This document shows positions 1 to 64,000 of a stretch of DNA of 64,000 nucleotides, piece after piece. The stretch is from contig NZ_CP138332.1 in NCBI RefSeq assembly GCF_033955345.1, forward strand, positions 1,736,001 through 1,800,000, in the 5' to 3' direction. This DNA is from Sphingobacterium bambusae (GTDB lineage: Bacteria > Bacteroidota > Bacteroidia > Sphingobacteriales > Sphingobacteriaceae). Below the pieces are notes generated by a model. The model worked only from the letters and a program-made list of their open reading frames with translations. It was not told the DNA's origin and ran no database searches. Made by a program: the position numbers and the translations under genes. The stretch's first letter is position 1, and each line of letters opens with the position of its first letter.

Positions 1-1695
1 AGTCATTTCAACAACAACATTCGCCTATTTAGTCAAAACCATATCAATGTAGGTGATAACGATATCAAATCCACAAATGAATTATTTGCATTCCCTTACA
101 AAGACACCTATTTATATGACGTAAGCGAGCAAGGCAACTACACAACAGGCCGCATTCGACTCGTACATCTTTTTAGTTGGATTGGTGTATTCATCCTGCT
201 CGTCGCTTGTATAAATTTCATGAACTTAAGCACCGCAAGATCCGAGCGAAGAGCAAAAGAGGTTGGGGTTCGAAAAGTTGTTGGAGCGACACGCAAAAGC
301 TTGATCCTGCAGTTCATCATTGAAAGCGTATTAATCAGCTTTTGTGCTGCGGTACTTGCTGTCAGTTTGGTGGTTATCGCTCTTCCGTTTTTTAACAATC
401 TCGTCGAGAAAAACCTCACCATCGCTCTCCTTTCTGGATATAATTGGTTGTTTTTAACCATCTTCAGCTTACTAACAGGAATCGTAGCCGGTAGCTATCC
501 CGCATTCTTCCTGTCTTCTTTCAAGCCTCTTCATACCTTGAAGGGAAAAATGATGGCTTACAGCAAAGGGCTTAACATCAGGTCGCTCTTGGTAATCATT
601 CAATTTAGCCTTGCCATTATCCTGACGATATCGACGATTATCGTCTTCCAGCAAATCCAGCATACCAAAGACAGAGACCGAGGCTATAACGTAAACGGAC
701 TCGTAACGACGAAGTTCTCTGGCGATTTATACAAAAACTACGAAAGTCTTCGCCAAGAACTACTGGCCAGCAATGCCGTAACCTCGGTATCTAAGAACAT
801 GTCTCCCGTCACTAGCCGCTACAGTAACGGATGGGGATTTAGTTGGGAGGGAAGCGCAGAAAGCGATAAAAGGATATCTTTCAATCGCTTTAGTACAGAT
901 GCCGACGCGGTAAAAACGCTAGGGTTTACCCTTGTTGACGGTCGGGATATTAATATATATAAGTATGCGACCGATAGTAATGCGATGTTGCTAACAGAAA
1001 CTGCCGTCCAAAAGATGCGTTTAGAAAACCCCATCGGGCAGACTATTCAAGGAGATGGACAAAACTGGACAGTGGTTGGGGTGATCAAAGATTTTATCGT
1101 CGAGTCACCTTTTGACTCCCCCTATCCCATGGTTGTTTTTGGACCGCAGTCTTGGTTTTCGAATATACATTACCGCCTAAATACAGACAACAATACATCC
1201 GATAATCTAAAAACGATCGAGACGATTTTTAATAAATTTAATACAGAATACCCCTTCGAGTTCAGCTTTATTGATAAATCATTTGAAGACAAATTTAAGG
1301 AAGCGAAGTCTATCGGAACGATATCCATGCTCTTTGCCGGATTGACCATCTTCATCTCCTGTCTTGGGCTATTGGCATTGATCACCTATATGGCAGAAAC
1401 GCGCATGAAAGAGATTGCCGTAAGAAAGGTGTTGGGGGCAAGTATCCTCCAAGTGACGTCGTTGCTATCGATCGATTTCATCAAACTGGTCCTTATTGCA
1501 ATTCTCATCGCCTCACCGGTGGCCTGGTGGGCGATGGAAACCTGGCTACAAGACTATAGCTACCGGATAGAAATACAGTGGTACTATTTTATCCTAGCAG
1601 GGTTAACTGCCGTCTTCATCAGTATGGTTACCATCAGCTACCAGTCCATTAAAGCCGCAAGAGCCAATCCCGTGGATAGCCTGCGGGATGAGTAG
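1..1695 (+). CDS. MacB/FtsX-type ABC transporter permease, 5'-truncated (permease 1)
   Basis: The reading frame is open from the first base, so the true start lies outside the window; 564 residues are visible and about 235 are missing compared with the ~800-residue neighbours. The visible part starts in the first periplasmic domain, then shows a three-helix FtsX module, a second single helix, a second MacB-like periplasmic domain and a terminal three-helix FtsX module. Two predicted cytoplasmic coupling segments are visible, AKEVGVRKVVGAT and MKEIAVRKVLGAS; in this family they contact the ATPase. The C-terminus ANPVDSLRDE recurs in nearly all the paralogues that follow. It has no ATPase domain of its own. 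Assignment to the family is secure; the substrate is unknown. Confidence 0.93.
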   Translation, partial: SHFNNNIRLFSQNHINVGDNDIKSTNELFAFPYKDTYLYDVSEQGNYTTGRIRLVHLFSWIGVFILLVACINFMNLSTARSERRAKEVGVRKVVGATRKSLILQFIIESVLISFCAAVLAVSLVVIALPFFNNLVEKNLTIALLSGYNWLFLTIFSLLTGIVAGSYPAFFLSSFKPLHTLKGKMMAYSKGLNIRSLLVIIQFSLAIILTISTIIVFQQIQHTKDRDRGYNVNGLVTTKFSGDLYKNYESLRQELLASNAVTSVSKNMSPVTSRYSNGWGFSWEGSAESDKRISFNRFSTDADAVKTLGFTLVDGRDINIYKYATDSNAMLLTETAVQKMRLENPIGQTIQGDGQNWTVVGVIKDFIVESPFDSPYPMVVFGPQSWFSNIHYRLNTDNNTSDNLKTIETIFNKFNTEYPFEFSFIDKSFEDKFKEAKSIGTISMLFAGLTIFISCLGLLALITYMAETRMKEIAVRKVLGASILQVTSLLSIDFIKLVLIAILIASPVAWWAMETWLQDYSYRIEIQWYYFILAGLTAVFISMVTISYQSIKAARANPVDSLRDE

Positions 1696-1697
1696 GG

Positions 1698-1732
1698 AAA
1701 AGTAAAAATGAAAAACTAAAAATTAAAAAAAC
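1698..1732. repeat. Five degenerate heptads (AAAAnnA) in permease 1/2 spacer
   Basis: Starting two bases after the permease 1 stop, five consecutive 7-bp units fit AAAAnnA (last unit AAAAAAC). Equivalent five-unit runs occur in three other permease spacers of this cluster. Confidence 0.6.
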
Positions 1733-1807
1733 CGACAGGGGGGTGACAAGTATGGTGCGAATTATTCAAGAGCAAATGCCTCGTCTACGGTCTAAATACG
1801 AAGTATC

Positions 1808-4204
1808 ATGATAAAGAACTATATAAAAATCGCTTGGCGCAGCATCTTAAAAAACCGCTTCTTCAGCCTATTGAATGTCGTTGGTTTAGCGATAAGCTTG
1901 GCAGCAGCCATCCTATTGGTTTCCTATGCTCGACAAGAATGGAGCTACAACAGACATTTTCACAACGCATCGAATATACATAGGGTTTACCTGCAAGCCA
2001 ACGCAGAGTATAACTTCGAAAAGTGGACCAACCTACCCAACGCCGTCGGTCCATTTATGCTGTCCGATATCCCCGAGGTGAAATCTTTTGCGCGCTTGGT
2101 CAAGCTTGATTTCACCGGCTTTGCTTCTTTTCAGGCAAACGACGACACCTTTATCGAAAAAAACATCGTCCTGACGGACGCGGCTTTCTTTGATCTGTTC
2201 GATGTAGAGTTTTTGGAAGGCAATCGCCGCAGCGCCTTCTCCCAACCGGGTAACGTCCTTATTTCCGAGACCCAAAAGCGAAAGATCTTTGGCGATAGTC
2301 CAGCCCTTAACCAAACGATGGTCATCAACCAACGTGATACTGTCCACATCTCCGGCGTCTACGCCGATTTCCCGACAAACAGCTCCTTCGACGCCACCAT
2401 CATGTTGAATATCATGGATTCCTGGATGGGCAAAGACGTGTATTGGTCAAATGCCAGTTACCAAACCTATTGCTTGCTGGATGAAAAGGCCGTACCGACT
2501 GATGTCGAAGCTAAAGCCACCGCCTTGATCGACAAGTATATCCCAAAAGACAATCAATACTACACGAAGTTCTTTTTGCAACCTCTTGCGCAGGTTCACC
2601 TCTACTCGGCAGACCTCAAAGATACCGTGCTCAGCCGGCAAGGAAACATCGCGAGTGTGAAAATGGTCGTTCTTCTTGCCGCGCTGATCATCGTTATCGC
2701 CTGCATAAACTACATGAACCTCGCTACCGCACGTTCACAACGCCACGCTAAAGAAGTGGGCATAAACAAGGTGCTGGGAGCACGACCAAAACAGATCAAG
2801 GCACGCTTCTACTTGGAAACCGGATTCATCACCTTTTTTTCCATCTGCGCCGGCCTCCTCTTAGCGTTAGTCGTCGCGCCAATATTCAACACGTTGGTAG
2901 ATTCCAATATGTCTGCGGCGCAGCTTTTAAGTAAAGAAAGTGTGGGGCTGTGCCTCGCTCTTTGGCTCATCACCACGCTGTTGGGAGGCACCTACCCGGC
3001 AACCTTGATGGCAAACATCCCCTCATTATCGTTGATGAAGAAGATTACATCGTCTAAAGGTATGCCCATTTTTCGTCAAGGACTGGTACTCTTCCAGTTT
3101 ACCTGCTCCATCATCTTGATTATCGGCGTGATTATTATCTCCCTGCAGATGAAACATGTAGCCAATAAAGATCTAGGCTATCAACCGACAAACATTATGA
3201 TTGTACCCATACGCTCTATACCGTCCATGGACAAATACAACAGCATCAAACAGGCTGTAGAAGGTCTAGCAGGCACCGTCAGCAGCGCCACGCTGCAATC
3301 TTTCCCCGGTTTTGGCGAAAGTGGAAAAAACATCCATCGACCTGGAGCGCTCCAAGAGGGGCTGCCCACCGCCACCTCTAGCAGCAATGGACCTGTCGTA
3401 TCAACCTTAGGCTTGCACCTGCTTGCCGGAACCGATTTGCCGTTGCAATTGCATCCCAACGACACAACCTGTTATGTCCTGATCAACGAAGTTGTTTCTG
3501 CCTACCTAGGGTATACTGATCCAAACGATGCCGTCGGAAAAAACATCGGCACCGAGATGAGTGATCGCTCCATCATTAGCGGCGTGGTGCGTAACTTCAA
3601 TTTTAATAGTCTAAAAGGTGAGATCGGTGGTTACGTTTACTCCCGCATGAATCGCCCTAGCGAAGGATATCGCTATTTGTTACTCCGCTATGATACCAAT
3701 AAAAAAGAGGATTATGTGCTCCAAGTAAAACAGATCTTTGAAACGCAACTACCACAGGCTGCTTTTGACTATCAGTTTATGGACGACCATATCAAAAAGT
3801 ATTACAGCGCGGAGAGCAGAACCAACAACATCATTACGACGGCATCCCTTCTGACCATTGTAGTCGCCTGCATAGGCCTGTTCGGGTTGGCCGCATTTAC
3901 CGCTGAACAACGTCGAAAAGAAATCGGTGTGCGGAAAGTCCTTGGCGCGAGTATATACAAAATTGTGAAATTACTATCCGCACACTTTTTGTTGTTGATC
4001 CTTCTCTCATTAATCATCGCAAGCCCCATTGCCTGGTGGATATTCTCCGACTGGTTGCAGAATTTTAACGATAAAATTGCTATTCCTTGGTGGTCGTTTT
4101 TGACCGCAGGATTATTCGCTACGGGAATTGCCCTCATCACGATCGGCTTTCAGGCGCTGAAAGCAGCCAAAGCCAATCCGGTGGATAGCTTACGAAACGA
4201 ATAA
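1808..4204 (+). CDS. MacB/FtsX-type ABC transporter permease (permease 2)
   Basis: 798 residues in the double architecture of this cluster: a membrane helix near residues 20-42, a periplasmic MacB-like domain, three helices from about 283 to 400, a helix near 422-448, a second periplasmic domain, and three C-terminal helices from about 671. The coupling segments read AKEVGINKVLGAR and RKEIGVRKVLGAS. The N-terminus MIKNYIKIAWRS and C-terminus ANPVDSLRNE match its paralogues. It follows permease 1 after 112 bp and precedes permease 3 by 40 bp, on one strand, so co-transcription is likely. No ATPase motifs are present; the ATPase encoded at 21822-22487 is the only candidate partner in view. Substrate unknown. 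Confidence 0.95.
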   Translation: MIKNYIKIAWRSILKNRFFSLLNVVGLAISLAAAILLVSYARQEWSYNRHFHNASNIHRVYLQANAEYNFEKWTNLPNAVGPFMLSDIPEVKSFARLVKLDFTGFASFQANDDTFIEKNIVLTDAAFFDLFDVEFLEGNRRSAFSQPGNVLISETQKRKIFGDSPALNQTMVINQRDTVHISGVYADFPTNSSFDATIMLNIMDSWMGKDVYWSNASYQTYCLLDEKAVPTDVEAKATALIDKYIPKDNQYYTKFFLQPLAQVHLYSADLKDTVLSRQGNIASVKMVVLLAALIIVIACINYMNLATARSQRHAKEVGINKVLGARPKQIKARFYLETGFITFFSICAGLLLALVVAPIFNTLVDSNMSAAQLLSKESVGLCLALWLITTLLGGTYPATLMANIPSLSLMKKITSSKGMPIFRQGLVLFQFTCSIILIIGVIIISLQMKHVANKDLGYQPTNIMIVPIRSIPSMDKYNSIKQAVEGLAGTVSSATLQSFPGFGESGKNIHRPGALQEGLPTATSSSNGPVVSTLGLHLLAGTDLPLQLHPNDTTCYVLINEVVSAYLGYTDPNDAVGKNIGTEMSDRSIISGVVRNFNFNSLKGEIGGYVYSRMNRPSEGYRYLLLRYDTNKKEDYVLQVKQIFETQLPQAAFDYQFMDDHIKKYYSAESRTNNIITTASLLTIVVACIGLFGLAAFTAEQRRKEIGVRKVLGASIYKIVKLLSAHFLLLILLSLIIASPIAWWIFSDWLQNFNDKIAIPWWSFLTAGLFATGIALITIGFQALKAAKANPVDSLRNE

Positions 4205-4244
4205 AAGAAACACACGAACGGCAACAGATTTAAACGAAAAAAGT

Positions 4245-6653
4245 ATGATCTATCATTTAAAAATAGCGCTGCGTACTTTGATACAAGGAAAGCTATATAC
4301 AGCCATCAGTATCTTGGGATTGGCATTAGGCATTTTCTGCTCCTTACTGGTATCCACGATCGTGTTGGATGAGTTTTCGTACGACAAAGACTGGAGCCGA
4401 TCGGCAAATATTTTCAGGTTACTGTCCGTAATGGAACGCGGCACCGAAACAATCGACAAGACCGGGGCGGCTTATGCCGGACTGGCGCCCGAACTAAAGC
4501 GCACATTCCCCGAAGTGGAAGAATACAGCGAGCTCTATGTAAGCCCCATTGACATGAAATTGACGCCGGAAAGCAACCAGCATATCAATCTAAAGGCCTT
4601 GTATACGGACAGTGCCGTACAGCACCTGCTAGACATCGAACTGCTTCAACAGCAGGATCTGCAGCCCACCAAGCCTGTCCAGAAGATTATCATCTCCGAG
4701 CATGTCGCGAAGTCCTATTTTCCAAATACAGATCCGCTGGGCATGGAAATCTATGACCTGCCTCGATACGAATCGAAAGCCAACCGCTATCTGATCGCTG
4801 GCGTGATGAAAGACATGCCGGCAAACACACACCTCAGGGCGGATATCGTGATCCTGAAAGACCGAACAGAGAAAGCCCTTGAAAAGGCAGATCACGGCAT
4901 GTATGTCCGGCATTACCTCTTGCTCAAATCAGGCACAGAACCGAAGGCTTTTGAACAAAAAGTAAACCGCTGGTACCGTGATTACGTGACGAGCAAAAAC
5001 CCGACCCGCTATGAGCTGCAGCCGATCCAGGATGCGTACCTACGATCGGATTTCCCGGCCTACCAAGTGCATAAAGGAAACCTGCAGCAAAACTACATCT
5101 TCATAGCGGTGGCGGCCCTGCTCCTGCTGATTGCCTGTATCAATTTCGTCAACCTCAGTACCGCGCGAGCCAGCAGTAGGCTGAAAGAAACGGGCGTAAG
5201 AAAAGTACTTGGCGCAAGCAAGGCTACGTTGATCAGACAGTTTTTGTTAGAATCGATGCTTGTTTTCGGTGTGTCCACCGTCCTGTCCCTACTCTTGTAT
5301 ACCTTGGCCCTACCCTTTGCAGAAAAGTTCATCGAGCACCCTATCGCCTTTACGCTTTCCAACAACTTGGGCTACTTCGGCGCGATTTGGGCTATCGTTT
5401 TTCTGATCAGCTTACTCACGGGGCTGTATCCGGCAGTCTTTCTATCGAGTTTTCAAACGGTGAACAACAACATCAACAATTTATTGAAAACACCACGAAA
5501 TAAACGCAGCAAGCTGCGCGAAGCGTTGGTCGTCGTGCAATTCAGCCTTTCCATCGTTATCCTTATCGCCCTGTTTGTCATGAGCAAGCAGATAAATTTC
5601 ATGAAGGACAAAGATCCCGGCTTCGACAGCAAGGGCTTGATTAGTATTGACCACATCTCCTTTGATGAGAAGTCTACAGCCTTCAAGGAGGCACTGAACG
5701 CAAACCCTAATATACAGTCGCATAGCTTCAGCAGCTGGCTCCCCATGGATGGCGCTGGCTACATGACACGATATATGGAAGACCCCGGTAATCCCGGACA
5801 CAAGGTGGAGATGTGGTACATCGCCGGTGAACCAAACCTCGCTGAAACGCTGGGTCTGCGATTGAAAGAAGGACGTTTCCTATCAGCAACACGCCCCTCG
5901 GATGCCATCGAGGCCGACAACTACGACGACGAATCGAACGCTATGCGCCCAGCTGTTCTGACGGCAAGCACCGCCAAACGACTGCATGTCGCCCAACTCG
6001 ACCAGGAGATGGGTAAAGAAAAGATTGTGCCTGTTGGCATCGTGGAGGACTTCAACAGCGAATCCCTGCATAAGCAGCTGGTGCCTACCGTTATTGTGGG
6101 TTACCGCAATCCGCAGTACGGTGCCTTGCTTATCCGCGTACAGGACGGGAAAGAGCAGGAGGTCATGCAGTACGTCGCTCGCGTTTGGAAAGACCTTTAT
6201 CCCGATAAATTATTGGATATGGAGCTGATGAAAGATAAACTACAGGCGCAATATAAAGCCGAAGAGCGCATAGAAGCACTGTTTCGTGCCTTCAGCATCT
6301 TGACCATGTTTTTAGCCGCATTGGGCGTATTCGGATTGATCGTCAACACCGTCAGTCTCCGTGTCAAGGAAATAGGCATCCGCAAGGTCATGGGTGCATC
6401 CGTTTTACGAATCATGACGATGTTGTCCAAAGACTTTCTGAAGCTAACGCTCCTGGCCGCACTTCTCGCCTCGCCCCTGGCTTGGTGGGCCATGCACAAC
6501 TGGCTGGATAACTTCGCCTACCGCATCGAGATCAATCCTTGGCTATTTGTAGCCGCAGGCCTCATAGCGGTGCTCATTGCCCTGCTAACGGTCAGCATAC
6601 AGGCCTTAAAGGCCGCACGCGCAAATCCAGTAGATAGCTTAAGGGATGAATAA
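4245..6653 (+). CDS. MacB/FtsX-type ABC transporter permease (permease 3)
   Basis: 802 residues with the same two MacB-like periplasmic domains and two FtsX modules as its neighbours. The N-terminus is MIYHLKIALRTLIQGK; after the first helix comes DEFSYDKDW, the equivalent of the E-[LF]-S-[FY]-D motif shared by most of the set. Coupling segments are LKETGVRKVLGAS and VKEIGIRKVMGAS, and the C-terminus is ANPVDSLRDE. The 40-bp spacer before it is the shortest in the block and the only one without the 7-bp repeat run, so this gene may depend most on read-through from permease 2. Function beyond membership of the family cannot be read from sequence. Confidence 0.95.
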   Translation: MIYHLKIALRTLIQGKLYTAISILGLALGIFCSLLVSTIVLDEFSYDKDWSRSANIFRLLSVMERGTETIDKTGAAYAGLAPELKRTFPEVEEYSELYVSPIDMKLTPESNQHINLKALYTDSAVQHLLDIELLQQQDLQPTKPVQKIIISEHVAKSYFPNTDPLGMEIYDLPRYESKANRYLIAGVMKDMPANTHLRADIVILKDRTEKALEKADHGMYVRHYLLLKSGTEPKAFEQKVNRWYRDYVTSKNPTRYELQPIQDAYLRSDFPAYQVHKGNLQQNYIFIAVAALLLLIACINFVNLSTARASSRLKETGVRKVLGASKATLIRQFLLESMLVFGVSTVLSLLLYTLALPFAEKFIEHPIAFTLSNNLGYFGAIWAIVFLISLLTGLYPAVFLSSFQTVNNNINNLLKTPRNKRSKLREALVVVQFSLSIVILIALFVMSKQINFMKDKDPGFDSKGLISIDHISFDEKSTAFKEALNANPNIQSHSFSSWLPMDGAGYMTRYMEDPGNPGHKVEMWYIAGEPNLAETLGLRLKEGRFLSATRPSDAIEADNYDDESNAMRPAVLTASTAKRLHVAQLDQEMGKEKIVPVGIVEDFNSESLHKQLVPTVIVGYRNPQYGALLIRVQDGKEQEVMQYVARVWKDLYPDKLLDMELMKDKLQAQYKAEERIEALFRAFSILTMFLAALGVFGLIVNTVSLRVKEIGIRKVMGASVLRIMTMLSKDFLKLTLLAALLASPLAWWAMHNWLDNFAYRIEINPWLFVAAGLIAVLIALLTVSIQALKAARANPVDSLRDE

Positions 6654-6695
6654 TAGAAAATAAAAAAATACGAAGAGTGGACACAAGAACGGAAG

Positions 6696-6730
6696 TCTAC
6701 GATCTAACATCTATAATCTACATACTACAA
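6696..6730. repeat. Five degenerate heptads (TCTAnnA) abutting the permease 4 start
   Basis: Five consecutive 7-bp units approximate TCTAnnA, with the last two degenerate. The run ends one base before the ATG at 6732. The unit differs from the A/T-only units in the other spacers, but unit length and copy number are the same. Confidence 0.6.
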
Positions 6731-6731
6731 C

Positions 6732-9137
6732 ATGATCACGAACTACATAAAAATCGCTTGGCGAAACCTCTTGAAAAACAATGGATATTCGTCGATCAAC
6801 ATCCTCGGCCTAGCTATAGGGCTGGCATGTTGCCTATTGGTTGTTCTGTACATCCAAGACGAGCTTTCCTTTGACCATTATCATACCAAAAAGGACCGCA
6901 TCTATCGTGTAGTGCACGATTGGAAAGAAAAAAATGGGATGGAAACACAGCAGATATGGGGTAATGCGCCCGTAGGCGCAGCGCTGAAAGCCGATTTTCC
7001 AGAGGTGCAAACGGTCGTGCAGTTTTCCGGTCAGATATCCATCCTGCTGAAGCAAGGCGAAAAGGCATTTCAGGAAGAACGCGTGTTCTGTATGGACTCC
7101 ACGGCTTTTGATATGTTCAGCTGGACATGTATTGCAGGCAATCCCCACACCGCATTGGCCGCACCTTACTCTATCGTATTGACCGAGACTATGGCCAAGA
7201 AATACTTTGCCGACAGCAATCCTATTGGCCAAACCTTGGAAGGAGGCGTCACCGGCGGCCGCGCCGCGCCCGGCATATACACAGTCACGGCCGTCATCAA
7301 AGACCTCCCTTCCAACTCCCATTTCACCTTCGATGCCTTACTCTCCATGAGTTCGTTTCGGCAATCTTGGGCTGAAGTATTCGAGCAATGGGGTTACGTA
7401 GATTTCTATACCTACCTGCTCTTGCCCGACGGCTACGACATCCACAAACTGGAGAAACAGGTACCCGATTTTATTGCGCGCCATCAGGCATCTCAAGATG
7501 GTAAATACAGCATTCACTTCGAACCCATGCTGGGCGCCTATCTAAACTCCAAAGCAGACCGCCAACCTGGCCCTGTGGGAAACATGCAAAATATCTATAT
7601 TTTCGCGATCATCGGCGCTTTCATCCTCTGCATCGCCTGCGTCAATTTTATGAACCTCGCTACCTCCCGTTCGCTGGAACGCGCCAAGGAGGTCGGCGTA
7701 CGTAAAGTTGTGGGCGCCAGCCGAAAAAACTTGATCGTGCAGTTTATGAGTGAGTCGCTCCTGCTCGTGGTCTTCGCAGCACTATTGGCCTTGGCACTCG
7801 TCATCTGCTCATTGCCTTTTATGGAGATGTTTGCCGGCAAACGCTTTGCGCTGTCCAGTTTATTCCAAATGCAAACCTTCAGCCTCTTTATCGGTATTGT
7901 CTTGGTCACCTCCTTGGTTGCGGCCAGCTATCCCGCATTTGTATTAGCAAACTTCAAGCCGGTCAAAGTGTTTAAAGGTTCATCTGGCTTAGCGATGGGC
8001 GGGACTTGGCTGAGAAAAGGATTGGTCGTTTTCCAATTCGGTTTGTCCATCGCGTTGATTGCGGGCACCTTGATTGTCTTTTCACAACTGCGCCACCTAC
8101 AACAAACGGATCTAGGCTTCCAGAAAACCCAAATGCTAGTCATTGATTTTAACTACGACAATCAGGTCTTGCAAAACCTGGATGCCATCAAACAAACCTT
8201 TGCCCAGCAAAAGGATGTCCTCTCCGTTTCCGCCTCCCGAAGTATCCCGGGCTCTTATTTCCCTAATGCTGGCACACAGATCGAGCTGCCCGACGGTGAA
8301 ATGAAACCCTTAAACCAAGCCATATTCGAGGTGGATGTCGACTTTATTGCGAACTTCGGTATACAGATGGCCGCCGGCCGGCCCTATTCTAGGGACTTCC
8401 CCGCCGACACCATCAACTCACTGGTCATCAATGAGGCAGCGGCCAAACTGTGGGGCTACCCCGATCCAGAAAAGATCATTGGAAAGCGTTTCGCACAATG
8501 GGGACGTGAGGGGCAGGTCATCGGCGTCGTGAAAGACTTCAACTACCTCTCGCTCCATCAAAAAATAGAACCGTTGACCCTACGCCTAGAACCGTTGAGC
8601 AGCAAGTTCATAACCTTGAAGATACAACAGGCCAGCAATCCGGAAACAATCGCTAAACTGGCCGACATATGGTCCACCGTAGCGCCGCATCGCCCTTTTC
8701 TATACAGCTTTCTTGACAATAGTTTCAACCGCCAATATGAAGCAGACTATCGCTTCAGACGACTGTTCTCCGCGTTCTCGGGCTTGGCCCTTTTCATCGC
8801 CTGTCTAGGCTTGTTGGGCTTGGCAACCTACACGGCGCAGCAACGCACCAAAGAAATAGGCGTGCGTAAAGTGTTGGGCGCATCTACCTTTAGTATCGTC
8901 AAGTTGCTCTCTATCGACTTTCTGCGCTTGGTCATCATCGCTCTATTTATTGCCGTTCCCTTGGCCTGGTGGGCCATGAATCAATGGCTCAGTGACTTTG
9001 CCTATCATATTACCATTCCATGGTGGATTTTTGCCATCGCTGGCGCCAGCTCCTTGTTTATCGCCCTCTTTACCATCAGCGGTCAAGCGATACGCGCTTC
9101 CATGGCTAACCCGGTAGATAGCTTAAGAGATGAGTAG
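6732..9137 (+). CDS. MacB/FtsX-type ABC transporter permease (permease 4)
   Basis: 801 residues. MITNYIKIAWRNLLKNNGYSS leads into the first helix, followed by DELSFDHYH and the first periplasmic domain. FtsX modules carry AKEVGVRKVVGAS and TKEIGVRKVLGAS; the C-terminus is ANPVDSLRDE. Its first coupling segment is nearly identical to that of permease 1, which suggests these two are relatively close paralogues. The ATG at 6732 is chosen because the peptide aligns with the N-termini of permeases 2 and 5. Shadow frames on both strands were discarded. Confidence 0.95.
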   Translation: MITNYIKIAWRNLLKNNGYSSINILGLAIGLACCLLVVLYIQDELSFDHYHTKKDRIYRVVHDWKEKNGMETQQIWGNAPVGAALKADFPEVQTVVQFSGQISILLKQGEKAFQEERVFCMDSTAFDMFSWTCIAGNPHTALAAPYSIVLTETMAKKYFADSNPIGQTLEGGVTGGRAAPGIYTVTAVIKDLPSNSHFTFDALLSMSSFRQSWAEVFEQWGYVDFYTYLLLPDGYDIHKLEKQVPDFIARHQASQDGKYSIHFEPMLGAYLNSKADRQPGPVGNMQNIYIFAIIGAFILCIACVNFMNLATSRSLERAKEVGVRKVVGASRKNLIVQFMSESLLLVVFAALLALALVICSLPFMEMFAGKRFALSSLFQMQTFSLFIGIVLVTSLVAASYPAFVLANFKPVKVFKGSSGLAMGGTWLRKGLVVFQFGLSIALIAGTLIVFSQLRHLQQTDLGFQKTQMLVIDFNYDNQVLQNLDAIKQTFAQQKDVLSVSASRSIPGSYFPNAGTQIELPDGEMKPLNQAIFEVDVDFIANFGIQMAAGRPYSRDFPADTINSLVINEAAAKLWGYPDPEKIIGKRFAQWGREGQVIGVVKDFNYLSLHQKIEPLTLRLEPLSSKFITLKIQQASNPETIAKLADIWSTVAPHRPFLYSFLDNSFNRQYEADYRFRRLFSAFSGLALFIACLGLLGLATYTAQQRTKEIGVRKVLGASTFSIVKLLSIDFLRLVIIALFIAVPLAWWAMNQWLSDFAYHITIPWWIFAIAGASSLFIALFTISGQAIRASMANPVDSLRDE

Positions 9138-9174
9138 TGCGTAAAGGTTAGTTACTGCTTCGGTAGCAAAGCAT

Positions 9175-9209
9175 ATTTTTTACTTTTTAATTTTGACTTT
9201 TTAATTTTT
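9175..9209. repeat. Five degenerate heptads (nnTTTTT) before permease 5 start
   Basis: Five 7-bp units of the form nnTTTTT; the last four form a 14-bp tandem duplication at 9182-9195 and 9196-9209. The run ends three bases before the ATG at 9213. Confidence 0.6.
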
Positions 9210-9212
9210 AAC

Positions 9213-11621
9213 ATGATAACGAACTACATAAAAATTGCTTGGCGGTCTCTAATTAAGGCCAAAGCACTGAGTGCAATCCACATCTTTGGACTGGCTGTGG
9301 CCATTGCTGCCTCTACTTTGCTTTACCTGACAGCCATGTTCGAGCTGTCTTTCGATAATTTCCACGAGCACCGCGAGCAGGTAGGCTTGCTATACACCGA
9401 AACACAGCCAGAGGAAGGAACGAAACGAAGCTCCACCGTATCCTCCCCCTTAGCTCCCGTATTAAAAAACGGCTTTCCAGAGATGGAGTATGTCAGCCGA
9501 TACATGAACAGCGGTATTATCCTAAGAAACGGGGACAAGCAACTGGAAGCAAGCAACAAATATGTTGACCCCGACTTCCTATCGATCTTCAGCTTTCCCT
9601 TTGTAGCGGGAAACACATCGGCCTTAAACGAGCTGGATAACCTGGTGATCGATGAAACCACGGCCAGCAACCTTTTCGGCAGTAGCTCCGTCATCGGCAA
9701 ACAGGTCGAGGTCTACCAAAACGGAAAATGGGGATCAAAGACCATCAGCGCCGTGCTCTCTAAAATATCTAAAAATTCCAGCTTGACATTCAACACGCTT
9801 TTGCGTTTTGAACATAAACCAAACTACCAAGCCAATCTCAACGATTGGGGGCACGAAGACCACAGTGTTTTTGTAAAACTTAAATCGGGCTCAATAAACG
9901 ACGAGGCCTTTACCAAAAAAGCAAAGCCTTTTGTGGATCTGTATTATAAAGATGAGATTAATATGCGCAAGCGCGATGGCTGGGGCGTGGACAAAAACGG
10001 CGCTTACGTAGCCCTCCACCTGCTGCCTTTAACCAAGTATCACCGCAACGATCTCGATGTTGGCCACGGCTCAGCTCCCTTGTTTCCATGGATCTTGTTG
10101 ATTATTGCAGGGCTGATCCTTTTCATTGCCTGCTCTAATTTCATCAACCTATCCTTAGCCAACTCCTTTGCTAGAAATAGAGAAATAGGCACACGGAAAA
10201 CGTTGGGCGGCACCACGGCACAGCTGATGTTACAACTTTGGACAGAATCCTTCTTACTGTGTCTGCTGGCTACCTTAATCGGCATCGGACTTGCTTGGGT
10301 GTTGCTGGGCCAGTACAATGCGATTATGAACTACAGCCTCTCCATCGCCCAGTTGCTATCGCCATTAAATCTTGTTTTCTTCTTGCTGACCTTCCTCCTG
10401 CTAACCATGCTATCTGGAGGATACCCCGCTTGGCGAATTGCAAAAGCCAATATTATACAAACATTAAAAGGAAAAGCATCCATCAAAAGCAGCAAGCTGC
10501 GCAATAGCTTGACCGTACTGCAGTTTTCAATCGCCATTGTCTTAATCTTGGCTACCATCATTATCGGTATCCAATTGCGCTACATCGCCGAGCGCCCTTT
10601 AGGCTTTGACAAAACGGAAGTGATCAGTATCCCCATTGGCGAAGGGATAGACCATGAAAATGCTGTACAACAAATGCGCGTAGCTCTTGCGGCACAGCCT
10701 TGGGTAGAAAGCGTCAGCGCATCAGATCTCAACCTAGGCCGTGGCCGCGATGGATCCATGTCGACCAGCCGCTTTGGCTTTGATTTCGAAGGACGACAGG
10801 TCTACACCAATTTCATGCGCGTAGATTACGACTACCTGAAGACCCTCGGTATCCAGCTCCTGCAAGGGCGAGACTTCGACCGCAGCTTCTCCAACGATAC
10901 GCTTACCGTCATCATCAATAAGCAGATGGCGGCGCAGCTGGGCGGTGCTGATAAGGTATTGGGCAAAAACCTCAGCATGGATGGAAATCCGCAGATCATC
11001 GGCATTATCGACGACTTCAACTACCAGGATCTACGCAGAAAGGTGGAACCATTGACCTTATCCATCAACCCCAACATCTTCTCCGTTGCTTATATCTTTG
11101 TGCGCGTGAAGACCGACAATCTGAGCGAGAGCATGACCAAGCTAGAGGAAATCTGGAAAAAGGTAAATCCAAAGGCTAACATTGCCGCATCCTACCTCGA
11201 TGAGAATACGCAGAATATGTATCGCGACGAGCAACGCTTCGTCCAGATCGTCATCAGCGGTGCGGTTGTAGCCATAGCGATATCCTGCCTCGGCCTTTTT
11301 GCATTGGCTCTACTGATGATCAACAAACGTGTAAAAGAAATCGGAATACGAAAAGTATTGGGTTCCTCAGTCATGCAGATCGTTGTTTTACTATCCAAAG
11401 AGTTTGTCAAGCTGATGCTCCTAGCTTTTATCATCGCGTCGCCGCTAGCCTGGTGGATGATGAACGCTTGGCTGCAGAGTTACGCCTACCGCATCGAAAT
11501 CACCTGGTGGATGTTTGCCGCAGCTGGTGTACTGACAATTGGTATCGCGCTTGCAACCATCGCCTGGCAAACGTTGCGCGCCGCAACCAGCAATCCAGTC
11601 GACAGCTTGAGAGATGAGTAG
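9213..11621 (+). CDS. MacB/FtsX-type ABC transporter permease (permease 5)
   Basis: 802 residues, N-terminus MITNYIKIAWRSLIKAK, then FELSFDNFH after the first helix. The first coupling segment, NREIGTRKTLGGT, is more divergent than in the other members, while the second, VKEIGIRKVLGSS, is ordinary. The C-terminus is SNPVDSLRDE. Domain order is the same as in the neighbours. The divergent first segment could alter contact with the ATPase; this is inference. Confidence 0.94.
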   Translation: MITNYIKIAWRSLIKAKALSAIHIFGLAVAIAASTLLYLTAMFELSFDNFHEHREQVGLLYTETQPEEGTKRSSTVSSPLAPVLKNGFPEMEYVSRYMNSGIILRNGDKQLEASNKYVDPDFLSIFSFPFVAGNTSALNELDNLVIDETTASNLFGSSSVIGKQVEVYQNGKWGSKTISAVLSKISKNSSLTFNTLLRFEHKPNYQANLNDWGHEDHSVFVKLKSGSINDEAFTKKAKPFVDLYYKDEINMRKRDGWGVDKNGAYVALHLLPLTKYHRNDLDVGHGSAPLFPWILLIIAGLILFIACSNFINLSLANSFARNREIGTRKTLGGTTAQLMLQLWTESFLLCLLATLIGIGLAWVLLGQYNAIMNYSLSIAQLLSPLNLVFFLLTFLLLTMLSGGYPAWRIAKANIIQTLKGKASIKSSKLRNSLTVLQFSIAIVLILATIIIGIQLRYIAERPLGFDKTEVISIPIGEGIDHENAVQQMRVALAAQPWVESVSASDLNLGRGRDGSMSTSRFGFDFEGRQVYTNFMRVDYDYLKTLGIQLLQGRDFDRSFSNDTLTVIINKQMAAQLGGADKVLGKNLSMDGNPQIIGIIDDFNYQDLRRKVEPLTLSINPNIFSVAYIFVRVKTDNLSESMTKLEEIWKKVNPKANIAASYLDENTQNMYRDEQRFVQIVISGAVVAIAISCLGLFALALLMINKRVKEIGIRKVLGSSVMQIVVLLSKEFVKLMLLAFIIASPLAWWMMNAWLQSYAYRIEITWWMFAAAGVLTIGIALATIAWQTLRAATSNPVDSLRDE

Positions 11622-11653
11622 GGAGTTACTGCCTGCTTAGATTCGGAGCTACA

Positions 11654-11688
11654 GGTTTTTAATTTTTATTTTTGACTTTTTAATTTCT
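11654..11688. repeat. Five degenerate heptads (nnTTTTT) before permease 6 start
   Basis: Five 7-bp units, mostly nnTTTTT, end two bases before the ATG at 11691. This spacer also shares short blocks such as AGTTACTGC with the spacer upstream of permease 5, suggesting the spacers were copied together with the genes. Confidence 0.6.
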
Positions 11689-11690
11689 TC

Positions 11691-14099
11691 ATGTCCAGCA
11701 TATACCTAACAACGAAAATCGCTTGGCGCAATTTGCGCAAGCATAAAGTACACAGCAGCATCAACATTGTAGGCTTACTGTGCAGCATGGCTTTTGTGCT
11801 GTTGATAAGCGCCTACATATGGCAGGCCTATCAGGTAAACGCTGGATTACGAAACAAGGATAGGCAATTTGCTTTACAAAGCAGTTATAAACAACCCGGC
11901 ATAGGGCTCGACCTGACGACAGTCGGCGCCTTGCCGCGTGCGCTTAAGGAGGAGTATCCAGCGCTCGTTGCCAACTACTACCGGCTCGATGGCCTGACCT
12001 GCATCATCTCCAACGGCACGGAAGTATTTGAAGAAAACGTATCCCTAGGCGATTCCACCCTACTCAGCATGTACGGGTTTTCCTTGCTACAGGGCAATGC
12101 CAATACAGCCCTATCCAATCCCTTTTCGGTCGTCATCGACGAACAGGCGGCTATGAAATATTTCGGAAAGAAAGAAGCTGTGGGTGAGCGACTGCGTATT
12201 CGCAACTTTGCGGGAGAGCAGCGTGATTTCGAAGTGACCGCCGTAATCCATCAGGCTTCGGAGAATTCTATCATGCGCTTGATGCCCAGTATGCAGACCG
12301 CGATTTTCCTGCCCATGAGTAGTGAGCAATATTTCGGACGCGACGTAAACAACTGGCAGAACCTATGGATTGCTGGCTTCATCGAGCTTCAAGAGGGCGT
12401 CACACCCGAGCAGCTCCAGCAGCCTATAAAAAAATTACTGGAACAGCATGCAGATAAACAGATTGCCGAGAACCTGCAGCCACAGCTGAAGCCCCTTGCG
12501 ACCTACTACCTAGACGACAATCAGGGAGCGATCAGACAGCTGCTTTTGGTATTAAGTTTGACAGCGGCCTTCCTCATCATCATGGCCATTATCAACTTTG
12601 TGAACCTCAGCATCAGCCAAAGCCTCACGCGGCTGAAGGAAGTAGGCCTGCGCAAGATCTTAGGCAGCAGCCGTAAACAGCTTATCGTGCAGCTTCTCGC
12701 AGAATACTGCTTGATGGTATGTATAGCAGGTCTGCTTGCACTGGCACTCTATCCGCTGCTGGCGCCTTGGTTTTCATCTGTGATGATGAAAGACCTTCCT
12801 GCCCTATCCGCGCTTCCTTTCCGCTTTTTCGTTCTGTTCTTCGCGGGCAATGTGGTTCTTGGCCTTCTAGCAGGTATTTATCCAGCACTGAAATTATCGA
12901 GCAATCCGGTTGTCAGTGCGGTCAAGAATCAATTGAACGAATATGGCGGCAAGCACCTTATCCGACGATCGCTCCTATTGCTGCAGTTTGCCGTAGCTGT
13001 GCTGGTGCTCATATCATCGGTCATCATCGCTAGGCAAGTGGATGTATTCATCAACGGACAGCTGGGCTACAACAAAGATTATTTGCTTACTGCGCAGGTG
13101 CCACGCGATTGGTCTGAAAGCGGCTTGCACAATATCCAGCAGGTACAGCAAGAGCTTAGGCAGCTAGCGCAGGTAAAAGATATCAGCCTCTCCTACGGCA
13201 TACCCAATTCCTTTGGCAATGGGATACAAACGGTTAGTAAGGTGGGCGCTGAAGAAGGAGTCGACGCCTTGGTCATCACTTCCGATCAGCATTTCGCAGC
13301 AACTTACGAGATACCTCTATTGGCAGGGCAGTTTTTCGCAACACAAGAAGATCCCTCCATTTCCACCAAAGTGGTGATTAATAGAAAGGCCGCGCAAACA
13401 CTGGGCTACGCCACAGTCGATGAAGCCCTCGGGCAATCGATACAGCTTTTCGATGGCGAGTTTACCGGAACTATTGCCGGCGTCACCGAAGATTTCTATG
13501 CAAACTCGATGCACAGCGCATCACCCGCTGTTGTTTGGGTTCCCGTGCAGGCCAGCATGCAGTACCGCTTTCTGAGCATCCGGCTCCAAGCAGGTCCCAT
13601 TGCCCCTGCCGTCGCTGCCTTGGAACGCCGATGGAAAGAGCTGATGCCCGACGCTCCGTTTCAATACAAGTTCATCGACGAGACAATCCAAGCTATGTAT
13701 AGCACCGAAATACAGCTAAAACGCGCCGCCCAGACGGCCACAGCAATATCGATGCTCATCGTTCTGCTCGGCGTTATCGGCCTCACATCGCTTTCTATCA
13801 ATCTGCGCCTGAAAGAGATTGGAATCCGAAAGGTTTTAGGAGCCAACCTCCGCAATATGGTGCTGCTGTTCAGCAAGGAATTTTTCGTCATTTTTGCGGT
13901 AGCCTTATGTGTCAGTATTCCTCTTACCTATTTCTTCATGCACCGGTGGCTGATGAACTATGCGGTAAAGATCGATCTGCAGCCGCTATTATTTATCATC
14001 CCAATCATCGGTTTATCCACAGTTTTACTTTTGTTTATCGCCGGGCTAGTGCTGCGAGCCAACACCCACAATCCTATAAAAAGCCTACGGGACGAGTAA
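11691..14099 (+). CDS. MacB/FtsX-type ABC transporter permease, divergent (permease 6)
   Basis: 802 residues, last gene of the first block. It keeps the double MacB/FtsX plan, with coupling segments LKEVGLRKILGSS and LKEIGIRKVLGAN, but differs from its neighbours at the ends: the N-terminus is MSSIYLTTKIAWRNLRKH, the E-[LF]-S-[FY]-D motif after the first helix is missing (WQAYQVNAGLRN instead), and the C-terminus is HNPIKSLRDE. These are signs of an older duplicate or a specialised role. A hairpin terminator follows within 20 bp of the stop. Confidence 0.93.
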   Translation: MSSIYLTTKIAWRNLRKHKVHSSINIVGLLCSMAFVLLISAYIWQAYQVNAGLRNKDRQFALQSSYKQPGIGLDLTTVGALPRALKEEYPALVANYYRLDGLTCIISNGTEVFEENVSLGDSTLLSMYGFSLLQGNANTALSNPFSVVIDEQAAMKYFGKKEAVGERLRIRNFAGEQRDFEVTAVIHQASENSIMRLMPSMQTAIFLPMSSEQYFGRDVNNWQNLWIAGFIELQEGVTPEQLQQPIKKLLEQHADKQIAENLQPQLKPLATYYLDDNQGAIRQLLLVLSLTAAFLIIMAIINFVNLSISQSLTRLKEVGLRKILGSSRKQLIVQLLAEYCLMVCIAGLLALALYPLLAPWFSSVMMKDLPALSALPFRFFVLFFAGNVVLGLLAGIYPALKLSSNPVVSAVKNQLNEYGGKHLIRRSLLLLQFAVAVLVLISSVIIARQVDVFINGQLGYNKDYLLTAQVPRDWSESGLHNIQQVQQELRQLAQVKDISLSYGIPNSFGNGIQTVSKVGAEEGVDALVITSDQHFAATYEIPLLAGQFFATQEDPSISTKVVINRKAAQTLGYATVDEALGQSIQLFDGEFTGTIAGVTEDFYANSMHSASPAVVWVPVQASMQYRFLSIRLQAGPIAPAVAALERRWKELMPDAPFQYKFIDETIQAMYSTEIQLKRAAQTATAISMLIVLLGVIGLTSLSINLRLKEIGIRKVLGANLRNMVLLFSKEFFVIFAVALCVSIPLTYFFMHRWLMNYAVKIDLQPLLFIIPIIGLSTVLLLFIAGLVLRANTHNPIKSLRDE

Positions 14100-14112
14100 T
14101 ACCTCCTTCTAT

Positions 14113-14538
14113 TTACGTTTCGGACTCCTTCGTTAAAGGGACGAGTCCGAAACGTTTTACACAAAGCAAAAAGCAAAGTGCTAAGATCGTTCCCGCAACA
14201 CCATAATAGGCGTCAACCACATCCGGCGTATTCAGTATAGGTACCCAAAGCTCATAAACAAAATTACAGCCGATCAACAACATCCCGCAAACAACTAGAA
14301 ATCTAGTGGGGATACCTATCAAGATCCACATAAAACCTATTCCGCCCAACATCAGGTAGCTGATAGAAAAATTGGATACATGAAGATAGAAATCAGGCCA
14401 GTGTTCCACAATAACAGCGGGGCGTAGCGACATTGTCTTACGACCAAAAAATAAAAGCATAACCAGCACGAGCAACACAATATAGGCGATCGCCGCCGGA
14501 AGCTTAGGTGCATACTTCAGCACATTCATCTTTTCCAT
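14113..14538 (-). CDS. Small four-helix membrane protein of unknown function
   Basis: 141 residues from the ATG at 14538 (MEKMNVLKYAPK); the open frame extends 23 codons further upstream, but that segment is unlike an export or membrane start. Four hydrophobic segments are visible, around residues 15-34, 55-78, 80-100 and 108-127. No family was recognised. It lies downstream of the FN3-domain gene on the same strand, 78 bp away, and its last codons are shared with the terminator hairpin of the convergent permease block. Confidence 0.6.
   Translation of the reverse strand: MEKMNVLKYAPKLPAAIAYIVLLVLVMLLFFGRKTMSLRPAVIVEHWPDFYLHVSNFSISYLMLGGIGFMWILIGIPTRFLVVCGMLLIGCNFVYELWVPILNTPDVVDAYYGVAGTILALCFLLCVKRFGLVPLTKESET
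14116..14154 (+). terminator. Terminator of the first permease block, inside the 3' end of the convergent gene
   Basis: A perfect 12-bp stem (14116-14127 with 14143-14154) is followed on the plus strand by TTTTAC. It starts 17 bp after the permease 6 stop. It overlaps the last codons of the minus-strand gene ending at 14113, so the same bases encode protein on the other strand. Confidence 0.7.
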
Positions 14539-14616
14539 AATTACAGATCTAACATATCGATGCAACAAAGATAAAAATACATCGAAAATTACTCTTCTCG
14601 ACATCAATCCAACAAG

Positions 14617-15234
14617 CTAAACCACATAACAGCTTACAACCGAGCTGTAAGTTATCGTGGGGTTACTGCTCGTGTAGGCCACGCGAAACTCATGTTGCTC
14701 CAAAGACTGCAATCCGCTGATTTCACAGGAAGACTTCGTGGTGAACAGGATGTTCCACAACACATCGCCCACCTTTCGGTATTCAAAACGACATCCAGTG
14801 GCTTTCTTCCACACGTCCACCCGACAGCGCACGCATCCTGGCCGTTGCATCTGAACCTGCACGCGTAAGTTGTGTGGCTTGGGCGCTGCACCAATTGTTG
14901 CATAAGGCTTATTGGTCGCGAAGCCTGCCGATAGAATAATCCAAGGATCACCTTGGGCCACCTGTGCTATATACAAAGACAACCGGTACAGCTGTTCCTT
15001 GTGGATACGCAACAACTGATTTTTGATAGCCACACAGCGCATATCACGAAATTGTGCTTCGGCCATAGCGCGTGACAGCCGGTGCAAAGTGCCTTTCAAC
15101 ACCGATAACGGAGGTTCACAATCCGGAAAAAGAGATACATTCTCCTCCATACGCGCAACTACATTGTTTGCATAACGCAGGAAATTCGCTTCCCGCATTT
15201 TCTTAAATTTTAAAACAGGTTTTATCATAACCAT
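14617..15234 (-). CDS. Fibronectin type III domain-containing protein
   Basis: 205 residues. The N-terminal ~115 residues are mostly helical (MIKPVLKFKKMREANFLRYANNV); residues ~120-205 look like a fibronectin type III-like beta-sandwich (PKPHNLRVQVQ, then FEYRKVGD and HEFRVAYTSSN). I recognise the general layout, 'FKKMREA' start, helical part, 'ILLSSGFD'-like turn (here IILSAGFATNK) and FN3, as a recurrent Bacteroidota family of unknown function. No signal peptide is visible, so it is probably cytoplasmic. Two nearby ATGs (15234 and 15228) are possible starts. Confidence 0.75.
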   Translation of the reverse strand: MVMIKPVLKFKKMREANFLRYANNVVARMEENVSLFPDCEPPLSVLKGTLHRLSRAMAEAQFRDMRCVAIKNQLLRIHKEQLYRLSLYIAQVAQGDPWIILSAGFATNKPYATIGAAPKPHNLRVQVQMQRPGCVRCRVDVWKKATGCRFEYRKVGDVLWNILFTTKSSCEISGLQSLEQHEFRVAYTSSNPTITYSSVVSCYVV

Positions 15235-15296
15235 ACTTATTTAATACAGGGTGCACCACGCATCGCTTCTACAAAGCTAAACACACGTAACAGAAG

Positions 15297-15364
15297 AAAG
15301 GGTATCAAATTACGCCAATCTTTTCGGCTTCGGTCGAAATTTTTGGCGTAATTTGATACCCTTT
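15297..15364. repeat. Long inverted repeat with 22-bp perfect arms
   Basis: Arms 15297-15318 and 15343-15364 are perfect reverse complements; the 24-base loop holds a smaller TTTCG/CGAAA stem. It lies 63 bp upstream of the FN3 gene start and is not at the 3' end of any plus-strand gene. It may be a REP-like element, a leader hairpin of the FN3 gene, or a remnant of a small mobile element. Confidence 0.75.
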
Positions 15365-15667
15365 TCCAAAAGATCACAATTGAAAAAGCGGCTTTACGAC
15401 ATGAAAAAGCACCTTTCCACTATGTTTTATTTCTTTTCACTATGCAGTTGACGCATTTCCCATAAGTTTTGCCTTTTTACCCATATCATTTGTCTGCTTT
15501 CTATGGGTTGACAGCAAGCTTCACAACCGCATCAACACATCTCCTACAGGAAATATCTCATTTTCATGCAGAAGTCAAACAGATGCATATTGAAAGGCAG
15601 CATTCCCTCTGGAAAAAGAAATCGATGCCCTCGCTTTTTGTTAGAGGTTGTCCGCAGACGAACGCCT

Positions 15668-15687
15668 ACTGTTCGATATCGAACAGT
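15668..15687. promoter_or_regulatory. 20-bp perfect palindrome, candidate activator site
   Basis: Each half is ACTGTTCGAT or its complement, with no spacer. Its centre is about 88 bp upstream of the transcription start predicted from the sigma-54 promoter at 15740-15755, a distance typical for binding sites of NtrC-family enhancer-binding proteins. The binding protein is not identifiable from this window. Confidence 0.6.
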
Positions 15688-15739
15688 TCAAAACCGAAAC
15701 AACAAACACAAAACACTGAAAACAAGCAACATAAAACAA

Positions 15740-15755
15740 TGGCGCAGCGCTTGCA
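15740..15755 (+). promoter_or_regulatory. Sigma-54 (RpoN) type promoter of the second permease block
   Basis: The sequence TGGCGC-N5-TTGCA has the invariant GG-N10-GC spacing and differs from the RpoN consensus TGGCAC-N5-TTGC at one position. Transcription would start near 15766, giving a leader of about 29 nt before the ATG at 15795. RpoN promoters need an ATP-hydrolysing activator; the palindrome upstream is a plausible site for it. Confidence 0.65.
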
Positions 15756-15794
15756 CGCTACTTAACAACCAACATTTACTAAACGAACAGGTGT

Positions 15795-18179
15795 ATGAAC
15801 AGTATATCCATAGCATGGCGCAATATTCGAAAAAACAGGGGATTCTCACTATTGAATCTCAGTGGGTTGATCATAGGCATTACCTCTTTTCTGTTACTAG
15901 CTGCGTATATCCTACATGAGCTGAGTTACGATAACTTCTTACCCAATGCAGAGCGAATAGCCTACGTCTCCTATGCCTACAAGTCTGCTGATGACAACGA
16001 ATTTATCCAAGCTTCCACCACCCCCACGGCCGTTGCGCCGACGCTTGAAAAGGAATTTGCCGAGGTGGAAACCGCTGTCCGTATCTATCCCTACAATAGC
16101 GAAGGTTTAGTAAAAAAAGGAAACCAAGAAATTAAGGAAACACAGTTCCGGTTTGCCGATGAAGCTTTTTTTCAAGTAGCCGACTATCCGTTCTTGCAGG
16201 GCGATAGCAAGACAGCCCTTGCCGAGCCCTACCAAATCGTGCTGACGCAAGCCTACGCCGACAAATACTTCCCCAACCAAGATGCCCTAGGGCAAATTCT
16301 GCAAATCGATGGGCAGCCTTGGAAAGTAAGTGGCGTAGTCCCCAACCCTCCATCCTACACGCAACTTCCCTTTGCGGCCATACTGTCGAATAAACACCTG
16401 ACGCGCTACCAAGAACCTGTATGGCACAGTGCCAACGACATCACCTTGGTATTGCTGAAGGATAAAAAAGCTATTCCCGCCCTAGAGAGCAAGAGCAATG
16501 CTTATATAAAAACAATCTTTGCCGACGTTTTTGAAAGCGGAGCCGCCTTAGAACTGAAAATAGAACCTATTACAGATATCCACCTACATTCCCAGATCGG
16601 TAGCGGAAACCTGCTATATGTCTATATATTTGCCGGTCTAGCCATAGGCATCATCCTGATAACAGGCGTCAACTTCGCCAATCTATCGCTGGCCCGATCC
16701 ACGGAGCGTGCTAAAGAAATTGGCGTCAAGAAGGTGTTGGGAGCCAGCCGCACCAACTTATTCTTTCATTTCCTAATCGAATGTGGTCTTTTGGTACTTA
16801 TCGCGTTCGCCATTTCGCTATGCCTAGCCCATGTGTTACTGCCATTTTTTGCGCAATATCTGGGAACGTCCATCGCACTCGATATCAGCTCCAGCAATAT
16901 GCTGTTCCTTGCTATCCCTATTTTCGCATTGACCTTAGCCTTGCTCGCCGGAAGCTGGCCGGCCTTAGTGATTTCCGCATTCAAGCCTATACAAAGTTTA
17001 AAAGGCACCACAAAAGCAAATAAAGGCGGTTTTGCATTGGGAAATGTACTTATCGTCATCCAATTCACCATCTCTACGCTCTTTATTATCGCGACCTTGG
17101 TAACAGCGCAACAACTGCACTATATACAAACCAAAAATACCGGATTGGACCGCTCCCAGATTGTTGTACTTGATGGGGAACTGCTCACCGATAGCGAAAG
17201 GACAACCTTAAAAAACAAACTCCTTGCTCAACCATCTGTCAAGGGATTCACCGCATCATATGATTCCCCAGTGAACATACAGGGTGGATACAACATCGGC
17301 TATGTGGAAGGGAAAAAGGCAGACTTTCAAATGAGTGTCACCGCCATCCCGATCGAAAAAGATTTCGTTCCGGTTTTCGAAATTCCCGTGCTAGCCGGAG
17401 AAAACCTGAACGACGGCGATATCGCACGTGCACGCGATACCAGCAATGCACGCAGCTACAGCTTTATCGTGAATGAACAACTGGTTAAGTCATTGCAATG
17501 GACGCCACAGGAGGCCGTTGGCAAACAAATCAATTTAAATGGCCGCCTAGGACGCATTAAGACCGTGGTACAGGATTTTAATTTCGCATCCTTACGTGAA
17601 GACATCAAGCCTGTGGTTCTTTTCCCGGAATATAACTACTTTGGAAACATCTATGTAAAGGTTGCTTCGGGGAGCAATATGCAGCAGTCCATCGGCGATA
17701 TTCAATCGGTATGGAAAGAGGTAAAACCACAGGCTCCTTTCAACTACCACTTTCTGGATGACGACTTTGCCAACCTCTACCAACTGGAAAGGCAAACCAG
17801 CCGCACCATGTTGCTCTTCTCGTTCATCACCATCGGCATTGCCTGCTTAGGTCTTTTTGCGCTCGCCGCTTTCCAAGCGCAGCAACGCATCAAAGAAATT
17901 GGCATCCGTAAAGTATTGGGCGCATCGACGGGTAAAATCGTGATGCTACTGACGGCTGATTTTGTGAAGCTGGTGATCATCGCTTTTCTATTGGCAGCGC
18001 CACTAGGCTACTGGATCATGCAGAACTGGTTGCATAATTTTGCCTTTCGGATATCGGTAGCATGGTGGACGATCCTGATCGCGGGCATCTTGGCGGTGTT
18101 CGTAAGCCTGATTACCATTAGCGGGCGTGCCTTCCGTGCGGCACGCACCAACCCGATCAACAGCCTGCGCGACGAATAA
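15795..18179 (+). CDS. MacB/FtsX-type ABC transporter permease (permease 7)
   Basis: 794 residues, first gene of the second block. N-terminus MNSISIAWRNIRKNRGFSL, HELSYDNF after the first helix, coupling segments AKEIGVKKVLGAS and IKEIGIRKVLGAS, C-terminus TNPINSLRDE. The domain plan equals that of the first block. It is preceded by the sigma-54-type promoter and followed after 69 bp by the exported repeat protein, which suggests an operon of permease, repeat protein, permease and ATPase. The ATG at 15795 is chosen because the peptide aligns with its paralogues. Confidence 0.95.
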   Translation: MNSISIAWRNIRKNRGFSLLNLSGLIIGITSFLLLAAYILHELSYDNFLPNAERIAYVSYAYKSADDNEFIQASTTPTAVAPTLEKEFAEVETAVRIYPYNSEGLVKKGNQEIKETQFRFADEAFFQVADYPFLQGDSKTALAEPYQIVLTQAYADKYFPNQDALGQILQIDGQPWKVSGVVPNPPSYTQLPFAAILSNKHLTRYQEPVWHSANDITLVLLKDKKAIPALESKSNAYIKTIFADVFESGAALELKIEPITDIHLHSQIGSGNLLYVYIFAGLAIGIILITGVNFANLSLARSTERAKEIGVKKVLGASRTNLFFHFLIECGLLVLIAFAISLCLAHVLLPFFAQYLGTSIALDISSSNMLFLAIPIFALTLALLAGSWPALVISAFKPIQSLKGTTKANKGGFALGNVLIVIQFTISTLFIIATLVTAQQLHYIQTKNTGLDRSQIVVLDGELLTDSERTTLKNKLLAQPSVKGFTASYDSPVNIQGGYNIGYVEGKKADFQMSVTAIPIEKDFVPVFEIPVLAGENLNDGDIARARDTSNARSYSFIVNEQLVKSLQWTPQEAVGKQINLNGRLGRIKTVVQDFNFASLREDIKPVVLFPEYNYFGNIYVKVASGSNMQQSIGDIQSVWKEVKPQAPFNYHFLDDDFANLYQLERQTSRTMLLFSFITIGIACLGLFALAAFQAQQRIKEIGIRKVLGASTGKIVMLLTADFVKLVIIAFLLAAPLGYWIMQNWLHNFAFRISVAWWTILIAGILAVFVSLITISGRAFRAARTNPINSLRDE

Positions 18180-18248
18180 CATATTTTCATCAGTAAACAC
18201 GATGACATATTTTAAAACATATCATATTATCCATAATAACCAACCAAC

Positions 18249-19328
18249 ATGAAAAATATAGCAGTAGCAGCATTTCTATTTTTGGCCATGAGCACCTGCG
18301 CGTTGGCGCAAACCGTAAGTAAAAAGATATTTACTTGGGAGGCCAGTGACGACAACGGCAAAACGAAGCTCACCGTAAAAGGCGATGTAAACATCGGCGA
18401 CGATGACCAGCATATCGAATCGCTCTCCAAAAATGGATCCATCAGCTTTGAGCAAAAGTCCAATAAATTGGAGATTACCACGGCATCGGATGGCACACTG
18501 ATCTATCGCATCAACAGAAAAGAAAAGAATACGCTGGACGCCAATGATGAAAAACTCCTAAAAAATGCGCTGGAGATGATGATCAGCCGCGGTATGAATG
18601 CCGAAGCGCGCACAAAACGTATCTATGCGAAAAAAGGAACGGCAGGTGTGCTCAACGAGCTTCCCAAACTGCATGGCGACTATGCCCGTCAAAAATACCT
18701 CTCTACACTATTGACACTCGGTATTAGTAAGCCTGAAATGACGAGCATCCTAGAAAGCAGCAGCAGCTACCTATCTAGCGACTACTACGTTGCCGAGCTC
18801 TTGTCTGACGTAATGAAAAACTATCTATTGGAAGACGCCACCTCCAAGGCTTACCTAAACCTCGTTGCCAACATGAAGTCGGATTACTACCAACATACGA
18901 CATTACAGAAGTTGATGAAAAACGAACTCAATAGTGAGCAAACAGCATCCGTCGTCGGGATTATCAAAGCGATGAAATCAGACTACTACCAATCCGAAGT
19001 GTACAAAGACCTGTTAAAGCAGGAATCGTTTGGCGGTGTAGCCTTTAACGAAACCTTGGATCTTGTCTTTGCTATGAAAAGCGATTATTACAAAACCGAA
19101 ATCATCAAAAACATGATCAAAAGATCGCTGACGGAAGCGGATTGGACACGCCTCATCGGCTATGCCAACAAAATAGGCTCCGACTATTACCAGTCCGAGC
19201 TGCTACTGAACATTGCCGAAAAAATGCCCGACAACGAAAACTTGAAAAAAATCCTGTTTGAAGCGGCCAAAGGAATAAAATCGGAACATTACTACGGGAA
19301 GCTAATGCGGAAAATTGCAGCATCATAG
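18249..19328 (+). CDS. Exported protein with seven SDYY-type 33-34-residue repeats
   Basis: 359 residues. A signal peptide ends at about residue 20 (STCALA-QTVSKK), so the protein is probably periplasmic. Residues ~25-90 look beta-rich (TKLTVKGDVNIG, KLEITTASDGTLIYRI). From residue 143 to the end the sequence is helical and repetitive: GDYA at 143, SDYY at 177, 211, 244, 278 and 311, and SEHYY at 345, a regular spacing of 33-34 residues, each followed by a helix such as QSEVYKDLLK. This suggests an alpha-solenoid. The period resembles TPR-length repeats, but the TPR consensus is not seen. I do not recognise the family. Placed between two permeases of one likely operon, it may be a periplasmic partner or sensor of the transporter; that role is inference. 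Confidence 0.88.
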   Translation: MKNIAVAAFLFLAMSTCALAQTVSKKIFTWEASDDNGKTKLTVKGDVNIGDDDQHIESLSKNGSISFEQKSNKLEITTASDGTLIYRINRKEKNTLDANDEKLLKNALEMMISRGMNAEARTKRIYAKKGTAGVLNELPKLHGDYARQKYLSTLLTLGISKPEMTSILESSSSYLSSDYYVAELLSDVMKNYLLEDATSKAYLNLVANMKSDYYQHTTLQKLMKNELNSEQTASVVGIIKAMKSDYYQSEVYKDLLKQESFGGVAFNETLDLVFAMKSDYYKTEIIKNMIKRSLTEADWTRLIGYANKIGSDYYQSELLLNIAEKMPDNENLKKILFEAAKGIKSEHYYGKLMRKIAAS

Positions 19329-19379
19329 CCCAAAAGAATAGAACAAGTATTTCGGTAGACTATATTATGTAAGAACAGT

Positions 19380-21770
19380 ATGGCAAATAGCTTCTTTACG
19401 TTATTTTGGAGAAATTTATGGAAGAACAAGTTTTTTTCTTTGATAAACATCACAGGGCTGGCTTTAGGCTTTGCGGGCTTCATACTTTCTTATCAATACA
19501 TCAATAAGGAAACCAACTACGATCGTTGGAACAAAAATATAGATAACATCTATTTGGTGGGACTTCGTTTGGCAGGTAACTATACAGACCAAACTCCTTC
19601 CGCATTGGCCAGTGCCATTCAGGCTAACTTCCCAGAAGTGATGCGTGCAGGCCGTAAGATAAACTATTTCTACGGAGACTATCCTATTTTTGGCGAAGAA
19701 ACCATATACGTAAAGAAGGCAATTGCCATCGACTCTGCCGCCGCCCGCATTTTCGATATTGAACCGCAAGAAGGAGCCTTGTACAAATCTGCAGAGCAGC
19801 AGGAAGCGACAATGGTGACGGCCGACTTAGCAAAAAGGCTATTTCCGCAAGAGCAGTCATTTGGAGAACCCAAAAAGGTGCCTGTTTTGGCACTGAACAT
19901 GGGCATGGAAGAAACAATCTATGGGATCAGTAAATACAAAGGTCCCTCCATTCTTGATTTTGACTTGCTATTTATCCGAGAAATGGGCGGCGAACAAGAT
20001 CTATTCACCTACCAAACGTTTATTCAGGTCAGGCCTGGCACTGATCTTCCTTTATTGGAATCTAAGATCAACCGTTTGTTTCAGGAGAAGATCTCGAAAC
20101 ACGCGGACAACACTGCTTCAACTTTTTCCAACGGATCAATATACCTAGATCCATTGGCCAACCTACACCTACGTCCTCGGCACGGATCCAACAGTGCCTA
20201 CCTTGGCATTTGGGTATTGGGTGTGTTATCGATATTAATTTTGGCATTGGCGGCAGCTAACTTCACCAATCTGATGTTAGCACAAGCAGACAAAAGGGCA
20301 AAGGAAATCGCGTTAAAAAAAGTTTTTGGAAACAACCGTTTCCGTGTTGCTTGTGAATTCCTATTTGAAGTATTCTTGCAATGCCTGCTTGCCGTTTCAA
20401 TCGCATTGCTGTTGTTGGCTTTTTGCGGTAACATTCTGCAGAGCAAGTACAATGATGATCTAAGCAAACAGATCTTCCATAGCACAACATACCTACAGCT
20501 CAGCCTTGCCTTGGTATCGACCTGCTTGCTATCCGGCCTCTATCCTGCATTTATCCTGTCGGGCTACAAGCCCGCTCGTATGCTCAAAGGCGCCTTGATC
20601 TATGACCCGAAACGATCCCCGCTAAGAAACGGATTATTGGCTTTCCAGTTTGTCATCGCCATCGTATTTCTTGTAGGCGTTTTTACGGTGCAAAATCAAA
20701 TAGATTACATGCGTCATGCGGAGAAAGGGTTTGAGCCTGGACAGGTTATCAGCTTCAAAAGTGTAGGCCTCTATTATGATGGAAAACTGAATGGTACTTT
20801 TCAAGATTTCAAAAACCGATTAGCACAGAAACCCAGCATTGCCTCTGTCGCTGCGGCCAGCAATGTACCGGGAGGAGCCGAAGCGCCTCCAAAAAAACAA
20901 TTTACCCATATAGATGGAAAAGCAGAGATGGATCATATCGCCGTCGACGTCAACTACTTCGAGACACTACAGATACAGAGGATACAAGGTTCGACGGCAC
21001 TTTCTCCAGAACAACTTTTGGCCGACAGCAGCAAGCACTATGCCGTCGTTAATGAAACAGCTGTTAAACAGCTGGGCATGGCAAATCCGATCGGTGCAAA
21101 GGTTAGTGGATGCAAAACAGACTTTACCATAGTAGCCGTGGTTGCCGATATGAAAGCCTACGGCTTTGAGCGTCACATCGCCCCATCGCTATATTCATTT
21201 AAAGACGAATGCGGCCCCGGCCATCTAAAGATAACCTTACTGGTTAAAGCAAGAGCTGGAAAAAATGAAGAAGCTATTAAAGCCGTAGAAGAAGAATGGG
21301 AAAAAAATCCGAATGCGGAGGCTCTTCCCTTGGATTATAACTTCATGGATCAACAGTACAACCTGCTGCATGCGAGACAGGAACGCTTGGGACAAGCGCT
21401 ATACGGATTTTCCATACTATCGCTTATTATTGCCTTAATGGGCCTGTTTAGCATATCCGCTTTCCAAATCAATGCTCGCCAAAAGGAAATGAGTATCCGT
21501 AAAATATTGGGAGCAAGTGCCACAACACTTTTTGTTCAGTTGAACGGCGGGTTTCTCCGGATTATTGGTATTTCTATGCTCATAGCCACTCCAATAAGTT
21601 ATCTGCTTTTGTATCTTTGGTTAGCTAATTTTGCATACAAAGAACCGATAAACAGCTGGATCTTCATTTGGATCGGAGGCCTTTTTACTTTGATGTCGGC
21701 ACTCACCATCTCCTTCCAATCGATAAAGGCAGCACGATCAAAACCTATCGATAGCTTGCGCGATGAATAG
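19380..21770 (+). CDS. MacB/FtsX-type ABC transporter permease (permease 8)
   Basis: 796 residues with N-terminus MANSFFTLFWRNLWKNKFFSLINITGLALGFAG. After the first helix it has KETNYDRWN, a variant of the usual motif. Coupling segments are AKEIALKKVFGNN and QKEMSIRKILGAS, both more divergent than in the first block, and the C-terminus is SKPIDSLRDE. It lies 51 bp after the repeat-protein gene and 51 bp before the ATPase gene, so it is the permease most tightly linked to that ATPase. Confidence 0.95.
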   Translation: MANSFFTLFWRNLWKNKFFSLINITGLALGFAGFILSYQYINKETNYDRWNKNIDNIYLVGLRLAGNYTDQTPSALASAIQANFPEVMRAGRKINYFYGDYPIFGEETIYVKKAIAIDSAAARIFDIEPQEGALYKSAEQQEATMVTADLAKRLFPQEQSFGEPKKVPVLALNMGMEETIYGISKYKGPSILDFDLLFIREMGGEQDLFTYQTFIQVRPGTDLPLLESKINRLFQEKISKHADNTASTFSNGSIYLDPLANLHLRPRHGSNSAYLGIWVLGVLSILILALAAANFTNLMLAQADKRAKEIALKKVFGNNRFRVACEFLFEVFLQCLLAVSIALLLLAFCGNILQSKYNDDLSKQIFHSTTYLQLSLALVSTCLLSGLYPAFILSGYKPARMLKGALIYDPKRSPLRNGLLAFQFVIAIVFLVGVFTVQNQIDYMRHAEKGFEPGQVISFKSVGLYYDGKLNGTFQDFKNRLAQKPSIASVAAASNVPGGAEAPPKKQFTHIDGKAEMDHIAVDVNYFETLQIQRIQGSTALSPEQLLADSSKHYAVVNETAVKQLGMANPIGAKVSGCKTDFTIVAVVADMKAYGFERHIAPSLYSFKDECGPGHLKITLLVKARAGKNEEAIKAVEEEWEKNPNAEALPLDYNFMDQQYNLLHARQERLGQALYGFSILSLIIALMGLFSISAFQINARQKEMSIRKILGASATTLFVQLNGGFLRIIGISMLIATPISYLLLYLWLANFAYKEPINSWIFIWIGGLFTLMSALTISFQSIKAARSKPIDSLRDE

Positions 21771-21821
21771 CGGTGGGCGACGGTAAAATATATTGACATA
21801 CTTAAAAATAGATTTTAAACG

Positions 21822-22487
21822 ATGATAAAACTAGAAAACATATTTAAATGGTATAATGTCGGCGGGACACGCTCCTTTATTTTGAAGGACATTAACCTCC
21901 ACATTGAGGAGGGCGACTTTGTTTCCATCATGGGCCCGTCGGGGTCGGGTAAGTCGACCCTGCTGAATGTTATAGGCCTTCTTGATGAACCCAATGAAGG
22001 CAAATATTACTTTATGGACGAAGATGTGCTGGCCATGAAAGCCAAGAAGCGTACGGCGCTCTTTCAATCGCACATGGGCTATGTTTTTCAATCGTACCAC
22101 TTGATCGACGAATTGACGGTATATGAGAATATCGAAACGCCATTGATATACAAAGATCTGTCAGGCAAAGAGCGGAAAGCGATCGTTGCCGATATGCTCG
22201 ACCGCTTCGGTATTGTTGGGAAGAAAGACCTTTTCCCAGCGCAGTTATCGGGCGGGCAGCAGCAAATCGTCGGTATTGCGCGTGCTTTGGCGGCTTCGCC
22301 CAAACTGTTACTTGCCGATGAGCCCACCGGAAATCTGAACTCCAAGCAGGGCGAAGAGGTGATGCAGCTGTTCAAACAGCTCAACGAAGATGGCGTGACC
22401 ATCATTCAGGTAACGCACTCGGAGAAAAATGCCGAGTATGGCAAACGCATCATCAATATGCTGGATGGACAGCTGAAGCTTGACTAA
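21822..22487 (+). CDS. ABC transporter ATP-binding protein (LolD/MacB type)
   Basis: 221 residues, a single cytoplasmic nucleotide-binding domain. Walker A GPSGSGKST is at 38-46, the Q-loop Gln at 90, signature LSGGQ at 142-146, Walker B LLLADE at 162-167 and the switch His at 199. Family membership follows from the LLNVIGLLDEPNEG and DEPTGNL segments typical of the LolD/MacB/FtsE group. The helix after the signature reads QQQIVGIARAL where the family usually has QQQRVAIARAL. It is the only ATPase near eight permeases and is predicted to energise one or several of them by driving periplasmic domain movement (mechanotransmission). Confidence 0.95.
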   Translation: MIKLENIFKWYNVGGTRSFILKDINLHIEEGDFVSIMGPSGSGKSTLLNVIGLLDEPNEGKYYFMDEDVLAMKAKKRTALFQSHMGYVFQSYHLIDELTVYENIETPLIYKDLSGKERKAIVADMLDRFGIVGKKDLFPAQLSGGQQQIVGIARALAASPKLLLADEPTGNLNSKQGEEVMQLFKQLNEDGVTIIQVTHSEKNAEYGKRIINMLDGQLKLD

Positions 22488-22526
22488 GCTAAAGCAGGAC
22501 AATAAACGAGCGGGAAACGCTATAAA

Positions 22527-22568
22527 CAGCAGTGCGGAACGACGGATATCTGTCGTTCCGCACTGCTG
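22527..22568. terminator. Hairpin after the ABC ATPase gene
   Basis: A perfect 17-bp stem (22527-22543 with 22552-22568) lies 40 bp after the ATPase stop. A clear U-tract is lacking, so it may be an unusual terminator or a 3'-protecting hairpin. Confidence 0.55.
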
Positions 22569-22673
22569 CTTATTAAAGCTAACCTCCACTTTAATCCCAT
22601 CACTTGGCCATTATCCTGCTTAAATCTGCGGACACACTTTCCATTCCTCCGAAAAATTAGTAAATTCGTTTTG

Positions 22674-23522
22674 ATGAAGGAACAGGAATTAAAAGCATTA
22701 ATTTCCCTGTTGGACGATCCCGATACGGAAATATACCAAGCACTCGAAGATAAGCTGATCACCTGCGGTCCAGAGGTGATTCCCCTACTGGAACAATCTT
22801 GGGAAGAATCTTTTGATGTGCTGCTGCAAAGCCGCGTCGAGCAGATCATCCACAAGATACAGTTTAACGAGGTACAGAACGACCTGCAGCTATGGAAATT
22901 AAGCAATCAGGAAGACTTGTTGGAAGGTCTGCTGATCGTCAATCGTTACCAATACCCCAACCTCGGCGAGGAGGAGGTATATACGAAATTGGCAGAACTG
23001 AAACGCAGCGCTTGGTACCACCTGATGTATGACATGAGCCCTGTAGAGAAGGTCAAGCTTCTTAATAACATACTGTTCCGCGAATTTGGCCTGTCGGGCA
23101 ATACCTCGGACTACCACGCCCCACAAAACTCCTTTATCAATAAGGTATTTGAAACAAAAAAGGGAAATCCAATATCGCTGGCCTGCATATATACCCTTGT
23201 AGCGCAACGATTGGATATACCGATTTATGGGGTAAACCTGCCCAAGCATTTTGTATTGGCCTATATGAAGGAAGAAAATCCAGAGGAAGTGCTGTTCTAC
23301 ATCAATGTGTTCAACCGCGGACAGATCATGCGGGAAGATGATATCCGCTCCTTTTTACAGCAGCTGAACCTACCGGCAAGTGACGATTACATCAAGCCCT
23401 GCAGCAACTTGGCCATCATCAAAAGAGTACTTCGCAACCTGATTGCCGCCTACGATCATATCGACAATATCGAAAAACGACAGGAGGTGCAACTGCTGCT
23501 TGACCTTATTGACCAGGCGTAG
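22674..23522 (+). CDS. SirB1/transglutaminase-like family protein
   Basis: 282 residues from the ATG at 22674; a TTG codon immediately before it also opens the frame but ATG is preferred. Residues ~75-250 match the SirB1-type transglutaminase-like fold: VEKVKLLNNILFREFGLSGN, then FINKVFETKKGNPISLACIYTLVAQRLDIPIYGVNLPKHFVLAY. In this group the catalytic Cys of true transglutaminases is variable; here SLAC supplies a Cys and KHF a His. The N-terminal part (LISLLDDPDTEIYQALEDKL) looks like a HEAT-like helical pair. The biochemical role of the family is not established. A TAAATTCG box at 22661-22668 ends only five bases before the ATG. Its 3' end overlaps the convergent lipoprotein gene by 17 bp. 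Confidence 0.85.
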   Translation: MKEQELKALISLLDDPDTEIYQALEDKLITCGPEVIPLLEQSWEESFDVLLQSRVEQIIHKIQFNEVQNDLQLWKLSNQEDLLEGLLIVNRYQYPNLGEEEVYTKLAELKRSAWYHLMYDMSPVEKVKLLNNILFREFGLSGNTSDYHAPQNSFINKVFETKKGNPISLACIYTLVAQRLDIPIYGVNLPKHFVLAYMKEENPEEVLFYINVFNRGQIMREDDIRSFLQQLNLPASDDYIKPCSNLAIIKRVLRNLIAAYDHIDNIEKRQEVQLLLDLIDQA

Positions 23523-24603
23523 GATAAACGCGGGCATCCAACGCCAAGCCGACGGGTATTTGTGTGCCGGTGCTTGCTTCCTGATCTGGCGCAACATTGC
23601 CATCATCATCAATACGGAAACGGAAAACGGCGAGTGCCGAGCGATCGGCTACATAGAGGTAGACACCCGTTTCACGCGGGTCGATCACTACATCCACTGG
23701 CACTCGCAATTTGGTAGCTGCGCCCGTAATGATCCGGGTTGGTGTTATAGTAGTCCCTTCTTGATCAATCAGCGAGGAGAAATTATCGAAAATTAAGATA
23801 CGTCCTGAGCCCACGCTACCATCACCAAATTCGGCTACGGCAAGCACATTCTTTACGGTATCATACGATATGCCGCGTAGGTTGCGGGCATCAGCTATCT
23901 GAAGGACACGTGTTGGTTCGAAATTCCTTATAGTCGAATCCGACTCTGGAACAGCCACTGTTGCTATATTATTAAAAACATTGATCCCAGGTCCACTTCC
24001 CAAGCGCGAGGTAAACAGGCAATTATTTGCATAAGCCGCCCCCCACATTTGCTGAGCAGGTGTGCGCAAACGCTTTACAGGCTGCACATGCCCACGCCTA
24101 CTTTTAGGCGTATTCACCACATAAATGCCCGCATTGGCACCCGATCCATTCACGATAAACAGGCGATTGGTGGCTTCGTGGTAAGCCAATCCACGCACGG
24201 CACTATAGGTTCTGTTCCCCATAGCTGTCAGATTCTGAAGCACGCCATTCGTCGCGCCAACACTCATACTATACACCGCAGTATCATTGATACCATTCAA
24301 GTTTGCACTCGCTTGAAAAAGGGCTTCTAGCCGAGGATGGAAATAAATAGGGCCACCGCCTTTTGCTTGAGAAACATGTTTCAATGTAAAGTTGAATTCC
24401 GAAGAATCTGCCGGATAGATGGTACGCATATTCGTATCTGGAACACCTAGGTTGGAGGTATTATACTGTTCAAAAGAAACATATAAGCGGGTAAATTTTC
24501 GCATCTCCAGATTAGGCTCTGCATCGTTCCGTTCGCAGGCATAAAAGCCGATAAGCAGTGCCATCGCACAGCAGACCTTAATTAATAGAGCGCTTTTCCA
24601 CAT
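23506..24603 (-). CDS. Beta-propeller-like lipoprotein of unknown function
   Basis: 365 residues. The N-terminus MWKSALLIKVCCAMALLIGFYAC is a lipoprotein-type signal with a probable acylated Cys at 23, although FYAC is an imperfect lipobox. The rest is beta-rich with repeated short blocks such as RGLAYHEATNRLFIVNGS, RGISYDTVKNVLAVAEFGDG and DVVIDPRETGVYLYVADRSALAVFRF, like the blades of an NHL/SMP-type six-bladed propeller. It is probably anchored in the outer membrane or periplasm. No catalytic residues can be named. It diverges from queH and converges on the SirB1-like gene with a 17-bp overlap. Confidence 0.75.
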   Translation of the reverse strand: MWKSALLIKVCCAMALLIGFYACERNDAEPNLEMRKFTRLYVSFEQYNTSNLGVPDTNMRTIYPADSSEFNFTLKHVSQAKGGGPIYFHPRLEALFQASANLNGINDTAVYSMSVGATNGVLQNLTAMGNRTYSAVRGLAYHEATNRLFIVNGSGANAGIYVVNTPKSRRGHVQPVKRLRTPAQQMWGAAYANNCLFTSRLGSGPGINVFNNIATVAVPESDSTIRNFEPTRVLQIADARNLRGISYDTVKNVLAVAEFGDGSVGSGRILIFDNFSSLIDQEGTTITPTRIITGAATKLRVPVDVVIDPRETGVYLYVADRSALAVFRFRIDDDGNVAPDQEASTGTQIPVGLALDARVYPTPGQ

Positions 24604-24668
24604 AAATTACACGATTATAATGTTACAAAAATATAAAAATAAACGGCTAGATAGGTCGCTTCCTGCCA

Positions 24669-24682
24669 TTAACAGCTGTTAA
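24669..24682. promoter_or_regulatory. 14-bp perfect palindrome upstream of queH
   Basis: TTAACAGCTGTTAA sits between the divergent lipoprotein and queH genes, ending just before the queH -33 box at 24685. Its place fits an operator, but no binding protein is known for it. Confidence 0.4.
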
Positions 24683-24684
24683 GT

Positions 24685-24716
24685 TTTGTAAAATCTTTAG
24701 GTTTTCCGTAAAATTG
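24685..24716 (+). promoter_or_regulatory. Bacteroidota-type promoter of queH
   Basis: TTTG at 24685-24688 and TAAAATTG at 24709-24716 (7 of 8 matches to TAnnTTTG) are separated by 20 bp. The predicted start lies about 14 nt before the ATG, and a GAGG ribosome-binding-like sequence precedes it. Confidence 0.55.
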
Positions 24717-24736
24717 CAGGGTAATTACGAGGAAAT

Positions 24737-25399
24737 ATGAGCGACAAGGAATTCAAAAGAGAGAAACTAGCCCTTCCTAAGGAAGGCAAGAAGCTACTGT
24801 TGCACTCTTGCTGTGCGCCCTGTGCGGGCGAGGTAATGGAAGCGCTTATCGCGTCGGATATTGATTTTACGATCTATTTCTACAACCCCAACATACATCC
24901 ACGTAAAGAATACGACTTGCGCAAGGAAGAGAATATACGCTTTGCTGAAAAACACAATATCCCGTTTATCGATGCCGATTACGATGTGGATCATTGGTTT
25001 GACTTGGCCAAGGGCATGGAGCAGGAACCCGAGCGGGGCATCCGTTGCACGATGTGCTTTGACATGCGTTTCGAGAAAACGGCCGAGTATGCTGCGGCTC
25101 ATGGCTTCGACGTCATATCCAGCTCCTTGGGAATCTCTCGCTGGAAAAACATGGAGCAAATCAATGACTGTGGCCTTCGCGCGGCATCGCGACATCCCGA
25201 CATGGAATACTGGACGTTCAACTGGCGCAAGAAAGGCGGATCTGCACGCATGTTAGAAGTCAGCAAGAAAGAGAAGTTCTACATGCAGGAATACTGTGGC
25301 TGTGCCTACTCCCTGCGCGACACCAACAAATGGCGTATGGCAAATGGGCGGCCGAAGATCGAGTTGGGTAAATATTACTATGGAGACGAAGAGCAATAA
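24737..25399 (+). CDS. queH: Epoxyqueuosine reductase QueH
   Basis: 220 residues. QueH carries out the last step of queuosine synthesis, reducing epoxyqueuosine to queuosine in tRNA. The family's Cys motifs are visible: [11 protein letters not shown] near the N-terminus, RCTMCFDMR in the middle and QEYCGCAYS near the C-terminus. The conserved YFYNPNIHP and [11 protein letters not shown] segments also fit. It is cytoplasmic. The gene stands alone, with its own promoter and a GAGG sequence seven bases before the ATG. Confidence 0.93.
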
Positions 25400-25437
25400 T
25401 TTTGCAAAAAAAGTTTCCTTTTTAACAAATTAATAAT

Positions 25438-25445
25438 TAATTTTG
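25438..25445 (+). promoter_or_regulatory. Perfect -7 element upstream of the yceD-like gene
   Basis: TAATTTTG matches TAnnTTTG exactly and ends nine bases before the ATG at 25455, implying a very short or absent leader. No convincing -33 box was found at the usual distance. Confidence 0.4.
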
Positions 25446-25454
25446 CAGGCTCAA

Positions 25455-26003
25455 ATGCAGGTTTCGAAATATCTAAAACAGTATAGAATTCCGTTTTCCG
25501 GTCTTGCAGCAGGAAAACATGAGTTTGATTTTGAGATTGACGATAAGTTCTTTGATTGTTATGAACATAGCCTTGTAAAAAAAGGAAAATTGAAAGCAGA
25601 CGTAGAGTTGCAGAAGCAGGAGAATATGCTGGTTGTCAACTTTCACATCTACGGCATGATTCAGCTGAGCTGCGATGTATGCCTAGCCGACTTTGATGCT
25701 CCCTTAGATTTTCAAGAGCGTGCTCTGGTAAAGTTCACCGATGAAGATTGGGAAAGCAATACCGATGAAGTATTGGTATTATCCAAAACCGATTACGAAT
25801 TGGATATTGCAGCGTTACTTTACGAATACATCAACGTCCGCGTACCCTACTACAGTAAATGTACAGAGCAGGGTGTAAATTTGAGCTGTGACCCCGAGAT
25901 GTTGGCCAAAATAAATGTGGACAGCGAGGAAGAACAGGAAGATAATACAGAAGAAAAGATAGACCCCCGTTGGGATATATTAAAGAATATTAAAAATAAC
26001 TAA
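25455..26003 (+). CDS. YceD/DUF177 family protein
   Basis: 182 residues from ATG 25455; an upstream in-frame TTG at 25443 is less likely because it lies inside the promoter box. The family is recognised by its position directly before rpmF and by the central segment [15 protein letters not shown], where two Cys probably bind metal together with later Cys residues ([13 protein letters not shown]). The C-terminus is acidic and ends [11 protein letters not shown], a family hallmark. In other bacteria YceD has been linked to 23S rRNA maturation. It is separated from rpmF by 14 bp. Confidence 0.9.
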
Positions 26004-26017
26004 AACAGAAATACGAG

Positions 26018-26209
26018 ATGGCACATCCAAAGCGTAAAACTTCGAAATCCAGAAGAGATAAAAGAAGAACACATTATAAGGCAGAAAGACCTACGTTAAC
26101 CGTATGCAAAGAAACTGGAGCGGTACACACTCCACACCGTGCTTACACAGTAGATGGTAATTTATACTACAACGGTAAGTTAATTATTGACAACACTGCT
26201 ACTGTCTAA
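26018..26209 (+). CDS. rpmF: 50S ribosomal protein L32
   Basis: 63 residues, the usual size. The basic N-terminus [22 protein letters not shown] is diagnostic. Most of the zinc-ligand Cys residues of zinc-binding L32 are absent (one Cys, in TVCKETG), so this looks like a zinc-independent form. It lies between yceD and plsX in the conserved order seen in many bacteria. Confidence 0.97.
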
Positions 26210-26229
26210 CGACATCATTCAAAGAGATT

Positions 26230-26283
26230 AAACATCCCAAATAGGTGTAAAATTTGATTTTTATACTTTAATTTGGGATGTTT
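26230..26283 (+). terminator. Hairpin terminator after rpmF
   Basis: A 13-bp stem (26230-26242 with 26271-26283) followed by TTGCG, with a 28-base loop. It could separate yceD-rpmF from plsX, perhaps only partially. Confidence 0.5.
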
Positions 26284-26314
26284 TTGCGTATTATTGATTT
26301 AAAAATAATAACGG

Positions 26315-27253
26315 ATGAAGATTGGTTTAGACGTTTTAGGTGGCGATTATGCCCCCAACTCTACGATAACTGGTGCTATCGAGGCCCAGCAATTATTGCA
26401 AGATGATCAACGTCTTGTTCTTATCGGCGATCAAAACGACGCCGTCGAGCGATTAAAACAGGCTGGAGCAAATCCAGATGATTTTGACTACATACATGCT
26501 CCTGATACCATTGGTATGCACGAGCACCCTACGAAGGCCATCAGCCAAAAGCCCAATTCAAGTATCGCGAAAGGTTTTGAGCTGCTGAAAAATGGAGAGA
26601 TCGATTCGTTCTCCTCGGCGGGCAATACCGGAGCCATGTTGGTTGGTGCTATGTTCAGTGTAAAAACAATCCCCGGGGTGTTGCGCCCCGCCATAGCGAC
26701 AAACGTTCCTAAGATCAAAAGCGGTTATGGCATCCTGTTGGATGTGGGAGCCAATGCAGACTGTAAACCCGAAATGTTGAACCAGTTTGCCCTATTGGGC
26801 AGCTTATATGCACAACATGTGTATGGCTTGACAGATCCAAAAGTGGGCTTATTGAACATTGGTGAAGAAGAAGAAAAAGGAAATAACTTAACAATATCCA
26901 CCTACCCCCTATTAAAAGAAAACACCAAGATCAATTTCATAGGCAACGCGGAAGGTCGTGATCTATTCACGGATCTCGCTGACGTTTACGTGTGCGACGG
27001 CTTTACGGGCAACGTGGTCTTGAAATTGGCCGAGTCTTTTTATGTGGTTACCTTGAAAAAGGGAATGAAGGATGATTTTTTTGACAGGTTCAACTACGAA
27101 CGATATGGAGGCAGCCCCATTCTGGGTGTCAACGCTCCCGTTATCATCGGACATGGGATATCTACCCCTGAAGCTATCAAAAACATGGTTTTACTTTCAA
27201 AGGACATGATCGAATCCAAATTTATCGACAAGATCAGGTCTGCTTTCAACTAA
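26315..27253 (+). CDS. plsX: Phosphate acyltransferase PlsX
   Basis: 312 residues, typical size. PlsX makes acyl-phosphate from acyl-ACP and phosphate for phospholipid synthesis. Diagnostic segments are MKIGLDVLGGDYAPNSTITGA at the start, SSAGNTGAMLVGAMF, LDVGANADCKPEML, NIGEEEEKGN and VCDGFTGNVVLK. It is a peripheral membrane or cytoplasmic enzyme. fabH follows after six bases, so the two are co-transcribed. Confidence 0.97.
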   Translation: MKIGLDVLGGDYAPNSTITGAIEAQQLLQDDQRLVLIGDQNDAVERLKQAGANPDDFDYIHAPDTIGMHEHPTKAISQKPNSSIAKGFELLKNGEIDSFSSAGNTGAMLVGAMFSVKTIPGVLRPAIATNVPKIKSGYGILLDVGANADCKPEMLNQFALLGSLYAQHVYGLTDPKVGLLNIGEEEEKGNNLTISTYPLLKENTKINFIGNAEGRDLFTDLADVYVCDGFTGNVVLKLAESFYVVTLKKGMKDDFFDRFNYERYGGSPILGVNAPVIIGHGISTPEAIKNMVLLSKDMIESKFIDKIRSAFN

Positions 27254-27259
27254 TTTTAT

Positions 27260-28258
27260 ATGTCTAAAATACATGCTGCTATTACAGCAGTGAACGGCTA
27301 TGTGCCCGACTACATCTTGAGCAATCAGGAATTGGAAACCATGGTTGACACGAACGACGAGTGGATTGTTTCGCGCACGGGCATCAAAGAGCGCAGGATT
27401 CTTAAAGGCGAAGGAAAAGCCACGTCTGATCTTGCTGTTCCGGCTGTAGAGGGTTTGCTGAAGAAAAGAGGGATTACCGCCAACGACATTGAGCTCATTA
27501 TTTTTTGCACCAGCACGCCGGACATGCTATTCCCGGCCACGGCAAATATCCTTGCGGAGAAAATAGGGGCAAAAAAAGCTTGGGGCTACGACTTGCAGGC
27601 AGCCTGTTCAGGCTTTTTATTTGGCTTGACAACAGCGGCGCAATTCATCGAATCGGGAAAACACAAGAAGGTATTGGTAGTGGGTGCCGACAAGATGTCG
27701 TCGGTAGTCAACTATGAAGACCGCAACACCTGTATCCTCTTTGGTGATGGCTGTGGATGTGTGCTATTGGAGCCGAACGACGAAGGCAACGGACTTATTG
27801 ATGCCGTGCTGAAGACAGATGGCGCCGGAGGCCCTTTCTTGAACATAAAAGGTGGTGGGTCGCTGAACCCTGCTACCCATCAAACGGTTGATGCGGGGCT
27901 ACACTATGCTTACCAAGAAGGTCGCACCGTGTTTAAATTTGCGGTAACCAATATGGCGGATGTTGCTGTTGAGGTAATGGAACGCAACAAGCTTACTTCC
28001 GACGACATCAGTTACCTTGTACCCCACCAGGCAAACAGGCGCATTATAGACGCTACCGCTGAACGTGCTGGTTTACCCGAAGAAAAAGTGATGGTGAATA
28101 TCCACAAATATGGGAATACTACCAGTGGAACCATCCCGCTATGTCTTTGGGAATGGGAAGACAAACTAAAAAAAGGCGATAATTTGATTCTTGCTGCCTT
28201 CGGCGGAGGCTTCACTTGGGGTTCCATTTACCTGAAGTGGGCTTACACAAAATCATAA
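27260..28258 (+). CDS. fabH: Beta-ketoacyl-ACP synthase III
   Basis: 332 residues. FabH condenses acyl-CoA with malonyl-ACP to start fatty acid synthesis. The catalytic triad is visible: Cys in LQAACSGFLFGL, His in LVPHQANRRI and Asn in YGNTTSGTIPL. The N-terminal half has ISRTGI-like DEWIVSRTGIKERR. It belongs to the plsX-fabH-accB-accC run. Confidence 0.97.
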   Translation: MSKIHAAITAVNGYVPDYILSNQELETMVDTNDEWIVSRTGIKERRILKGEGKATSDLAVPAVEGLLKKRGITANDIELIIFCTSTPDMLFPATANILAEKIGAKKAWGYDLQAACSGFLFGLTTAAQFIESGKHKKVLVVGADKMSSVVNYEDRNTCILFGDGCGCVLLEPNDEGNGLIDAVLKTDGAGGPFLNIKGGGSLNPATHQTVDAGLHYAYQEGRTVFKFAVTNMADVAVEVMERNKLTSDDISYLVPHQANRRIIDATAERAGLPEEKVMVNIHKYGNTTSGTIPLCLWEWEDKLKKGDNLILAAFGGGFTWGSIYLKWAYTKS

Positions 28259-28317
28259 TATTTGCTTAACTTTAACAATTCATCGAAAGAAATTTATACA
28301 TAAAACCTACTAGAAAT

Positions 28318-28800
28318 ATGAGTATGGATATCAAACAAATTCAAGATCTGATCAAATTCGTTTCCAAATCAGGCGTGAATGAAGTCGCTATCGAAGAAAA
28401 GGACTTTAAAATTACCATAAAGACGAATCAAGAGCCGACTTATGTAACGGCTACGGTTCCAAGTCCGGTAGCATTACCAGCGGTAGCTCCAGTTGCCGCA
28501 GCAGCTCCAGTAGCGGCTACACCTTCTACTCCGGTGGCCACAGCAACAGAAGCGTCGAATCTGATCACTATCAAGTCGCCGATGATCGGTACTTTCTACC
28601 GCGCTGCGGGACCAGAAAAACCGTTGTTTGCCAATGTGGGTGATGAAATTGCTCCAGGTAAAGTATTATGTATTGTGGAAGCAATGAAACTTTTCAACGA
28701 AATCGAATCCGAAGTTTCCGGTAAGATCGTGAAAATCCTAGTAAATGATGCACAGCCTGTAGAATACGACCAACCTTTATTCTTGGTTGATCCTAGCTAA
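28318..28800 (+). CDS. accB: Acetyl-CoA carboxylase biotin carboxyl carrier protein
   Basis: 160 residues. The C-terminal biotinyl domain carries the EAMK motif (CIVEAMKLFNEIES), whose Lys is biotinylated. A Pro/Ala-rich linker (SPVALPAVAPVAAAAPVAATPSTPVA) joins it to an N-terminal helical part. It carries CO2 from AccC to the carboxyltransferase. accC follows after 67 bp. Confidence 0.97.
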   Translation: MSMDIKQIQDLIKFVSKSGVNEVAIEEKDFKITIKTNQEPTYVTATVPSPVALPAVAPVAAAAPVAATPSTPVATATEASNLITIKSPMIGTFYRAAGPEKPLFANVGDEIAPGKVLCIVEAMKLFNEIESEVSGKIVKILVNDAQPVEYDQPLFLVDPS

Positions 28801-28867
28801 TTGCGTTTTCTTTAAGAAAGCCCAATTCATCGCGAATATTCGCATACAGTAACAACGTTATTTATCT

Positions 28868-30226
28868 ATGTTTAAAAAAATATTAATAGCCAATAGAGGA
28901 GAGATAGCCCTTCGTATCATTCGTACTTGTCGCGAAATGGGCATTAAGAGTGTAGCGGTATATTCCACTGCCGACCGAGACAGCTTACATGTGCGTTTTG
29001 CCGATGAAGCGGTTTGTATTGGTCCTCCTGCCAGTAAAGATTCGTATTTAAACATCCCTAATATTATTTCGGCGGCCGAGTTAACGAACGCGGACGCTAT
29101 CCACCCAGGGTACGGATTCTTATCCGAGAATGCTAAATTTTCGGCCATTTGCGCGGAATATGGCATCAAGTTTATCGGTGCTACTGCCGATCAAATCGAG
29201 AAAATGGGCGATAAAGCATCGGCCAAAGACACGATGAAGAAAGCAGGTGTACCTACCGTTCCTGGATCGGCAGGCCTTATTCCTGATGTAAAAACAGGTA
29301 TCAAGCTCGCTGGAGAAATCGGCTACCCTGTCATCATCAAAGCCACTGCAGGTGGTGGTGGACGTGGTATGCGTATCATCTGGAAAGACGAAGAGTTTGA
29401 ACCAAACTGGGATTCGGCACGTCAAGAAGCGGCAGCGGCCTTTGGCAACGACGGTATCTATTTGGAGAAATTCGTGGAAGAGCCACGCCATATCGAGATC
29501 CAAGTAATTGGTGACCAATACGGCAAGGTGTGTCACCTTTCCGAGCGCGATTGTTCCATCCAACGTCGTCACCAGAAATTGGTCGAAGAAGCTCCTTCGC
29601 CGTTCATCACGCCCGAGTTGCGCGCCAAAATGGGTGAAGCGGCCATCAAGGGTGCCCAAGCGGTAAACTATGAAGGTGCCGGAACCATCGAATTTTTGGT
29701 GGACAAACATCGCAACTTCTACTTCATGGAGATGAACACCCGTATTCAGGTAGAGCACCCAGTGACGGAAGAAGTGATCAACTTCGATTTGATCAAAGAA
29801 CAAATTAAAGTTGCCGCAGGTATTCCGATATCCGGAAAAAGCTACGAGCCAACGATGCACGCCATCGAGTGCCGTATCAATGCCGAGGATCCGTTCAATA
29901 ACTTCCGTCCATCACCAGGAAAAATCACGAACTTTCATTCACCGGGCGGACATGGGGTGCGCGTTGATACGCACGTATATGCGGGGTATACCATTCCACC
30001 AAACTATGACTCCATGATTGCGAAGCTGATCACGGTGGCGCAAACACGCGAAGAAGCGATTAACACGATGGAGCGTGCCCTGAGCGAATTTGTGATTGAA
30101 GGTATCAAAACTACCATTCCTTTGCATCTACGCTTAATGCGCGACCCGAACTTCAGAGCGGGCAATTTTACGACCAAATTCATGGAGACTTTCGACTTGA
30201 CGGAATACCCTGAAGATGAAATTTAA
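28868..30226 (+). CDS. accC: Acetyl-CoA carboxylase biotin carboxylase subunit
   Basis: 452 residues, normal length. AccC carboxylates the biotin of AccB using ATP and bicarbonate. The N-terminal [25 protein letters not shown], the glycine-rich ATP-grasp loop [13 protein letters not shown] and the active-site segment [16 protein letters not shown] are diagnostic. A long open frame on the opposite strand is a shadow. A strong terminator follows. Confidence 0.98.
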
Positions 30227-30249
30227 TAAAATTTCTTTTACATAGTTTT

Positions 30250-30283
30250 AAAATACCATTCTTATCAATAAGAATGGTATTTT
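30250..30283 (+). terminator. Rho-independent terminator after accC
   Basis: A perfect 15-bp stem (30250-30264 with 30269-30283) with a four-base loop, followed by a T-rich stretch, 24 bp after the accC stop. Confidence 0.9.
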
Positions 30284-30311
30284 TGTTTCTATCCGCATTT
30301 AAAAATTTACG

Positions 30312-31181
30312 ATGTCGAAGTCTAACGATCTAATTAAAGCAATAAAAGATAAAGGGAAAAATCTAGAGGCAGAAATGTCTTTCTTTGACCATCTTGAGGT
30401 TCTCAGATGGCATATCATCCGCTCCGTTATCGCGATAGCGGTGTTTGCTATCCTTTCTTTCACTTTTTACGATTTTGTTTTCAACGACATCATCATGGGC
30501 CCCAAAAATTTGGATTTTTGGACCTACCGGATGATGTGTAAAGTTGGTGATCTGCTGAGCCTCGACGGCTTCTGTGTAGAGAAAATACCGTTCAATATTA
30601 TCAATACCGAGCTGGCAGGGCAGTTCATGCTACAGATCAACTCCTGTTTGCTGATGGCCTTGGCTCTTGGGTTCCCCTACCTCTTGTTTGAAGTATGGCT
30701 GTTTATCAAACCCGCCTTAACAGATATTGAACGTAAATCGGCACAAGGATTTGTCATTTACGCATCCATCCTATTCATCTTAGGAGCACTATTTGGCTAT
30801 TACATCGTGGTACCGCTTTCGGTCAACTTCTTGGCCAATGTTTCTTTAAGTGAAGAAATCACCAACCAGATCACGATCGACTCTTACCTGTCGACAATCG
30901 CCACACTAACCTTGGGCTGTGGTGTTGTATTTTTGCTGCCCATCCTAATCTTCATTCTTTCGAAAATAGGCTTGATGACACCGGAATTCATGCGCGCAAG
31001 TCGCCGCTATGCTACCGTCATCATCTTAATTATAGCGGCGATTATCACGCCTACGGCAGACGTGATCACCTTGTTGACCGTAAGTGCGCCGATGTTCCTA
31101 CTCTATGAATTGAGTATTATGGTATCGGCGAATGTCAAAAAGAAAAAGCTACAAGCGGAAAAAGAATTTTATAAAAAATAA
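30312..31181 (+). CDS. tatC: Sec-independent protein translocase TatC
   Basis: 289 residues, a six-helix inner-membrane protein and receptor for twin-arginine signal peptides. The N-terminal MSFFDHLEVLRWHIIRS and the region FVIYASILFILGALFGYYIVVPLSVNFL fit TatC. No tatA/B gene is adjacent. A probable Tat substrate with SRRKFLK is encoded at 40561. rpiB follows after seven bases. Confidence 0.95.
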   Translation: MSKSNDLIKAIKDKGKNLEAEMSFFDHLEVLRWHIIRSVIAIAVFAILSFTFYDFVFNDIIMGPKNLDFWTYRMMCKVGDLLSLDGFCVEKIPFNIINTELAGQFMLQINSCLLMALALGFPYLLFEVWLFIKPALTDIERKSAQGFVIYASILFILGALFGYYIVVPLSVNFLANVSLSEEITNQITIDSYLSTIATLTLGCGVVFLLPILIFILSKIGLMTPEFMRASRRYATVIILIIAAIITPTADVITLLTVSAPMFLLYELSIMVSANVKKKKLQAEKEFYKK

Positions 31182-31188
31182 CCATAAC

Positions 31189-31626
31189 ATGTCAAAGAAA
31201 ATTGCAATAGGAAGTGATCATGCTGGATTTGAATACAAAACAGCCTTAGTAGAATTTCTAAAAGCGGAGGGCTTTGAGGTAGAAGACTTCGGGCCAGCTA
31301 CGGGCGACTCTGTGGACTATCCAGATTTTGCACACCCAGTGGCATCGAGTGTGGAAGACGGAAATAATGAGCTTGGTGTATTAATCTGCGGAAGCGCAAA
31401 TGGCGTAGCCATCACGGCCAACAAGCACCAAGGCATACGTGCAGCTATCGCTTGGCAAAACGAGATTGCCGCCTTGGCACGTCAACACAACAATGCCAAT
31501 GTGATTTGTATACCCGCACGTTTCATAGACATTGCCCTTGCGAAAAAAATCGTGAATACGTTTGTGACGACTGATTTCGAAGGCGGAAGACATGCCACCC
31601 GTGTAAATAAAATCGCTTGTAGCTAA
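31189..31626 (+). CDS. rpiB: Ribose-5-phosphate isomerase B (RpiB/LacAB family)
   Basis: 145 residues from ATG 31189; a longer frame starting inside tatC was rejected because the family begins MSKKIAIGSDHAGFEYK. RpiB interconverts ribose-5-phosphate and ribulose-5-phosphate. The SDHAG motif and the catalytic Cys in LICGSANGVAITANK are present, and ARQHNNANVICIPARF follows. It is likely co-transcribed with tatC and the M28 peptidase gene 12 bp downstream. Confidence 0.93.
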   Translation: MSKKIAIGSDHAGFEYKTALVEFLKAEGFEVEDFGPATGDSVDYPDFAHPVASSVEDGNNELGVLICGSANGVAITANKHQGIRAAIAWQNEIAALARQHNNANVICIPARFIDIALAKKIVNTFVTTDFEGGRHATRVNKIACS

Positions 31627-31638
31627 ACTTAAGATAAG

Positions 31639-33201
31639 ATGTTTAAAAACTGGATCAAGGCCATCGCATTAGTACCTGCCATATACAGCTGTGCTATTGC
31701 GCAAGACCCCGTACAGGTCAAATATGCTAATCTACTCACGCAAGAATCGGCAAAGACACACCTTACCTTGCTAGCATCGCCAGCTTTTGAAGGCCGTGGC
31801 ACAGGACAAAAAGGAGGCGAGAAAACGGTTCAATATATAGCTGAACAGTTTAAATCTTTTGGCTTAAGGGCTCCGGTTCAAGGCAGCTACTTCCAACCTT
31901 TAAAACTTGTTCGCTCTTCGTATAAGGTGCAGCAATTTGCCATCGATGGAAAAGCCTATACCAACGGGAAGGATCTTTTCGTGCAGGGTGATAACAAAGA
32001 GAATGTCTTTGATGCTTCTGAAATCGTATTTGTTGGATACGGCATTCAAGATGCCAAACACAATGATCTAGCCGGGCTGGATATTCGGGGAAAGATCGTC
32101 TTGCTGATCAACGAAGGTGAACCACTAGATGAGAAAGGCAACTCCCGCATTACCGGAACGGACAAACCCTCAGAGTGGGCTAGCAGCCGCTTCAAACGTT
32201 TACAAGAGCTGGCCAAGGCGCAGCCGAAAATGATCTTAGCCACCAGCAGCACCGTGGCACAGATGATTTCGCGATTCAGCGATCGATTGACGGCAGGTAG
32301 ATTTATGCTCGACAATGCTAAGGCTGCCAACGAGGGAACACAAAGCCCTCCAGTCGTTAACATCACGCTGGATATCGCCAACAGCATCTTGGCAAAGAAG
32401 CAAACAACAATTGATCAACAAAAGAAGAAACCCAGTAGCTTCGCCATTCCGATAACCGTAAAGGCAAAAATGGGGATAACGCAAGAACACTTTGCCGATC
32501 CGAATGTTTTGGGACTTCTAGAAGGTACCGACTTGAAAGATGAAATCGTCGTTATTTCTGGTCACCATGACCATGATGGCATTACAGCCGATGGAACGAT
32601 CTTTCCGGGCGCAGACGATAACGGCTCGGGAACAACAGGTGTCTTGGAATTGGCTCGCGTTTTCGCGCAGGCAAAAAAAGATGGCAAAGGACCACGTAGA
32701 AGCATTCTTTTCATTGCCTTCGCGGCAGAAGAGAAAGGGCTTCTGGGCTCACAGTTCTATTCCGAAAACCCGGTGTTTCCATTGGCCAACACCGTCACCT
32801 GTTTGAATATGGATATGATTGGTCGCATCGATGATAAGCACCTAAACGGAAACCACGATTACCTCCATATTATCGGATCGGATAAGTTGAGTTCAGAGCT
32901 GTATGCCATCAACAAAAAGGCGAATGAGCAATACACGAAAATGGAGCTGGATTATATGTATGACGATCCGAAAGATCCTATGCGGATTTGCTACCGTTCG
33001 GATCAATATAACTTCGCCAAGCACAACATCCCGGTGACCTTTTATTTCTCGGGACTGCATCCGCACTACCACACGCCAGAAGACACGGTCGATAAGATCG
33101 ACTTCCCAATGATGGTCAAACGCGAGAAATTGGTCTTCCATGCGGCTTGGGACATTGCAAATCGTGATAAACGCCTTGCTGTGGACAGCAACAAAGAATA
33201 A
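31639..33201 (+). CDS. Exported M28 family metallopeptidase with PA domain
   Basis: 520 residues. A signal peptide (KAIALVPAIYSCAIAQ) predicts export. The two-zinc M28 aminopeptidase core is complete: GHHDHDG, PGADDNGSGTTGVLELAR, the catalytic pair in FAAEEKGLLGS, NMDMIGR and the late His in HPHYHTPEDT. Residues ~115-280 form the inserted protease-associated (PA) domain. It probably trims peptides in the periplasm or outside the cell. A bidirectional terminator follows. Confidence 0.93.
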   Translation: MFKNWIKAIALVPAIYSCAIAQDPVQVKYANLLTQESAKTHLTLLASPAFEGRGTGQKGGEKTVQYIAEQFKSFGLRAPVQGSYFQPLKLVRSSYKVQQFAIDGKAYTNGKDLFVQGDNKENVFDASEIVFVGYGIQDAKHNDLAGLDIRGKIVLLINEGEPLDEKGNSRITGTDKPSEWASSRFKRLQELAKAQPKMILATSSTVAQMISRFSDRLTAGRFMLDNAKAANEGTQSPPVVNITLDIANSILAKKQTTIDQQKKKPSSFAIPITVKAKMGITQEHFADPNVLGLLEGTDLKDEIVVISGHHDHDGITADGTIFPGADDNGSGTTGVLELARVFAQAKKDGKGPRRSILFIAFAAEEKGLLGSQFYSENPVFPLANTVTCLNMDMIGRIDDKHLNGNHDYLHIIGSDKLSSELYAINKKANEQYTKMELDYMYDDPKDPMRICYRSDQYNFAKHNIPVTFYFSGLHPHYHTPEDTVDKIDFPMMVKREKLVFHAAWDIANRDKRLAVDSNKE

Positions 33202-33251
33202 TCAAGCTTGACAGCTTTGGATGTTGCGCCGTAATATAGGTGGGCTTTCCA

Positions 33252-33294
33252 CCGCAAAAAATCCCATCTCTGCGAGGTGGGATTTTTTTTGCGG
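33252..33294. terminator. Strong hairpin terminator after the M28 peptidase gene
   Basis: A stem of about 19 pairs (33252-33270 with 33274-33294) with a GC core flanked by A and T tracts, able to work in both directions. It separates the peptidase gene from cbpA. Confidence 0.85.
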
Positions 33295-33363
33295 ATCGGT
33301 GCCGGCACTTTCGTGCGAACAATATGCCTGATCGATTGTTTTATGCCTATACAACATATATTT

Positions 33364-34281
33364 ATGGCATTTGTAGATTATTACAAGGTATTGGGACTGG
33401 ACAAAGGCGCATCGGCAGATGACATCAAAAAGGCCTACCGGAAGCTGGCACGAAAGTATCACCCGGACATGAACCCCAATGACGAGGCTGCCAAGCAAAA
33501 ATTTCAGGAAATCAATGAGGCCAATGAGGTGCTAACCGACTCCGAGAAGCGTAAGAAATACGATCAATATGGAGAAAACTGGAAACATGGCGAAGCCTAT
33601 GAACAAGCCTCACGTCAACAGCGCAGTCAACAAAGCGGACAAACAACGGGTAATCCTTTTGAGGGTTTTGACTTCGATGGATACAATGGTAATTACGACA
33701 CTGGCGAGTTTTCCGATTTCTTCGAACAGATGTTTGGAAGTCGTTCTGGTGGTGGGCGGCAAGCTAAATTTAGAGGCAACGACTACAACTCGGTGTTGGA
33801 GCTGACCTTACAGCAAGCCTACAACACCCATCAGCAGACCTTCACGGTGAATGGCAAGAACATACGTATCACTATTCCTGCAGGTGTAGAAAGCGGGCAG
33901 AAAATAAGGCTCAAAGGCCAAGGTGCCGACGGCATAAACGGAGGACCCGCGGGCGATCTATTTATCCAATTTGATATCAAAACAGATCCGCAGGTTCAGC
34001 GTCAAGGCAACGATCTCTATAAGACACAGGAGGTAGACCTTTACACCATGCTGCTCGGTGGTGAGCTACTGGTCGAGACCTTCGCTGGCAAGATCAAAGT
34101 GAAGGTGAAACCAGAAACACAGAACGGCAGCAGGATAAGGCTCAAAGGAAGAGGATTTCCGGTATACAAAAAAGAAAATGAGTTCGGCGATCTATTTATC
34201 AGCCTGCAAGTAAAGCTGCCAACGGATTTGTCGACGGAAGAAATAGCCCTCTTCCAACAACTGGCTAACAAAAGAAAATAA
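33364..34281 (+). CDS. cbpA: DnaJ-type co-chaperone (CbpA-like)
   Basis: 305 residues from ATG 33364; the open frame reaches back to 33277 but the J domain starts at [12 protein letters not shown]. The J domain (~1-70) has the HPD motif ([10 protein letters not shown]). A Gly/Phe-rich linker follows, then two C-terminal beta domains; the CxxCxGxG zinc fingers of DnaJ are missing, so it is a type II (CbpA-like) J protein that stimulates DnaK ATPase. cbpM follows after four bases, which supports the CbpA label. Confidence 0.92.
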
Positions 34282-34285
34282 AACT

Positions 34286-34552
34286 ATGGAACGTACTTGG
34301 ATAAAGATATACGATGTATGCAGCTCTCATCAAATAGAAATTCAATTTGTGCGCGAGCTTTCCGCTAGCGGTTTGATCGAACTGATCACTGAGGAGGAGA
34401 TAGAGTTCATTGATGAAGAGCAGCTCATCTTACTGGAACAATTTGCAAACTGGCATTATGAGCTGGAGCTTAACATACAGGGTATCGAGGTGGCGCGACA
34501 CTTGTTGGCCAAGATAGAGTATCTGCAACGTGAGCTTGACCTCCTGAAGTAA
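34286..34552 (+). CDS. cbpM: Chaperone modulator CbpM
   Basis: 88 residues, a MerR-like small helical protein with a C-terminal coiled coil (EVARHLLAKIEYLQRELDLL). In E. coli CbpM binds and inhibits the J domain of CbpA. The segment CSSHQIEIQFVRELSASGLIEL fits the family, and the position directly after cbpA is the usual one. Confidence 0.88.
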   Translation: MERTWIKIYDVCSSHQIEIQFVRELSASGLIELITEEEIEFIDEEQLILLEQFANWHYELELNIQGIEVARHLLAKIEYLQRELDLLK

Positions 34553-34591
34553 CGTTTGGTGAGATGTTGGCGATAAACATCCCACCAAACG
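34553..34591 (+). terminator. Long hairpin directly after cbpM
   Basis: The stem starts on the base after the cbpM stop: 34553-34568 pairs with 34576-34591, 15 of 16 positions. No U-tract follows. Confidence 0.55.
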
Positions 34592-34637
34592 GAACAAGAG
34601 GCTGATGAGAAACTAAATGTAGTTTACGCCGCCGCCA

Positions 34638-35456
34638 CTACTCTGCTATATAAAGCGTATCCGTATGTAGCAACTGATCGCGTTCATTCCGGTATTCCAA
34701 GGCGTAACTATTTGGACAAAGAGCCAGCGACAACGAATCGGGATCTTTCCTTGTCAAGATCTTCGCGTACGAAATGCCACGACTATTTTCATACAGTGTA
34801 TACATTTGCAGGTAGACAATTTTTTTCTTCTTTGTCAGCTCCTGCCTAATTTTAAATGTCAGATTGACCTTATCCTCGTGACAGTCGGTGATTTGCCAAA
34901 AATTACGGAAGCCTTCATCCAGCTGCAACTCTTGGGCATTGATCTCCGCTAGGTAGTTCAGCATCTTAAATCCGTCGTTCGCATGTTTGTCCTTATCGAC
35001 ATAATAAACCATACTCATCAACTTGTGATGCGCACTGGGGATCACCACATGCCGAACGACGAGGAAATCCAGTTCAAAGTCTTTATAAAAGTAAAAGCGC
35101 TGCTTTCCCTGAAATTTCTCGTAGTGGCTGTAATCAAAGCCTCCACGCCGATGTTGCAACACGGCAAGATGATAGTTCAGCCTATTCTTTGGCTTGGCCG
35201 TAAAGAGCACACGCACTGCCCTGCCCTTCAAGCCAAGCCGCTTAAAAATATCCCGATCTTTGGGATAAAGACTATCAAGGCGCACTCCATAATTGCCATT
35301 GTAGGCCAAGTAGTCCATGTAGAGCCACACATTGGCCTGCTGAGTCAAATTGAAATACTCGTCTACACCATCTATAAAGTGGCCATTTTTTGCAAAAGGA
35401 TAATTCTTGCAGGATACCAAGCCCAAAAAGGCTAAGAAGAAAAACAAAACTTTCAT
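34638..35456 (-). CDS. Predicted lipoprotein of unknown function
   Basis: 272 residues from ATG 35456, chosen because MKVLFFFLAFLGLVSCKN is a good lipoprotein signal with Cys in LVSC; the frame extends 22 codons further upstream without a sensible signal. The mature protein is hydrophilic, rich in Tyr and Lys, with blocks such as YHLAVLQHRRGGFDYSHYEKF and NFWQITDCHEDKVNLTFKIRQ. No family was recognised. It lies 105 bp downstream of the BlaR1-like gene on the same strand, so it may belong to the BlaI regulon. Confidence 0.65.
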   Translation of the reverse strand: MKVLFFFLAFLGLVSCKNYPFAKNGHFIDGVDEYFNLTQQANVWLYMDYLAYNGNYGVRLDSLYPKDRDIFKRLGLKGRAVRVLFTAKPKNRLNYHLAVLQHRRGGFDYSHYEKFQGKQRFYFYKDFELDFLVVRHVVIPSAHHKLMSMVYYVDKDKHANDGFKMLNYLAEINAQELQLDEGFRNFWQITDCHEDKVNLTFKIRQELTKKKKIVYLQMYTLYENSRGISYAKILTRKDPDSLSLALCPNSYALEYRNERDQLLHTDTLYIAE

Positions 35457-35561
35457 AACAATACTAGCCGTATGATCTCTACCAATTGACAACGGGGCAG
35501 GCGATTGAAACATGTACAACATGACATAAAATTGTGTCGCCAGCCCCTTACGCTTGGTACC

Positions 35562-36809
35562 TTACCCTTTCTTGTCTTCCTCTAAATTTAAAGTAATAGG
35601 AAGCGTGTACGCTACCCGAACCTTTCTACCATTTTGGATTCCAGGTGCCCACTTAGCGGCCTTACGCAAAAGATCTAAGGCGGCTTCCCCTGTTCCATAT
35701 CCCAAATCCTTAATTACTTCGAAATTACTGAGTGTACCGTCGGCCTCCACAATAAAGGAGACCACCATTTGTCCTTTCAATGCAGCGTCGACGGCTTCCT
35801 GCGGATAGCTATAATTGTCACCAATCCACTTCCTGAAGTTGGCAAGTCCTCCTACCGGCTCTGGATTTACCTCTGTGGCCGTAAAGACCTTTTGCTTTTC
35901 TGCATCTTCCTTCATCTTAGTACCGGTAGTATCTGGCTCAGCTGTGATAACCGCCGTGTATTCCACCTTATTTTCAATATCACGCACCAAACTTTTGGCT
36001 TTGCTACTGTTGAACACCAAAGTGGACAAAAGCGTCAAGCCCAATACCGGTGCTATGGAGAGGTACAGAAATTTGTATTTATTTTGTGTTTTTTCTTTAA
36101 ATAACATGGCAATTCGATTTTTTAAAAATGATTTTTCGGAAAACTCATGTAAAAAATGGCTTCGTTCCACCTGCATTGCTTGTGCTACCAAGAGCTCCGC
36201 ATAGGCGACTCGATCTACCGAGCTCTGCTCATCCGCAATACATTCATGCTGAAATTTGAGTTCTTTAAGGTAGAGTCGCAGTACCGGATTGAACCAGTTG
36301 AACACCCGAACCAACTCGACAAAAACGAGATCATAACTATGTCCCTGTGCAACATGTATCTGCTCGTGCGCTGCTATAACTTGATTTTCCGACACCTGAT
36401 CCGCCAATACGACAGTTCTGAAAAAAGCAAAGCTAAACGTGCTGTTGCCCGACCGTAACAGAACGAGCACCCGCGAACAGCGGAAACATAACCACAGCAA
36501 GGCCAAGCCCGCTCCTATCCAATAAACGATCTGCAAGATATCCTGCATGGATGCTGCTCGATCTGCCTGTTCTGCCAGCAACATCTCCTCGCCTAGGAAT
36601 AAATTCAGATCAATATTGGGAAGCGTTTCTTCCGCAATCAAGCCCCGAGGCATATCGATAAATAGCCCAATGGGAATCAACAGCGATACGATAACCGCCC
36701 CCAATAGATAGATTCTATTCAGCTGAAAGAAGGTGAGCTTTTTCAAAAAGATGCTGTACAAGGCGTAGCATAACAGCAAACTGACGTTCACGAGAATAAG
36801 ATAGACCAT
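35562..36809 (-). CDS. BlaR1-type M56 membrane metallopeptidase fused to a TonB C-terminal domain
   Basis: 415 residues. The N-terminal ~270 residues are the M56 membrane protease part: several helices and the zinc motif HEQIH (VIAAHEQIHVAQGHSYD), with ECIADEQ supplying a further ligand. Residues ~320-415 form a TonB C-terminal-like domain (GGLANFRKWIGDNYSYPQEAVDA, KGQMVVSFIVEADGTL, KVRVAYTLPITL) in place of the penicillin-binding sensor of staphylococcal BlaR1. Such fusions are common in Bacteroidota. On sensing a signal it should inactivate the BlaI repressor encoded 30 bp upstream. The signal is unknown; a beta-lactam is not implied. Confidence 0.92.
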   Translation of the reverse strand: MVYLILVNVSLLLCYALYSIFLKKLTFFQLNRIYLLGAVIVSLLIPIGLFIDMPRGLIAEETLPNIDLNLFLGEEMLLAEQADRAASMQDILQIVYWIGAGLALLWLCFRCSRVLVLLRSGNSTFSFAFFRTVVLADQVSENQVIAAHEQIHVAQGHSYDLVFVELVRVFNWFNPVLRLYLKELKFQHECIADEQSSVDRVAYAELLVAQAMQVERSHFLHEFSEKSFLKNRIAMLFKEKTQNKYKFLYLSIAPVLGLTLLSTLVFNSSKAKSLVRDIENKVEYTAVITAEPDTTGTKMKEDAEKQKVFTATEVNPEPVGGLANFRKWIGDNYSYPQEAVDAALKGQMVVSFIVEADGTLSNFEVIKDLGYGTGEAALDLLRKAAKWAPGIQNGRKVRVAYTLPITLNLEEDKKG

Positions 36810-36839
36810 AATAATGATGTTTATAAAGGTGGTTAAGCC

Positions 36840-37208
36840 TTATCTATTTTTATTGATGATTTGCATAATTTCGTCCAGTTCCTTAACATCCATCTTCTTC
36901 TCTTCCAAGAAGAAAGACAACATGCTTTTAGCGGAATTGTCGAAATAGTTATGCAGCAGTTTTCCAGTGATTAATTTCTTATATTCTTCCTTACTGATCT
37001 TCGGCAAATAGCGATGGCTTCTGCCAAATGATTCATGCGCCACGAAACCCTTGGTTTCGAGGATGCGAATAATGGTTGATACTGTATTGTATGCCGGCTT
37101 CGGATCAGGCAAGTGTGCAATCACATCTTTCACAAATCCCCCTCCCATCTCCCACAGCTCTTGCATGATCTGCTCTTCGGCTTTTGTAAGTTCTTTTAAT
37201 TCGTCCAT
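36840..37208 (-). CDS. BlaI/MecI/CopY family transcriptional repressor
   Basis: 122 residues from ATG 37208 (MDELKELTKAEEQIMQ). The winged-helix DNA-binding part (~1-75) shows TKAEEQIMQELWEMG and KPAYNTVSTIIRILETKGFVAHE, diagnostic of the family; the C-terminal helical part dimerises. It is the first gene of the blaI-blaR1 pair and should repress its own promoter through the two dyads at 37264-37302. In the family, repression is relieved by proteolysis that depends on the BlaR1 partner. Confidence 0.94.
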   Translation of the reverse strand: MDELKELTKAEEQIMQELWEMGGGFVKDVIAHLPDPKPAYNTVSTIIRILETKGFVAHESFGRSHRYLPKISKEEYKKLITGKLLHNYFDNSAKSMLSFFLEEKKMDVKELDEIMQIINKNR

Positions 37209-37256
37209 GACTCTATGTATTAAAGTAGACAATATTGCCCATAATCGATTATAAAT

Positions 37257-37288
37257 CAAATTTAAAACTAAAAGATTAGTTTTACAAC
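37257..37288 (-). promoter_or_regulatory. Promoter of the blaI-blaR1 operon
   Basis: Read on the minus strand: -33 GTTG at 37288-37285 and a perfect -7 TAAATTTG at 37264-37257, spaced by 20 bp. Transcription would start near 37250, about 42 nt before the blaI ATG. Confidence 0.6.
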
Positions 37289-37302
37289 TATATTTTTAGT
37301 TT
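37264..37302. promoter_or_regulatory. Tandem operator dyads for the BlaI-type repressor
   Basis: Two dyads share one architecture: AAACTA-N6-TAGTTT at 37265-37282 and CAACTA-N6-TAGTTT at 37285-37302. Their centres are 20 bp apart, about two helical turns. The first fills the spacer between the -33 and -7 boxes and the second covers the -33 box, so a bound dimer pair would block RNA polymerase. Confidence 0.7.
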
Positions 37303-37346
37303 ATAAATTATAAAAATACAAATAGCTGTTTTACAGCAAGATAAAA

Positions 37347-37757
37347 TCAATCGAAATCAATCCTACCACGTAAAGACTTCTTTTGTGCATTCTTTTTCTT
37401 TCTATCCAAGCGATCTAGGACCTTCGATTTGGGTATTTTCGTTGCGATACGTTTTTTATCGACTTTGAGTGCATTTTCCACTAAGGTTAGGAAACGCTGT
37501 GTGACCAGCTCCTTATTTTTCACCTGGCTGCGGGTGTCGGAAGCATCTAGCTGCAAGACTCCTTCTTTGTTAAGTCTATTGGCCAACTTAGTAGCCAGCT
37601 GTGCACGTTGATGAGACGTGATAGATGGGGATGTCAAGAGGTTCCAGTACAAGGAAACTTTGGATTCCACTTTATTAACATGTTGCCCACCGGCGCCGCC
37701 CGAGCGCGAGGTGCTAAAAACAACTTCTTTCAACAATAATGTATGATCAATAGTCAT
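37347..37757 (-). CDS. arfB: Peptidyl-tRNA hydrolase ArfB (ribosome rescue)
   Basis: 136 residues from ATG 37757; the family begins near MTIDHTLLLKEVVFSTSRSGG, so an earlier in-frame start at 37799 is less likely. The GGQ motif (RSGGAGGQHVNKVESKV) hydrolyses peptidyl-tRNA on stalled ribosomes, and the basic C-terminal tail (KVLDRLDRKKKNAQKKSLRGR) is the part that enters the empty mRNA channel. There is no linked prfB-like gene. Confidence 0.93.
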   Translation of the reverse strand: MTIDHTLLLKEVVFSTSRSGGAGGQHVNKVESKVSLYWNLLTSPSITSHQRAQLATKLANRLNKEGVLQLDASDTRSQVKNKELVTQRFLTLVENALKVDKKRIATKIPKSKVLDRLDRKKKNAQKKSLRGRIDFD

Positions 37758-37950
37758 CAGCTTTGCTAGAAAATGAACAAATGAATTATTGCAAAACAAT
37801 TATAAAACCATCCTTATATTTACGCGGTTAATTAACTGCAAATGCATTACATAATATACACATTTTGTCGGTCATATTCGTTTCGCATTGATGATTTTTC
37901 ACCCAAGCAAATTATTGGATAATCTCCGTGATTAAAAACAAACTATTCAT

Positions 37951-39087
37951 ATGAAAATTGGTATCGTATGTTACCCTACATTCGGAGGAAGTGGTGTGGT
38001 AGCCACTGAGCTCGGTAAAGCACTAGCTTCTAACGGGCACGAAATACACTTTATCACCTACTCGCAACCAGCCCGTCTAGATTTCTTTTCCGAAAACCTG
38101 TACTACCACGAGGTGTCGATGGCGCAATACCCGCTATTTGACTTTTCACCTTACGAATCGGCCTTGGCTAGCAAGCTTGTCGATGTTGTCAAATTCGAAA
38201 AGCTGGATCTCCTGCACGTGCACTACGCCATTCCGCATGCTTCTGTGGCCTACTTGGCCAAACAGATCCTTGCTTCGCATGGCATAAACATCCCTGTCGT
38301 TACCACCCTGCATGGCACTGACATTACCCTTGTCGGAAAAGACAAGAGCTTTAGCCCCGTGGTGACCTTCTCGATCAACCAATCGGACGGAGTAACGACC
38401 GTTTCAGAAAGTTTAAGGGAACAGACCTTAGAGTATTTCGATGTCAACCGCGACATCCGTGTGATCCCGAATTTCATCGATTTCTCGCGTTTCCACAATA
38501 AAAGCAAGGAACATTTCAAGCGCGCCATCGCTCCCGGCAATGAGCGTGTCATTACGCATACCTCCAACTTCAGGAAGGTAAAGAACACGCAGGATGTGGT
38601 ACGCATCTTTAAGCGGGTGAACGACGTATTGCCGAGCAAGTTGCTGATGGTGGGCGACGGACCAGAGCGTCATAATACCGAGGAGCTGGCACGTGAGCTG
38701 GGCGTCAGTCAGGATGTACGTTTTTTAGGAAAACAGGATGCTATTGAAGAAATCCTGTCCGTTTCGGATCTTTTTCTGATGCCTTCCTCGTCGGAAAGCT
38801 TCGGCTTGGCCGCTTTGGAGGCCATGGCCTGCCATGTTCCAGTTATTTCCTCCAATACGGGGGGACTTCCCGAATTGAACGTACAGGGTATCAGTGGTTT
38901 TCTCAGCAATATTGGCGATGTGGACGACATGGCGAAGCATGCCATCCATATTTTAGAGGATTGCGATCGACTGCAGGTATTCAAGGATGCTGCTTTTGCA
39001 CGTGCACAGGAATTTGATCTAGCGAAAATCCTTCCGTTGTATGAAAATTATTATGAAGAAGTCGTTTCAGCCTCGAAAAAAGGCTAA
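37951..39087 (+). CDS. bshA: N-acetyl-alpha-D-glucosaminyl L-malate synthase BshA
   Basis: 378 residues, a GT4-type glycosyltransferase. It joins UDP-GlcNAc to L-malate, the first step of bacillithiol synthesis. The start MKIGIVCYPTFGGSGVVATELGKALA, the segment LHVHYAIPHASVAYLAK and the donor-binding SSSESFGLAALEAMAC are diagnostic of BshA rather than of general GT4 enzymes. bshB and bshC are not in the window. It is a single-gene unit upstream of pyrH. Confidence 0.94.
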   Translation: MKIGIVCYPTFGGSGVVATELGKALASNGHEIHFITYSQPARLDFFSENLYYHEVSMAQYPLFDFSPYESALASKLVDVVKFEKLDLLHVHYAIPHASVAYLAKQILASHGINIPVVTTLHGTDITLVGKDKSFSPVVTFSINQSDGVTTVSESLREQTLEYFDVNRDIRVIPNFIDFSRFHNKSKEHFKRAIAPGNERVITHTSNFRKVKNTQDVVRIFKRVNDVLPSKLLMVGDGPERHNTEELARELGVSQDVRFLGKQDAIEEILSVSDLFLMPSSSESFGLAALEAMACHVPVISSNTGGLPELNVQGISGFLSNIGDVDDMAKHAIHILEDCDRLQVFKDAAFARAQEFDLAKILPLYENYYEEVVSASKKG

Positions 39088-39096
39088 GATAATGGC

Positions 39097-39125
39097 CTTG
39101 GCGTGAAAAAAAAGTTTTATCTTTG
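39097..39125 (+). promoter_or_regulatory. Promoter of pyrH-frr
   Basis: A perfect -7 element TATCTTTG at 39118-39125 with CTTG at 39097-39100, 17 bp apart, lies 29 bp upstream of the pyrH ATG. Confidence 0.55.
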
Positions 39126-39154
39126 GCTTTTGGGAATGCTCCAAAAAAACAAAC

Positions 39155-39859
39155 ATGAAATATAAACGTATCTTACTTAAACTTAGCGGTGAAGCCCTAA
39201 TGGGCGAACAAAGTTACGGCATCGACATCAACCGGGTGATGCAATACGCTAACGACATCAAAGAAATTCATAGTCAAGGGTTAGAAATTGCCATCGTCAT
39301 CGGCGGCGGTAATATCTATCGGGGTTTAAGTGCAGAGAAGGCTGGCATGGATCGTGTACAAGCTGATTACATGGGTATGTTGGCCACGGTAATCAACAGT
39401 ATGGCCTTGCAAGATGCGTTGGAAAAAGTGGGTTTAAAGACCCGTCTTTTAACGGCCATTAAAATGGAACAGATCTGTGAGCCGTTCATCCGCCGTAGAG
39501 CAGTTCGTCATTTGGAAAAAGGACGCATCGTTATTTTTGGCGCTGGAACGGGAAATCCTTATTTCACTACGGATACCGCGGCCTCATTACGTGCCATTGA
39601 AATCAACGCAGATGCTGTACTAAAAGGCACACGTGTTGACGGTATCTATACGGCTGATCCGGAGAAAGATCCTACAGCACAGAAATTCGATACCATCTCT
39701 TTCCAAGAGGTTTACGCGAAAGGATTGAACGTGATGGACATGACAGCGTTCACGCTATGTCAGGAAAACAACCTTCCTATCATCGTATTCGATATGAACA
39801 AGCCGGGCAATTTAAAGAAATTGGCTGATGGTGCGCACATCGGAACGATTGTTAGTTAA
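39155..39859 (+). CDS. pyrH: UMP kinase
   Basis: 234 residues. PyrH phosphorylates UMP to UDP. The amino-acid-kinase fold is shown by [15 protein letters not shown] at the start, [28 protein letters not shown] and [18 protein letters not shown]. frr follows after 26 bp, a common pairing for translation and nucleotide genes. Confidence 0.98.
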
Positions 39860-39885
39860 GCTATTGTAAAAGAAACAACAAACAT

Positions 39886-40449
39886 ATGAACGAACTTATT
39901 TCCTTAGAACTAGATGACTGTAAGGAGAGCATGGGAAAAGCTGTTGCTCATACAGAATCTGAGTTGACGAAAATCAGAGCTGGAAAAGCATCACCTTCCA
40001 TGTTGGACGGTATTGCCGTAGATTACTATGGAAGCATGACGCCACTAGCACAAGTGAGCAATATCAATACCACGGATGCGAGAACGATCGTTATCCAGCC
40101 TTGGGAAAAAAATATTCTAGGTGCTATCGAAAAAGCGATCATAGATTCTAACCTTGGTCTGAATCCGCAAAATGATGGTATTATTATCCGTCTGGCGATT
40201 CCGGTTTTAACGGAAGAGCGCCGTCGCGATCTTGTAAAAAAAGTAAAGGAAGAGGCGGAAAAAGGACGTATTGCCATCCGTAATATCCGGAAAGATGCTA
40301 ACGAATCCATCAAGAAACTTAAAAATGATGGTGCTTCGGAAGATGAGATAAAATCTGGTGAAGGCGAAGTTCAAAAACTAACGGATACCTTTATCGTTAA
40401 GGTTGATCAGTTGGCCGAATTGAAAGAAAAAGATATCATGACCGTGTAA
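39886..40449 (+). CDS. frr: Ribosome recycling factor
   Basis: 187 residues, standard length. RRF splits post-termination ribosomes with EF-G. The segments LTKIRAGKASPSMLDGIAVDYYG, NPQNDGIIIRLAIPVLTEERRRDLVK and AIRNIRKDANE are family signatures. It is the last gene before a strong terminator. Confidence 0.98.
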   Translation: MNELISLELDDCKESMGKAVAHTESELTKIRAGKASPSMLDGIAVDYYGSMTPLAQVSNINTTDARTIVIQPWEKNILGAIEKAIIDSNLGLNPQNDGIIIRLAIPVLTEERRRDLVKKVKEEAEKGRIAIRNIRKDANESIKKLKNDGASEDEIKSGEGEVQKLTDTFIVKVDQLAELKEKDIMTV

Positions 40450-40471
40450 CGGACATACGACTTTTAATGTT

Positions 40472-40504
40472 AAAAAAGGATTCTTCGTGTTAGAATCCTT
40501 TTTT
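40472..40504 (+). terminator. Rho-independent terminator after frr
   Basis: A perfect 13-bp stem (40472-40484 with 40492-40504), seven-base loop, A-tract before and T-tract after. Confidence 0.9.
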
Positions 40505-40560
40505 CGTTTTCTTTTTTTGATTAACTTTCCTCTACAATTACCAATTTAAACAAACAAACT

Positions 40561-41535
40561 ATGCAGCATAGTAGACGAAAATTCCTGAAACAGGCAGGCC
40601 TCGGGGTGTCAGCGGCCTTTCTGAGCCCTTATCTGTTTTCCTGCGAGCCAGGAAAAACAGGGAGCGGACCATTCCATAACTTGGGCATTCAATTATTCTC
40701 GCTTAGAGACCTCTTGGCCGAGGACCCGACAAAGACATTGGAAATGGTCGGAAAAATAGGTTATAGACATGTGGAAACATTCGGTGTGGATGCTGCTGCT
40801 GGCAGCTACTGGAATTTACCTATTGCGGAATTGAAGAAGGTGTTGGCCGACAATGGGTTGAAAACACACAGTGGGCACTACGACATGTCCAAATACCTCA
40901 GCCGAACGCAAAACGACAAAGAAAATATCGAGAAGTATATCGAGATCGCTCATGAACTTGGTCAATCGTATATTGTCGCGCCTGTAACGCCTATGGACGA
41001 CCTGAACAATTTGAAAGTAGAGGATTACCAGTATGCGGCCGAACAACTAAACAAGGCTGGTGAAATGGCTAAAAAAGCAGGGATTAAGGTCGGCTATCAC
41101 AACCATTTTTGGGAGTTCCGCAGCTTTGGCAACGGCACAAAAGGATTAGACATTCTCTTGGCCTTTACAGAACCCGATCTGGTAGACTTTGAGCTAGACC
41201 TATTTTGGATCGAAAAAGCGGGCTACACGCCTCAATCTTACTTTGAAAAGTATCCAGGCCGTTTTACAATGTGGCATATCAAAGATATGGACAAACAGTT
41301 TACCAAGCCGGTGGTGGGCGAGGAATACGACAAGGCGGGCTTCATGGATATTATCAAGGAAATTAAATATACCGAAGTGGGTACGGGCGCTATCGATTTC
41401 ATCAATATTGCCAACTATGCCGACAAATCCGGTTTAAAATATGCCTTCGTAGAGCAGGATGATATCTACATCCCGAACAAGTTTGAAAGTATCAAGAAAA
41501 GCTACGATTACGTACAGAAGTTTTTAGCAAAATAA
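40561..41535 (+). CDS. Tat-exported sugar phosphate isomerase/epimerase-like lipoprotein
   Basis: 324 residues. The N-terminus MQHSRRKFLKQAGLGVSAAFLSPYLFSC combines a twin-arginine motif (SRRKFLK) with a lipobox-like LFSC, so it is probably exported folded by Tat and lipidated. The rest is an AP-endonuclease-2-like TIM barrel: LGIQLFSLRD, GYRHVETFG, KVGYHNHFWEF, VDFELDLFWIEKAG and the late GTGAIDF. Metal-binding His, Glu and Asp positions of the fold are visible in these segments. The substrate is unknown; related Bacteroidota proteins are often linked to sugar or inositol catabolism. Confidence 0.88.
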   Translation: MQHSRRKFLKQAGLGVSAAFLSPYLFSCEPGKTGSGPFHNLGIQLFSLRDLLAEDPTKTLEMVGKIGYRHVETFGVDAAAGSYWNLPIAELKKVLADNGLKTHSGHYDMSKYLSRTQNDKENIEKYIEIAHELGQSYIVAPVTPMDDLNNLKVEDYQYAAEQLNKAGEMAKKAGIKVGYHNHFWEFRSFGNGTKGLDILLAFTEPDLVDFELDLFWIEKAGYTPQSYFEKYPGRFTMWHIKDMDKQFTKPVVGEEYDKAGFMDIIKEIKYTEVGTGAIDFINIANYADKSGLKYAFVEQDDIYIPNKFESIKKSYDYVQKFLAK

Positions 41536-41565
41536 GAAGAGCCCCTAGGGGCTCTTTCTTATTTT
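41530..41565. terminator. Bidirectional terminator between the Tat protein gene and purE
   Basis: GAGCCCC at 41539-41545 pairs with GGGGCTC at 41548-41554, extended by A- and T-rich outer arms with one bulge. The genes converge on it. Confidence 0.85.
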
Positions 41566-41568
41566 GCT

Positions 41569-42078
41569 TTAAAATATCGTTGCTTCGACATCGCGGGCAT
41601 TCGTTTCGACCGCCTGTCTTAACTCTTCCTTATAGGCCAATATCCGATCGGAAATTTCCTGTGAGGAAGTACCTAAAATCTGAGCCGCTAAAATACCGGC
41701 ATTCTTGGCGGCATTGAGTGCTACGGTTGCTACAGGGATACCATTTGGCATCTGTAGGATAGATAACACGGAATCCCAGCCATCAATGGAGTTGGATGAT
41801 TTTACCGGCACGCCGATCACCGGAAGGTGGGTTATCGAAGCCACCATACCTGGCAGATGTGCTGCTCCGCCCGCACCGGCAACAATAACTTTCAATCCGC
41901 GTTCTGCAGCCGACTTGGCATAGTCGAACATACGTTCCGGCGTGCGATGTGCGGACACGATCGAAACCTCGAAAGGCACGTCCAACTTTTTCAAAATATC
42001 AATGGCATCCTGCATAACAGGGAGATCGGACTTGCTACCCATAATAATGCCTACCAGCGCTTTCTTTTCTACACTCAT
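41569..42078 (-). CDS. purE: N5-carboxyaminoimidazole ribonucleotide mutase PurE
   Basis: 169 residues. PurE converts N5-CAIR to CAIR in purine synthesis. The motifs GSKSDLPVMQDA, SAHRTPERM with the catalytic His, and GAGGAAHLPGM are clear. It lies eight bases downstream of purK, its pathway partner, at the end of the nuoA-nuoB-purK-purE run. Confidence 0.97.
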   Translation of the reverse strand: MSVEKKALVGIIMGSKSDLPVMQDAIDILKKLDVPFEVSIVSAHRTPERMFDYAKSAAERGLKVIVAGAGGAAHLPGMVASITHLPVIGVPVKSSNSIDGWDSVLSILQMPNGIPVATVALNAAKNAGILAAQILGTSSQEISDRILAYKEELRQAVETNARDVEATIF

Positions 42079-42085
42079 TTTATTC

Positions 42086-43228
42086 TTAAGCTTTTACTTT
42101 CAATGTTTCCTGCACCCAACGCGCGTTCTTCACCGCTGTCTCGCGGTCGTCGTTGATAATACATACGTGTCCCATTTTACGGAAGGGTTTGGTATATTTC
42201 TTTCCGTATAAATGAACGAATACGCCTTCTTTGGCCAACACTTCTTCTACGCCTTCGTATTTGGCAAGACCTTCATACTTGGCTTCTCCTAACAGATTGA
42301 TCATTACAGCGGTGGATCTTGCCGCGGTAGAGCCCAAAGGTAAATTGAATATCGCCCGTAGATGTTGCGCAAATTGCGAAGTAATATTCCCTTCGATCGT
42401 CTGGTGTCCGCTGTTATGCGGACGAGGAGCGAGTTCGTTGACCAAGATCTGTCCATCTTTGGTAAGAAACATCTCCACGGCCAAGAGACCGACAATCTGC
42501 AGATCGGCAGCAATTTTACGCGCAATATCTTCTGCCTGTGTTTGGATTTCAAAAGGCAGTACCGATGGAGAAATCAGGAACTCCACCAAGTTGGCCTCGG
42601 GGTTGAACTCCATTTCCACCAAGGGAAAGGTCGATACATCGCCACGGTCGTTGCGCGCAACGATAACCGCAATTTCCTTTTCAAAATCGACCAGCTCTTC
42701 TACCAAAGAAGGCTGTGGAAAGGCATCCTCAATATCTTGCACGCTATTGATGCGCTTCACGCCTTTACCATCGTAGCCATCGCGACGAAGCTTCTGGACA
42801 TAAGGTAAGGCTATATTGGATTCGTAGAGATTCTCCCGTGTGGAGATTAACTGAAAAGGCGCTGTTGGGATATCATTTTGTTTAAAAAACTGTTTCTGCA
42901 TCCCCTTGTCCTGAATAAGACGGATAACGCGCGACTGCGGATATACCACAACACCCTCTTCCTCCAACTTCTCCAAGGCATCGACATTGACCTTCTCGAT
43001 TTCGATCGTGATCATGTCTAGGTCCTTTCCGAAATTATAAACGGTATCGAAATCGCTTAATGATCCGCATTCAAAACGGTTGCACAATTTACGGCAGGGC
43101 GCATTTTTGTCCGGATCCAACACATGCACATTCACGTTGTAATTAATTGCCTCTTGGATGAGCATGCGCCCTAGCTGACCACCGCCAAGAATCCCTAACT
43201 GCAACTCACCATAAAAATCTTTTGCCAT
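42086..43228 (-). CDS. purK: 5-(carboxyamino)imidazole ribonucleotide synthase PurK
   Basis: 380 residues, an ATP-grasp enzyme that makes N5-CAIR from AIR, bicarbonate and ATP for PurE. LGILGGGQLGRMLIQEA at the start, KLRRDGYDGKGV in the ATP-binding part and VNELAPRPHNSGHQTIEG in the catalytic part are diagnostic. It starts 17 bp after nuoB on the same strand. Confidence 0.97.
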   Translation of the reverse strand: MAKDFYGELQLGILGGGQLGRMLIQEAINYNVNVHVLDPDKNAPCRKLCNRFECGSLSDFDTVYNFGKDLDMITIEIEKVNVDALEKLEEEGVVVYPQSRVIRLIQDKGMQKQFFKQNDIPTAPFQLISTRENLYESNIALPYVQKLRRDGYDGKGVKRINSVQDIEDAFPQPSLVEELVDFEKEIAVIVARNDRGDVSTFPLVEMEFNPEANLVEFLISPSVLPFEIQTQAEDIARKIAADLQIVGLLAVEMFLTKDGQILVNELAPRPHNSGHQTIEGNITSQFAQHLRAIFNLPLGSTAARSTAVMINLLGEAKYEGLAKYEGVEEVLAKEGVFVHLYGKKYTKPFRKMGHVCIINDDRETAVKNARWVQETLKVKA

Positions 43229-43245
43229 AATGCTTATTAACTATA

Positions 43246-43749
43246 TTATACCTGCTCGGAAAAGTATTGATCCTTGAGCACGCTTTCTTTTTCTATTTTC
43301 TTCTGAAGCTCCAAGAAGGCGCCAATTAGCGCTTCTGGCCGTGGAGGACAGCCCTGCACATACACATCTACCGGAATAATCTTGTCGACTCCTTTCACTA
43401 CATGATAGCCGTGTTGCCAATATGGGCCGCCACAATTTGAACAGGAACCCATGGAAATGACGTATTTCGGCTCGGGCATCTGCTCATACAGCTTGCGTAT
43501 CCGATCGGCCATTTTAAACGTCACCGTTCCGGCTATGATCATCACGTCGGATTGACGTGGTGAAGGCCTCGGAAAAACCCCCAGTCGATCCAAATCGTAG
43601 GTGGAGGCCATGGCGCCCATCATCTCGATCGCACAACAGGCAATACCAAAGCTCACTGGCCACATCGATGACAGCCGCGCCCAGTTGAGCAGATCGTCCA
43701 TCTTTGCGACAATCAAGCCTCCGCTTTGTGCATGTGCTGTTGTACTCAT
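43246..43749 (-). CDS. nuoB: NADH-quinone oxidoreductase subunit B
   Basis: 167 residues. NuoB holds cluster N2 of complex I, next to the quinone site. The ligands are visible: the tandem Cys in [11 protein letters not shown], Cys in [13 protein letters not shown] and Cys in [14 protein letters not shown]. It starts three bases after nuoA; nuoC and later subunits are not next to it. Confidence 0.97.
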
Positions 43750-43752
43750 ATC

Positions 43753-44349
43753 TTAATCTTTTGAAGACTTAAATTTAGGTCGAAATCCTAAGGATGCCTT
43801 AGGCTTTGCCGTGGCCGTATCTTCTTCCACTAAATCTACCGATGTTTCTTGGGCTTTCTTATAGTCCCGCACCGCATAGCTCTTCGAGTTGATCAGTTCA
43901 TAGGCCGATGCAGGAATGCCCACGGAAAGCACCGGTTTTTGGTGCGTAGGACGTATCCACGAGATGTCTCCCCTTTTCCATACATACACTAAGCCAATGA
44001 TCAATATCCCTAAGAAAATACCCATTTCAGCTAATGTAAACCAGCCCCAACGTGCATCCGCCGCCGACAGCTCGCTGCTGCCAAACACCGTTGCCCAAGG
44101 AAAAACGAAGATTAGCTCCACATCGAATAACAAGAACACCAAGGCAATAACGTAAAATCGAGGATTTATCTGTACCCAAGAGCTCCCGAGCGCTTCTTCA
44201 CCACATTCATAGGTACTAAGTTTTTCGGGATTAGGTTTTTTGGGAGAAAGTACTTTCGCCAACAGAATGGTCATACACACAAGTAGAATGCCGACAAGGG
44301 CAATCACCAATATCTTTCCATATTCTGAAAGCTGCGCGGGGTCATCCAT
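43753..44349 (-). CDS. nuoA: NADH-quinone oxidoreductase subunit A with long C-terminal extension
   Basis: 198 residues, longer than usual (E. coli NuoA is 147). Three helices are visible around residues 12-32, 65-88 and 100-122. STYECGEEALGSSWVQINPRFYVIALVFLLFDVELIFVFPWA is the family signature. The last ~60 residues, ending KPKASLGFRPKFKSSKD, form a hydrophilic, charged tail not needed by the fold. A perfect -7 element (TAATTTTG on the minus strand, 44361-44354) ends only four bases before the ATG. Confidence 0.95.
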   Translation of the reverse strand: MDDPAQLSEYGKILVIALVGILLVCMTILLAKVLSPKKPNPEKLSTYECGEEALGSSWVQINPRFYVIALVFLLFDVELIFVFPWATVFGSSELSAADARWGWFTLAEMGIFLGILIIGLVYVWKRGDISWIRPTHQKPVLSVGIPASAYELINSKSYAVRDYKKAQETSVDLVEEDTATAKPKASLGFRPKFKSSKD

Positions 44350-44353
44350 AGAG

Positions 44354-44361
44354 CAAAATTA
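44354..44361 (-). promoter_or_regulatory. Perfect -7 element four bases from the nuoA start
   Basis: TAATTTTG on the minus strand, matching TAnnTTTG. If used, the transcript would start at or beside the ATG, giving a leaderless mRNA. Confidence 0.35.
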
Positions 44362-44479
44362 ATAAATATTAACCATAAAAATAGGCAAACATTAACAAAA
44401 ATAAAACAGCTCTACCTCTTCTTTTTCAGAGCTTAGCCATTCCTACGCCCATCTGACTGCTCCTGCACAAGGCAAATAA

Positions 44480-44507
44480 AAAGGGAAAGCCCGTTGGCTT
44501 TCCCTTT
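44480..44507 (-). terminator. Terminator after ffh
   Basis: A 12-bp stem (44480-44491 with 44496-44507) and a T-rich run on the minus strand, 18 bp after the ffh stop. Confidence 0.85.
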
Positions 44508-44525
44508 CCTTATTTATTATAGCTA

Positions 44526-45869
44526 CTAGAAGGAATTGCCCGGCATCTTAGGCATGTTGCGCATCATTTTTGCAGCCATCCCCGGATTGGACATTTGCTT
44601 CATGACTTTACGCATATCTGCAAATTGCTTCATCAGCTTGTTCACCTCATTAATATCCGTACCTGATCCTTTAGCGATACGCATGCGTCTCTTGGTATCG
44701 ATAGCATCCGGATTTTCGCGCTCAAATGGAGTCATCGAATCGATAATGGCTTCGATAGGTTTAAAGGCGTTGTCGTCAATTTCGACATCCTTTATCGCTT
44801 TACCAACACCCGGGATCATACCCATCAGATCCTTCATGTTACCCATTTTCTTGATCTGCTGTATCTGGCTCTTAAAATCGTTAAAATCAAACTTATTCTT
44901 GCGAATCTTCTTTTGTAGCTCGGCAGCCTGTTTTTCGTCAAACTGCTGCTGCGCGCGCTCCACCAAGGAAACGACGTCACCCATACCGAGAATACGCGAA
45001 GCCATACGATCTGGATAGAAAACATCCAACGCCTCCATTTTTTCGCCGGTACCGATAAATTTGATCGGCTTGTTAACCACGGACTTGATGGACAAGGCTG
45101 CACCACCGCGTGTATCACCATCCAATTTGGTCAACACAACTCCTGTAAAGTCCAAGCGGTCATTAAATGCTTTTGCTGTGTTCACCGCATCTTGACCGGT
45201 CATGGAATCCACAACAAAGAGAATCTCATGCGGTTGCGTTGCATCTTTAACAGCAGAAATTTCCTGCATCAAAGCTTCATCGATCGCTAAACGACCAGCG
45301 GTATCGACGATAACGACATTATGTCCATTCCGCTTTGCTTCTTCCACGCCTTCACGGGCAATCGCTACCGGATCAGTAGATTCCCGATTAACGTAAACCG
45401 GAACGTTCACCTGACTTCCCAAAACCTGCAACTGATCCACCGCAGCAGGACGATAAACGTCGCCCGCAACCAATAGTGGTTTCTTGCCTTTCTTCTCGCG
45501 TAGGTAGTTTGCCAACTTACCGGAAAAAGTCGTTTTACCCGCACCGTTTAAACCGGCTATTAAAATTACGGTTGGGTTCTTTGCTGTATCCAGCTCCGTA
45601 ACGGAGCCCCCCATTAAGGCGGTAAGTTCATCGTTCATGATCTTCGTCAACAACTGACCCGGAGAGATACTTGTCAATACGTTCTCGCCCAAGGCCTTTT
45701 GCTTTACGTCATCGGTAAACGTTTTTGCTGTTTTATAATTCACATCGGCATCGAGTAAGGCCTTGCGAATCTCCTTCATCGTCTCTGCGACGTTTATTTC
45801 AGTGATACTTCCTTGTCCCTTTAATACTTTAAAGGCCCTATCCAGTTTATCCTGTAAATTCTGAAACAT
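44526..45869 (-). CDS. ffh: Signal recognition particle protein Ffh
   Basis: 447 residues. Ffh binds signal peptides of nascent membrane proteins and 4.5S RNA. The N domain is followed by the G domain with AGLNGAGKTTFSGKLA, VDTAGRL and LTKLDGDTRGG, then the methionine-rich M domain (MKQMSNPGMAAKMMRNMPKM). A -7-like TAACTTTG is at 45905-45898 on the minus strand. The gene is a single unit. Confidence 0.98.
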   Translation of the reverse strand: MFQNLQDKLDRAFKVLKGQGSITEINVAETMKEIRKALLDADVNYKTAKTFTDDVKQKALGENVLTSISPGQLLTKIMNDELTALMGGSVTELDTAKNPTVILIAGLNGAGKTTFSGKLANYLREKKGKKPLLVAGDVYRPAAVDQLQVLGSQVNVPVYVNRESTDPVAIAREGVEEAKRNGHNVVIVDTAGRLAIDEALMQEISAVKDATQPHEILFVVDSMTGQDAVNTAKAFNDRLDFTGVVLTKLDGDTRGGAALSIKSVVNKPIKFIGTGEKMEALDVFYPDRMASRILGMGDVVSLVERAQQQFDEKQAAELQKKIRKNKFDFNDFKSQIQQIKKMGNMKDLMGMIPGVGKAIKDVEIDDNAFKPIEAIIDSMTPFERENPDAIDTKRRMRIAKGSGTDINEVNKLMKQFADMRKVMKQMSNPGMAAKMMRNMPKMPGNSF

Positions 45870-45944
45870 GTATTTATCTTCTTAATATGCTAAGTGCCAA
45901 AGTTACAAAATACTCGCGAAAGCTACCCTATAATTATAAGCATA

Positions 45945-45974
45945 AAAAATGCGACACTCAAGCGTCGCATTTTT
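45945..45974 (-). terminator. Terminator after the zinc metallopeptidase gene
   Basis: An 11-bp stem (45945-45955 with 45964-45974) with A/T outer tracts, 22 bp after the stop of the minus-strand gene. Confidence 0.8.
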
Positions 45975-45996
45975 CGGTTCTTTGACGTGTATATAT

Positions 45997-46683
45997 TTAA
46001 TCTCTTCTTCCAAATAGAATGGAGGCGTAATACAAAAGAGTCACTAGCGCACCTAAAGCTGCCACCACGTAGGTCATTGCGGCCCATTTCAACGCATCTT
46101 TCGCGCCATCGTGCTCATCGCGAGCGTGTGTAATATTAGCTTTCTCCAACCACGCAAGTGCTCGGTTTGAAGCATCAAACTCTACGGGTAGGGTGATGAA
46201 CGAAAACAAAGTTGTCAAAAATAAAGCGCCGACACCAATGGCCAAAATCGTTGGATTTTGACGGGCGAACATCAGCATAACCCCGGCAAGTAGCACCCAA
46301 GAAGTCAGTTTTGAAGCGATGTTAACAATGGGCACCATAGCCGAACGGAATTGCAACCATGAATAAGCGGTAGCATGCTGAACAGCATGTCCGCACTCGT
46401 GTGCAGCGACAGCAGCAGCAGCGACACTTCGTCCATGGTATACCTCCGGACTTAAATTGACTGTTTTATTCCCCGGATTATAATGGTCAGACAGCTGCCC
46501 TTCGTTGGCCACCAAGATCTGCACATCATAAATACCGTTATCATGAAGCATTTTCTGTGCGATTTCTGCTCCAGATAAACCGGAACTCAGCGGAAACTCC
46601 GAATACTTCTTAAACTTATTTTTAAACCTCGACTGCACGATCCAACTGATCAGTGCGATTCCAATAAATATAATCCAATACAT
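45997..46683 (-). CDS. Zinc membrane metallopeptidase (YugP-like)
   Basis: 228 residues. The zinc motif HECGH (AVAAHECGHAVQHATAYSW) is followed by a helical region with at least three membrane segments, and the N-terminus has one more. TVNLSPEVYHGRSVAAAAVAAHE and LPVEFDASNRALAWLE are signatures of the Zn_peptidase_2 (YugP) family. It is probably an inner-membrane protease of unknown substrate. Confidence 0.93.
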   Translation of the reverse strand: MYWIIFIGIALISWIVQSRFKNKFKKYSEFPLSSGLSGAEIAQKMLHDNGIYDVQILVANEGQLSDHYNPGNKTVNLSPEVYHGRSVAAAAVAAHECGHAVQHATAYSWLQFRSAMVPIVNIASKLTSWVLLAGVMLMFARQNPTILAIGVGALFLTTLFSFITLPVEFDASNRALAWLEKANITHARDEHDGAKDALKWAAMTYVVAALGALVTLLYYASILFGRRD

Positions 46684-46837
46684 ATCTTATAATCTTATTA
46701 ATTTTCTATACAATGGCTGTACATCAAATCACATTCCACATACGCCATACCGCCTTGAAGATAGCAAATTTCATCCATTATGACAGCTTAAGGAGGTACT
46801 TAATTCCACAAACCTGACATTATTGCTGAAAAAAGAA

Positions 46838-46861
46838 GCCATTCCGAGCTACCGGAATGGC
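46838..46861 (-). terminator. Terminator after the ECF sigma factor gene
   Basis: A nine-bp stem (46838-46846 with 46853-46861), followed on the minus strand by TTCTTTTTT. Confidence 0.85.
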
Positions 46862-46889
46862 CATAATGCTTTTATGACAAGCTTTGCGG

Positions 46890-47480
46890 TTAACCCAAGT
46901 TCAGCATCATATTATGTTCTTCAATCATCTTCCGAAGATTATTGAGCGCATAGCGCATACGCCCCAAGGCAGTATTGATGCTCACCTCCGTAATATCGGC
47001 AATTTCTTTAAAGCTCATGTCGCAAAAATGACGCATGATGAGGACTTCCTTCTGATCGTCGGGAAGGCGTTGAATAATTTTCCGCAGATCGACGTTACGC
47101 TGGCTAAGCATCAACTTGGATTCTGCACTGTCATCGGCAAACTCCAAGACACCAAAGATGTCGTAGCCATCACTGCTCACCACCGTAGGGCCGCGTTTGG
47201 CTTTCCGGAAATGGTCAATCACCATATTCTGCGCAATACGAACCACCCAAGGCAAAAACTTACCTTCGTCGTTGTAGCGACCAGACTTCAAGGTGTTGAT
47301 CACTTTAATAAATGTTTCTTGGAAAATATCCTCGGCTAGATATTCGTCTTTCACCTGCAAATAGATGGACGTATATATCTTTGTTTTATATCTGTTTAAC
47401 AGAATCTCTATCCCAGCCTCTTCCCCTGCTATATAAGCTTGAATTAGTTCAAGATCACTTTTTTCTTTTAATGCTTTCAT
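46890..47480 (-). CDS. ECF-type RNA polymerase sigma factor
   Basis: 196 residues. Region 2 is YKTKIYTSIYLQVKDEYLAEDIFQETFIKVINTL with FLPWVVRIAQNMVIDHFRKAKR; region 4 is LPDDQKEVLIMRHFCDMSFKEIADITEVSINTALGRMRYALNNLRK. There is no anti-sigma gene beside it, so it may be free of a linked anti-sigma factor or controlled from elsewhere. Its regulon cannot be told from sequence. Confidence 0.93.
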   Translation of the reverse strand: MKALKEKSDLELIQAYIAGEEAGIEILLNRYKTKIYTSIYLQVKDEYLAEDIFQETFIKVINTLKSGRYNDEGKFLPWVVRIAQNMVIDHFRKAKRGPTVVSSDGYDIFGVLEFADDSAESKLMLSQRNVDLRKIIQRLPDDQKEVLIMRHFCDMSFKEIADITEVSINTALGRMRYALNNLRKMIEEHNMMLNLG

Positions 47481-47825
47481 AATAAATCTCCCAGATTTAG
47501 TTTGAATTACTTGTAAGAGTAAAGTGTTTTATAGGCGCTCCTTTTTTTGATTACGTTTTATTAGATTATAGTCCAAATCAAATGAAAAAATACGAGTATT
47601 CAAATTAACAGTCTGATATTTAACATTTCTTCACACTCTACCACATTGCTGTTACAATAACCGCGCTTGAACTCTATGGTATAACAATCATCGACGATAA
47701 TGTTCTTCAAAAATTTCATTTTTTTTGCTGCAATCGTCTCAGTCACTCCTTCCTTTAAAGAAAGGAGCCCCCAAAGCTTGCGCTTTTGGGGGCTCCAATT
47801 TCTTAGCAGAGCTCAGATACAGGTA
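47481..47825. other. 345-bp intergenic region between the sigma factor and glyA genes
   Basis: It should hold the promoter of the sigma factor gene (minus strand), though no perfect TAnnTTTG was found near its start, and it holds the glyA terminator (47764-47796). A 61-codon plus-strand frame from 47700 has no credible protein. Confidence 0.6.
47764..47796 (-). terminator. Terminator after glyA
   Basis: A GC-rich stem (GGAGCCCCC at 47764-47772 with its complement at 47788-47796, extended by AAA/TTT) lies 30 bp after the glyA stop. Confidence 0.85.
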
Positions 47826-49097
47826 TTACCTGTAAAGTGGAAACGCTGCCATCAACTCTTTAACCTTATCATGGATTTTATCTAAAGCGGCATCATCTGA
47901 TCGATTAGCCAATGCCTCATCGATAAATTCACCGATTTGAATAATTTCGTTCTCTTTGATACCGCGCGTCGTGATAGCTGCCGTACCGAAACGGACGCCT
48001 GATGTAACGAAAGGTGAGCGCGTATCGAAAGGAACCATATTCTTATTGGTTGTGATACCTGCTTTACCTAATACAGCTTCCGCTTCTTTTCCGGAGATAT
48101 CTTTGTTGCGTAGATCAACCAACATTAAATGGTTATCTGTTCCCCCAGAGATGATGTTGTAATCTTTCTCTACGAAGAACTGCGCCAGTACAGAAGCATT
48201 TTTCTTCACCTGTTGGATGTATGTCAAATATTCATCAGACAATGCTTCGCCATAGGCAATAGCTTTTGCTGCGATCGTGTGCTCTAAAGGACCTCCTTGC
48301 GTACCTGGAAAAACAGCTAGATCCAACAATTGAGTCATCGTACGAATCTCTCCTTTCGGTGTTTTGATACCCCAAGGGTTTTCGAAGTCTTCGCCCACCA
48401 TAACCATCCCGCCGCGCGGTCCACGAAGGGTTTTGTGCGTAGTGGTCGTCACGATATGACAGTGTGGAAGTGGATCACTCAACAAGCCTCTGGCGATCAA
48501 ACCTGAAGGATGGGAAATATCAGCCACTACAAGTGCTCCGATTTCATCAGCCACCTTGCGGATACGCGCATAATCCCAATCGCGAGAATAAGCCGATGCT
48601 CCACAAATAATCACCTTTGGTTTTTCTTGCAAGGCGATTTCTTCTAGCTTTTCGTAATCGATCAGCCCTGTATCTTCTTTCACACCATAAAATAATGGTT
48701 CGTACAACTTACCGGAGAAGTTGGCCGGCGAACCGTGCGTCAAGTGCCCACCGTGCGACAAGTCAAATCCCAAGATCTTATCTCCCGGCTTCAAGATAGC
48801 CAAGAAAACAGCCGCATTTGCCTGTGCGCCAGAGTGTGGTTGAACGTTCACCCATGTTGCGCCGAAAAGCTTCTTCGCGCGTTCGATAGCAATCGTTTCA
48901 ATTTCGTCTACGACTTCACAGCCACCGTAATAGCGTTTGCCCGGTAGGCCTTCTGCGTATTTGTTTGTCAAAACTGAACCCGCAGCTTCCATCACTTGTT
49001 TACTAACAAAGTTTTCGGAAGCAATTAACTCGATGCCTTCCTCCTGGCGCTTTAGCTCATCAGCTATTAGGTTAAAAACCACCTGATCTCTTTCCAT
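47826..49097 (-). CDS. glyA: Serine hydroxymethyltransferase
   Basis: 423 residues. GlyA converts serine and tetrahydrofolate to glycine and 5,10-methylene-THF using PLP. The PLP Lys is in [25 protein letters not shown] at the start and [19 protein letters not shown] are typical. A perfect -7 element (TATATTTG on the minus strand, 49152-49145) lies 47 bp upstream of the ATG. Confidence 0.98.
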
Positions 49098-49199
49098 TAT
49101 TTTATTCTTAAGGAGTAAATTTTAATAAACTTCTAAATTCGATGCAAATATAGTATAAATCAAACAAAAGACTCACACCGCAAGAGCATATCTTCTTTA

Positions 49200-49745
49200 T
49201 TATAGGTACATCTCGCGTTTGAGCTGCTGCTGTACAGCCTCATATGGATTTACCTCAACCTCACGCACTTGCTTCAAAACCTGTGCAACATACTGGTCAA
49301 CAAGAGGTTCGCCGGCTTCTGTTTCCAGCACGCGGCGCAGCAGGCTAACTGTACTTTTCTTCAAATCGGTCACAGCCTGCCAAGCGACATCAGACACATA
49401 CAGCTGCTGCGTAAAATTATGCTGATACTCGGCTTCAACATCTTGGATGGCACGAGAAACGAAGGTGGCTAAGGTCAGCTCTTCCTGATGCTGACGCACA
49501 AGCACCTGTATGGGCTCCATGCGGTGTACCAACACCAAAAGGCGCTCGTAGGCGGCAAACTTTAGCTGTCTTATCTCTCGATCTTCTGCACGATTGCGCT
49601 GCATCATGTGGAGCTTAAACTGGAACGACTCCACACGTGGCCACAACAGCTTAAACCCAACCACAACGGCAGCCAAGCCACCCAAAGCAAATGCAAACAC
49701 CTGCGTAAAAAACTCCACAAACTCCTTACTTACCATACTGATCAT
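49200..49745 (-). CDS. Membrane-anchored helical protein of unknown function
   Basis: 181 residues; ATGs at 49745 and 49736 are both possible. One membrane helix near residues 13-32 (VFAFALGGLAAVVVGFKLLW) is followed by a long cytoplasmic helical part rich in charged residues (QLKFAAYERLLVLVHRMEPIQVLVRQHQEEL). No family was recognised. It diverges from the IscA-type gene. Confidence 0.7.
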   Translation of the reverse strand: MISMVSKEFVEFFTQVFAFALGGLAAVVVGFKLLWPRVESFQFKLHMMQRNRAEDREIRQLKFAAYERLLVLVHRMEPIQVLVRQHQEELTLATFVSRAIQDVEAEYQHNFTQQLYVSDVAWQAVTDLKKSTVSLLRRVLETEAGEPLVDQYVAQVLKQVREVEVNPYEAVQQQLKREMYL

Positions 49746-49805
49746 TTATGTTTTATTAGTGTCAAAAATAGTCATTACACAAAAATGTCTCTAAAAAAAT
49801 GTAAA

Positions 49806-49837
49806 TTTGTTCGTTAACGAACGATATTTTAATTGAA
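49806..49837 (+). promoter_or_regulatory. Promoter of the IscA-type gene with an internal 14-bp palindrome
   Basis: TTTG at 49806-49809 and a weaker TAATTGAA at 49830-49837, 20 bp apart. A perfect palindrome GTTCGTTAACGAAC at 49809-49822 fills most of the spacer, a classic repressor position. The regulator is unknown; iron or Fe-S dependent control would fit the gene. Confidence 0.45.
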
Positions 49838-49847
49838 CAATATAGAT

Positions 49848-50195
49848 ATGGAAACAGCAACTGCTACAGTTCCGGTAAGCTTGACCCAAGGGGCTGTTAA
49901 TGAATTGAAAAAGTTGATCGACCAACAGGAAATAAGTGCCGATTTCGGATTACGTGTAGGCGTTGAAGGTGGTGGATGTTCTGGTATGAGCTACATACTG
50001 GGTTTCGACCAAAAGAAAGACGGCGATAGCGAATATACGATTGCGGGTATACGTGTTTTCATGAACAAAGCACACGGCATGTACCTCGCAGGTATGGAAA
50101 TCGATTTTAAAAACGGTTTGGATGCCCGTGGTTTTACATTTAACAACCCGAATGCGAGCAGCACCTGCGGTTGTGGAAGCTCTTTTTCAGCTTAA
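49848..50195 (+). CDS. Iron-sulfur cluster assembly protein (IscA/ErpA/HesB family)
   Basis: 115 residues from ATG 49848; an in-frame TTG at 49833 was rejected because it falls in the promoter. The three conserved Cys are present: GGGCSGMSY and the C-terminal STCGCGSSF. A-type carriers bind Fe or Fe-S clusters and pass them to apoproteins. No suf or isc genes are adjacent. It may be ErpA- or SufA-like; the sequence does not decide. Confidence 0.93.
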   Translation: METATATVPVSLTQGAVNELKKLIDQQEISADFGLRVGVEGGGCSGMSYILGFDQKKDGDSEYTIAGIRVFMNKAHGMYLAGMEIDFKNGLDARGFTFNNPNASSTCGCGSSFSA

Positions 50196-50206
50196 GGATT
50201 TTTAAC

Positions 50207-50236
50207 AAAACGGCGCCTGTTTACATGCGCCGTTTT
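50207..50236 (+). terminator. Terminator after the IscA-type gene
   Basis: A perfect ten-bp stem (50207-50216 with 50227-50236) with A and T outer tracts. Confidence 0.85.
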
Positions 50237-50394
50237 GTTTACCATCGTTACCCCATAAACGGTGATCTGTCCGATCTATTTTAGCCTGTCAACTCCCTAG
50301 AAAAGCATAGTCATTCTTCCGATGTTTTCCCTATTTATTCTTAAATTAAAAATCGTTAAATTAGCGACCTTTAAGAAAACAATAGCAAATTCGG

Positions 50395-53300
50395 ATGTAT
50401 AAGGAATATAAGCAGTTAAATCTGCCTGAAATAGGGAAGGAAATATTGAAGCGTTGGGAATCGAATAACATCTTTGAAAAAAGTATATCGAATCGTCCGG
50501 CGAGTAAACCATACACATTCTACGAAGGACCACCTTCAGCGAACGGCATGCCAGGAATCCACCACGTTATGGCACGTTCCATCAAAGATATTTTCTGTCG
50601 TTACAAAACGTTGAAAGGCTATCAAGTAAAACGCAAAGGTGGCTGGGATACCCATGGGCTTCCTATTGAGCTGGCGGTAGAAAAAACCTTGGGCATAACC
50701 AAAGAAGATATTGGTAAAAAGATCTCCGTGGAAGCCTACAACGAGGCCTGCCGCAAAGAGGTCATGAAATATACCGATGTGTGGAATGATCTGACCCAAA
50801 AAATGGGCTATTGGGTTGACCTTGAAAACCCATATATCACCTATCAGAACGAATATATAGAAACGCTGTGGTACCTATTGAAAGAGCTGTACAAAAAAGG
50901 CCTTCTTTACAAAGGCTACACCATACAGCCCTATTCACCCGCTGCAGGAACCGGCTTAAGCTCGCACGAGCTTAACCAACCGGGCACCTACAAGGATGTG
51001 AAAGATACGACGATCGTCGCGGAATTCCGCTTGGATAAAACGCAGGTGCATCCCTTGATCAGCGACTTAGTCGAATCCGAGGAGGAAGACGTGGCGTTCA
51101 TCGCCTGGACAACAACGCCATGGACCTTACCAAGCAACACAGCACTGGTTGTCGGCAAGAACATAGAATACGTAAAAATCAAGACATTCAACCAGTACAC
51201 GGGCACCCCTGTATCAGTGATTTTGGCTAAAAACCTTATCGCTAAACACTTCAAAGCAGAAGGTAAAGATGCCCCATTTCAAGATTTTCAAGTAGGTGCT
51301 AAAGTGGTACCTTGGGAGCTGGCGGGAGAATTTAAGGGCGAAGCACTTGTTGGTTTACGTTACCATCAACTCCTTCCCTACATCACCAATGAGGAATTGC
51401 AACGCGATGCCTTTCGGGTAATACCGGGGGATTTTGTGACTACCGAAGATGGTACTGGTATTGTGCATGCTGCGCCAACCTATGGAGCGGATGACTTTCG
51501 CGTCAGCAAAGAACACGGTATCCCGGCAATTTTGGTACGTGATGAAAACGGAAAGGATGTACCAACGGTAGACCGTACCGGTAGATTCGTAAAAGAAATC
51601 ACGGACTTCGCCGGCCGCTTTGTAAAAGAAGAATACTATTCGGCAGAAGAACGCGCAGAGAAAGACTTCCGCCCTACAGATGTGCTTATCGCCATCAAGC
51701 TGAAGGAAGAAAATAAGGCGTTTGATGTCAAGAAATATGAACACACCTACCCCCACTGCTGGCGTACCGACAAGCCGGTTTTATACTACCCGCTAGATAG
51801 CTGGTTCATTCGCACAACCGCCGTTAAGGAACAACTTGTAGGCCTCAACAAGACCATTAACTGGAAACCGGAAGCAACCGGATCGGGTCGCTTCGGCAAC
51901 TGGTTGGAAAACTTGGTCGACTGGAACCTGTCGCGTTCTCGCTACTGGGGAACACCGCTACCGATTTGGCGATCGGCCGACGAGAACGAGGAGATATGTA
52001 TCGGTTCCATGCCCGAATTAAAGAGCCAACTACGCTTTGCTTTGGATTCGTCGGTATTGAGCGCAGAAGAAAAAGCTATCAACCAAGAGTATTGGGACAA
52101 ATTCGATACAGACGCATTAGATCTACACCGTCCTTATGTCGATAATGTGGTTTTAGTATCCGAAAACGGACAAAAGATGTTTCGGGAGCTAGACCTGATT
52201 GATGTTTGGTTTGATTCTGGTGCTATGCCTTATGCACAATGGGGGTTGGATCATGAGAAGCTCGAACGTGGCGACGCCTATCCGTTCAACGAGGGTTATA
52301 ACGAAGCTTTCCCAGCTGATTTCATCGCTGAGGGAGTTGATCAGACACGCGGCTGGTTCTTTACGTTGCATGCGATTTCCACCATGATCCGTGGATCAGT
52401 AGCATTCAAGAACGTCGTGTCCAACGGATTGGTATTGGATAAAAATGGCAACAAGATGTCCAAGCGACTTGGAAACGGCGTTGATCCATTTGCGACTATC
52501 GACCAATACAGCGCTGATGCCACACGATGGTACATGATCAGCAATGCGGCACCATGGGACAATCTGAAATTTAACGAGGAAGGGCTGGATGAAGTGCGTC
52601 GTAAATTTTTCGGCACACTGTACAATACCTACGCCTTCTTTGCCCTGTATGCCAACATTGACAACTTCAGTTACAGCGAGGCCGATATCGCTATCGAGCA
52701 ACGTCCGGAAATAGATCGTTGGATCATTTCGCTGTTAAACAGTTTGATCAAAGAAGTGGACGAATGCTATGCCGATTACGAGCCAACGAAAGCGGCCCGT
52801 GCGATCCAAAATTTTGTGGATGAACACCTCAGTAACTGGTACGTTCGTTTATGTCGCCGCCGCTTTTGGAAAGGAGACTACAGCGACGATAAAATTTCGG
52901 CATACCAAACGCTATACACCTGTTTGGATAGCATTGCGAAGCTGATGTCGCCAATCTCGCCGTTTTTCTCGGACAAGCTGTATCTTGATTTGCATGCTGG
53001 ATCGGGACGGGAGAACCACGAGTCTGTTCATTTGGCGGATTTCCCTGCATTCCACGCGGAACTCGTGGATAAAGACTTGGAAGAACGCATGGCTTTAGCA
53101 CAGGACATATCGTCGTTGACGCTATCGCTCCGCAAAAAGACCGGCATCAACGTGCGACAACCACTGAACAAAATCTTGGTTCCCGTATTGAATGCTGCAT
53201 TTCAAACTAAGGTGGAGAAAGTCAAAGAGCTTATCCTCTCGGAGACCAACATCAAGGATATTTCATTCATTACGGATACAACAGGAATCGTAAAAAAGAA

Positions 53301-53808
53301 AATAAAACCGAATTTTAAAGTTCTTGGCGCGAAAGTTGGTAAGGATATGAAAATCGTTGCCGCAGCCATCCAAGCACTCGACGATAGCCAAATCAATATA
53401 TTGGAACAGACAGGGGCTTTGGAGCTTACAGGCACGGCATATAGTATCAAACCGGAAGATGTGGAGATTATTGCAGAAGATGTTGCCGGATGGCAGGTCG
53501 CAAACATAGGGAAATTAACCGTCGCATTAGACATCAACATTACAGCCGAGCTCAAAAAAGAAGGTCTTTCCCGTGAATTGGTGAATAGAATACAAAACCT
53601 TCGTAAAGAGAAAGGACTTGAGGTTACAGATAGAATTCATGTAAACGTAACACAAAATCCTGAAATACAAGATGCTGTCAATAATAATTTGTCGTATATT
53701 TGCACCGAAATTCTAGCAGAGTCTTTAGACTTTAAAGAATCCGTGGAGTCTGGAGATACTATCGATATTGATGGTATAGAATTAAAGGTATTTATTGTTA
53801 AAATTTAA
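50395..53808 (+). CDS. ileS: Isoleucyl-tRNA synthetase
   Basis: 1137 residues, the long form. The HIGH-equivalent segment is PPSANGMPGIHHVMARS and the KMSKS-equivalent is NGNKMSKRLGNG. The editing domain lies between (TTPWTLPSNTALVVG). The GIHH form and the length resemble the type found in Bacteroidota and eukaryotes. dksA-like and lspA genes follow, a common order in the phylum. Confidence 0.97.
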   Translation: MYKEYKQLNLPEIGKEILKRWESNNIFEKSISNRPASKPYTFYEGPPSANGMPGIHHVMARSIKDIFCRYKTLKGYQVKRKGGWDTHGLPIELAVEKTLGITKEDIGKKISVEAYNEACRKEVMKYTDVWNDLTQKMGYWVDLENPYITYQNEYIETLWYLLKELYKKGLLYKGYTIQPYSPAAGTGLSSHELNQPGTYKDVKDTTIVAEFRLDKTQVHPLISDLVESEEEDVAFIAWTTTPWTLPSNTALVVGKNIEYVKIKTFNQYTGTPVSVILAKNLIAKHFKAEGKDAPFQDFQVGAKVVPWELAGEFKGEALVGLRYHQLLPYITNEELQRDAFRVIPGDFVTTEDGTGIVHAAPTYGADDFRVSKEHGIPAILVRDENGKDVPTVDRTGRFVKEITDFAGRFVKEEYYSAEERAEKDFRPTDVLIAIKLKEENKAFDVKKYEHTYPHCWRTDKPVLYYPLDSWFIRTTAVKEQLVGLNKTINWKPEATGSGRFGNWLENLVDWNLSRSRYWGTPLPIWRSADENEEICIGSMPELKSQLRFALDSSVLSAEEKAINQEYWDKFDTDALDLHRPYVDNVVLVSENGQKMFRELDLIDVWFDSGAMPYAQWGLDHEKLERGDAYPFNEGYNEAFPADFIAEGVDQTRGWFFTLHAISTMIRGSVAFKNVVSNGLVLDKNGNKMSKRLGNGVDPFATIDQYSADATRWYMISNAAPWDNLKFNEEGLDEVRRKFFGTLYNTYAFFALYANIDNFSYSEADIAIEQRPEIDRWIISLLNSLIKEVDECYADYEPTKAARAIQNFVDEHLSNWYVRLCRRRFWKGDYSDDKISAYQTLYTCLDSIAKLMSPISPFFSDKLYLDLHAGSGRENHESVHLADFPAFHAELVDKDLEERMALAQDISSLTLSLRKKTGINVRQPLNKILVPVLNAAFQTKVEKVKELILSETNIKDISFITDTTGIVKKKIKPNFKVLGAKVGKDMKIVAAAIQALDDSQINILEQTGALELTGTAYSIKPEDVEIIAEDVAGWQVANIGKLTVALDINITAELKKEGLSRELVNRIQNLRKEKGLEVTDRIHVNVTQNPEIQDAVNNNLSYICTEILAESLDFKESVESGDTIDIDGIELKVFIVKI

Positions 53809-53810
53809 CT

Positions 53811-54197
53811 ATGGGAACGACTAACGAAAAAACACGCTACAGTGACGCCGAACTGCAAGAATTTAAAGACATTATTCTTGAAAAGTTGCGTATTGCAAAA
53901 GAGGAGTTAGCATCATTGACTTCAACACTGAGCAACAGTAATGCAAATGGCACCGACGATACAGCAGGCACCTACAAAACGCTTGAAGACGGTTCTGCAA
54001 CCTTAGAAAAGGAGCAAGTCAATCAGCTTGCTGCGCGCCAGAAGAAGTTTATTGACAACTTGGAGGCAGCGTTAGTCCGTATAGAAAACAAAACCTACGG
54101 TATCTGTCGGGAAACAGGTAAGCTCATTCAAAAAGAAAGATTGAAAGCTGTACCTCACACGACATTGAGCATCGAAGCGAAAAACAAACAGTATTAA
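53811..54197 (+). CDS. DksA/TraR family protein with degenerate zinc finger
   Basis: 128 residues, two bases after ileS. The N-terminal helices (ELQEFKDIILEKLRIAKEELASL) form a coiled coil with the DxxDxA-like region replaced by NANGTDDTAGTYKTLED. The C-terminal finger YGICRETGKLIQKERLKAVPHTT keeps only one of the four Cys of DksA, so zinc is probably not bound. DksA proteins modulate RNA polymerase through the secondary channel. Bacteroidota often carry this form. Confidence 0.9.
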   Translation: MGTTNEKTRYSDAELQEFKDIILEKLRIAKEELASLTSTLSNSNANGTDDTAGTYKTLEDGSATLEKEQVNQLAARQKKFIDNLEAALVRIENKTYGICRETGKLIQKERLKAVPHTTLSIEAKNKQY

Positions 54198-54212
54198 TTT
54201 TTAAGATTTTAT

Positions 54213-54251
54213 AAAATGAGAAAGCCTCAAAATTTGGGGCTAGCTCATTTT
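54213..54251 (+). terminator. Hairpin between the DksA-like gene and lspA
   Basis: Outer stem AAAATGAG/CTCATTTT and inner stem AGCCTC/GGGGCT, followed by TTCG; 15 bp after the stop. It may reduce read-through into lspA. Confidence 0.7.
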
Positions 54252-54259
54252 TCGTATAT

Positions 54260-54910
54260 ATGAAAGGCTACACAAGACCTCTGTTACTTATTGTAATTAT
54301 TCTTTTGGTGGATCAGTTATCCAAGTTTTGGGTAAAACTGAACATGACGATCGGTCAAGACTTCAAGGTGCTGGGCAACAAATTCCTGATTCATTTCATT
54401 GAGAACAACGGTATGGCTTGGGGAATGGAGTTTGGAGGAGAATTCGGAAAGTTGTTTTTGACACTCTTTAGAATAATCGCTGTCGCAGGTATAGGTTACG
54501 GCCTCTATTATATGGTAAAAAACAAATACCATCGCGGATTTATCCTGAATGTCGCATTGATCTTTGCCGGCGCACTGGGAAATATCATCGATTCAACATT
54601 TTATGGATTGATCTTCAGCGAAAGCACGTTCTACGAGAAAGCGGTACTTTTTCCAGCAGGCGGCGGCTATTCTTCCATCTTTCACGGAAAAGTGGTTGAT
54701 ATGTTATATTTTCCCTTGCTTGAAGGAAACTTCCCAACATGGTTCCCTATTTGGGGCGGAGAACATTTTCTGTTCTTCAGACCGGTCTTTAATGTCGCAG
54801 ACTCTGCCATATCGGTCGGAGTGTTTCTTATCTTGATATTTCAGCGTCGCTATTTCAAGGAGGAGCATGTAGAAAAAGAATCTGCAAACAGTGAGGTACT
54901 AGAAGATTAA
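54260..54910 (+). CDS. lspA: Lipoprotein signal peptidase (signal peptidase II)
   Basis: 216 residues, longer than the ~165 of E. coli, with an insertion in the middle as usual for the phylum. Four membrane helices are visible. The catalytic Asp pair is in GALGNIIDSTFYG and FNVADSAISVGV. It cleaves prolipoproteins after lipidation; several lipoproteins in this window are likely substrates. Confidence 0.96.
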   Translation: MKGYTRPLLLIVIILLVDQLSKFWVKLNMTIGQDFKVLGNKFLIHFIENNGMAWGMEFGGEFGKLFLTLFRIIAVAGIGYGLYYMVKNKYHRGFILNVALIFAGALGNIIDSTFYGLIFSESTFYEKAVLFPAGGGYSSIFHGKVVDMLYFPLLEGNFPTWFPIWGGEHFLFFRPVFNVADSAISVGVFLILIFQRRYFKEEHVEKESANSEVLED

Positions 54911-54914
54911 TAGA

Positions 54915-54942
54915 AGCCCCGGTTCAGTTGCGAATCGGGGCT
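54915..54942 (+). terminator. Rho-independent terminator after lspA
   Basis: An 11-bp stem (54915-54925 with 54932-54942, one G-U pair) followed by TTTT, directly after the lspA stop. Confidence 0.92.
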
Positions 54943-55020
54943 TTTTAATTATATGCCAAGGCTACACTTGCCCTTTCCCCTATAGCTTGCATATCAAAGC
55001 GAATTTTTCTAAGTTTGGAC

Positions 55021-55974
55021 ATGAAAGAAAATGCCCGTTACATCAAAACCATAGCGCTATGCTTATCGTTTTTGTTCTTCGGAAAAATATCCTTTGCCCA
55101 GATTGATGCGGCACGTCTCAAAAAGCACATCTATTTTTTAGCGAACGACAACATGAAAGGCCGAGGAACCGGCTCCAAACAGGTAGAGAAAGCAGCGAAC
55201 TACATTGAAAGGCAGTTTAAACGCTACGGACTTCTTCCAAAGGGAACAGTGGGGTACCGTCAATCCTTTACCGCAAAGGTGACCCGTGTGGTCGTTCCCG
55301 ATAGCATCAGACAAGCGGACAATATCATTGGGTTCATTGACAACGGTGCAGCATATACCGTCGTCATCGGTGCACATTATGACCACTTGGGCGAAGGACA
55401 CCAAGGCAGCTCCAAAGATTCGCTAGGCGTAGGCAAGATCCACAATGGTGCCGACGACAACGCATCGGGCGTTGCAGGCCTGCTGGAGCTCGCCCGACAT
55501 TATGCCCTTAACAAAAGCAAAGAACCTTATAACCTCCTTTTCATCGCTTTTGGTGCCGAGGAACTCGGACTATTGGGGTCGAAACACTTCACGGAGCACC
55601 CTACGATCCCGTTGGCCACGGTGCAGTGGATGCTCAACATGGATATGATTGGGCGCTACAACCCAAATAACGGTGTAGCCATTATCGGTTACGGTACAAG
55701 TTCCAAATTTCCAGCCATATTCGAAGGTGTGCAAAGCGAGATCAAATTTTACACGAGCAAGGATGGAAATGGAGGCTCTGATCAGACCTCGTTCTACCGA
55801 AAAAATATTCCGGTACTGTTTTTCCATACCGGCGGACATGAGGACTACCACATGCCGAGTGACGATCCCGAAAAAATAGACTACCGGGCACTTCGCTCAA
55901 TCGTTGAACTGGAACGCCACGTGATTGACAATTCCATGCAGCAGCCTAAAATGGACTTCATATGGACAAACTAA
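55021..55974 (+). CDS. Exported M28 family metallopeptidase
   Basis: 317 residues from ATG 55021; a TTG two codons earlier was rejected. The signal peptide TIALCLSFLFFGKISFAQ predicts export. The complete M28 zinc site is visible: GAHYDHLGEG, NGADDNASGVAGLLELAR, FGAEELGLLGS, NMDMIGR and the last His in HEDYHMPSDDPE. Unlike the peptidase encoded at 31639 it has no large PA insertion. The reductase gene begins 14 bp after the stop. Confidence 0.94.
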   Translation: MKENARYIKTIALCLSFLFFGKISFAQIDAARLKKHIYFLANDNMKGRGTGSKQVEKAANYIERQFKRYGLLPKGTVGYRQSFTAKVTRVVVPDSIRQADNIIGFIDNGAAYTVVIGAHYDHLGEGHQGSSKDSLGVGKIHNGADDNASGVAGLLELARHYALNKSKEPYNLLFIAFGAEELGLLGSKHFTEHPTIPLATVQWMLNMDMIGRYNPNNGVAIIGYGTSSKFPAIFEGVQSEIKFYTSKDGNGGSDQTSFYRKNIPVLFFHTGGHEDYHMPSDDPEKIDYRALRSIVELERHVIDNSMQQPKMDFIWTN

Positions 55975-55988
55975 GCCTGAAGTCAGCT

Positions 55989-56900
55989 ATGCGTATACTT
56001 ATCACAGGATCCAACGGATTTTTAGGGCAGAAACTCGTCGATAAATTGACCAGCGAAGGAAGCGCGGTAATCATCGCAACATCGAAAAGCCCAAATCGCA
56101 ATCCCAACACTATAGGCTACACTTTTGTACAAAGCGATTTGACAGATGCGCAATCGTTGGAAAAACTGTTAGTAGAGCAACAGCCTACCCATATTATCCA
56201 CACGGCGGCCATGACTAGTGTCGAGGCCTGTGAAAATAATCCGGAGGAGTGCGAGGCCATGAATGTAACACTAGTTGCACATATCGCGGCCTGTTGCCGC
56301 GAGCAGGACATACACCTGACCTTCCTTTCCACCGACTTCGTATTTGATGGCACGGCAGGACCTTATCATGAAGCTGACACACCGAAGCCATGCAACAATT
56401 ATGGTTTAAGCAAATGGAAAGCCGAACAGGCGATCTTGCATTCAGGCTGCAAGGCCGCAATCCTGCGCACTATACTGGTGTATGGCCATATTCAGGATCC
56501 CAACCGATCCAATTTTGTGCTGTGGGTAAAAGCAAAGTTGAGCGAGAACACGGTGATAACGGTTGTTGAAGACCAATGGCGCATGCCCACTTGGGTGGAC
56601 GATTTGGCAGATGCCAGCATCCTTGCTGCGACAAAAAATGCAATGGGCATATACCATATATCCAGCGATACGCTAATGAGCATATTAGAGATTGCTCAGG
56701 CGGTAGCCAACTTCTGGAACTTGGACAGTAGCTATATAAAACCCATTTCGGCTGCGGCTATCGGGCAGGCGACAAACCGGCCTCGCAAAACAGGATTTAT
56801 CATCCGCAAAGCGAAGGATGAACTAGGCTTTCAGCCCACAGCTTTAGCTACTTCATTTCAGGAAATAGAAAAACAATTAGCCTTATACAATAACGTATGA
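55989..56900 (+). CDS. NAD(P)-dependent epimerase/dehydratase (RmlD-like SDR)
   Basis: 303 residues from ATG 55989, chosen because the Rossmann fold begins at MRILITGSNGFLGQKL; an in-frame ATG at 55962 overlaps the upstream gene. The dinucleotide motif is GSNGFLG and the catalytic YGLSKWKAEQ has the YxxxK pair. FLSTDFVFDGTAGPYHEADTPKPCNNYG is typical of RmlD (dTDP-4-dehydrorhamnose reductase)-like proteins. No rml genes are adjacent, so the substrate is uncertain. The thioesterase start overlaps its stop (ATGA). Confidence 0.88.
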   Translation: MRILITGSNGFLGQKLVDKLTSEGSAVIIATSKSPNRNPNTIGYTFVQSDLTDAQSLEKLLVEQQPTHIIHTAAMTSVEACENNPEECEAMNVTLVAHIAACCREQDIHLTFLSTDFVFDGTAGPYHEADTPKPCNNYGLSKWKAEQAILHSGCKAAILRTILVYGHIQDPNRSNFVLWVKAKLSENTVITVVEDQWRMPTWVDDLADASILAATKNAMGIYHISSDTLMSILEIAQAVANFWNLDSSYIKPISAAAIGQATNRPRKTGFIIRKAKDELGFQPTALATSFQEIEKQLALYNNV

Positions 56901-57421
56901 CAAAAAAATTTGCACGGGAATCCTATACGGAGATGAATGAACTCGTCCTTCCCAATGACACCAACACCTTTGGTAACTTAATGGGCGGCCGCTTGCTTTA
57001 TTGGATGGACATATGTTCTGCCATGGCAGCACAAAAGCATTCGAATAGCCCTGTTGTAACCGTATCCGTTGATAACGTATCCTTCAAGCGATCCATTAAG
57101 TTGGGTGAGGTAGTAACGATACAGGCACAGGTCACACGCGCATTCTCCACATCCATGGAAGTACGCATGGAAATCTTTGCGCAGAATCTACCAGAAGGTA
57201 CAAAAGAAAAATCCAACGAAGCTTATTATACCTTTGTGGCTATTGATAAAGAAAACCGTCCGAGCAAGGTTCCTGAACTGCTTCCTGAAACAGCATTGGA
57301 ACACGAACTGTTCGAAAAAGCATCTCAACGTCGCGCTTTACGCCTAATTTTGGGCGGGAAAGTGAAGCCAGAAGATGCACTCGAATTAAAGAATATTGTC
57401 AACGCAGCACTAAAAGGTTAG
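56897..57421 (+). CDS. Acyl-CoA thioesterase (hotdog fold, YciA/BACH-like)
   Basis: 174 residues. The segment NDTNTFGNLMGGRLLYWMDICSAMAA with the catalytic Asn/Asp region, followed by TVSVDNVSFKRSIKLGEVVTIQAQV, identifies the family that hydrolyses acyl-CoA. It is translated from an ATG overlapping the stop of the SDR gene by four bases, so translation is coupled. A strong terminator follows. Confidence 0.93.
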   Translation: MTKKFARESYTEMNELVLPNDTNTFGNLMGGRLLYWMDICSAMAAQKHSNSPVVTVSVDNVSFKRSIKLGEVVTIQAQVTRAFSTSMEVRMEIFAQNLPEGTKEKSNEAYYTFVAIDKENRPSKVPELLPETALEHELFEKASQRRALRLILGGKVKPEDALELKNIVNAALKG

Positions 57422-57428
57422 TCACACC

Positions 57429-57466
57429 GACAAAAAAAAGAGAGCTTTCGCTCTCTTTTTTTTGTC
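57429..57466. terminator. Bidirectional terminator between the thioesterase and EVE genes
   Basis: A perfect 17-bp stem (57429-57445 with 57450-57466) with a TTTC loop and eight-base A/T tracts, shared by the two convergent genes. Confidence 0.95.
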
Positions 57467-57468
57467 TT

Positions 57469-57882
57469 TTATGCACTTTCGTTACCTAGAGCAACGATAC
57501 GGTCAAACTCTTCCGCCTTCAAGGGCATAACGGAGAGACGTCCTTGGCGCACCAAAGCAATGTCCTGAAGAAATTCGTCCGTCTTTATCGTTTCCAATGT
57601 TACTGGCGTCTTAAAGGTCTCCACGGGTGCCAAGTCAACGACTACCCAACGTTCGTCGTCGGTTGTTGGATCCTGATAAAACTCCTTGACCACCTTGGCG
57701 ATACCGACTACATGTTTACCTTCATTACTGTGATAAAAAAGAACAAAATCGCCCTTCTTCATCGCTTTTAGATTGTTTCGTGCCTGAAAATTACGCACAC
57801 CGTCCCAGAAAGTTTGTCCATCTTTATTGAACTGCTCCCAGCTGTACTTAAAGGGTTCCGATTTGACCAGAAAATAATTCAT
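57469..57882 (-). CDS. EVE domain-containing protein
   Basis: 137 residues, a single EVE domain (PUA-like fold that binds modified nucleic acid bases). MNYFLVKSEPFKYSWEQFNKDGQTFWDGVRNFQARNNLKAMKKGDFVLFYHS is diagnostic. It is the last gene of the run helicase, membrane protein, gldC, EVE; 36 bp separate it from gldC. Confidence 0.92.
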   Translation of the reverse strand: MNYFLVKSEPFKYSWEQFNKDGQTFWDGVRNFQARNNLKAMKKGDFVLFYHSNEGKHVVGIAKVVKEFYQDPTTDDERWVVVDLAPVETFKTPVTLETIKTDEFLQDIALVRQGRLSVMPLKAEEFDRIVALGNESA

Positions 57883-57918
57883 CGTAATGTATGCCTTTTA
57901 TTAGTAAGATAGTAAGAA

Positions 57919-58269
57919 CTAGGATTCCTGTTCCAAAACTTCCATTTTATCGCCAAAATGCGCACAGTAGTCACGCAAGTCGCCGATTACTTTTTCCGCC
58001 ATGGGATCGCCGCCAGAGGCGCGCAAGAAGGAATCACCCAAGGTTTGAAGCGTCTCGTAGAAGAAACGTTTCATCTCATCATAGGGCATATCTTTTGTCC
58101 ATAGATCGATACGCAACGAGTTTTTATATTGAGCATCCCAAAGTGCCAAAAACATCGCTTTCGCGGGCATCTGATCGGAAGTTTCACCATCTGTAGACGA
58201 CCAATCGATGCTATCGGGCACGTTACTATCGTCCAACGTTACATTTAGTTTTATTTCTGCTGTTTTCAT
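57919..58269 (-). CDS. gldC: Gliding motility protein GldC
   Basis: 116 residues. GldC is a small soluble protein required for efficient gliding in Flavobacterium; it is conserved in many non-gliding Bacteroidota. The segments TAEIKLNVTLDDSNVPDSIDW and DQMPAKAMFLALWDAQYKNSLRIDLWTKDM match the family. It starts one base after the upstream stop. No other gld genes are in the window. Confidence 0.93.
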   Translation of the reverse strand: MKTAEIKLNVTLDDSNVPDSIDWSSTDGETSDQMPAKAMFLALWDAQYKNSLRIDLWTKDMPYDEMKRFFYETLQTLGDSFLRASGGDPMAEKVIGDLRDYCAHFGDKMEVLEQES

Positions 58270-58270
58270 A

Positions 58271-58513
58271 TCAATTCCATAAAATTTTCACTATTACCAT
58301 CAGGATCCCTGAAACAAGAATAAATCCTATTTCGCCGATCCATAATTTCTTCAAATCCTTCACGAAGAACCGAAAGACCATATCCGCCAATGTAACCACC
58401 ACCAAAAACAAGATAACCTGCCACCATGCCAACCGAAGCTGATCATTGCCCCACTCGGAAACAATCCAAGTCAGGAAGCAGGCCACAACAATATTGAGCG
58501 GAGTTAATTTCAT
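58271..58513 (-). CDS. Small three-helix membrane protein
   Basis: 80 residues with hydrophobic segments at about 6-20, 29-50 and 61-79. The ATG abuts the helicase stop (TAG then ATG) and the stop lies one base before the gldC ATG, so translation of the three genes is coupled. No family was recognised. Confidence 0.75.
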   Translation of the reverse strand: MKLTPLNIVVACFLTWIVSEWGNDQLRLAWWQVILFLVVVTLADMVFRFFVKDLKKLWIGEIGFILVSGILMVIVKILWN

Positions 58514-59833
58514 CTACGAGCGACCTTTTTTATTTTTTACGCCTGCTTTCTTTTTTGTCGAAGATCGTGGTCGGGATGCCGCTTTTATCGCGTACTTTTT
58601 CTCGTGAAATGCCCCTTTAAAGTCGGGATCATCCTTTTTCTTTTGATTATCGATTTCCCGCGCTATAGCTTGCCGTTCTTCAAATCCAGTAGTTTCGATA
58701 AACACATTGACCGGAATATCCTTCTTGGGTATCTCTTGGCGAATAAGCTTTTCAATCTTATCGATATAATAGGCCTCAGCAGGGTTACAGAACGTGATTG
58801 CATCACCACTGTTAAAAGCCCTTCCCGTGCGGCCGATACGATGTACATAATCTTCAATAACAATGGGCACATCGAAATTGAAAACGTGACTTACATTGGA
58901 TACGTCCAAGCCACGAGCTGCCACATCAGTTGCCACCAAAATACGGATATTGCCTTCTTTGAACGCATTGATGGAGTTGATGCGCGTGTTCTGCCCTTTG
59001 TTGGCATGAATAACACGAACATGCTCATCACCATATTTACGTTCTAAATAATGAAAGACATTATCTGCCACGGCCTTTGTCTTACAGAACACAATGATGC
59101 GATGAAAGGACTCATGATCCAATAACAGATACTGCAAGAGATTGAGCTTCGTACGTAGGTTAGGCACCTCATACAATGTTTGTGTTACGGTCTGCGCCGG
59201 CGTGGCCTGTTCAGTAACTTCGATAACCGTAGGGAAAGCCAAAAAATCTCCGGCTATTTTACGCACCAACTCACTCATCGTGGCAGAGAACAATAAGTTT
59301 TGCCTTTTACGTGGTACGACCTCCAAAATTCGGTGAATCTTGCCGATAAAGCCCATATCCATCATTTTATCGGCCTCATCCATCACCAGGAATTTCAAAG
59401 ATTTCGTATTGATCTCTCCTTCGAGGTAAAGATCCAAGAAGCGCCCTGGTGTTGCCACGATGATATCGCAGCCCTTTGCCAGCTGTTCTTTTTGCACTTT
59501 AGGTCCTAAACCACCGTACAGCAGTACCGTCCGCAGATCCAAGTAGCGCGAAAACATACGAATATTTTCTTCGATCTGCATGGCCAACTCGCGTGTAGGC
59601 GACAAAATGAGCGCACGTGGGTCTTGCCCTTGGGCATATTTAAGTTTCATCAAAAGAGGAAGCACAAAGGCTGCCGTCTTTCCCGTACCCGTTTGTGCAA
59701 TCCCCATAACATCCTGTCCCGCTAGAAGAGGTGTGATTGCTTTTTGCTGAATCTCGGTTGGTATTTCATAACCCGCTTCTGCAATTGCATTGAGGAGTTG
59801 CTTATTGAGTTTAAAATCTTCAAATGATGCCAT
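58514..59833 (-). CDS. DEAD-box ATP-dependent RNA helicase
   Basis: 439 residues. All main motifs are visible: Q-motif GYEIPTEIQQKAI, motif I AQTGTGKT, Ia PTRELA, II DEAD, III SAT and VI HRIGRTGR. The C-terminal tail is basic (SRPRSSTKKKAGVKNKKGRS) and should help RNA binding. It is probably involved in ribosome assembly or RNA decay; the paralogue (RhlE, CsdA type) cannot be fixed. A perfect -7 element ends four bases before the ATG. Confidence 0.95.
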   Translation of the reverse strand: MASFEDFKLNKQLLNAIAEAGYEIPTEIQQKAITPLLAGQDVMGIAQTGTGKTAAFVLPLLMKLKYAQGQDPRALILSPTRELAMQIEENIRMFSRYLDLRTVLLYGGLGPKVQKEQLAKGCDIIVATPGRFLDLYLEGEINTKSLKFLVMDEADKMMDMGFIGKIHRILEVVPRKRQNLLFSATMSELVRKIAGDFLAFPTVIEVTEQATPAQTVTQTLYEVPNLRTKLNLLQYLLLDHESFHRIIVFCKTKAVADNVFHYLERKYGDEHVRVIHANKGQNTRINSINAFKEGNIRILVATDVAARGLDVSNVSHVFNFDVPIVIEDYVHRIGRTGRAFNSGDAITFCNPAEAYYIDKIEKLIRQEIPKKDIPVNVFIETTGFEERQAIAREIDNQKKKDDPDFKGAFHEKKYAIKAASRPRSSTKKKAGVKNKKGRS

Positions 59834-59837
59834 CTTG

Positions 59838-59845
59838 CAAAGATA
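59838..59845 (-). promoter_or_regulatory. Perfect -7 element four bases from the helicase start
   Basis: TATCTTTG on the minus strand, matching TAnnTTTG. The predicted transcript would start at or beside the ATG, as for nuoA. Confidence 0.35.
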
Positions 59846-59924
59846 AAAAAATCAAACTAGATCGCTTTACCAAAGCCAACATATGACAATACTATACCGT
59901 TTACCACGAATATTTCCGTTAAAT

Positions 59925-59955
59925 TTTGATTTGAAAAGGAATTAAATCAACTTTG
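59925..59955 (+). promoter_or_regulatory. Promoter of the S46 peptidase gene
   Basis: TTTG at 59925-59928 and CAACTTTG at 59948-59955 (six of eight to consensus in the fixed positions TA and TTTG: TTTG perfect, TA replaced by CA), 19 bp apart, 23 bp before the ATG. Confidence 0.5.
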
Positions 59956-59978
59956 TGCAGTATTAATAGGTTGATAAC

Positions 59979-62117
59979 ATGAAAAAGATTTGGATTTTCA
60001 TACTGCTAACTGCAGTCAGTATGAGCACCTTCGCCGACGAGGGGATGTGGTTTTTGATGCATTTGAAACGTCTCAACGAGGCCGACATGCAGAAGAAAGG
60101 CCTCAAATTAACGGCTGAAGAAATTTATAGTATTAACAATTCCTCATTAAAGGATGCCATTGTACAGTTCAATGGTGGCTGTACAGCGGAAATTGTTTCG
60201 GGACAAGGCTTGGTATTCACCAACCACCACTGTGGTTACGGCGCTATTGCGGAGCTATCCACACCGGAGAACGATCATTTGACCAACGGCTTTTGGGCAA
60301 AATCATTTGCAGAAGAGCTTAAGCCGAAGTCCCTTTATGTACGCTTCTTCGTACGTATGGACGACGTGTCAAAACGCATCTTAGGCTTGGTAAACGACAG
60401 CATGAGCGAGAAAGAGCGCGAGAAAGTCATTAACCAAGAGATTGCCAAGATTGAAAAAGAAAATAGCGAAGGGGGCAAATATGTGGTATCCGTAAAGTCG
60501 TTTTACAACGGCAACGAATATTACTATTTCGTTTACCAAGACTATACTGATGTTCGTCTAGTAGGTACGCCTCCCAACAGCATTGGTAAATTTGGTGGTG
60601 ACACCGACAACTGGGAATGGCCTAGACATACCGGAGATTTTTCTATCTTCCGCGTCTATGGCGACAAAGATGGTAATCCAGCAGCTTATGCACAGGACAA
60701 CGTGCCCCTAAAACCTAAACACTTCCTTCCAGTAAGTTTGAAAGGTGTGCAAGAAGGTGATTTTTCCATGATCTTGGGCTACCCTGGCCGCACCAATCGC
60801 TGGATGCCGGCAGCCGGTATTGACCAAAACGTCAACTACGCTTACCCAGCGTGGGTAGAGGCTTCAAAAGTAGGTATGGACGCCATGAAAAAACACATGG
60901 ACAAAGACCAAGCTGTAAAATTGAACTATGCATCTACTTATTCTGGCGTGGCCAACTATTGGAAAAACAGACAGGGTATGATCGATGCGCTAACCAAACA
61001 TAACACCGCAGCGACTAAACGCAAACAAGAAGCAAAATTCCAAAAGTGGGCTAACAAAAAGGCCAACAAAGCTACCTACGCAGAAGTACTACCGACCATA
61101 GACGCGTATTATAAAGCGACGAATGAGAAAGCTCGACATGACAACTACCTCACGGGGATGCTTCGCTCATCGACCTTTGCAGCCCTGCCTTACAGCTTGG
61201 GTGGAGCATTGAAACAATATGCTGCTGCAAATGAAGCGAAACGTGCTGAGATGCGCCCTACCTTGGAAAAAGGCTTGAGCGAAACCTTTGAGAACATCTA
61301 CGTTCCTTTAGAGGTTGATGTTCTATCGGATGAACTTAATCTGTATGCAAAAAAAGCGGGTAACATCGCACCGTACATCCAAGAACTGGCACAAAAAAAT
61401 GGCGGATCTTTCCAACAGCATGTCAAAGCAGCTTTTGACAAAAGCATCTTTTCATCGACGGAACAACTGAATGGTTTCTTAAATAATCCTTCGGCAGCAG
61501 CGATCGATGCAGATCCATTATACCTAATTTCAAAATCCTTGATGGATAAATACAGAGAGAAATCTCCAGAAGCGGATGCTTTGGCTGATAAGTTTCAGGC
61601 GGCCTACCGCAAATATATTGCGGGCGTGCTAGCAGCCAATCCTAAAGGAAAATATTATCCTGATGCCAACTCTACATTGCGCTTGACCTACGGTACTATC
61701 AGAGCCTTACCTGCCGATCCACGCAACGACGCCGATATCAACAATTACACGACGTTGAAAGGAACCATCGCCAAGTACAAGCCAAACGATGAGGAATTCG
61801 ATTTGCCTAAACGTTTGATGGAGCTTTATGAAGCGAAAGACTACGGACGTTACGCAGACAAGAAAGGCTACATGCCCGTTAACTTCTTGAGTGATCAAGA
61901 TATTACAGGCGGAAACTCTGGTTCTCCTGTGTTAAATGGTAATGGCGAACTTATCGGTTTGGCGTTTGATGGAAACATTGAAGCGATGGCGGGTGACGTG
62001 ATCTTCGATCCTGTTTTACAACGTACTATTTCAGTCGATATTCGCTACGTGCTGTTTATCATCGATAAGTTCGCGGGGGCGCAAAACATCATCAATGAAC
62101 TGAAAATCGTTGAATAA
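59979..62117 (+). CDS. S46 family dipeptidyl-peptidase (DPP7-like)
   Basis: 712 residues, normal size. A signal peptide (IWIFILLTAVSMSTFADEG) predicts periplasmic export. S46 enzymes are chymotrypsin-fold serine peptidases that release N-terminal dipeptides. The catalytic His is in FTNHHCGYGA, the Ser in GGNSGSPVLNGNGE, and the Asp probably in GDTDNWEWPRHTGDFSI. The segment LAFDGNIEAMAGD has Gly where, as I recall, Asp/Glu-specific DPP11 has Arg, so hydrophobic (DPP7) specificity is more likely. It is probably used for peptide nutrition. Confidence 0.93.
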   Translation: MKKIWIFILLTAVSMSTFADEGMWFLMHLKRLNEADMQKKGLKLTAEEIYSINNSSLKDAIVQFNGGCTAEIVSGQGLVFTNHHCGYGAIAELSTPENDHLTNGFWAKSFAEELKPKSLYVRFFVRMDDVSKRILGLVNDSMSEKEREKVINQEIAKIEKENSEGGKYVVSVKSFYNGNEYYYFVYQDYTDVRLVGTPPNSIGKFGGDTDNWEWPRHTGDFSIFRVYGDKDGNPAAYAQDNVPLKPKHFLPVSLKGVQEGDFSMILGYPGRTNRWMPAAGIDQNVNYAYPAWVEASKVGMDAMKKHMDKDQAVKLNYASTYSGVANYWKNRQGMIDALTKHNTAATKRKQEAKFQKWANKKANKATYAEVLPTIDAYYKATNEKARHDNYLTGMLRSSTFAALPYSLGGALKQYAAANEAKRAEMRPTLEKGLSETFENIYVPLEVDVLSDELNLYAKKAGNIAPYIQELAQKNGGSFQQHVKAAFDKSIFSSTEQLNGFLNNPSAAAIDADPLYLISKSLMDKYREKSPEADALADKFQAAYRKYIAGVLAANPKGKYYPDANSTLRLTYGTIRALPADPRNDADINNYTTLKGTIAKYKPNDEEFDLPKRLMELYEAKDYGRYADKKGYMPVNFLSDQDITGGNSGSPVLNGNGELIGLAFDGNIEAMAGDVIFDPVLQRTISVDIRYVLFIIDKFAGAQNIINELKIVE

Positions 62118-62172
62118 AGCCTGTAATCCAAATTTATTTTGATATTTGGATACAAAAATTGGATATTCGTTC

Positions 62173-62201
62173 TTTGTTTTTGTATATTTATTCTATCTTA
62201 G
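62173..62201 (+). promoter_or_regulatory. Promoter of the Hc1-like gene
   Basis: TTTG at 62173-62176 and TATCTTAG at 62194-62201 (one mismatch to TAnnTTTG), 17 bp apart, giving a leader of about 30 nt. Confidence 0.45.
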
Positions 62202-62239
62202 AACAAGAATTAATAGAAACTAAAATTATATAATTGAAA

Positions 62240-62422
62240 ATGGAAAACTACAACAAATTAAAAAGCTTAGTAGCTGCTATCGAAGCTGATGCAGACAAGT
62301 TCTTCAACAATGGCAACTCTGCTGCAGGAACACGTGTACGTAAAGGTTTGCAAGAAATCAAAACTTTGGCACAAGAAATCCGTAACGAAGTAACATCAAA
62401 GAAAAACGACGAAAAGAAATAA
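62240..62422 (+). CDS. Histone H1-like protein (Hc1 family)
   Basis: 60 residues from ATG 62240 (MENYNKLKSLVAAIEADADKFF); a TTG two codons earlier is less likely. The segment NGNSAAGTRVRKGLQEIKTLAQEIRNEVTSKK is the signature of the short Hc1-like proteins common in Bacteroidota, thought to bind DNA and organise the nucleoid. The Lys-rich tail typical of the chlamydial protein is short here. It has its own promoter and terminator. Confidence 0.9.
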   Translation: MENYNKLKSLVAAIEADADKFFNNGNSAAGTRVRKGLQEIKTLAQEIRNEVTSKKNDEKK

Positions 62423-62440
62423 TTTTTCTCTCGGCACTAT

Positions 62441-62475
62441 AAAAAAATCCCCTACAAACTGTAGGGGATTTTTTT
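62441..62475 (+). terminator. Rho-independent terminator after the Hc1-like gene
   Basis: A perfect 15-bp stem (62441-62455 with 62461-62475) with A/T outer tracts. It may also act for the convergent GLPGLI gene. Confidence 0.93.
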
Positions 62476-62501
62476 ATGAATTGCATGTTCATTGGCTTCA
62501 T

Positions 62502-63290
62502 TTACAGCAGCATGTTCACCATCATCATATTAAATTCTGCTTCGGTATACCAATCGCCAATGCGGAGCCTATCGCGCATAAAAGATTGGAAAGCAGTCCT
62601 GGTCATCGGCTTATCCTTTTTCTTTGCTAGCTCGCTTACAATCTGCGGCTGGCCAATCTCCACCTTAGTCGCGTAAATATTGTAGTGTTGATCCGGAACC
62701 GCTAGACCCAAGATCATCCCCGGCAGACCGTGTGTACCGATGGGACCAGAAGATAGCGGTATAACATCGGTGTAGAAGGCGACCACAAAGATCGAATCTA
62801 AGAGCACACCATTGGCCCGTCGGCAGGTATACCCAGCGATATCACGGTATTCATTCGTTATCTTCCATTTAATGTTCAGCAAAGAGTCTTCCAAGAGAAT
62901 ATTACCTCCCTCGTAGTCCAATCTACTTTTGAACACTCCTTTCTCTATGTGCTGATAATAGCTGCCACTGTAATCAAATCCATACCAATCCAAATTGCGC
63001 ATGATCCCTGTCTGTTCCTGTTTAACCGCATCATAGCGCGATTCAGCACCATTGAAGCTCAGCGTACTCTTGTACACATAGGAATCAGGCGCCTTACTTA
63101 ACAGCTGCTCAATATAGGAGCGATCGAAGTTGTCACTTTTCGACAGCGCCATCTTTGTTTTCATAAAATTCTTCAGATGCACACGTTTTTCAAAGTGGAT
63201 CACACCACCTTCGGGAAAATAAGCATGCTGTGCTAAAGCCATAGCCGAGACAAATAACATCCCAAATGTTATCAATACCAATTTTTTCAT
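62502..63290 (-). CDS. GLPGLI family protein
   Basis: 262 residues from ATG 63290; a longer frame was rejected because MKKLVLITFGMLFVSAMALAQ is a clear signal peptide. The family hallmark is GPIGTHGLPGMILGL near residue 190, after WKITNEYRDIAGYTCRRANGVL. The protein is exported to the periplasm or outer membrane; the function is unknown. Its ATG shares one base with the stop of the upstream beta-barrel gene, so the two are translationally coupled, an association seen often in the phylum. Confidence 0.93.
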   Translation of the reverse strand: MKKLVLITFGMLFVSAMALAQHAYFPEGGVIHFEKRVHLKNFMKTKMALSKSDNFDRSYIEQLLSKAPDSYVYKSTLSFNGAESRYDAVKQEQTGIMRNLDWYGFDYSGSYYQHIEKGVFKSRLDYEGGNILLEDSLLNIKWKITNEYRDIAGYTCRRANGVLLDSIFVVAFYTDVIPLSSGPIGTHGLPGMILGLAVPDQHYNIYATKVEIGQPQIVSELAKKKDKPMTRTAFQSFMRDRLRIGDWYTEAEFNMMMVNMLL

Positions 63291-64000
63291 TATTCTTTTC
63301 CTCCTTTCATGGATGTGAAATCCCAACTTACTTTTAACATATAATATCGCGCTATCGTGTTATACTGGTCTTGTATGAGCGTACTGGCACTCTGCTGCCT
63401 GTTGAAACCAATGTTTTGATTTAGCGCATCGTTGATAAAAAAGTTTAATGTCAACGATTCGTCTTTCAAGAATTTCTTGGTTACACCAGGTTGCCACAGA
63501 AAACGTTGTAAGCTTTCCGAAAACACCTTGGTCGGCGCTTGATACAAGTAATTGATATTGGAGTATATTTTCACTTTCCAAGGCAGGTAGTATTCTAAAT
63601 TTGCGTTACTTCGGTAGACAAAACCATTACTGTTCAAGTCCGGTTGCAGGGAGTTACGAAGCAAGCTATAGCCTGGCGTGAAGCCGATATAGAAATCAAG
63701 ACCTTTTTTTACATTTCGACTAAAGTTCAACGATACCGACATATCGATGTTGTCATTCTCGCTTAAGGCTCCGTTGATGTAGTTGAAATAATTGTTATAT
63801 GTCCCATCCAGACCAATATTTCCGCGCACCTTTTGCTTCTTTAGTAAATCACGACCAATGCTACTCCACAAGCTTACCGTATTGGCAACACGATCCAAGT
63901 TGGCGTAAGAAAGCGTCCTTCTTCCCTCCTCAATCAGTATATTCTGTTGAATATTGTTGAAGCGTTGCGACCAATTTAAAGAGATATAACCATATTGATT
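63290..64000 (-). CDS. TonB-dependent receptor-like outer membrane beta-barrel protein, 5'-truncated
   Basis: The frame is open to the window end, so the N-terminal part is missing; 236 residues are visible. They alternate polar and hydrophobic residues as in barrel strands (NIGLDGTYNNYFNYING, NIDMSVSLNFSRNVKKGLDFYIGFTPGYSLL, VKIYSNINYLYQAPTKVF) and end with LKVSWDFTSMKGGKE, whose VSWDF resembles barrel C-termini. It looks like the outer-membrane beta-barrel family without a confirmed plug. The stop overlaps the ATG of the GLPGLI gene by one base. Confidence 0.85.
   Translation of the reverse strand, partial: NQYGYISLNWSQRFNNIQQNILIEEGRRTLSYANLDRVANTVSLWSSIGRDLLKKQKVRGNIGLDGTYNNYFNYINGALSENDNIDMSVSLNFSRNVKKGLDFYIGFTPGYSLLRNSLQPDLNSNGFVYRSNANLEYYLPWKVKIYSNINYLYQAPTKVFSESLQRFLWQPGVTKKFLKDESLTLNFFINDALNQNIGFNRQQSASTLIQDQYNTIARYYMLKVSWDFTSMKGGKE

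Follow-up and report, generated by a model that had tools for sequence, protein, structure and literature searches.

Export loci of the MacAB-TolC and darobactin type combine FtsX/MacB permeases, an ATPase, a HlyD adaptor, an OEP protein and a sigma-54 response regulator in one locus. The array described here, from Sphingobacterium bambusae, shares all of these components with them, and differs in having 14 permeases, two ATPases and, as an extra component, an exported solenoid protein. In solenoids of the TPR, HEAT and ARM types, units of two helices and about 34 residues stack to form a superhelix; the model of the window protein has the same construction, whereas the family to which it belongs, here called SDYY, has its own motif, S-[DS]-x-x, ahead of helix A. 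Possible analogues of the solenoid protein are the CpxP/ZraP-type periplasmic feedback proteins, with which it shares the properties of a small exported partner that is encoded with a membrane signalling system and predicted to be induced by that system. It differs from them in fold, consisting of a beta domain and a long solenoid, and in having no Pfam match. The window, i.e. the whole stretch of 64,000 nucleotides that was analyzed (contig NZ_CP138332.1, positions 1,736,001 to 1,800,000), provided the starting point for the comparison of this protein with its homologues and their gene neighbourhoods.

Repeats and predicted fold of the solenoid protein

The solenoid gene lies on the forward strand (18249..19328), and its open reading frame of 359 aa was confirmed. 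A sequence-only reading of this DNA had placed seven motifs in the protein at a period of 33-34 residues, and all were found exactly where it had put them: GDYA at residue 143 (18675..18686), SDYY at residues 177 (18777..18788), 211 (18879..18890), 244 (18978..18989), 278 (19080..19091) and 311 (19179..19190), and SEHYY at residue 345 (19281..19295), all on the forward strand. The period is equally clear in the self-alignment of residues 121-359, where the best lags were 67, 34, 101 and 33; lag 34 scored +0.37 per residue, as compared to a maximum of -0.07 in 2000 shuffles (lags 20-49). SDYY itself occurs five times versus 0.007 expected from composition, and at least two copies were present in 0/20000 shuffles. 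Since the SDYY codons differ between repeat copies and the units have a mean identity of 20%, the repeat array must be old, and the same two features rule out a recent tandem duplication as its origin.

The AlphaFold2 model, for which five natural sequences served as input, has a mean pLDDT of 86.3 and a pTM of 0.79. Residues 1-25 are disordered (pLDDT under 50) and include a predicted signal peptide (residues 1-21, ending in CALAQ; 18249..18311, forward strand). They are followed by an N-terminal domain of eight beta strands (residues 29-93; 18333..18527, forward strand), a helix at residues 98-113 and an alpha-alpha solenoid with units of 33-34 residues, also seen in the self-alignment (residues 118-358; 18600..19322, forward strand). 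The model of the protein alone thus agrees with the signal peptide, beta-rich domain and subsequent repeats that had been proposed from the sequence. In all seven units the model helix begins one residue past the first letter of the motif, at residues 144, 178, 212, 245, 279, 312 and 346, and this first residue (Ser; Gly in unit 1) looks like a helix N-cap in the model. The window protein carries the export signal, beta domain and 33-34-residue repeats by which we define the SDYY solenoid family.

Relatives of the beta domain also stand alone as proteins of approximately 120-130 aa, which would fit a role of the protein as an enzyme or inhibitor in the envelope, active through its beta domain and with the solenoid serving as a scaffold. 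In 18 members, however, G45 is the sole invariant residue of this domain, leaving no apparent catalytic set, and no enzyme match was found; we regard such an activity as very improbable. The other invariant residues lie further on (R121, G130, E137, Y150 and S211). The stand-alone beta domains (L013-L025, L109 and L110) come from a sister genus and from the family of G681, and many of them have lipoprotein-like signal sequences by eye.

The solenoid protein, a bacterial protein that is exported and built of repeats, belongs to no named family. Pfam, NCBIfam, PADLOC and PDB sequences contain no credible match to it, and the proposal that it represents an undescribed repeat family holds against these libraries. 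The repeats had also been said not to follow the TPR consensus. Indeed, none of 18 members had a Pfam TPR match at E up to 0.1, on which ground we reject a TPR identity, while a true TPR protein (L085) scored 3.6e-54 against TPR with the same tool; Pfam HEAT and ARM matches were likewise absent from the 18 members. The whole protein gave many generic helical-repeat matches in a fold search, with Z values of 10-13.5 that are not clearly above those of unrelated helical repeats. The beta domain alone gave only middling matches in the PDB, the best being a polo-box domain; at a Z of 7.8, this is within the range of common arrangements, and we do not claim a polo-box likeness. By Pfam, the protein has no HlyD/biotin-lipoyl domain and is not a HlyD/MacA adaptor; nor is it itself BlaR1, its 359 residues containing neither an M56 HExxH protease nor TM helices. 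We did not find a description of the family in literature on SDYY repeats, BlaR1 repeats and LytTR pseudokinases.

A number of other matches were set aside. Those to D-Ala-D-Lac ligase, MOZART1 and similar profiles are weak, far under the cut-offs and attributable to chance, as are weak PHROGs matches and the UvrA matches at E ~1e-3, whose sequences are excinuclease proteins (L026-L028, L039, L040). Two plasmid-borne matches were not counted as relatives, since Pfam identifies one as a TPR protein and the second is another kind of repeat protein.

The permease array and its predicted sigma-54 control

The solenoid gene is embedded in an array of 14 permeases that accounts for 28 of the 38 FtsX matches of the genome. 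Permeases 1-6 occupy 220..14099 on the forward strand, permease 1 starting upstream of the window (its full length is 815 aa in L087). Permease 7 (15795..18179, forward strand; MacB_PCD and FtsX by Pfam) is the first gene of a predicted sub-operon that continues with the solenoid gene, permease 8 (19380..21770) and a MacB/LolD/DarD-like ABC ATPase (21822..22487), both also on the forward strand. The gaps of about 50-70 bp reported earlier were measured as 69 bp to permease 7 and 51 bp to permease 8. The ATPase is kept downstream of the solenoid gene in Sphingobacterium-like loci. At the head of the array stands a MacA/HlyD adaptor, together with an OEP protein, a sigma-54 response regulator and a kinase divergent to it; this true adaptor of the locus matches HlyD_3. 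The distance from the solenoid gene to the genes of this kinase and response regulator is approximately 38 kb in Sphingobacterium.

Other features of the region may be mentioned. Two genes on the reverse strand without Pfam match (14113-15234) break the array between permeases 6 and 7 and have similar counterparts in L002, and the gap between these permeases also contains a long inverted repeat (15299-15367; GGGTATCAAATTACGCCAA ... TTGGCGTAATTTGATACCC). In two Sphingobacterium-like loci (L003:9013-9819 and L046:9414-10256), the gene immediately ahead of the solenoid gene encodes a sigma-70-like protein of 268-280 aa. Further along the window, the reverse strand encodes an M56-family protein (35562-36809) that has a TonB-like C-terminal domain by eye and no solenoid repeats.

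The palindrome TGTYCGN4CGRACA occurs exactly five times in the 5.56 Mb genome, versus once for the reversed control. Three of the five are located at the two promoters of the locus, two before MacA and one before permease 7, the latter being also upstream of the solenoid gene. This copy, TGTTCGATATCGAACA (15670..15685), is a predicted upstream activator site of the sigma-54 response regulator; its tandem partner 21 bp upstream (15649..15664) has one mismatch and is likewise a predicted activator site, and the same sites are found in relatives. A sigma-54-like -24/-12 element, TGGCGCAGCGCTTGCA (15740..15755, forward strand), lies 40 bp before the start of permease 7 and has a counterpart in L045. 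In L003, L046 and L048 the site pair directly precedes the solenoid gene. The window contains two sigma-54-like matches versus 3.3 in shuffles, i.e. fewer than expected, and the argument is thus one of position and conservation, not of number. At the head of the locus, the promoter preceding MacA has a poor -12 element only, and Bacteroidetes-type promoters of the form TTTG-N19-TANNTTTG showed no excess over chance. Promoter predictions in Bacteroidia have found COG0577 permeases to be enriched for sigma-54 control (PMC12316311). Taken as sequence predictions, which all regulator sites in this work are (LytTR and sigma-54), these sites suggest that the solenoid gene is co-regulated with the transporter in this genome.

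The remaining two exact palindromes each precede one of two paralogous, near-identical exported proteins of 141 aa (Lumazine_bd_2, PF12893), encoded at positions 2675167 and 2715125 of the genome (L198:7457-7882 and L199:7416-7841). Both genes have the palindrome pair and a TGGCAAAGC[GT]GTTGCA sigma-54-like element upstream, and would on this basis seem to belong to the regulon as well. The 14-permease export array would in this manner be tied to a small predicted sigma-54 regulon.

Distribution and settings of the homologues

Homologues are sparse across the sampled phylum-level group. Within the family of the window's genome, 24 of 301 genomes were matched at E up to 0.001, and only eight of these, including the window's own, have a full-length homologue; the remaining matches correspond to the beta domain alone or to the chance UvrA matches. 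Profile searches matched 15/395 genomes of the phylum, some in the beta domain only, as well as 10/149 in the family of G681, 34/157 in family f8 and 12/199 in family f4. The homologues range in length from 326 to 579 aa and vary in repeat number.

Gene neighbourhoods were read from mechanical ORF calls with homology tags. The transporter setting is one clade, and membrane signalling is the commonest setting in this sample. FtsX/MacB permease arrays (class a) surround the homologues of Sphingobacterium-like loci, of one other genus, of Parafilimonas and of a genus-mate, G783. An FtsX permease adjoins the homologue on the same strand in only 12/63 cases, a value that is not a frequency, the sample being weighted toward two families picked for their LytTR loci; in a phylum-wide draw, 2/10 full-length homologues adjoin permeases by our reading of the neighbourhoods. 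The sequence-only reading had asked whether homologues always neighbour MacB-like permeases, and had named a majority without such neighbours as the outcome that would speak against it; this majority is what was found. In a maximum-likelihood tree of the 63 homologues, all 10 class (a) members fall on one side of a branch with an SH-aLRT of 99, and the LytS/LytTR context (class b) requires two changes. Being unrooted, the tree does not give a direction of context change. In three class (b) loci (L051, L161 and L168) the solenoid gene is also directly preceded by a permease gene, and three homologues (L103-L105; class e) stand alone, with no recognised signalling gene beside them.

These data bear on the possibility that the protein belongs specifically to the ABC exporter as a periplasmic component, serving in substrate binding or as an adaptor from the permeases to TolC. 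The close spacing within the array, the predicted co-regulation and the persistence of the permease-linked clade through several genera would all fit such a role. However, most homologues have no permease neighbour, an adaptor of the HlyD/MacA type and an OEP/TolC protein are already present in the locus, Pfam gave neither a HlyD nor a substrate-binding match, and permease 8 is missing beside the solenoid gene in L002 and L046. We consider this role unlikely. The earlier suggestion that the protein works with the transporter thus stands for the permease-linked clade, in the form of predicted co-regulation, and fails as a general rule.

Membrane signalling partners and possible function

The closest recurrent gene partner of the solenoid family is the LytS/LytTR two-component operon. 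In all 44 testable loci the order is SDYY - LytS - LytS - LytTR on one strand, with the SDYY gene at the head. The first LytS kinase has the PH[YF]LFN box in 36/39 loci (L158-L197) and the ENAVKH N-box pattern in 28/39, while the phospho-acceptor histidine box (PHxLFN) was found in 0/39 of the second LytS-like proteins and the ENAVKH pattern in none; on account of both absences, the second gene looks like a conserved pseudokinase. Crude hydropathy in four loci predicts that the LytS partners span the membrane with four TM helices and have short loops, i.e. no periplasmic sensor domain. Class (b) therefore differs from LytS/LytTR operons in adding an exported-solenoid gene and a second LytS-like protein that lacks the box in 39/39 loci. 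This recurrent four-gene cassette with its His-less partner is present in two families of the sampled phylum, and we did not find it described in the open-access literature.

LytTR regulators are reported to recognise 9-bp direct repeats, in most cases with a spacing of 12 bp (PMC6193735). In the region preceding the solenoid gene, 38/44 class (b) loci have a pair of TTCANTAC-like direct repeats that attains the score cut at a period of 21 bp; the mean best score is 12.25 versus 8.8 in shuffles, and other lags (17-20 and 22-25) attain the cut in 3-8 of 44 loci. Lag 26 is also raised (31/44 loci), which we tentatively attribute to overlap of the motif with itself, since TACA resembles TTCA. The repeats with the 21-bp period are predicted LytTR sites.

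A second signalling setting (class d) was found in two genomes, where the homologue stands beside BlaI and BlaR1 (L057 and L058). The BlaR1 ORFs themselves match the full-length family profile (E 2e-20 and 1e-14), which by this criterion makes their C-terminal repeat module homologous to the solenoid family. A profile of the 34-residue unit, the search originally proposed, was weak on the BlaR1 repeats and missed the divergent PSSGD repeats of the two genomes, which the full-length profile finds. From the order of TM helices and HExxH site (Pfam M56), the repeats come after both. In the BlaR1 topology the region past the last TM helix is the position of the sensor domain, and the fusions render the sensor idea directly testable. 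Unlike these M56 sensor-transducers of the BlaR1/MecR1 type, in which the repeats are followed by a stand-alone homologue, the window protein has no protease, no TM part and no BlaI neighbour. Similar repeats may also occur in proteobacterial M56 proteins, which were given no weight in the analysis. A further signalling setting (class c) was found in L054, L056, L106 and L108, where the homologue lies beside an ECF sigma factor, a small protein that is likely an anti-sigma factor and a DUF6249-like TM protein. One of the stand-alone beta-domain genes (L109) also adjoins DUF6249 and ECF sigma/anti-sigma genes.

Could the protein be simply an output of these regulators? As a stress-induced periplasmic effector or chaperone, it would, like Spy or Skp, protect or escort components of the envelope and regulate nothing, the regulators merely inducing it. 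The position of the solenoid gene first behind the predicted LytTR sites, its distance from the kinase in Sphingobacterium and the presence of two small secreted proteins in the same predicted sigma-54 regulon are in line with this, as is the fact that peptide binding is common among solenoids. On the other hand, the repeats are also fused to BlaR1 in the sensor-domain position, and linkage is conserved to the kinases themselves, beyond the promoter. An effector or chaperone is on balance unlikely, though less so than an exporter component.

We favour, tentatively and at somewhat less than an even chance, a regulator-induced periplasmic auxiliary protein that acts as sensor or feedback component of cell-envelope signalling and was recruited once into a MacAB-TolC-type array, because signalling is the commonest setting and the transporter setting one clade. 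This sensor/feedback reading starts from the observed sequence, repeats, conserved operons and BlaR1 fusion, combined with a predicted fold, predicted export and predicted regulator sites. Following export via its signal peptide, the protein would use the beta domain and solenoid to bind an envelope ligand such as a wall fragment, a peptide or an outer-membrane protein in the unfolded state, and/or to bind a membrane signalling partner on its extracytoplasmic face; ligand, partner contact and direction of feedback are what we infer here. The gene would be induced by the regulator whose pathway the protein serves, LytTR in the commonest operon and the locus-encoded sigma-54 response regulator in Sphingobacterium. 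After the single recruitment into the 14-permease array, the protein would be co-produced with permeases 7 and 8 and the ATPase, on which it may report or which it may modulate. Since the kinase and response regulator are so distant in Sphingobacterium, it could there be purely output. The unnamed exported repeat family gains a consistent genomic setting from these comparisons.

A broader version, which we consider doubtful, is that the exported solenoid is a portable extracytoplasmic co-receptor that senses one common envelope signal and has been plugged into four chassis, namely LytS/pseudo-LytS/LytTR, ECF sigma/anti-sigma, BlaI/BlaR1 and the sigma-54-controlled MacB permease array.
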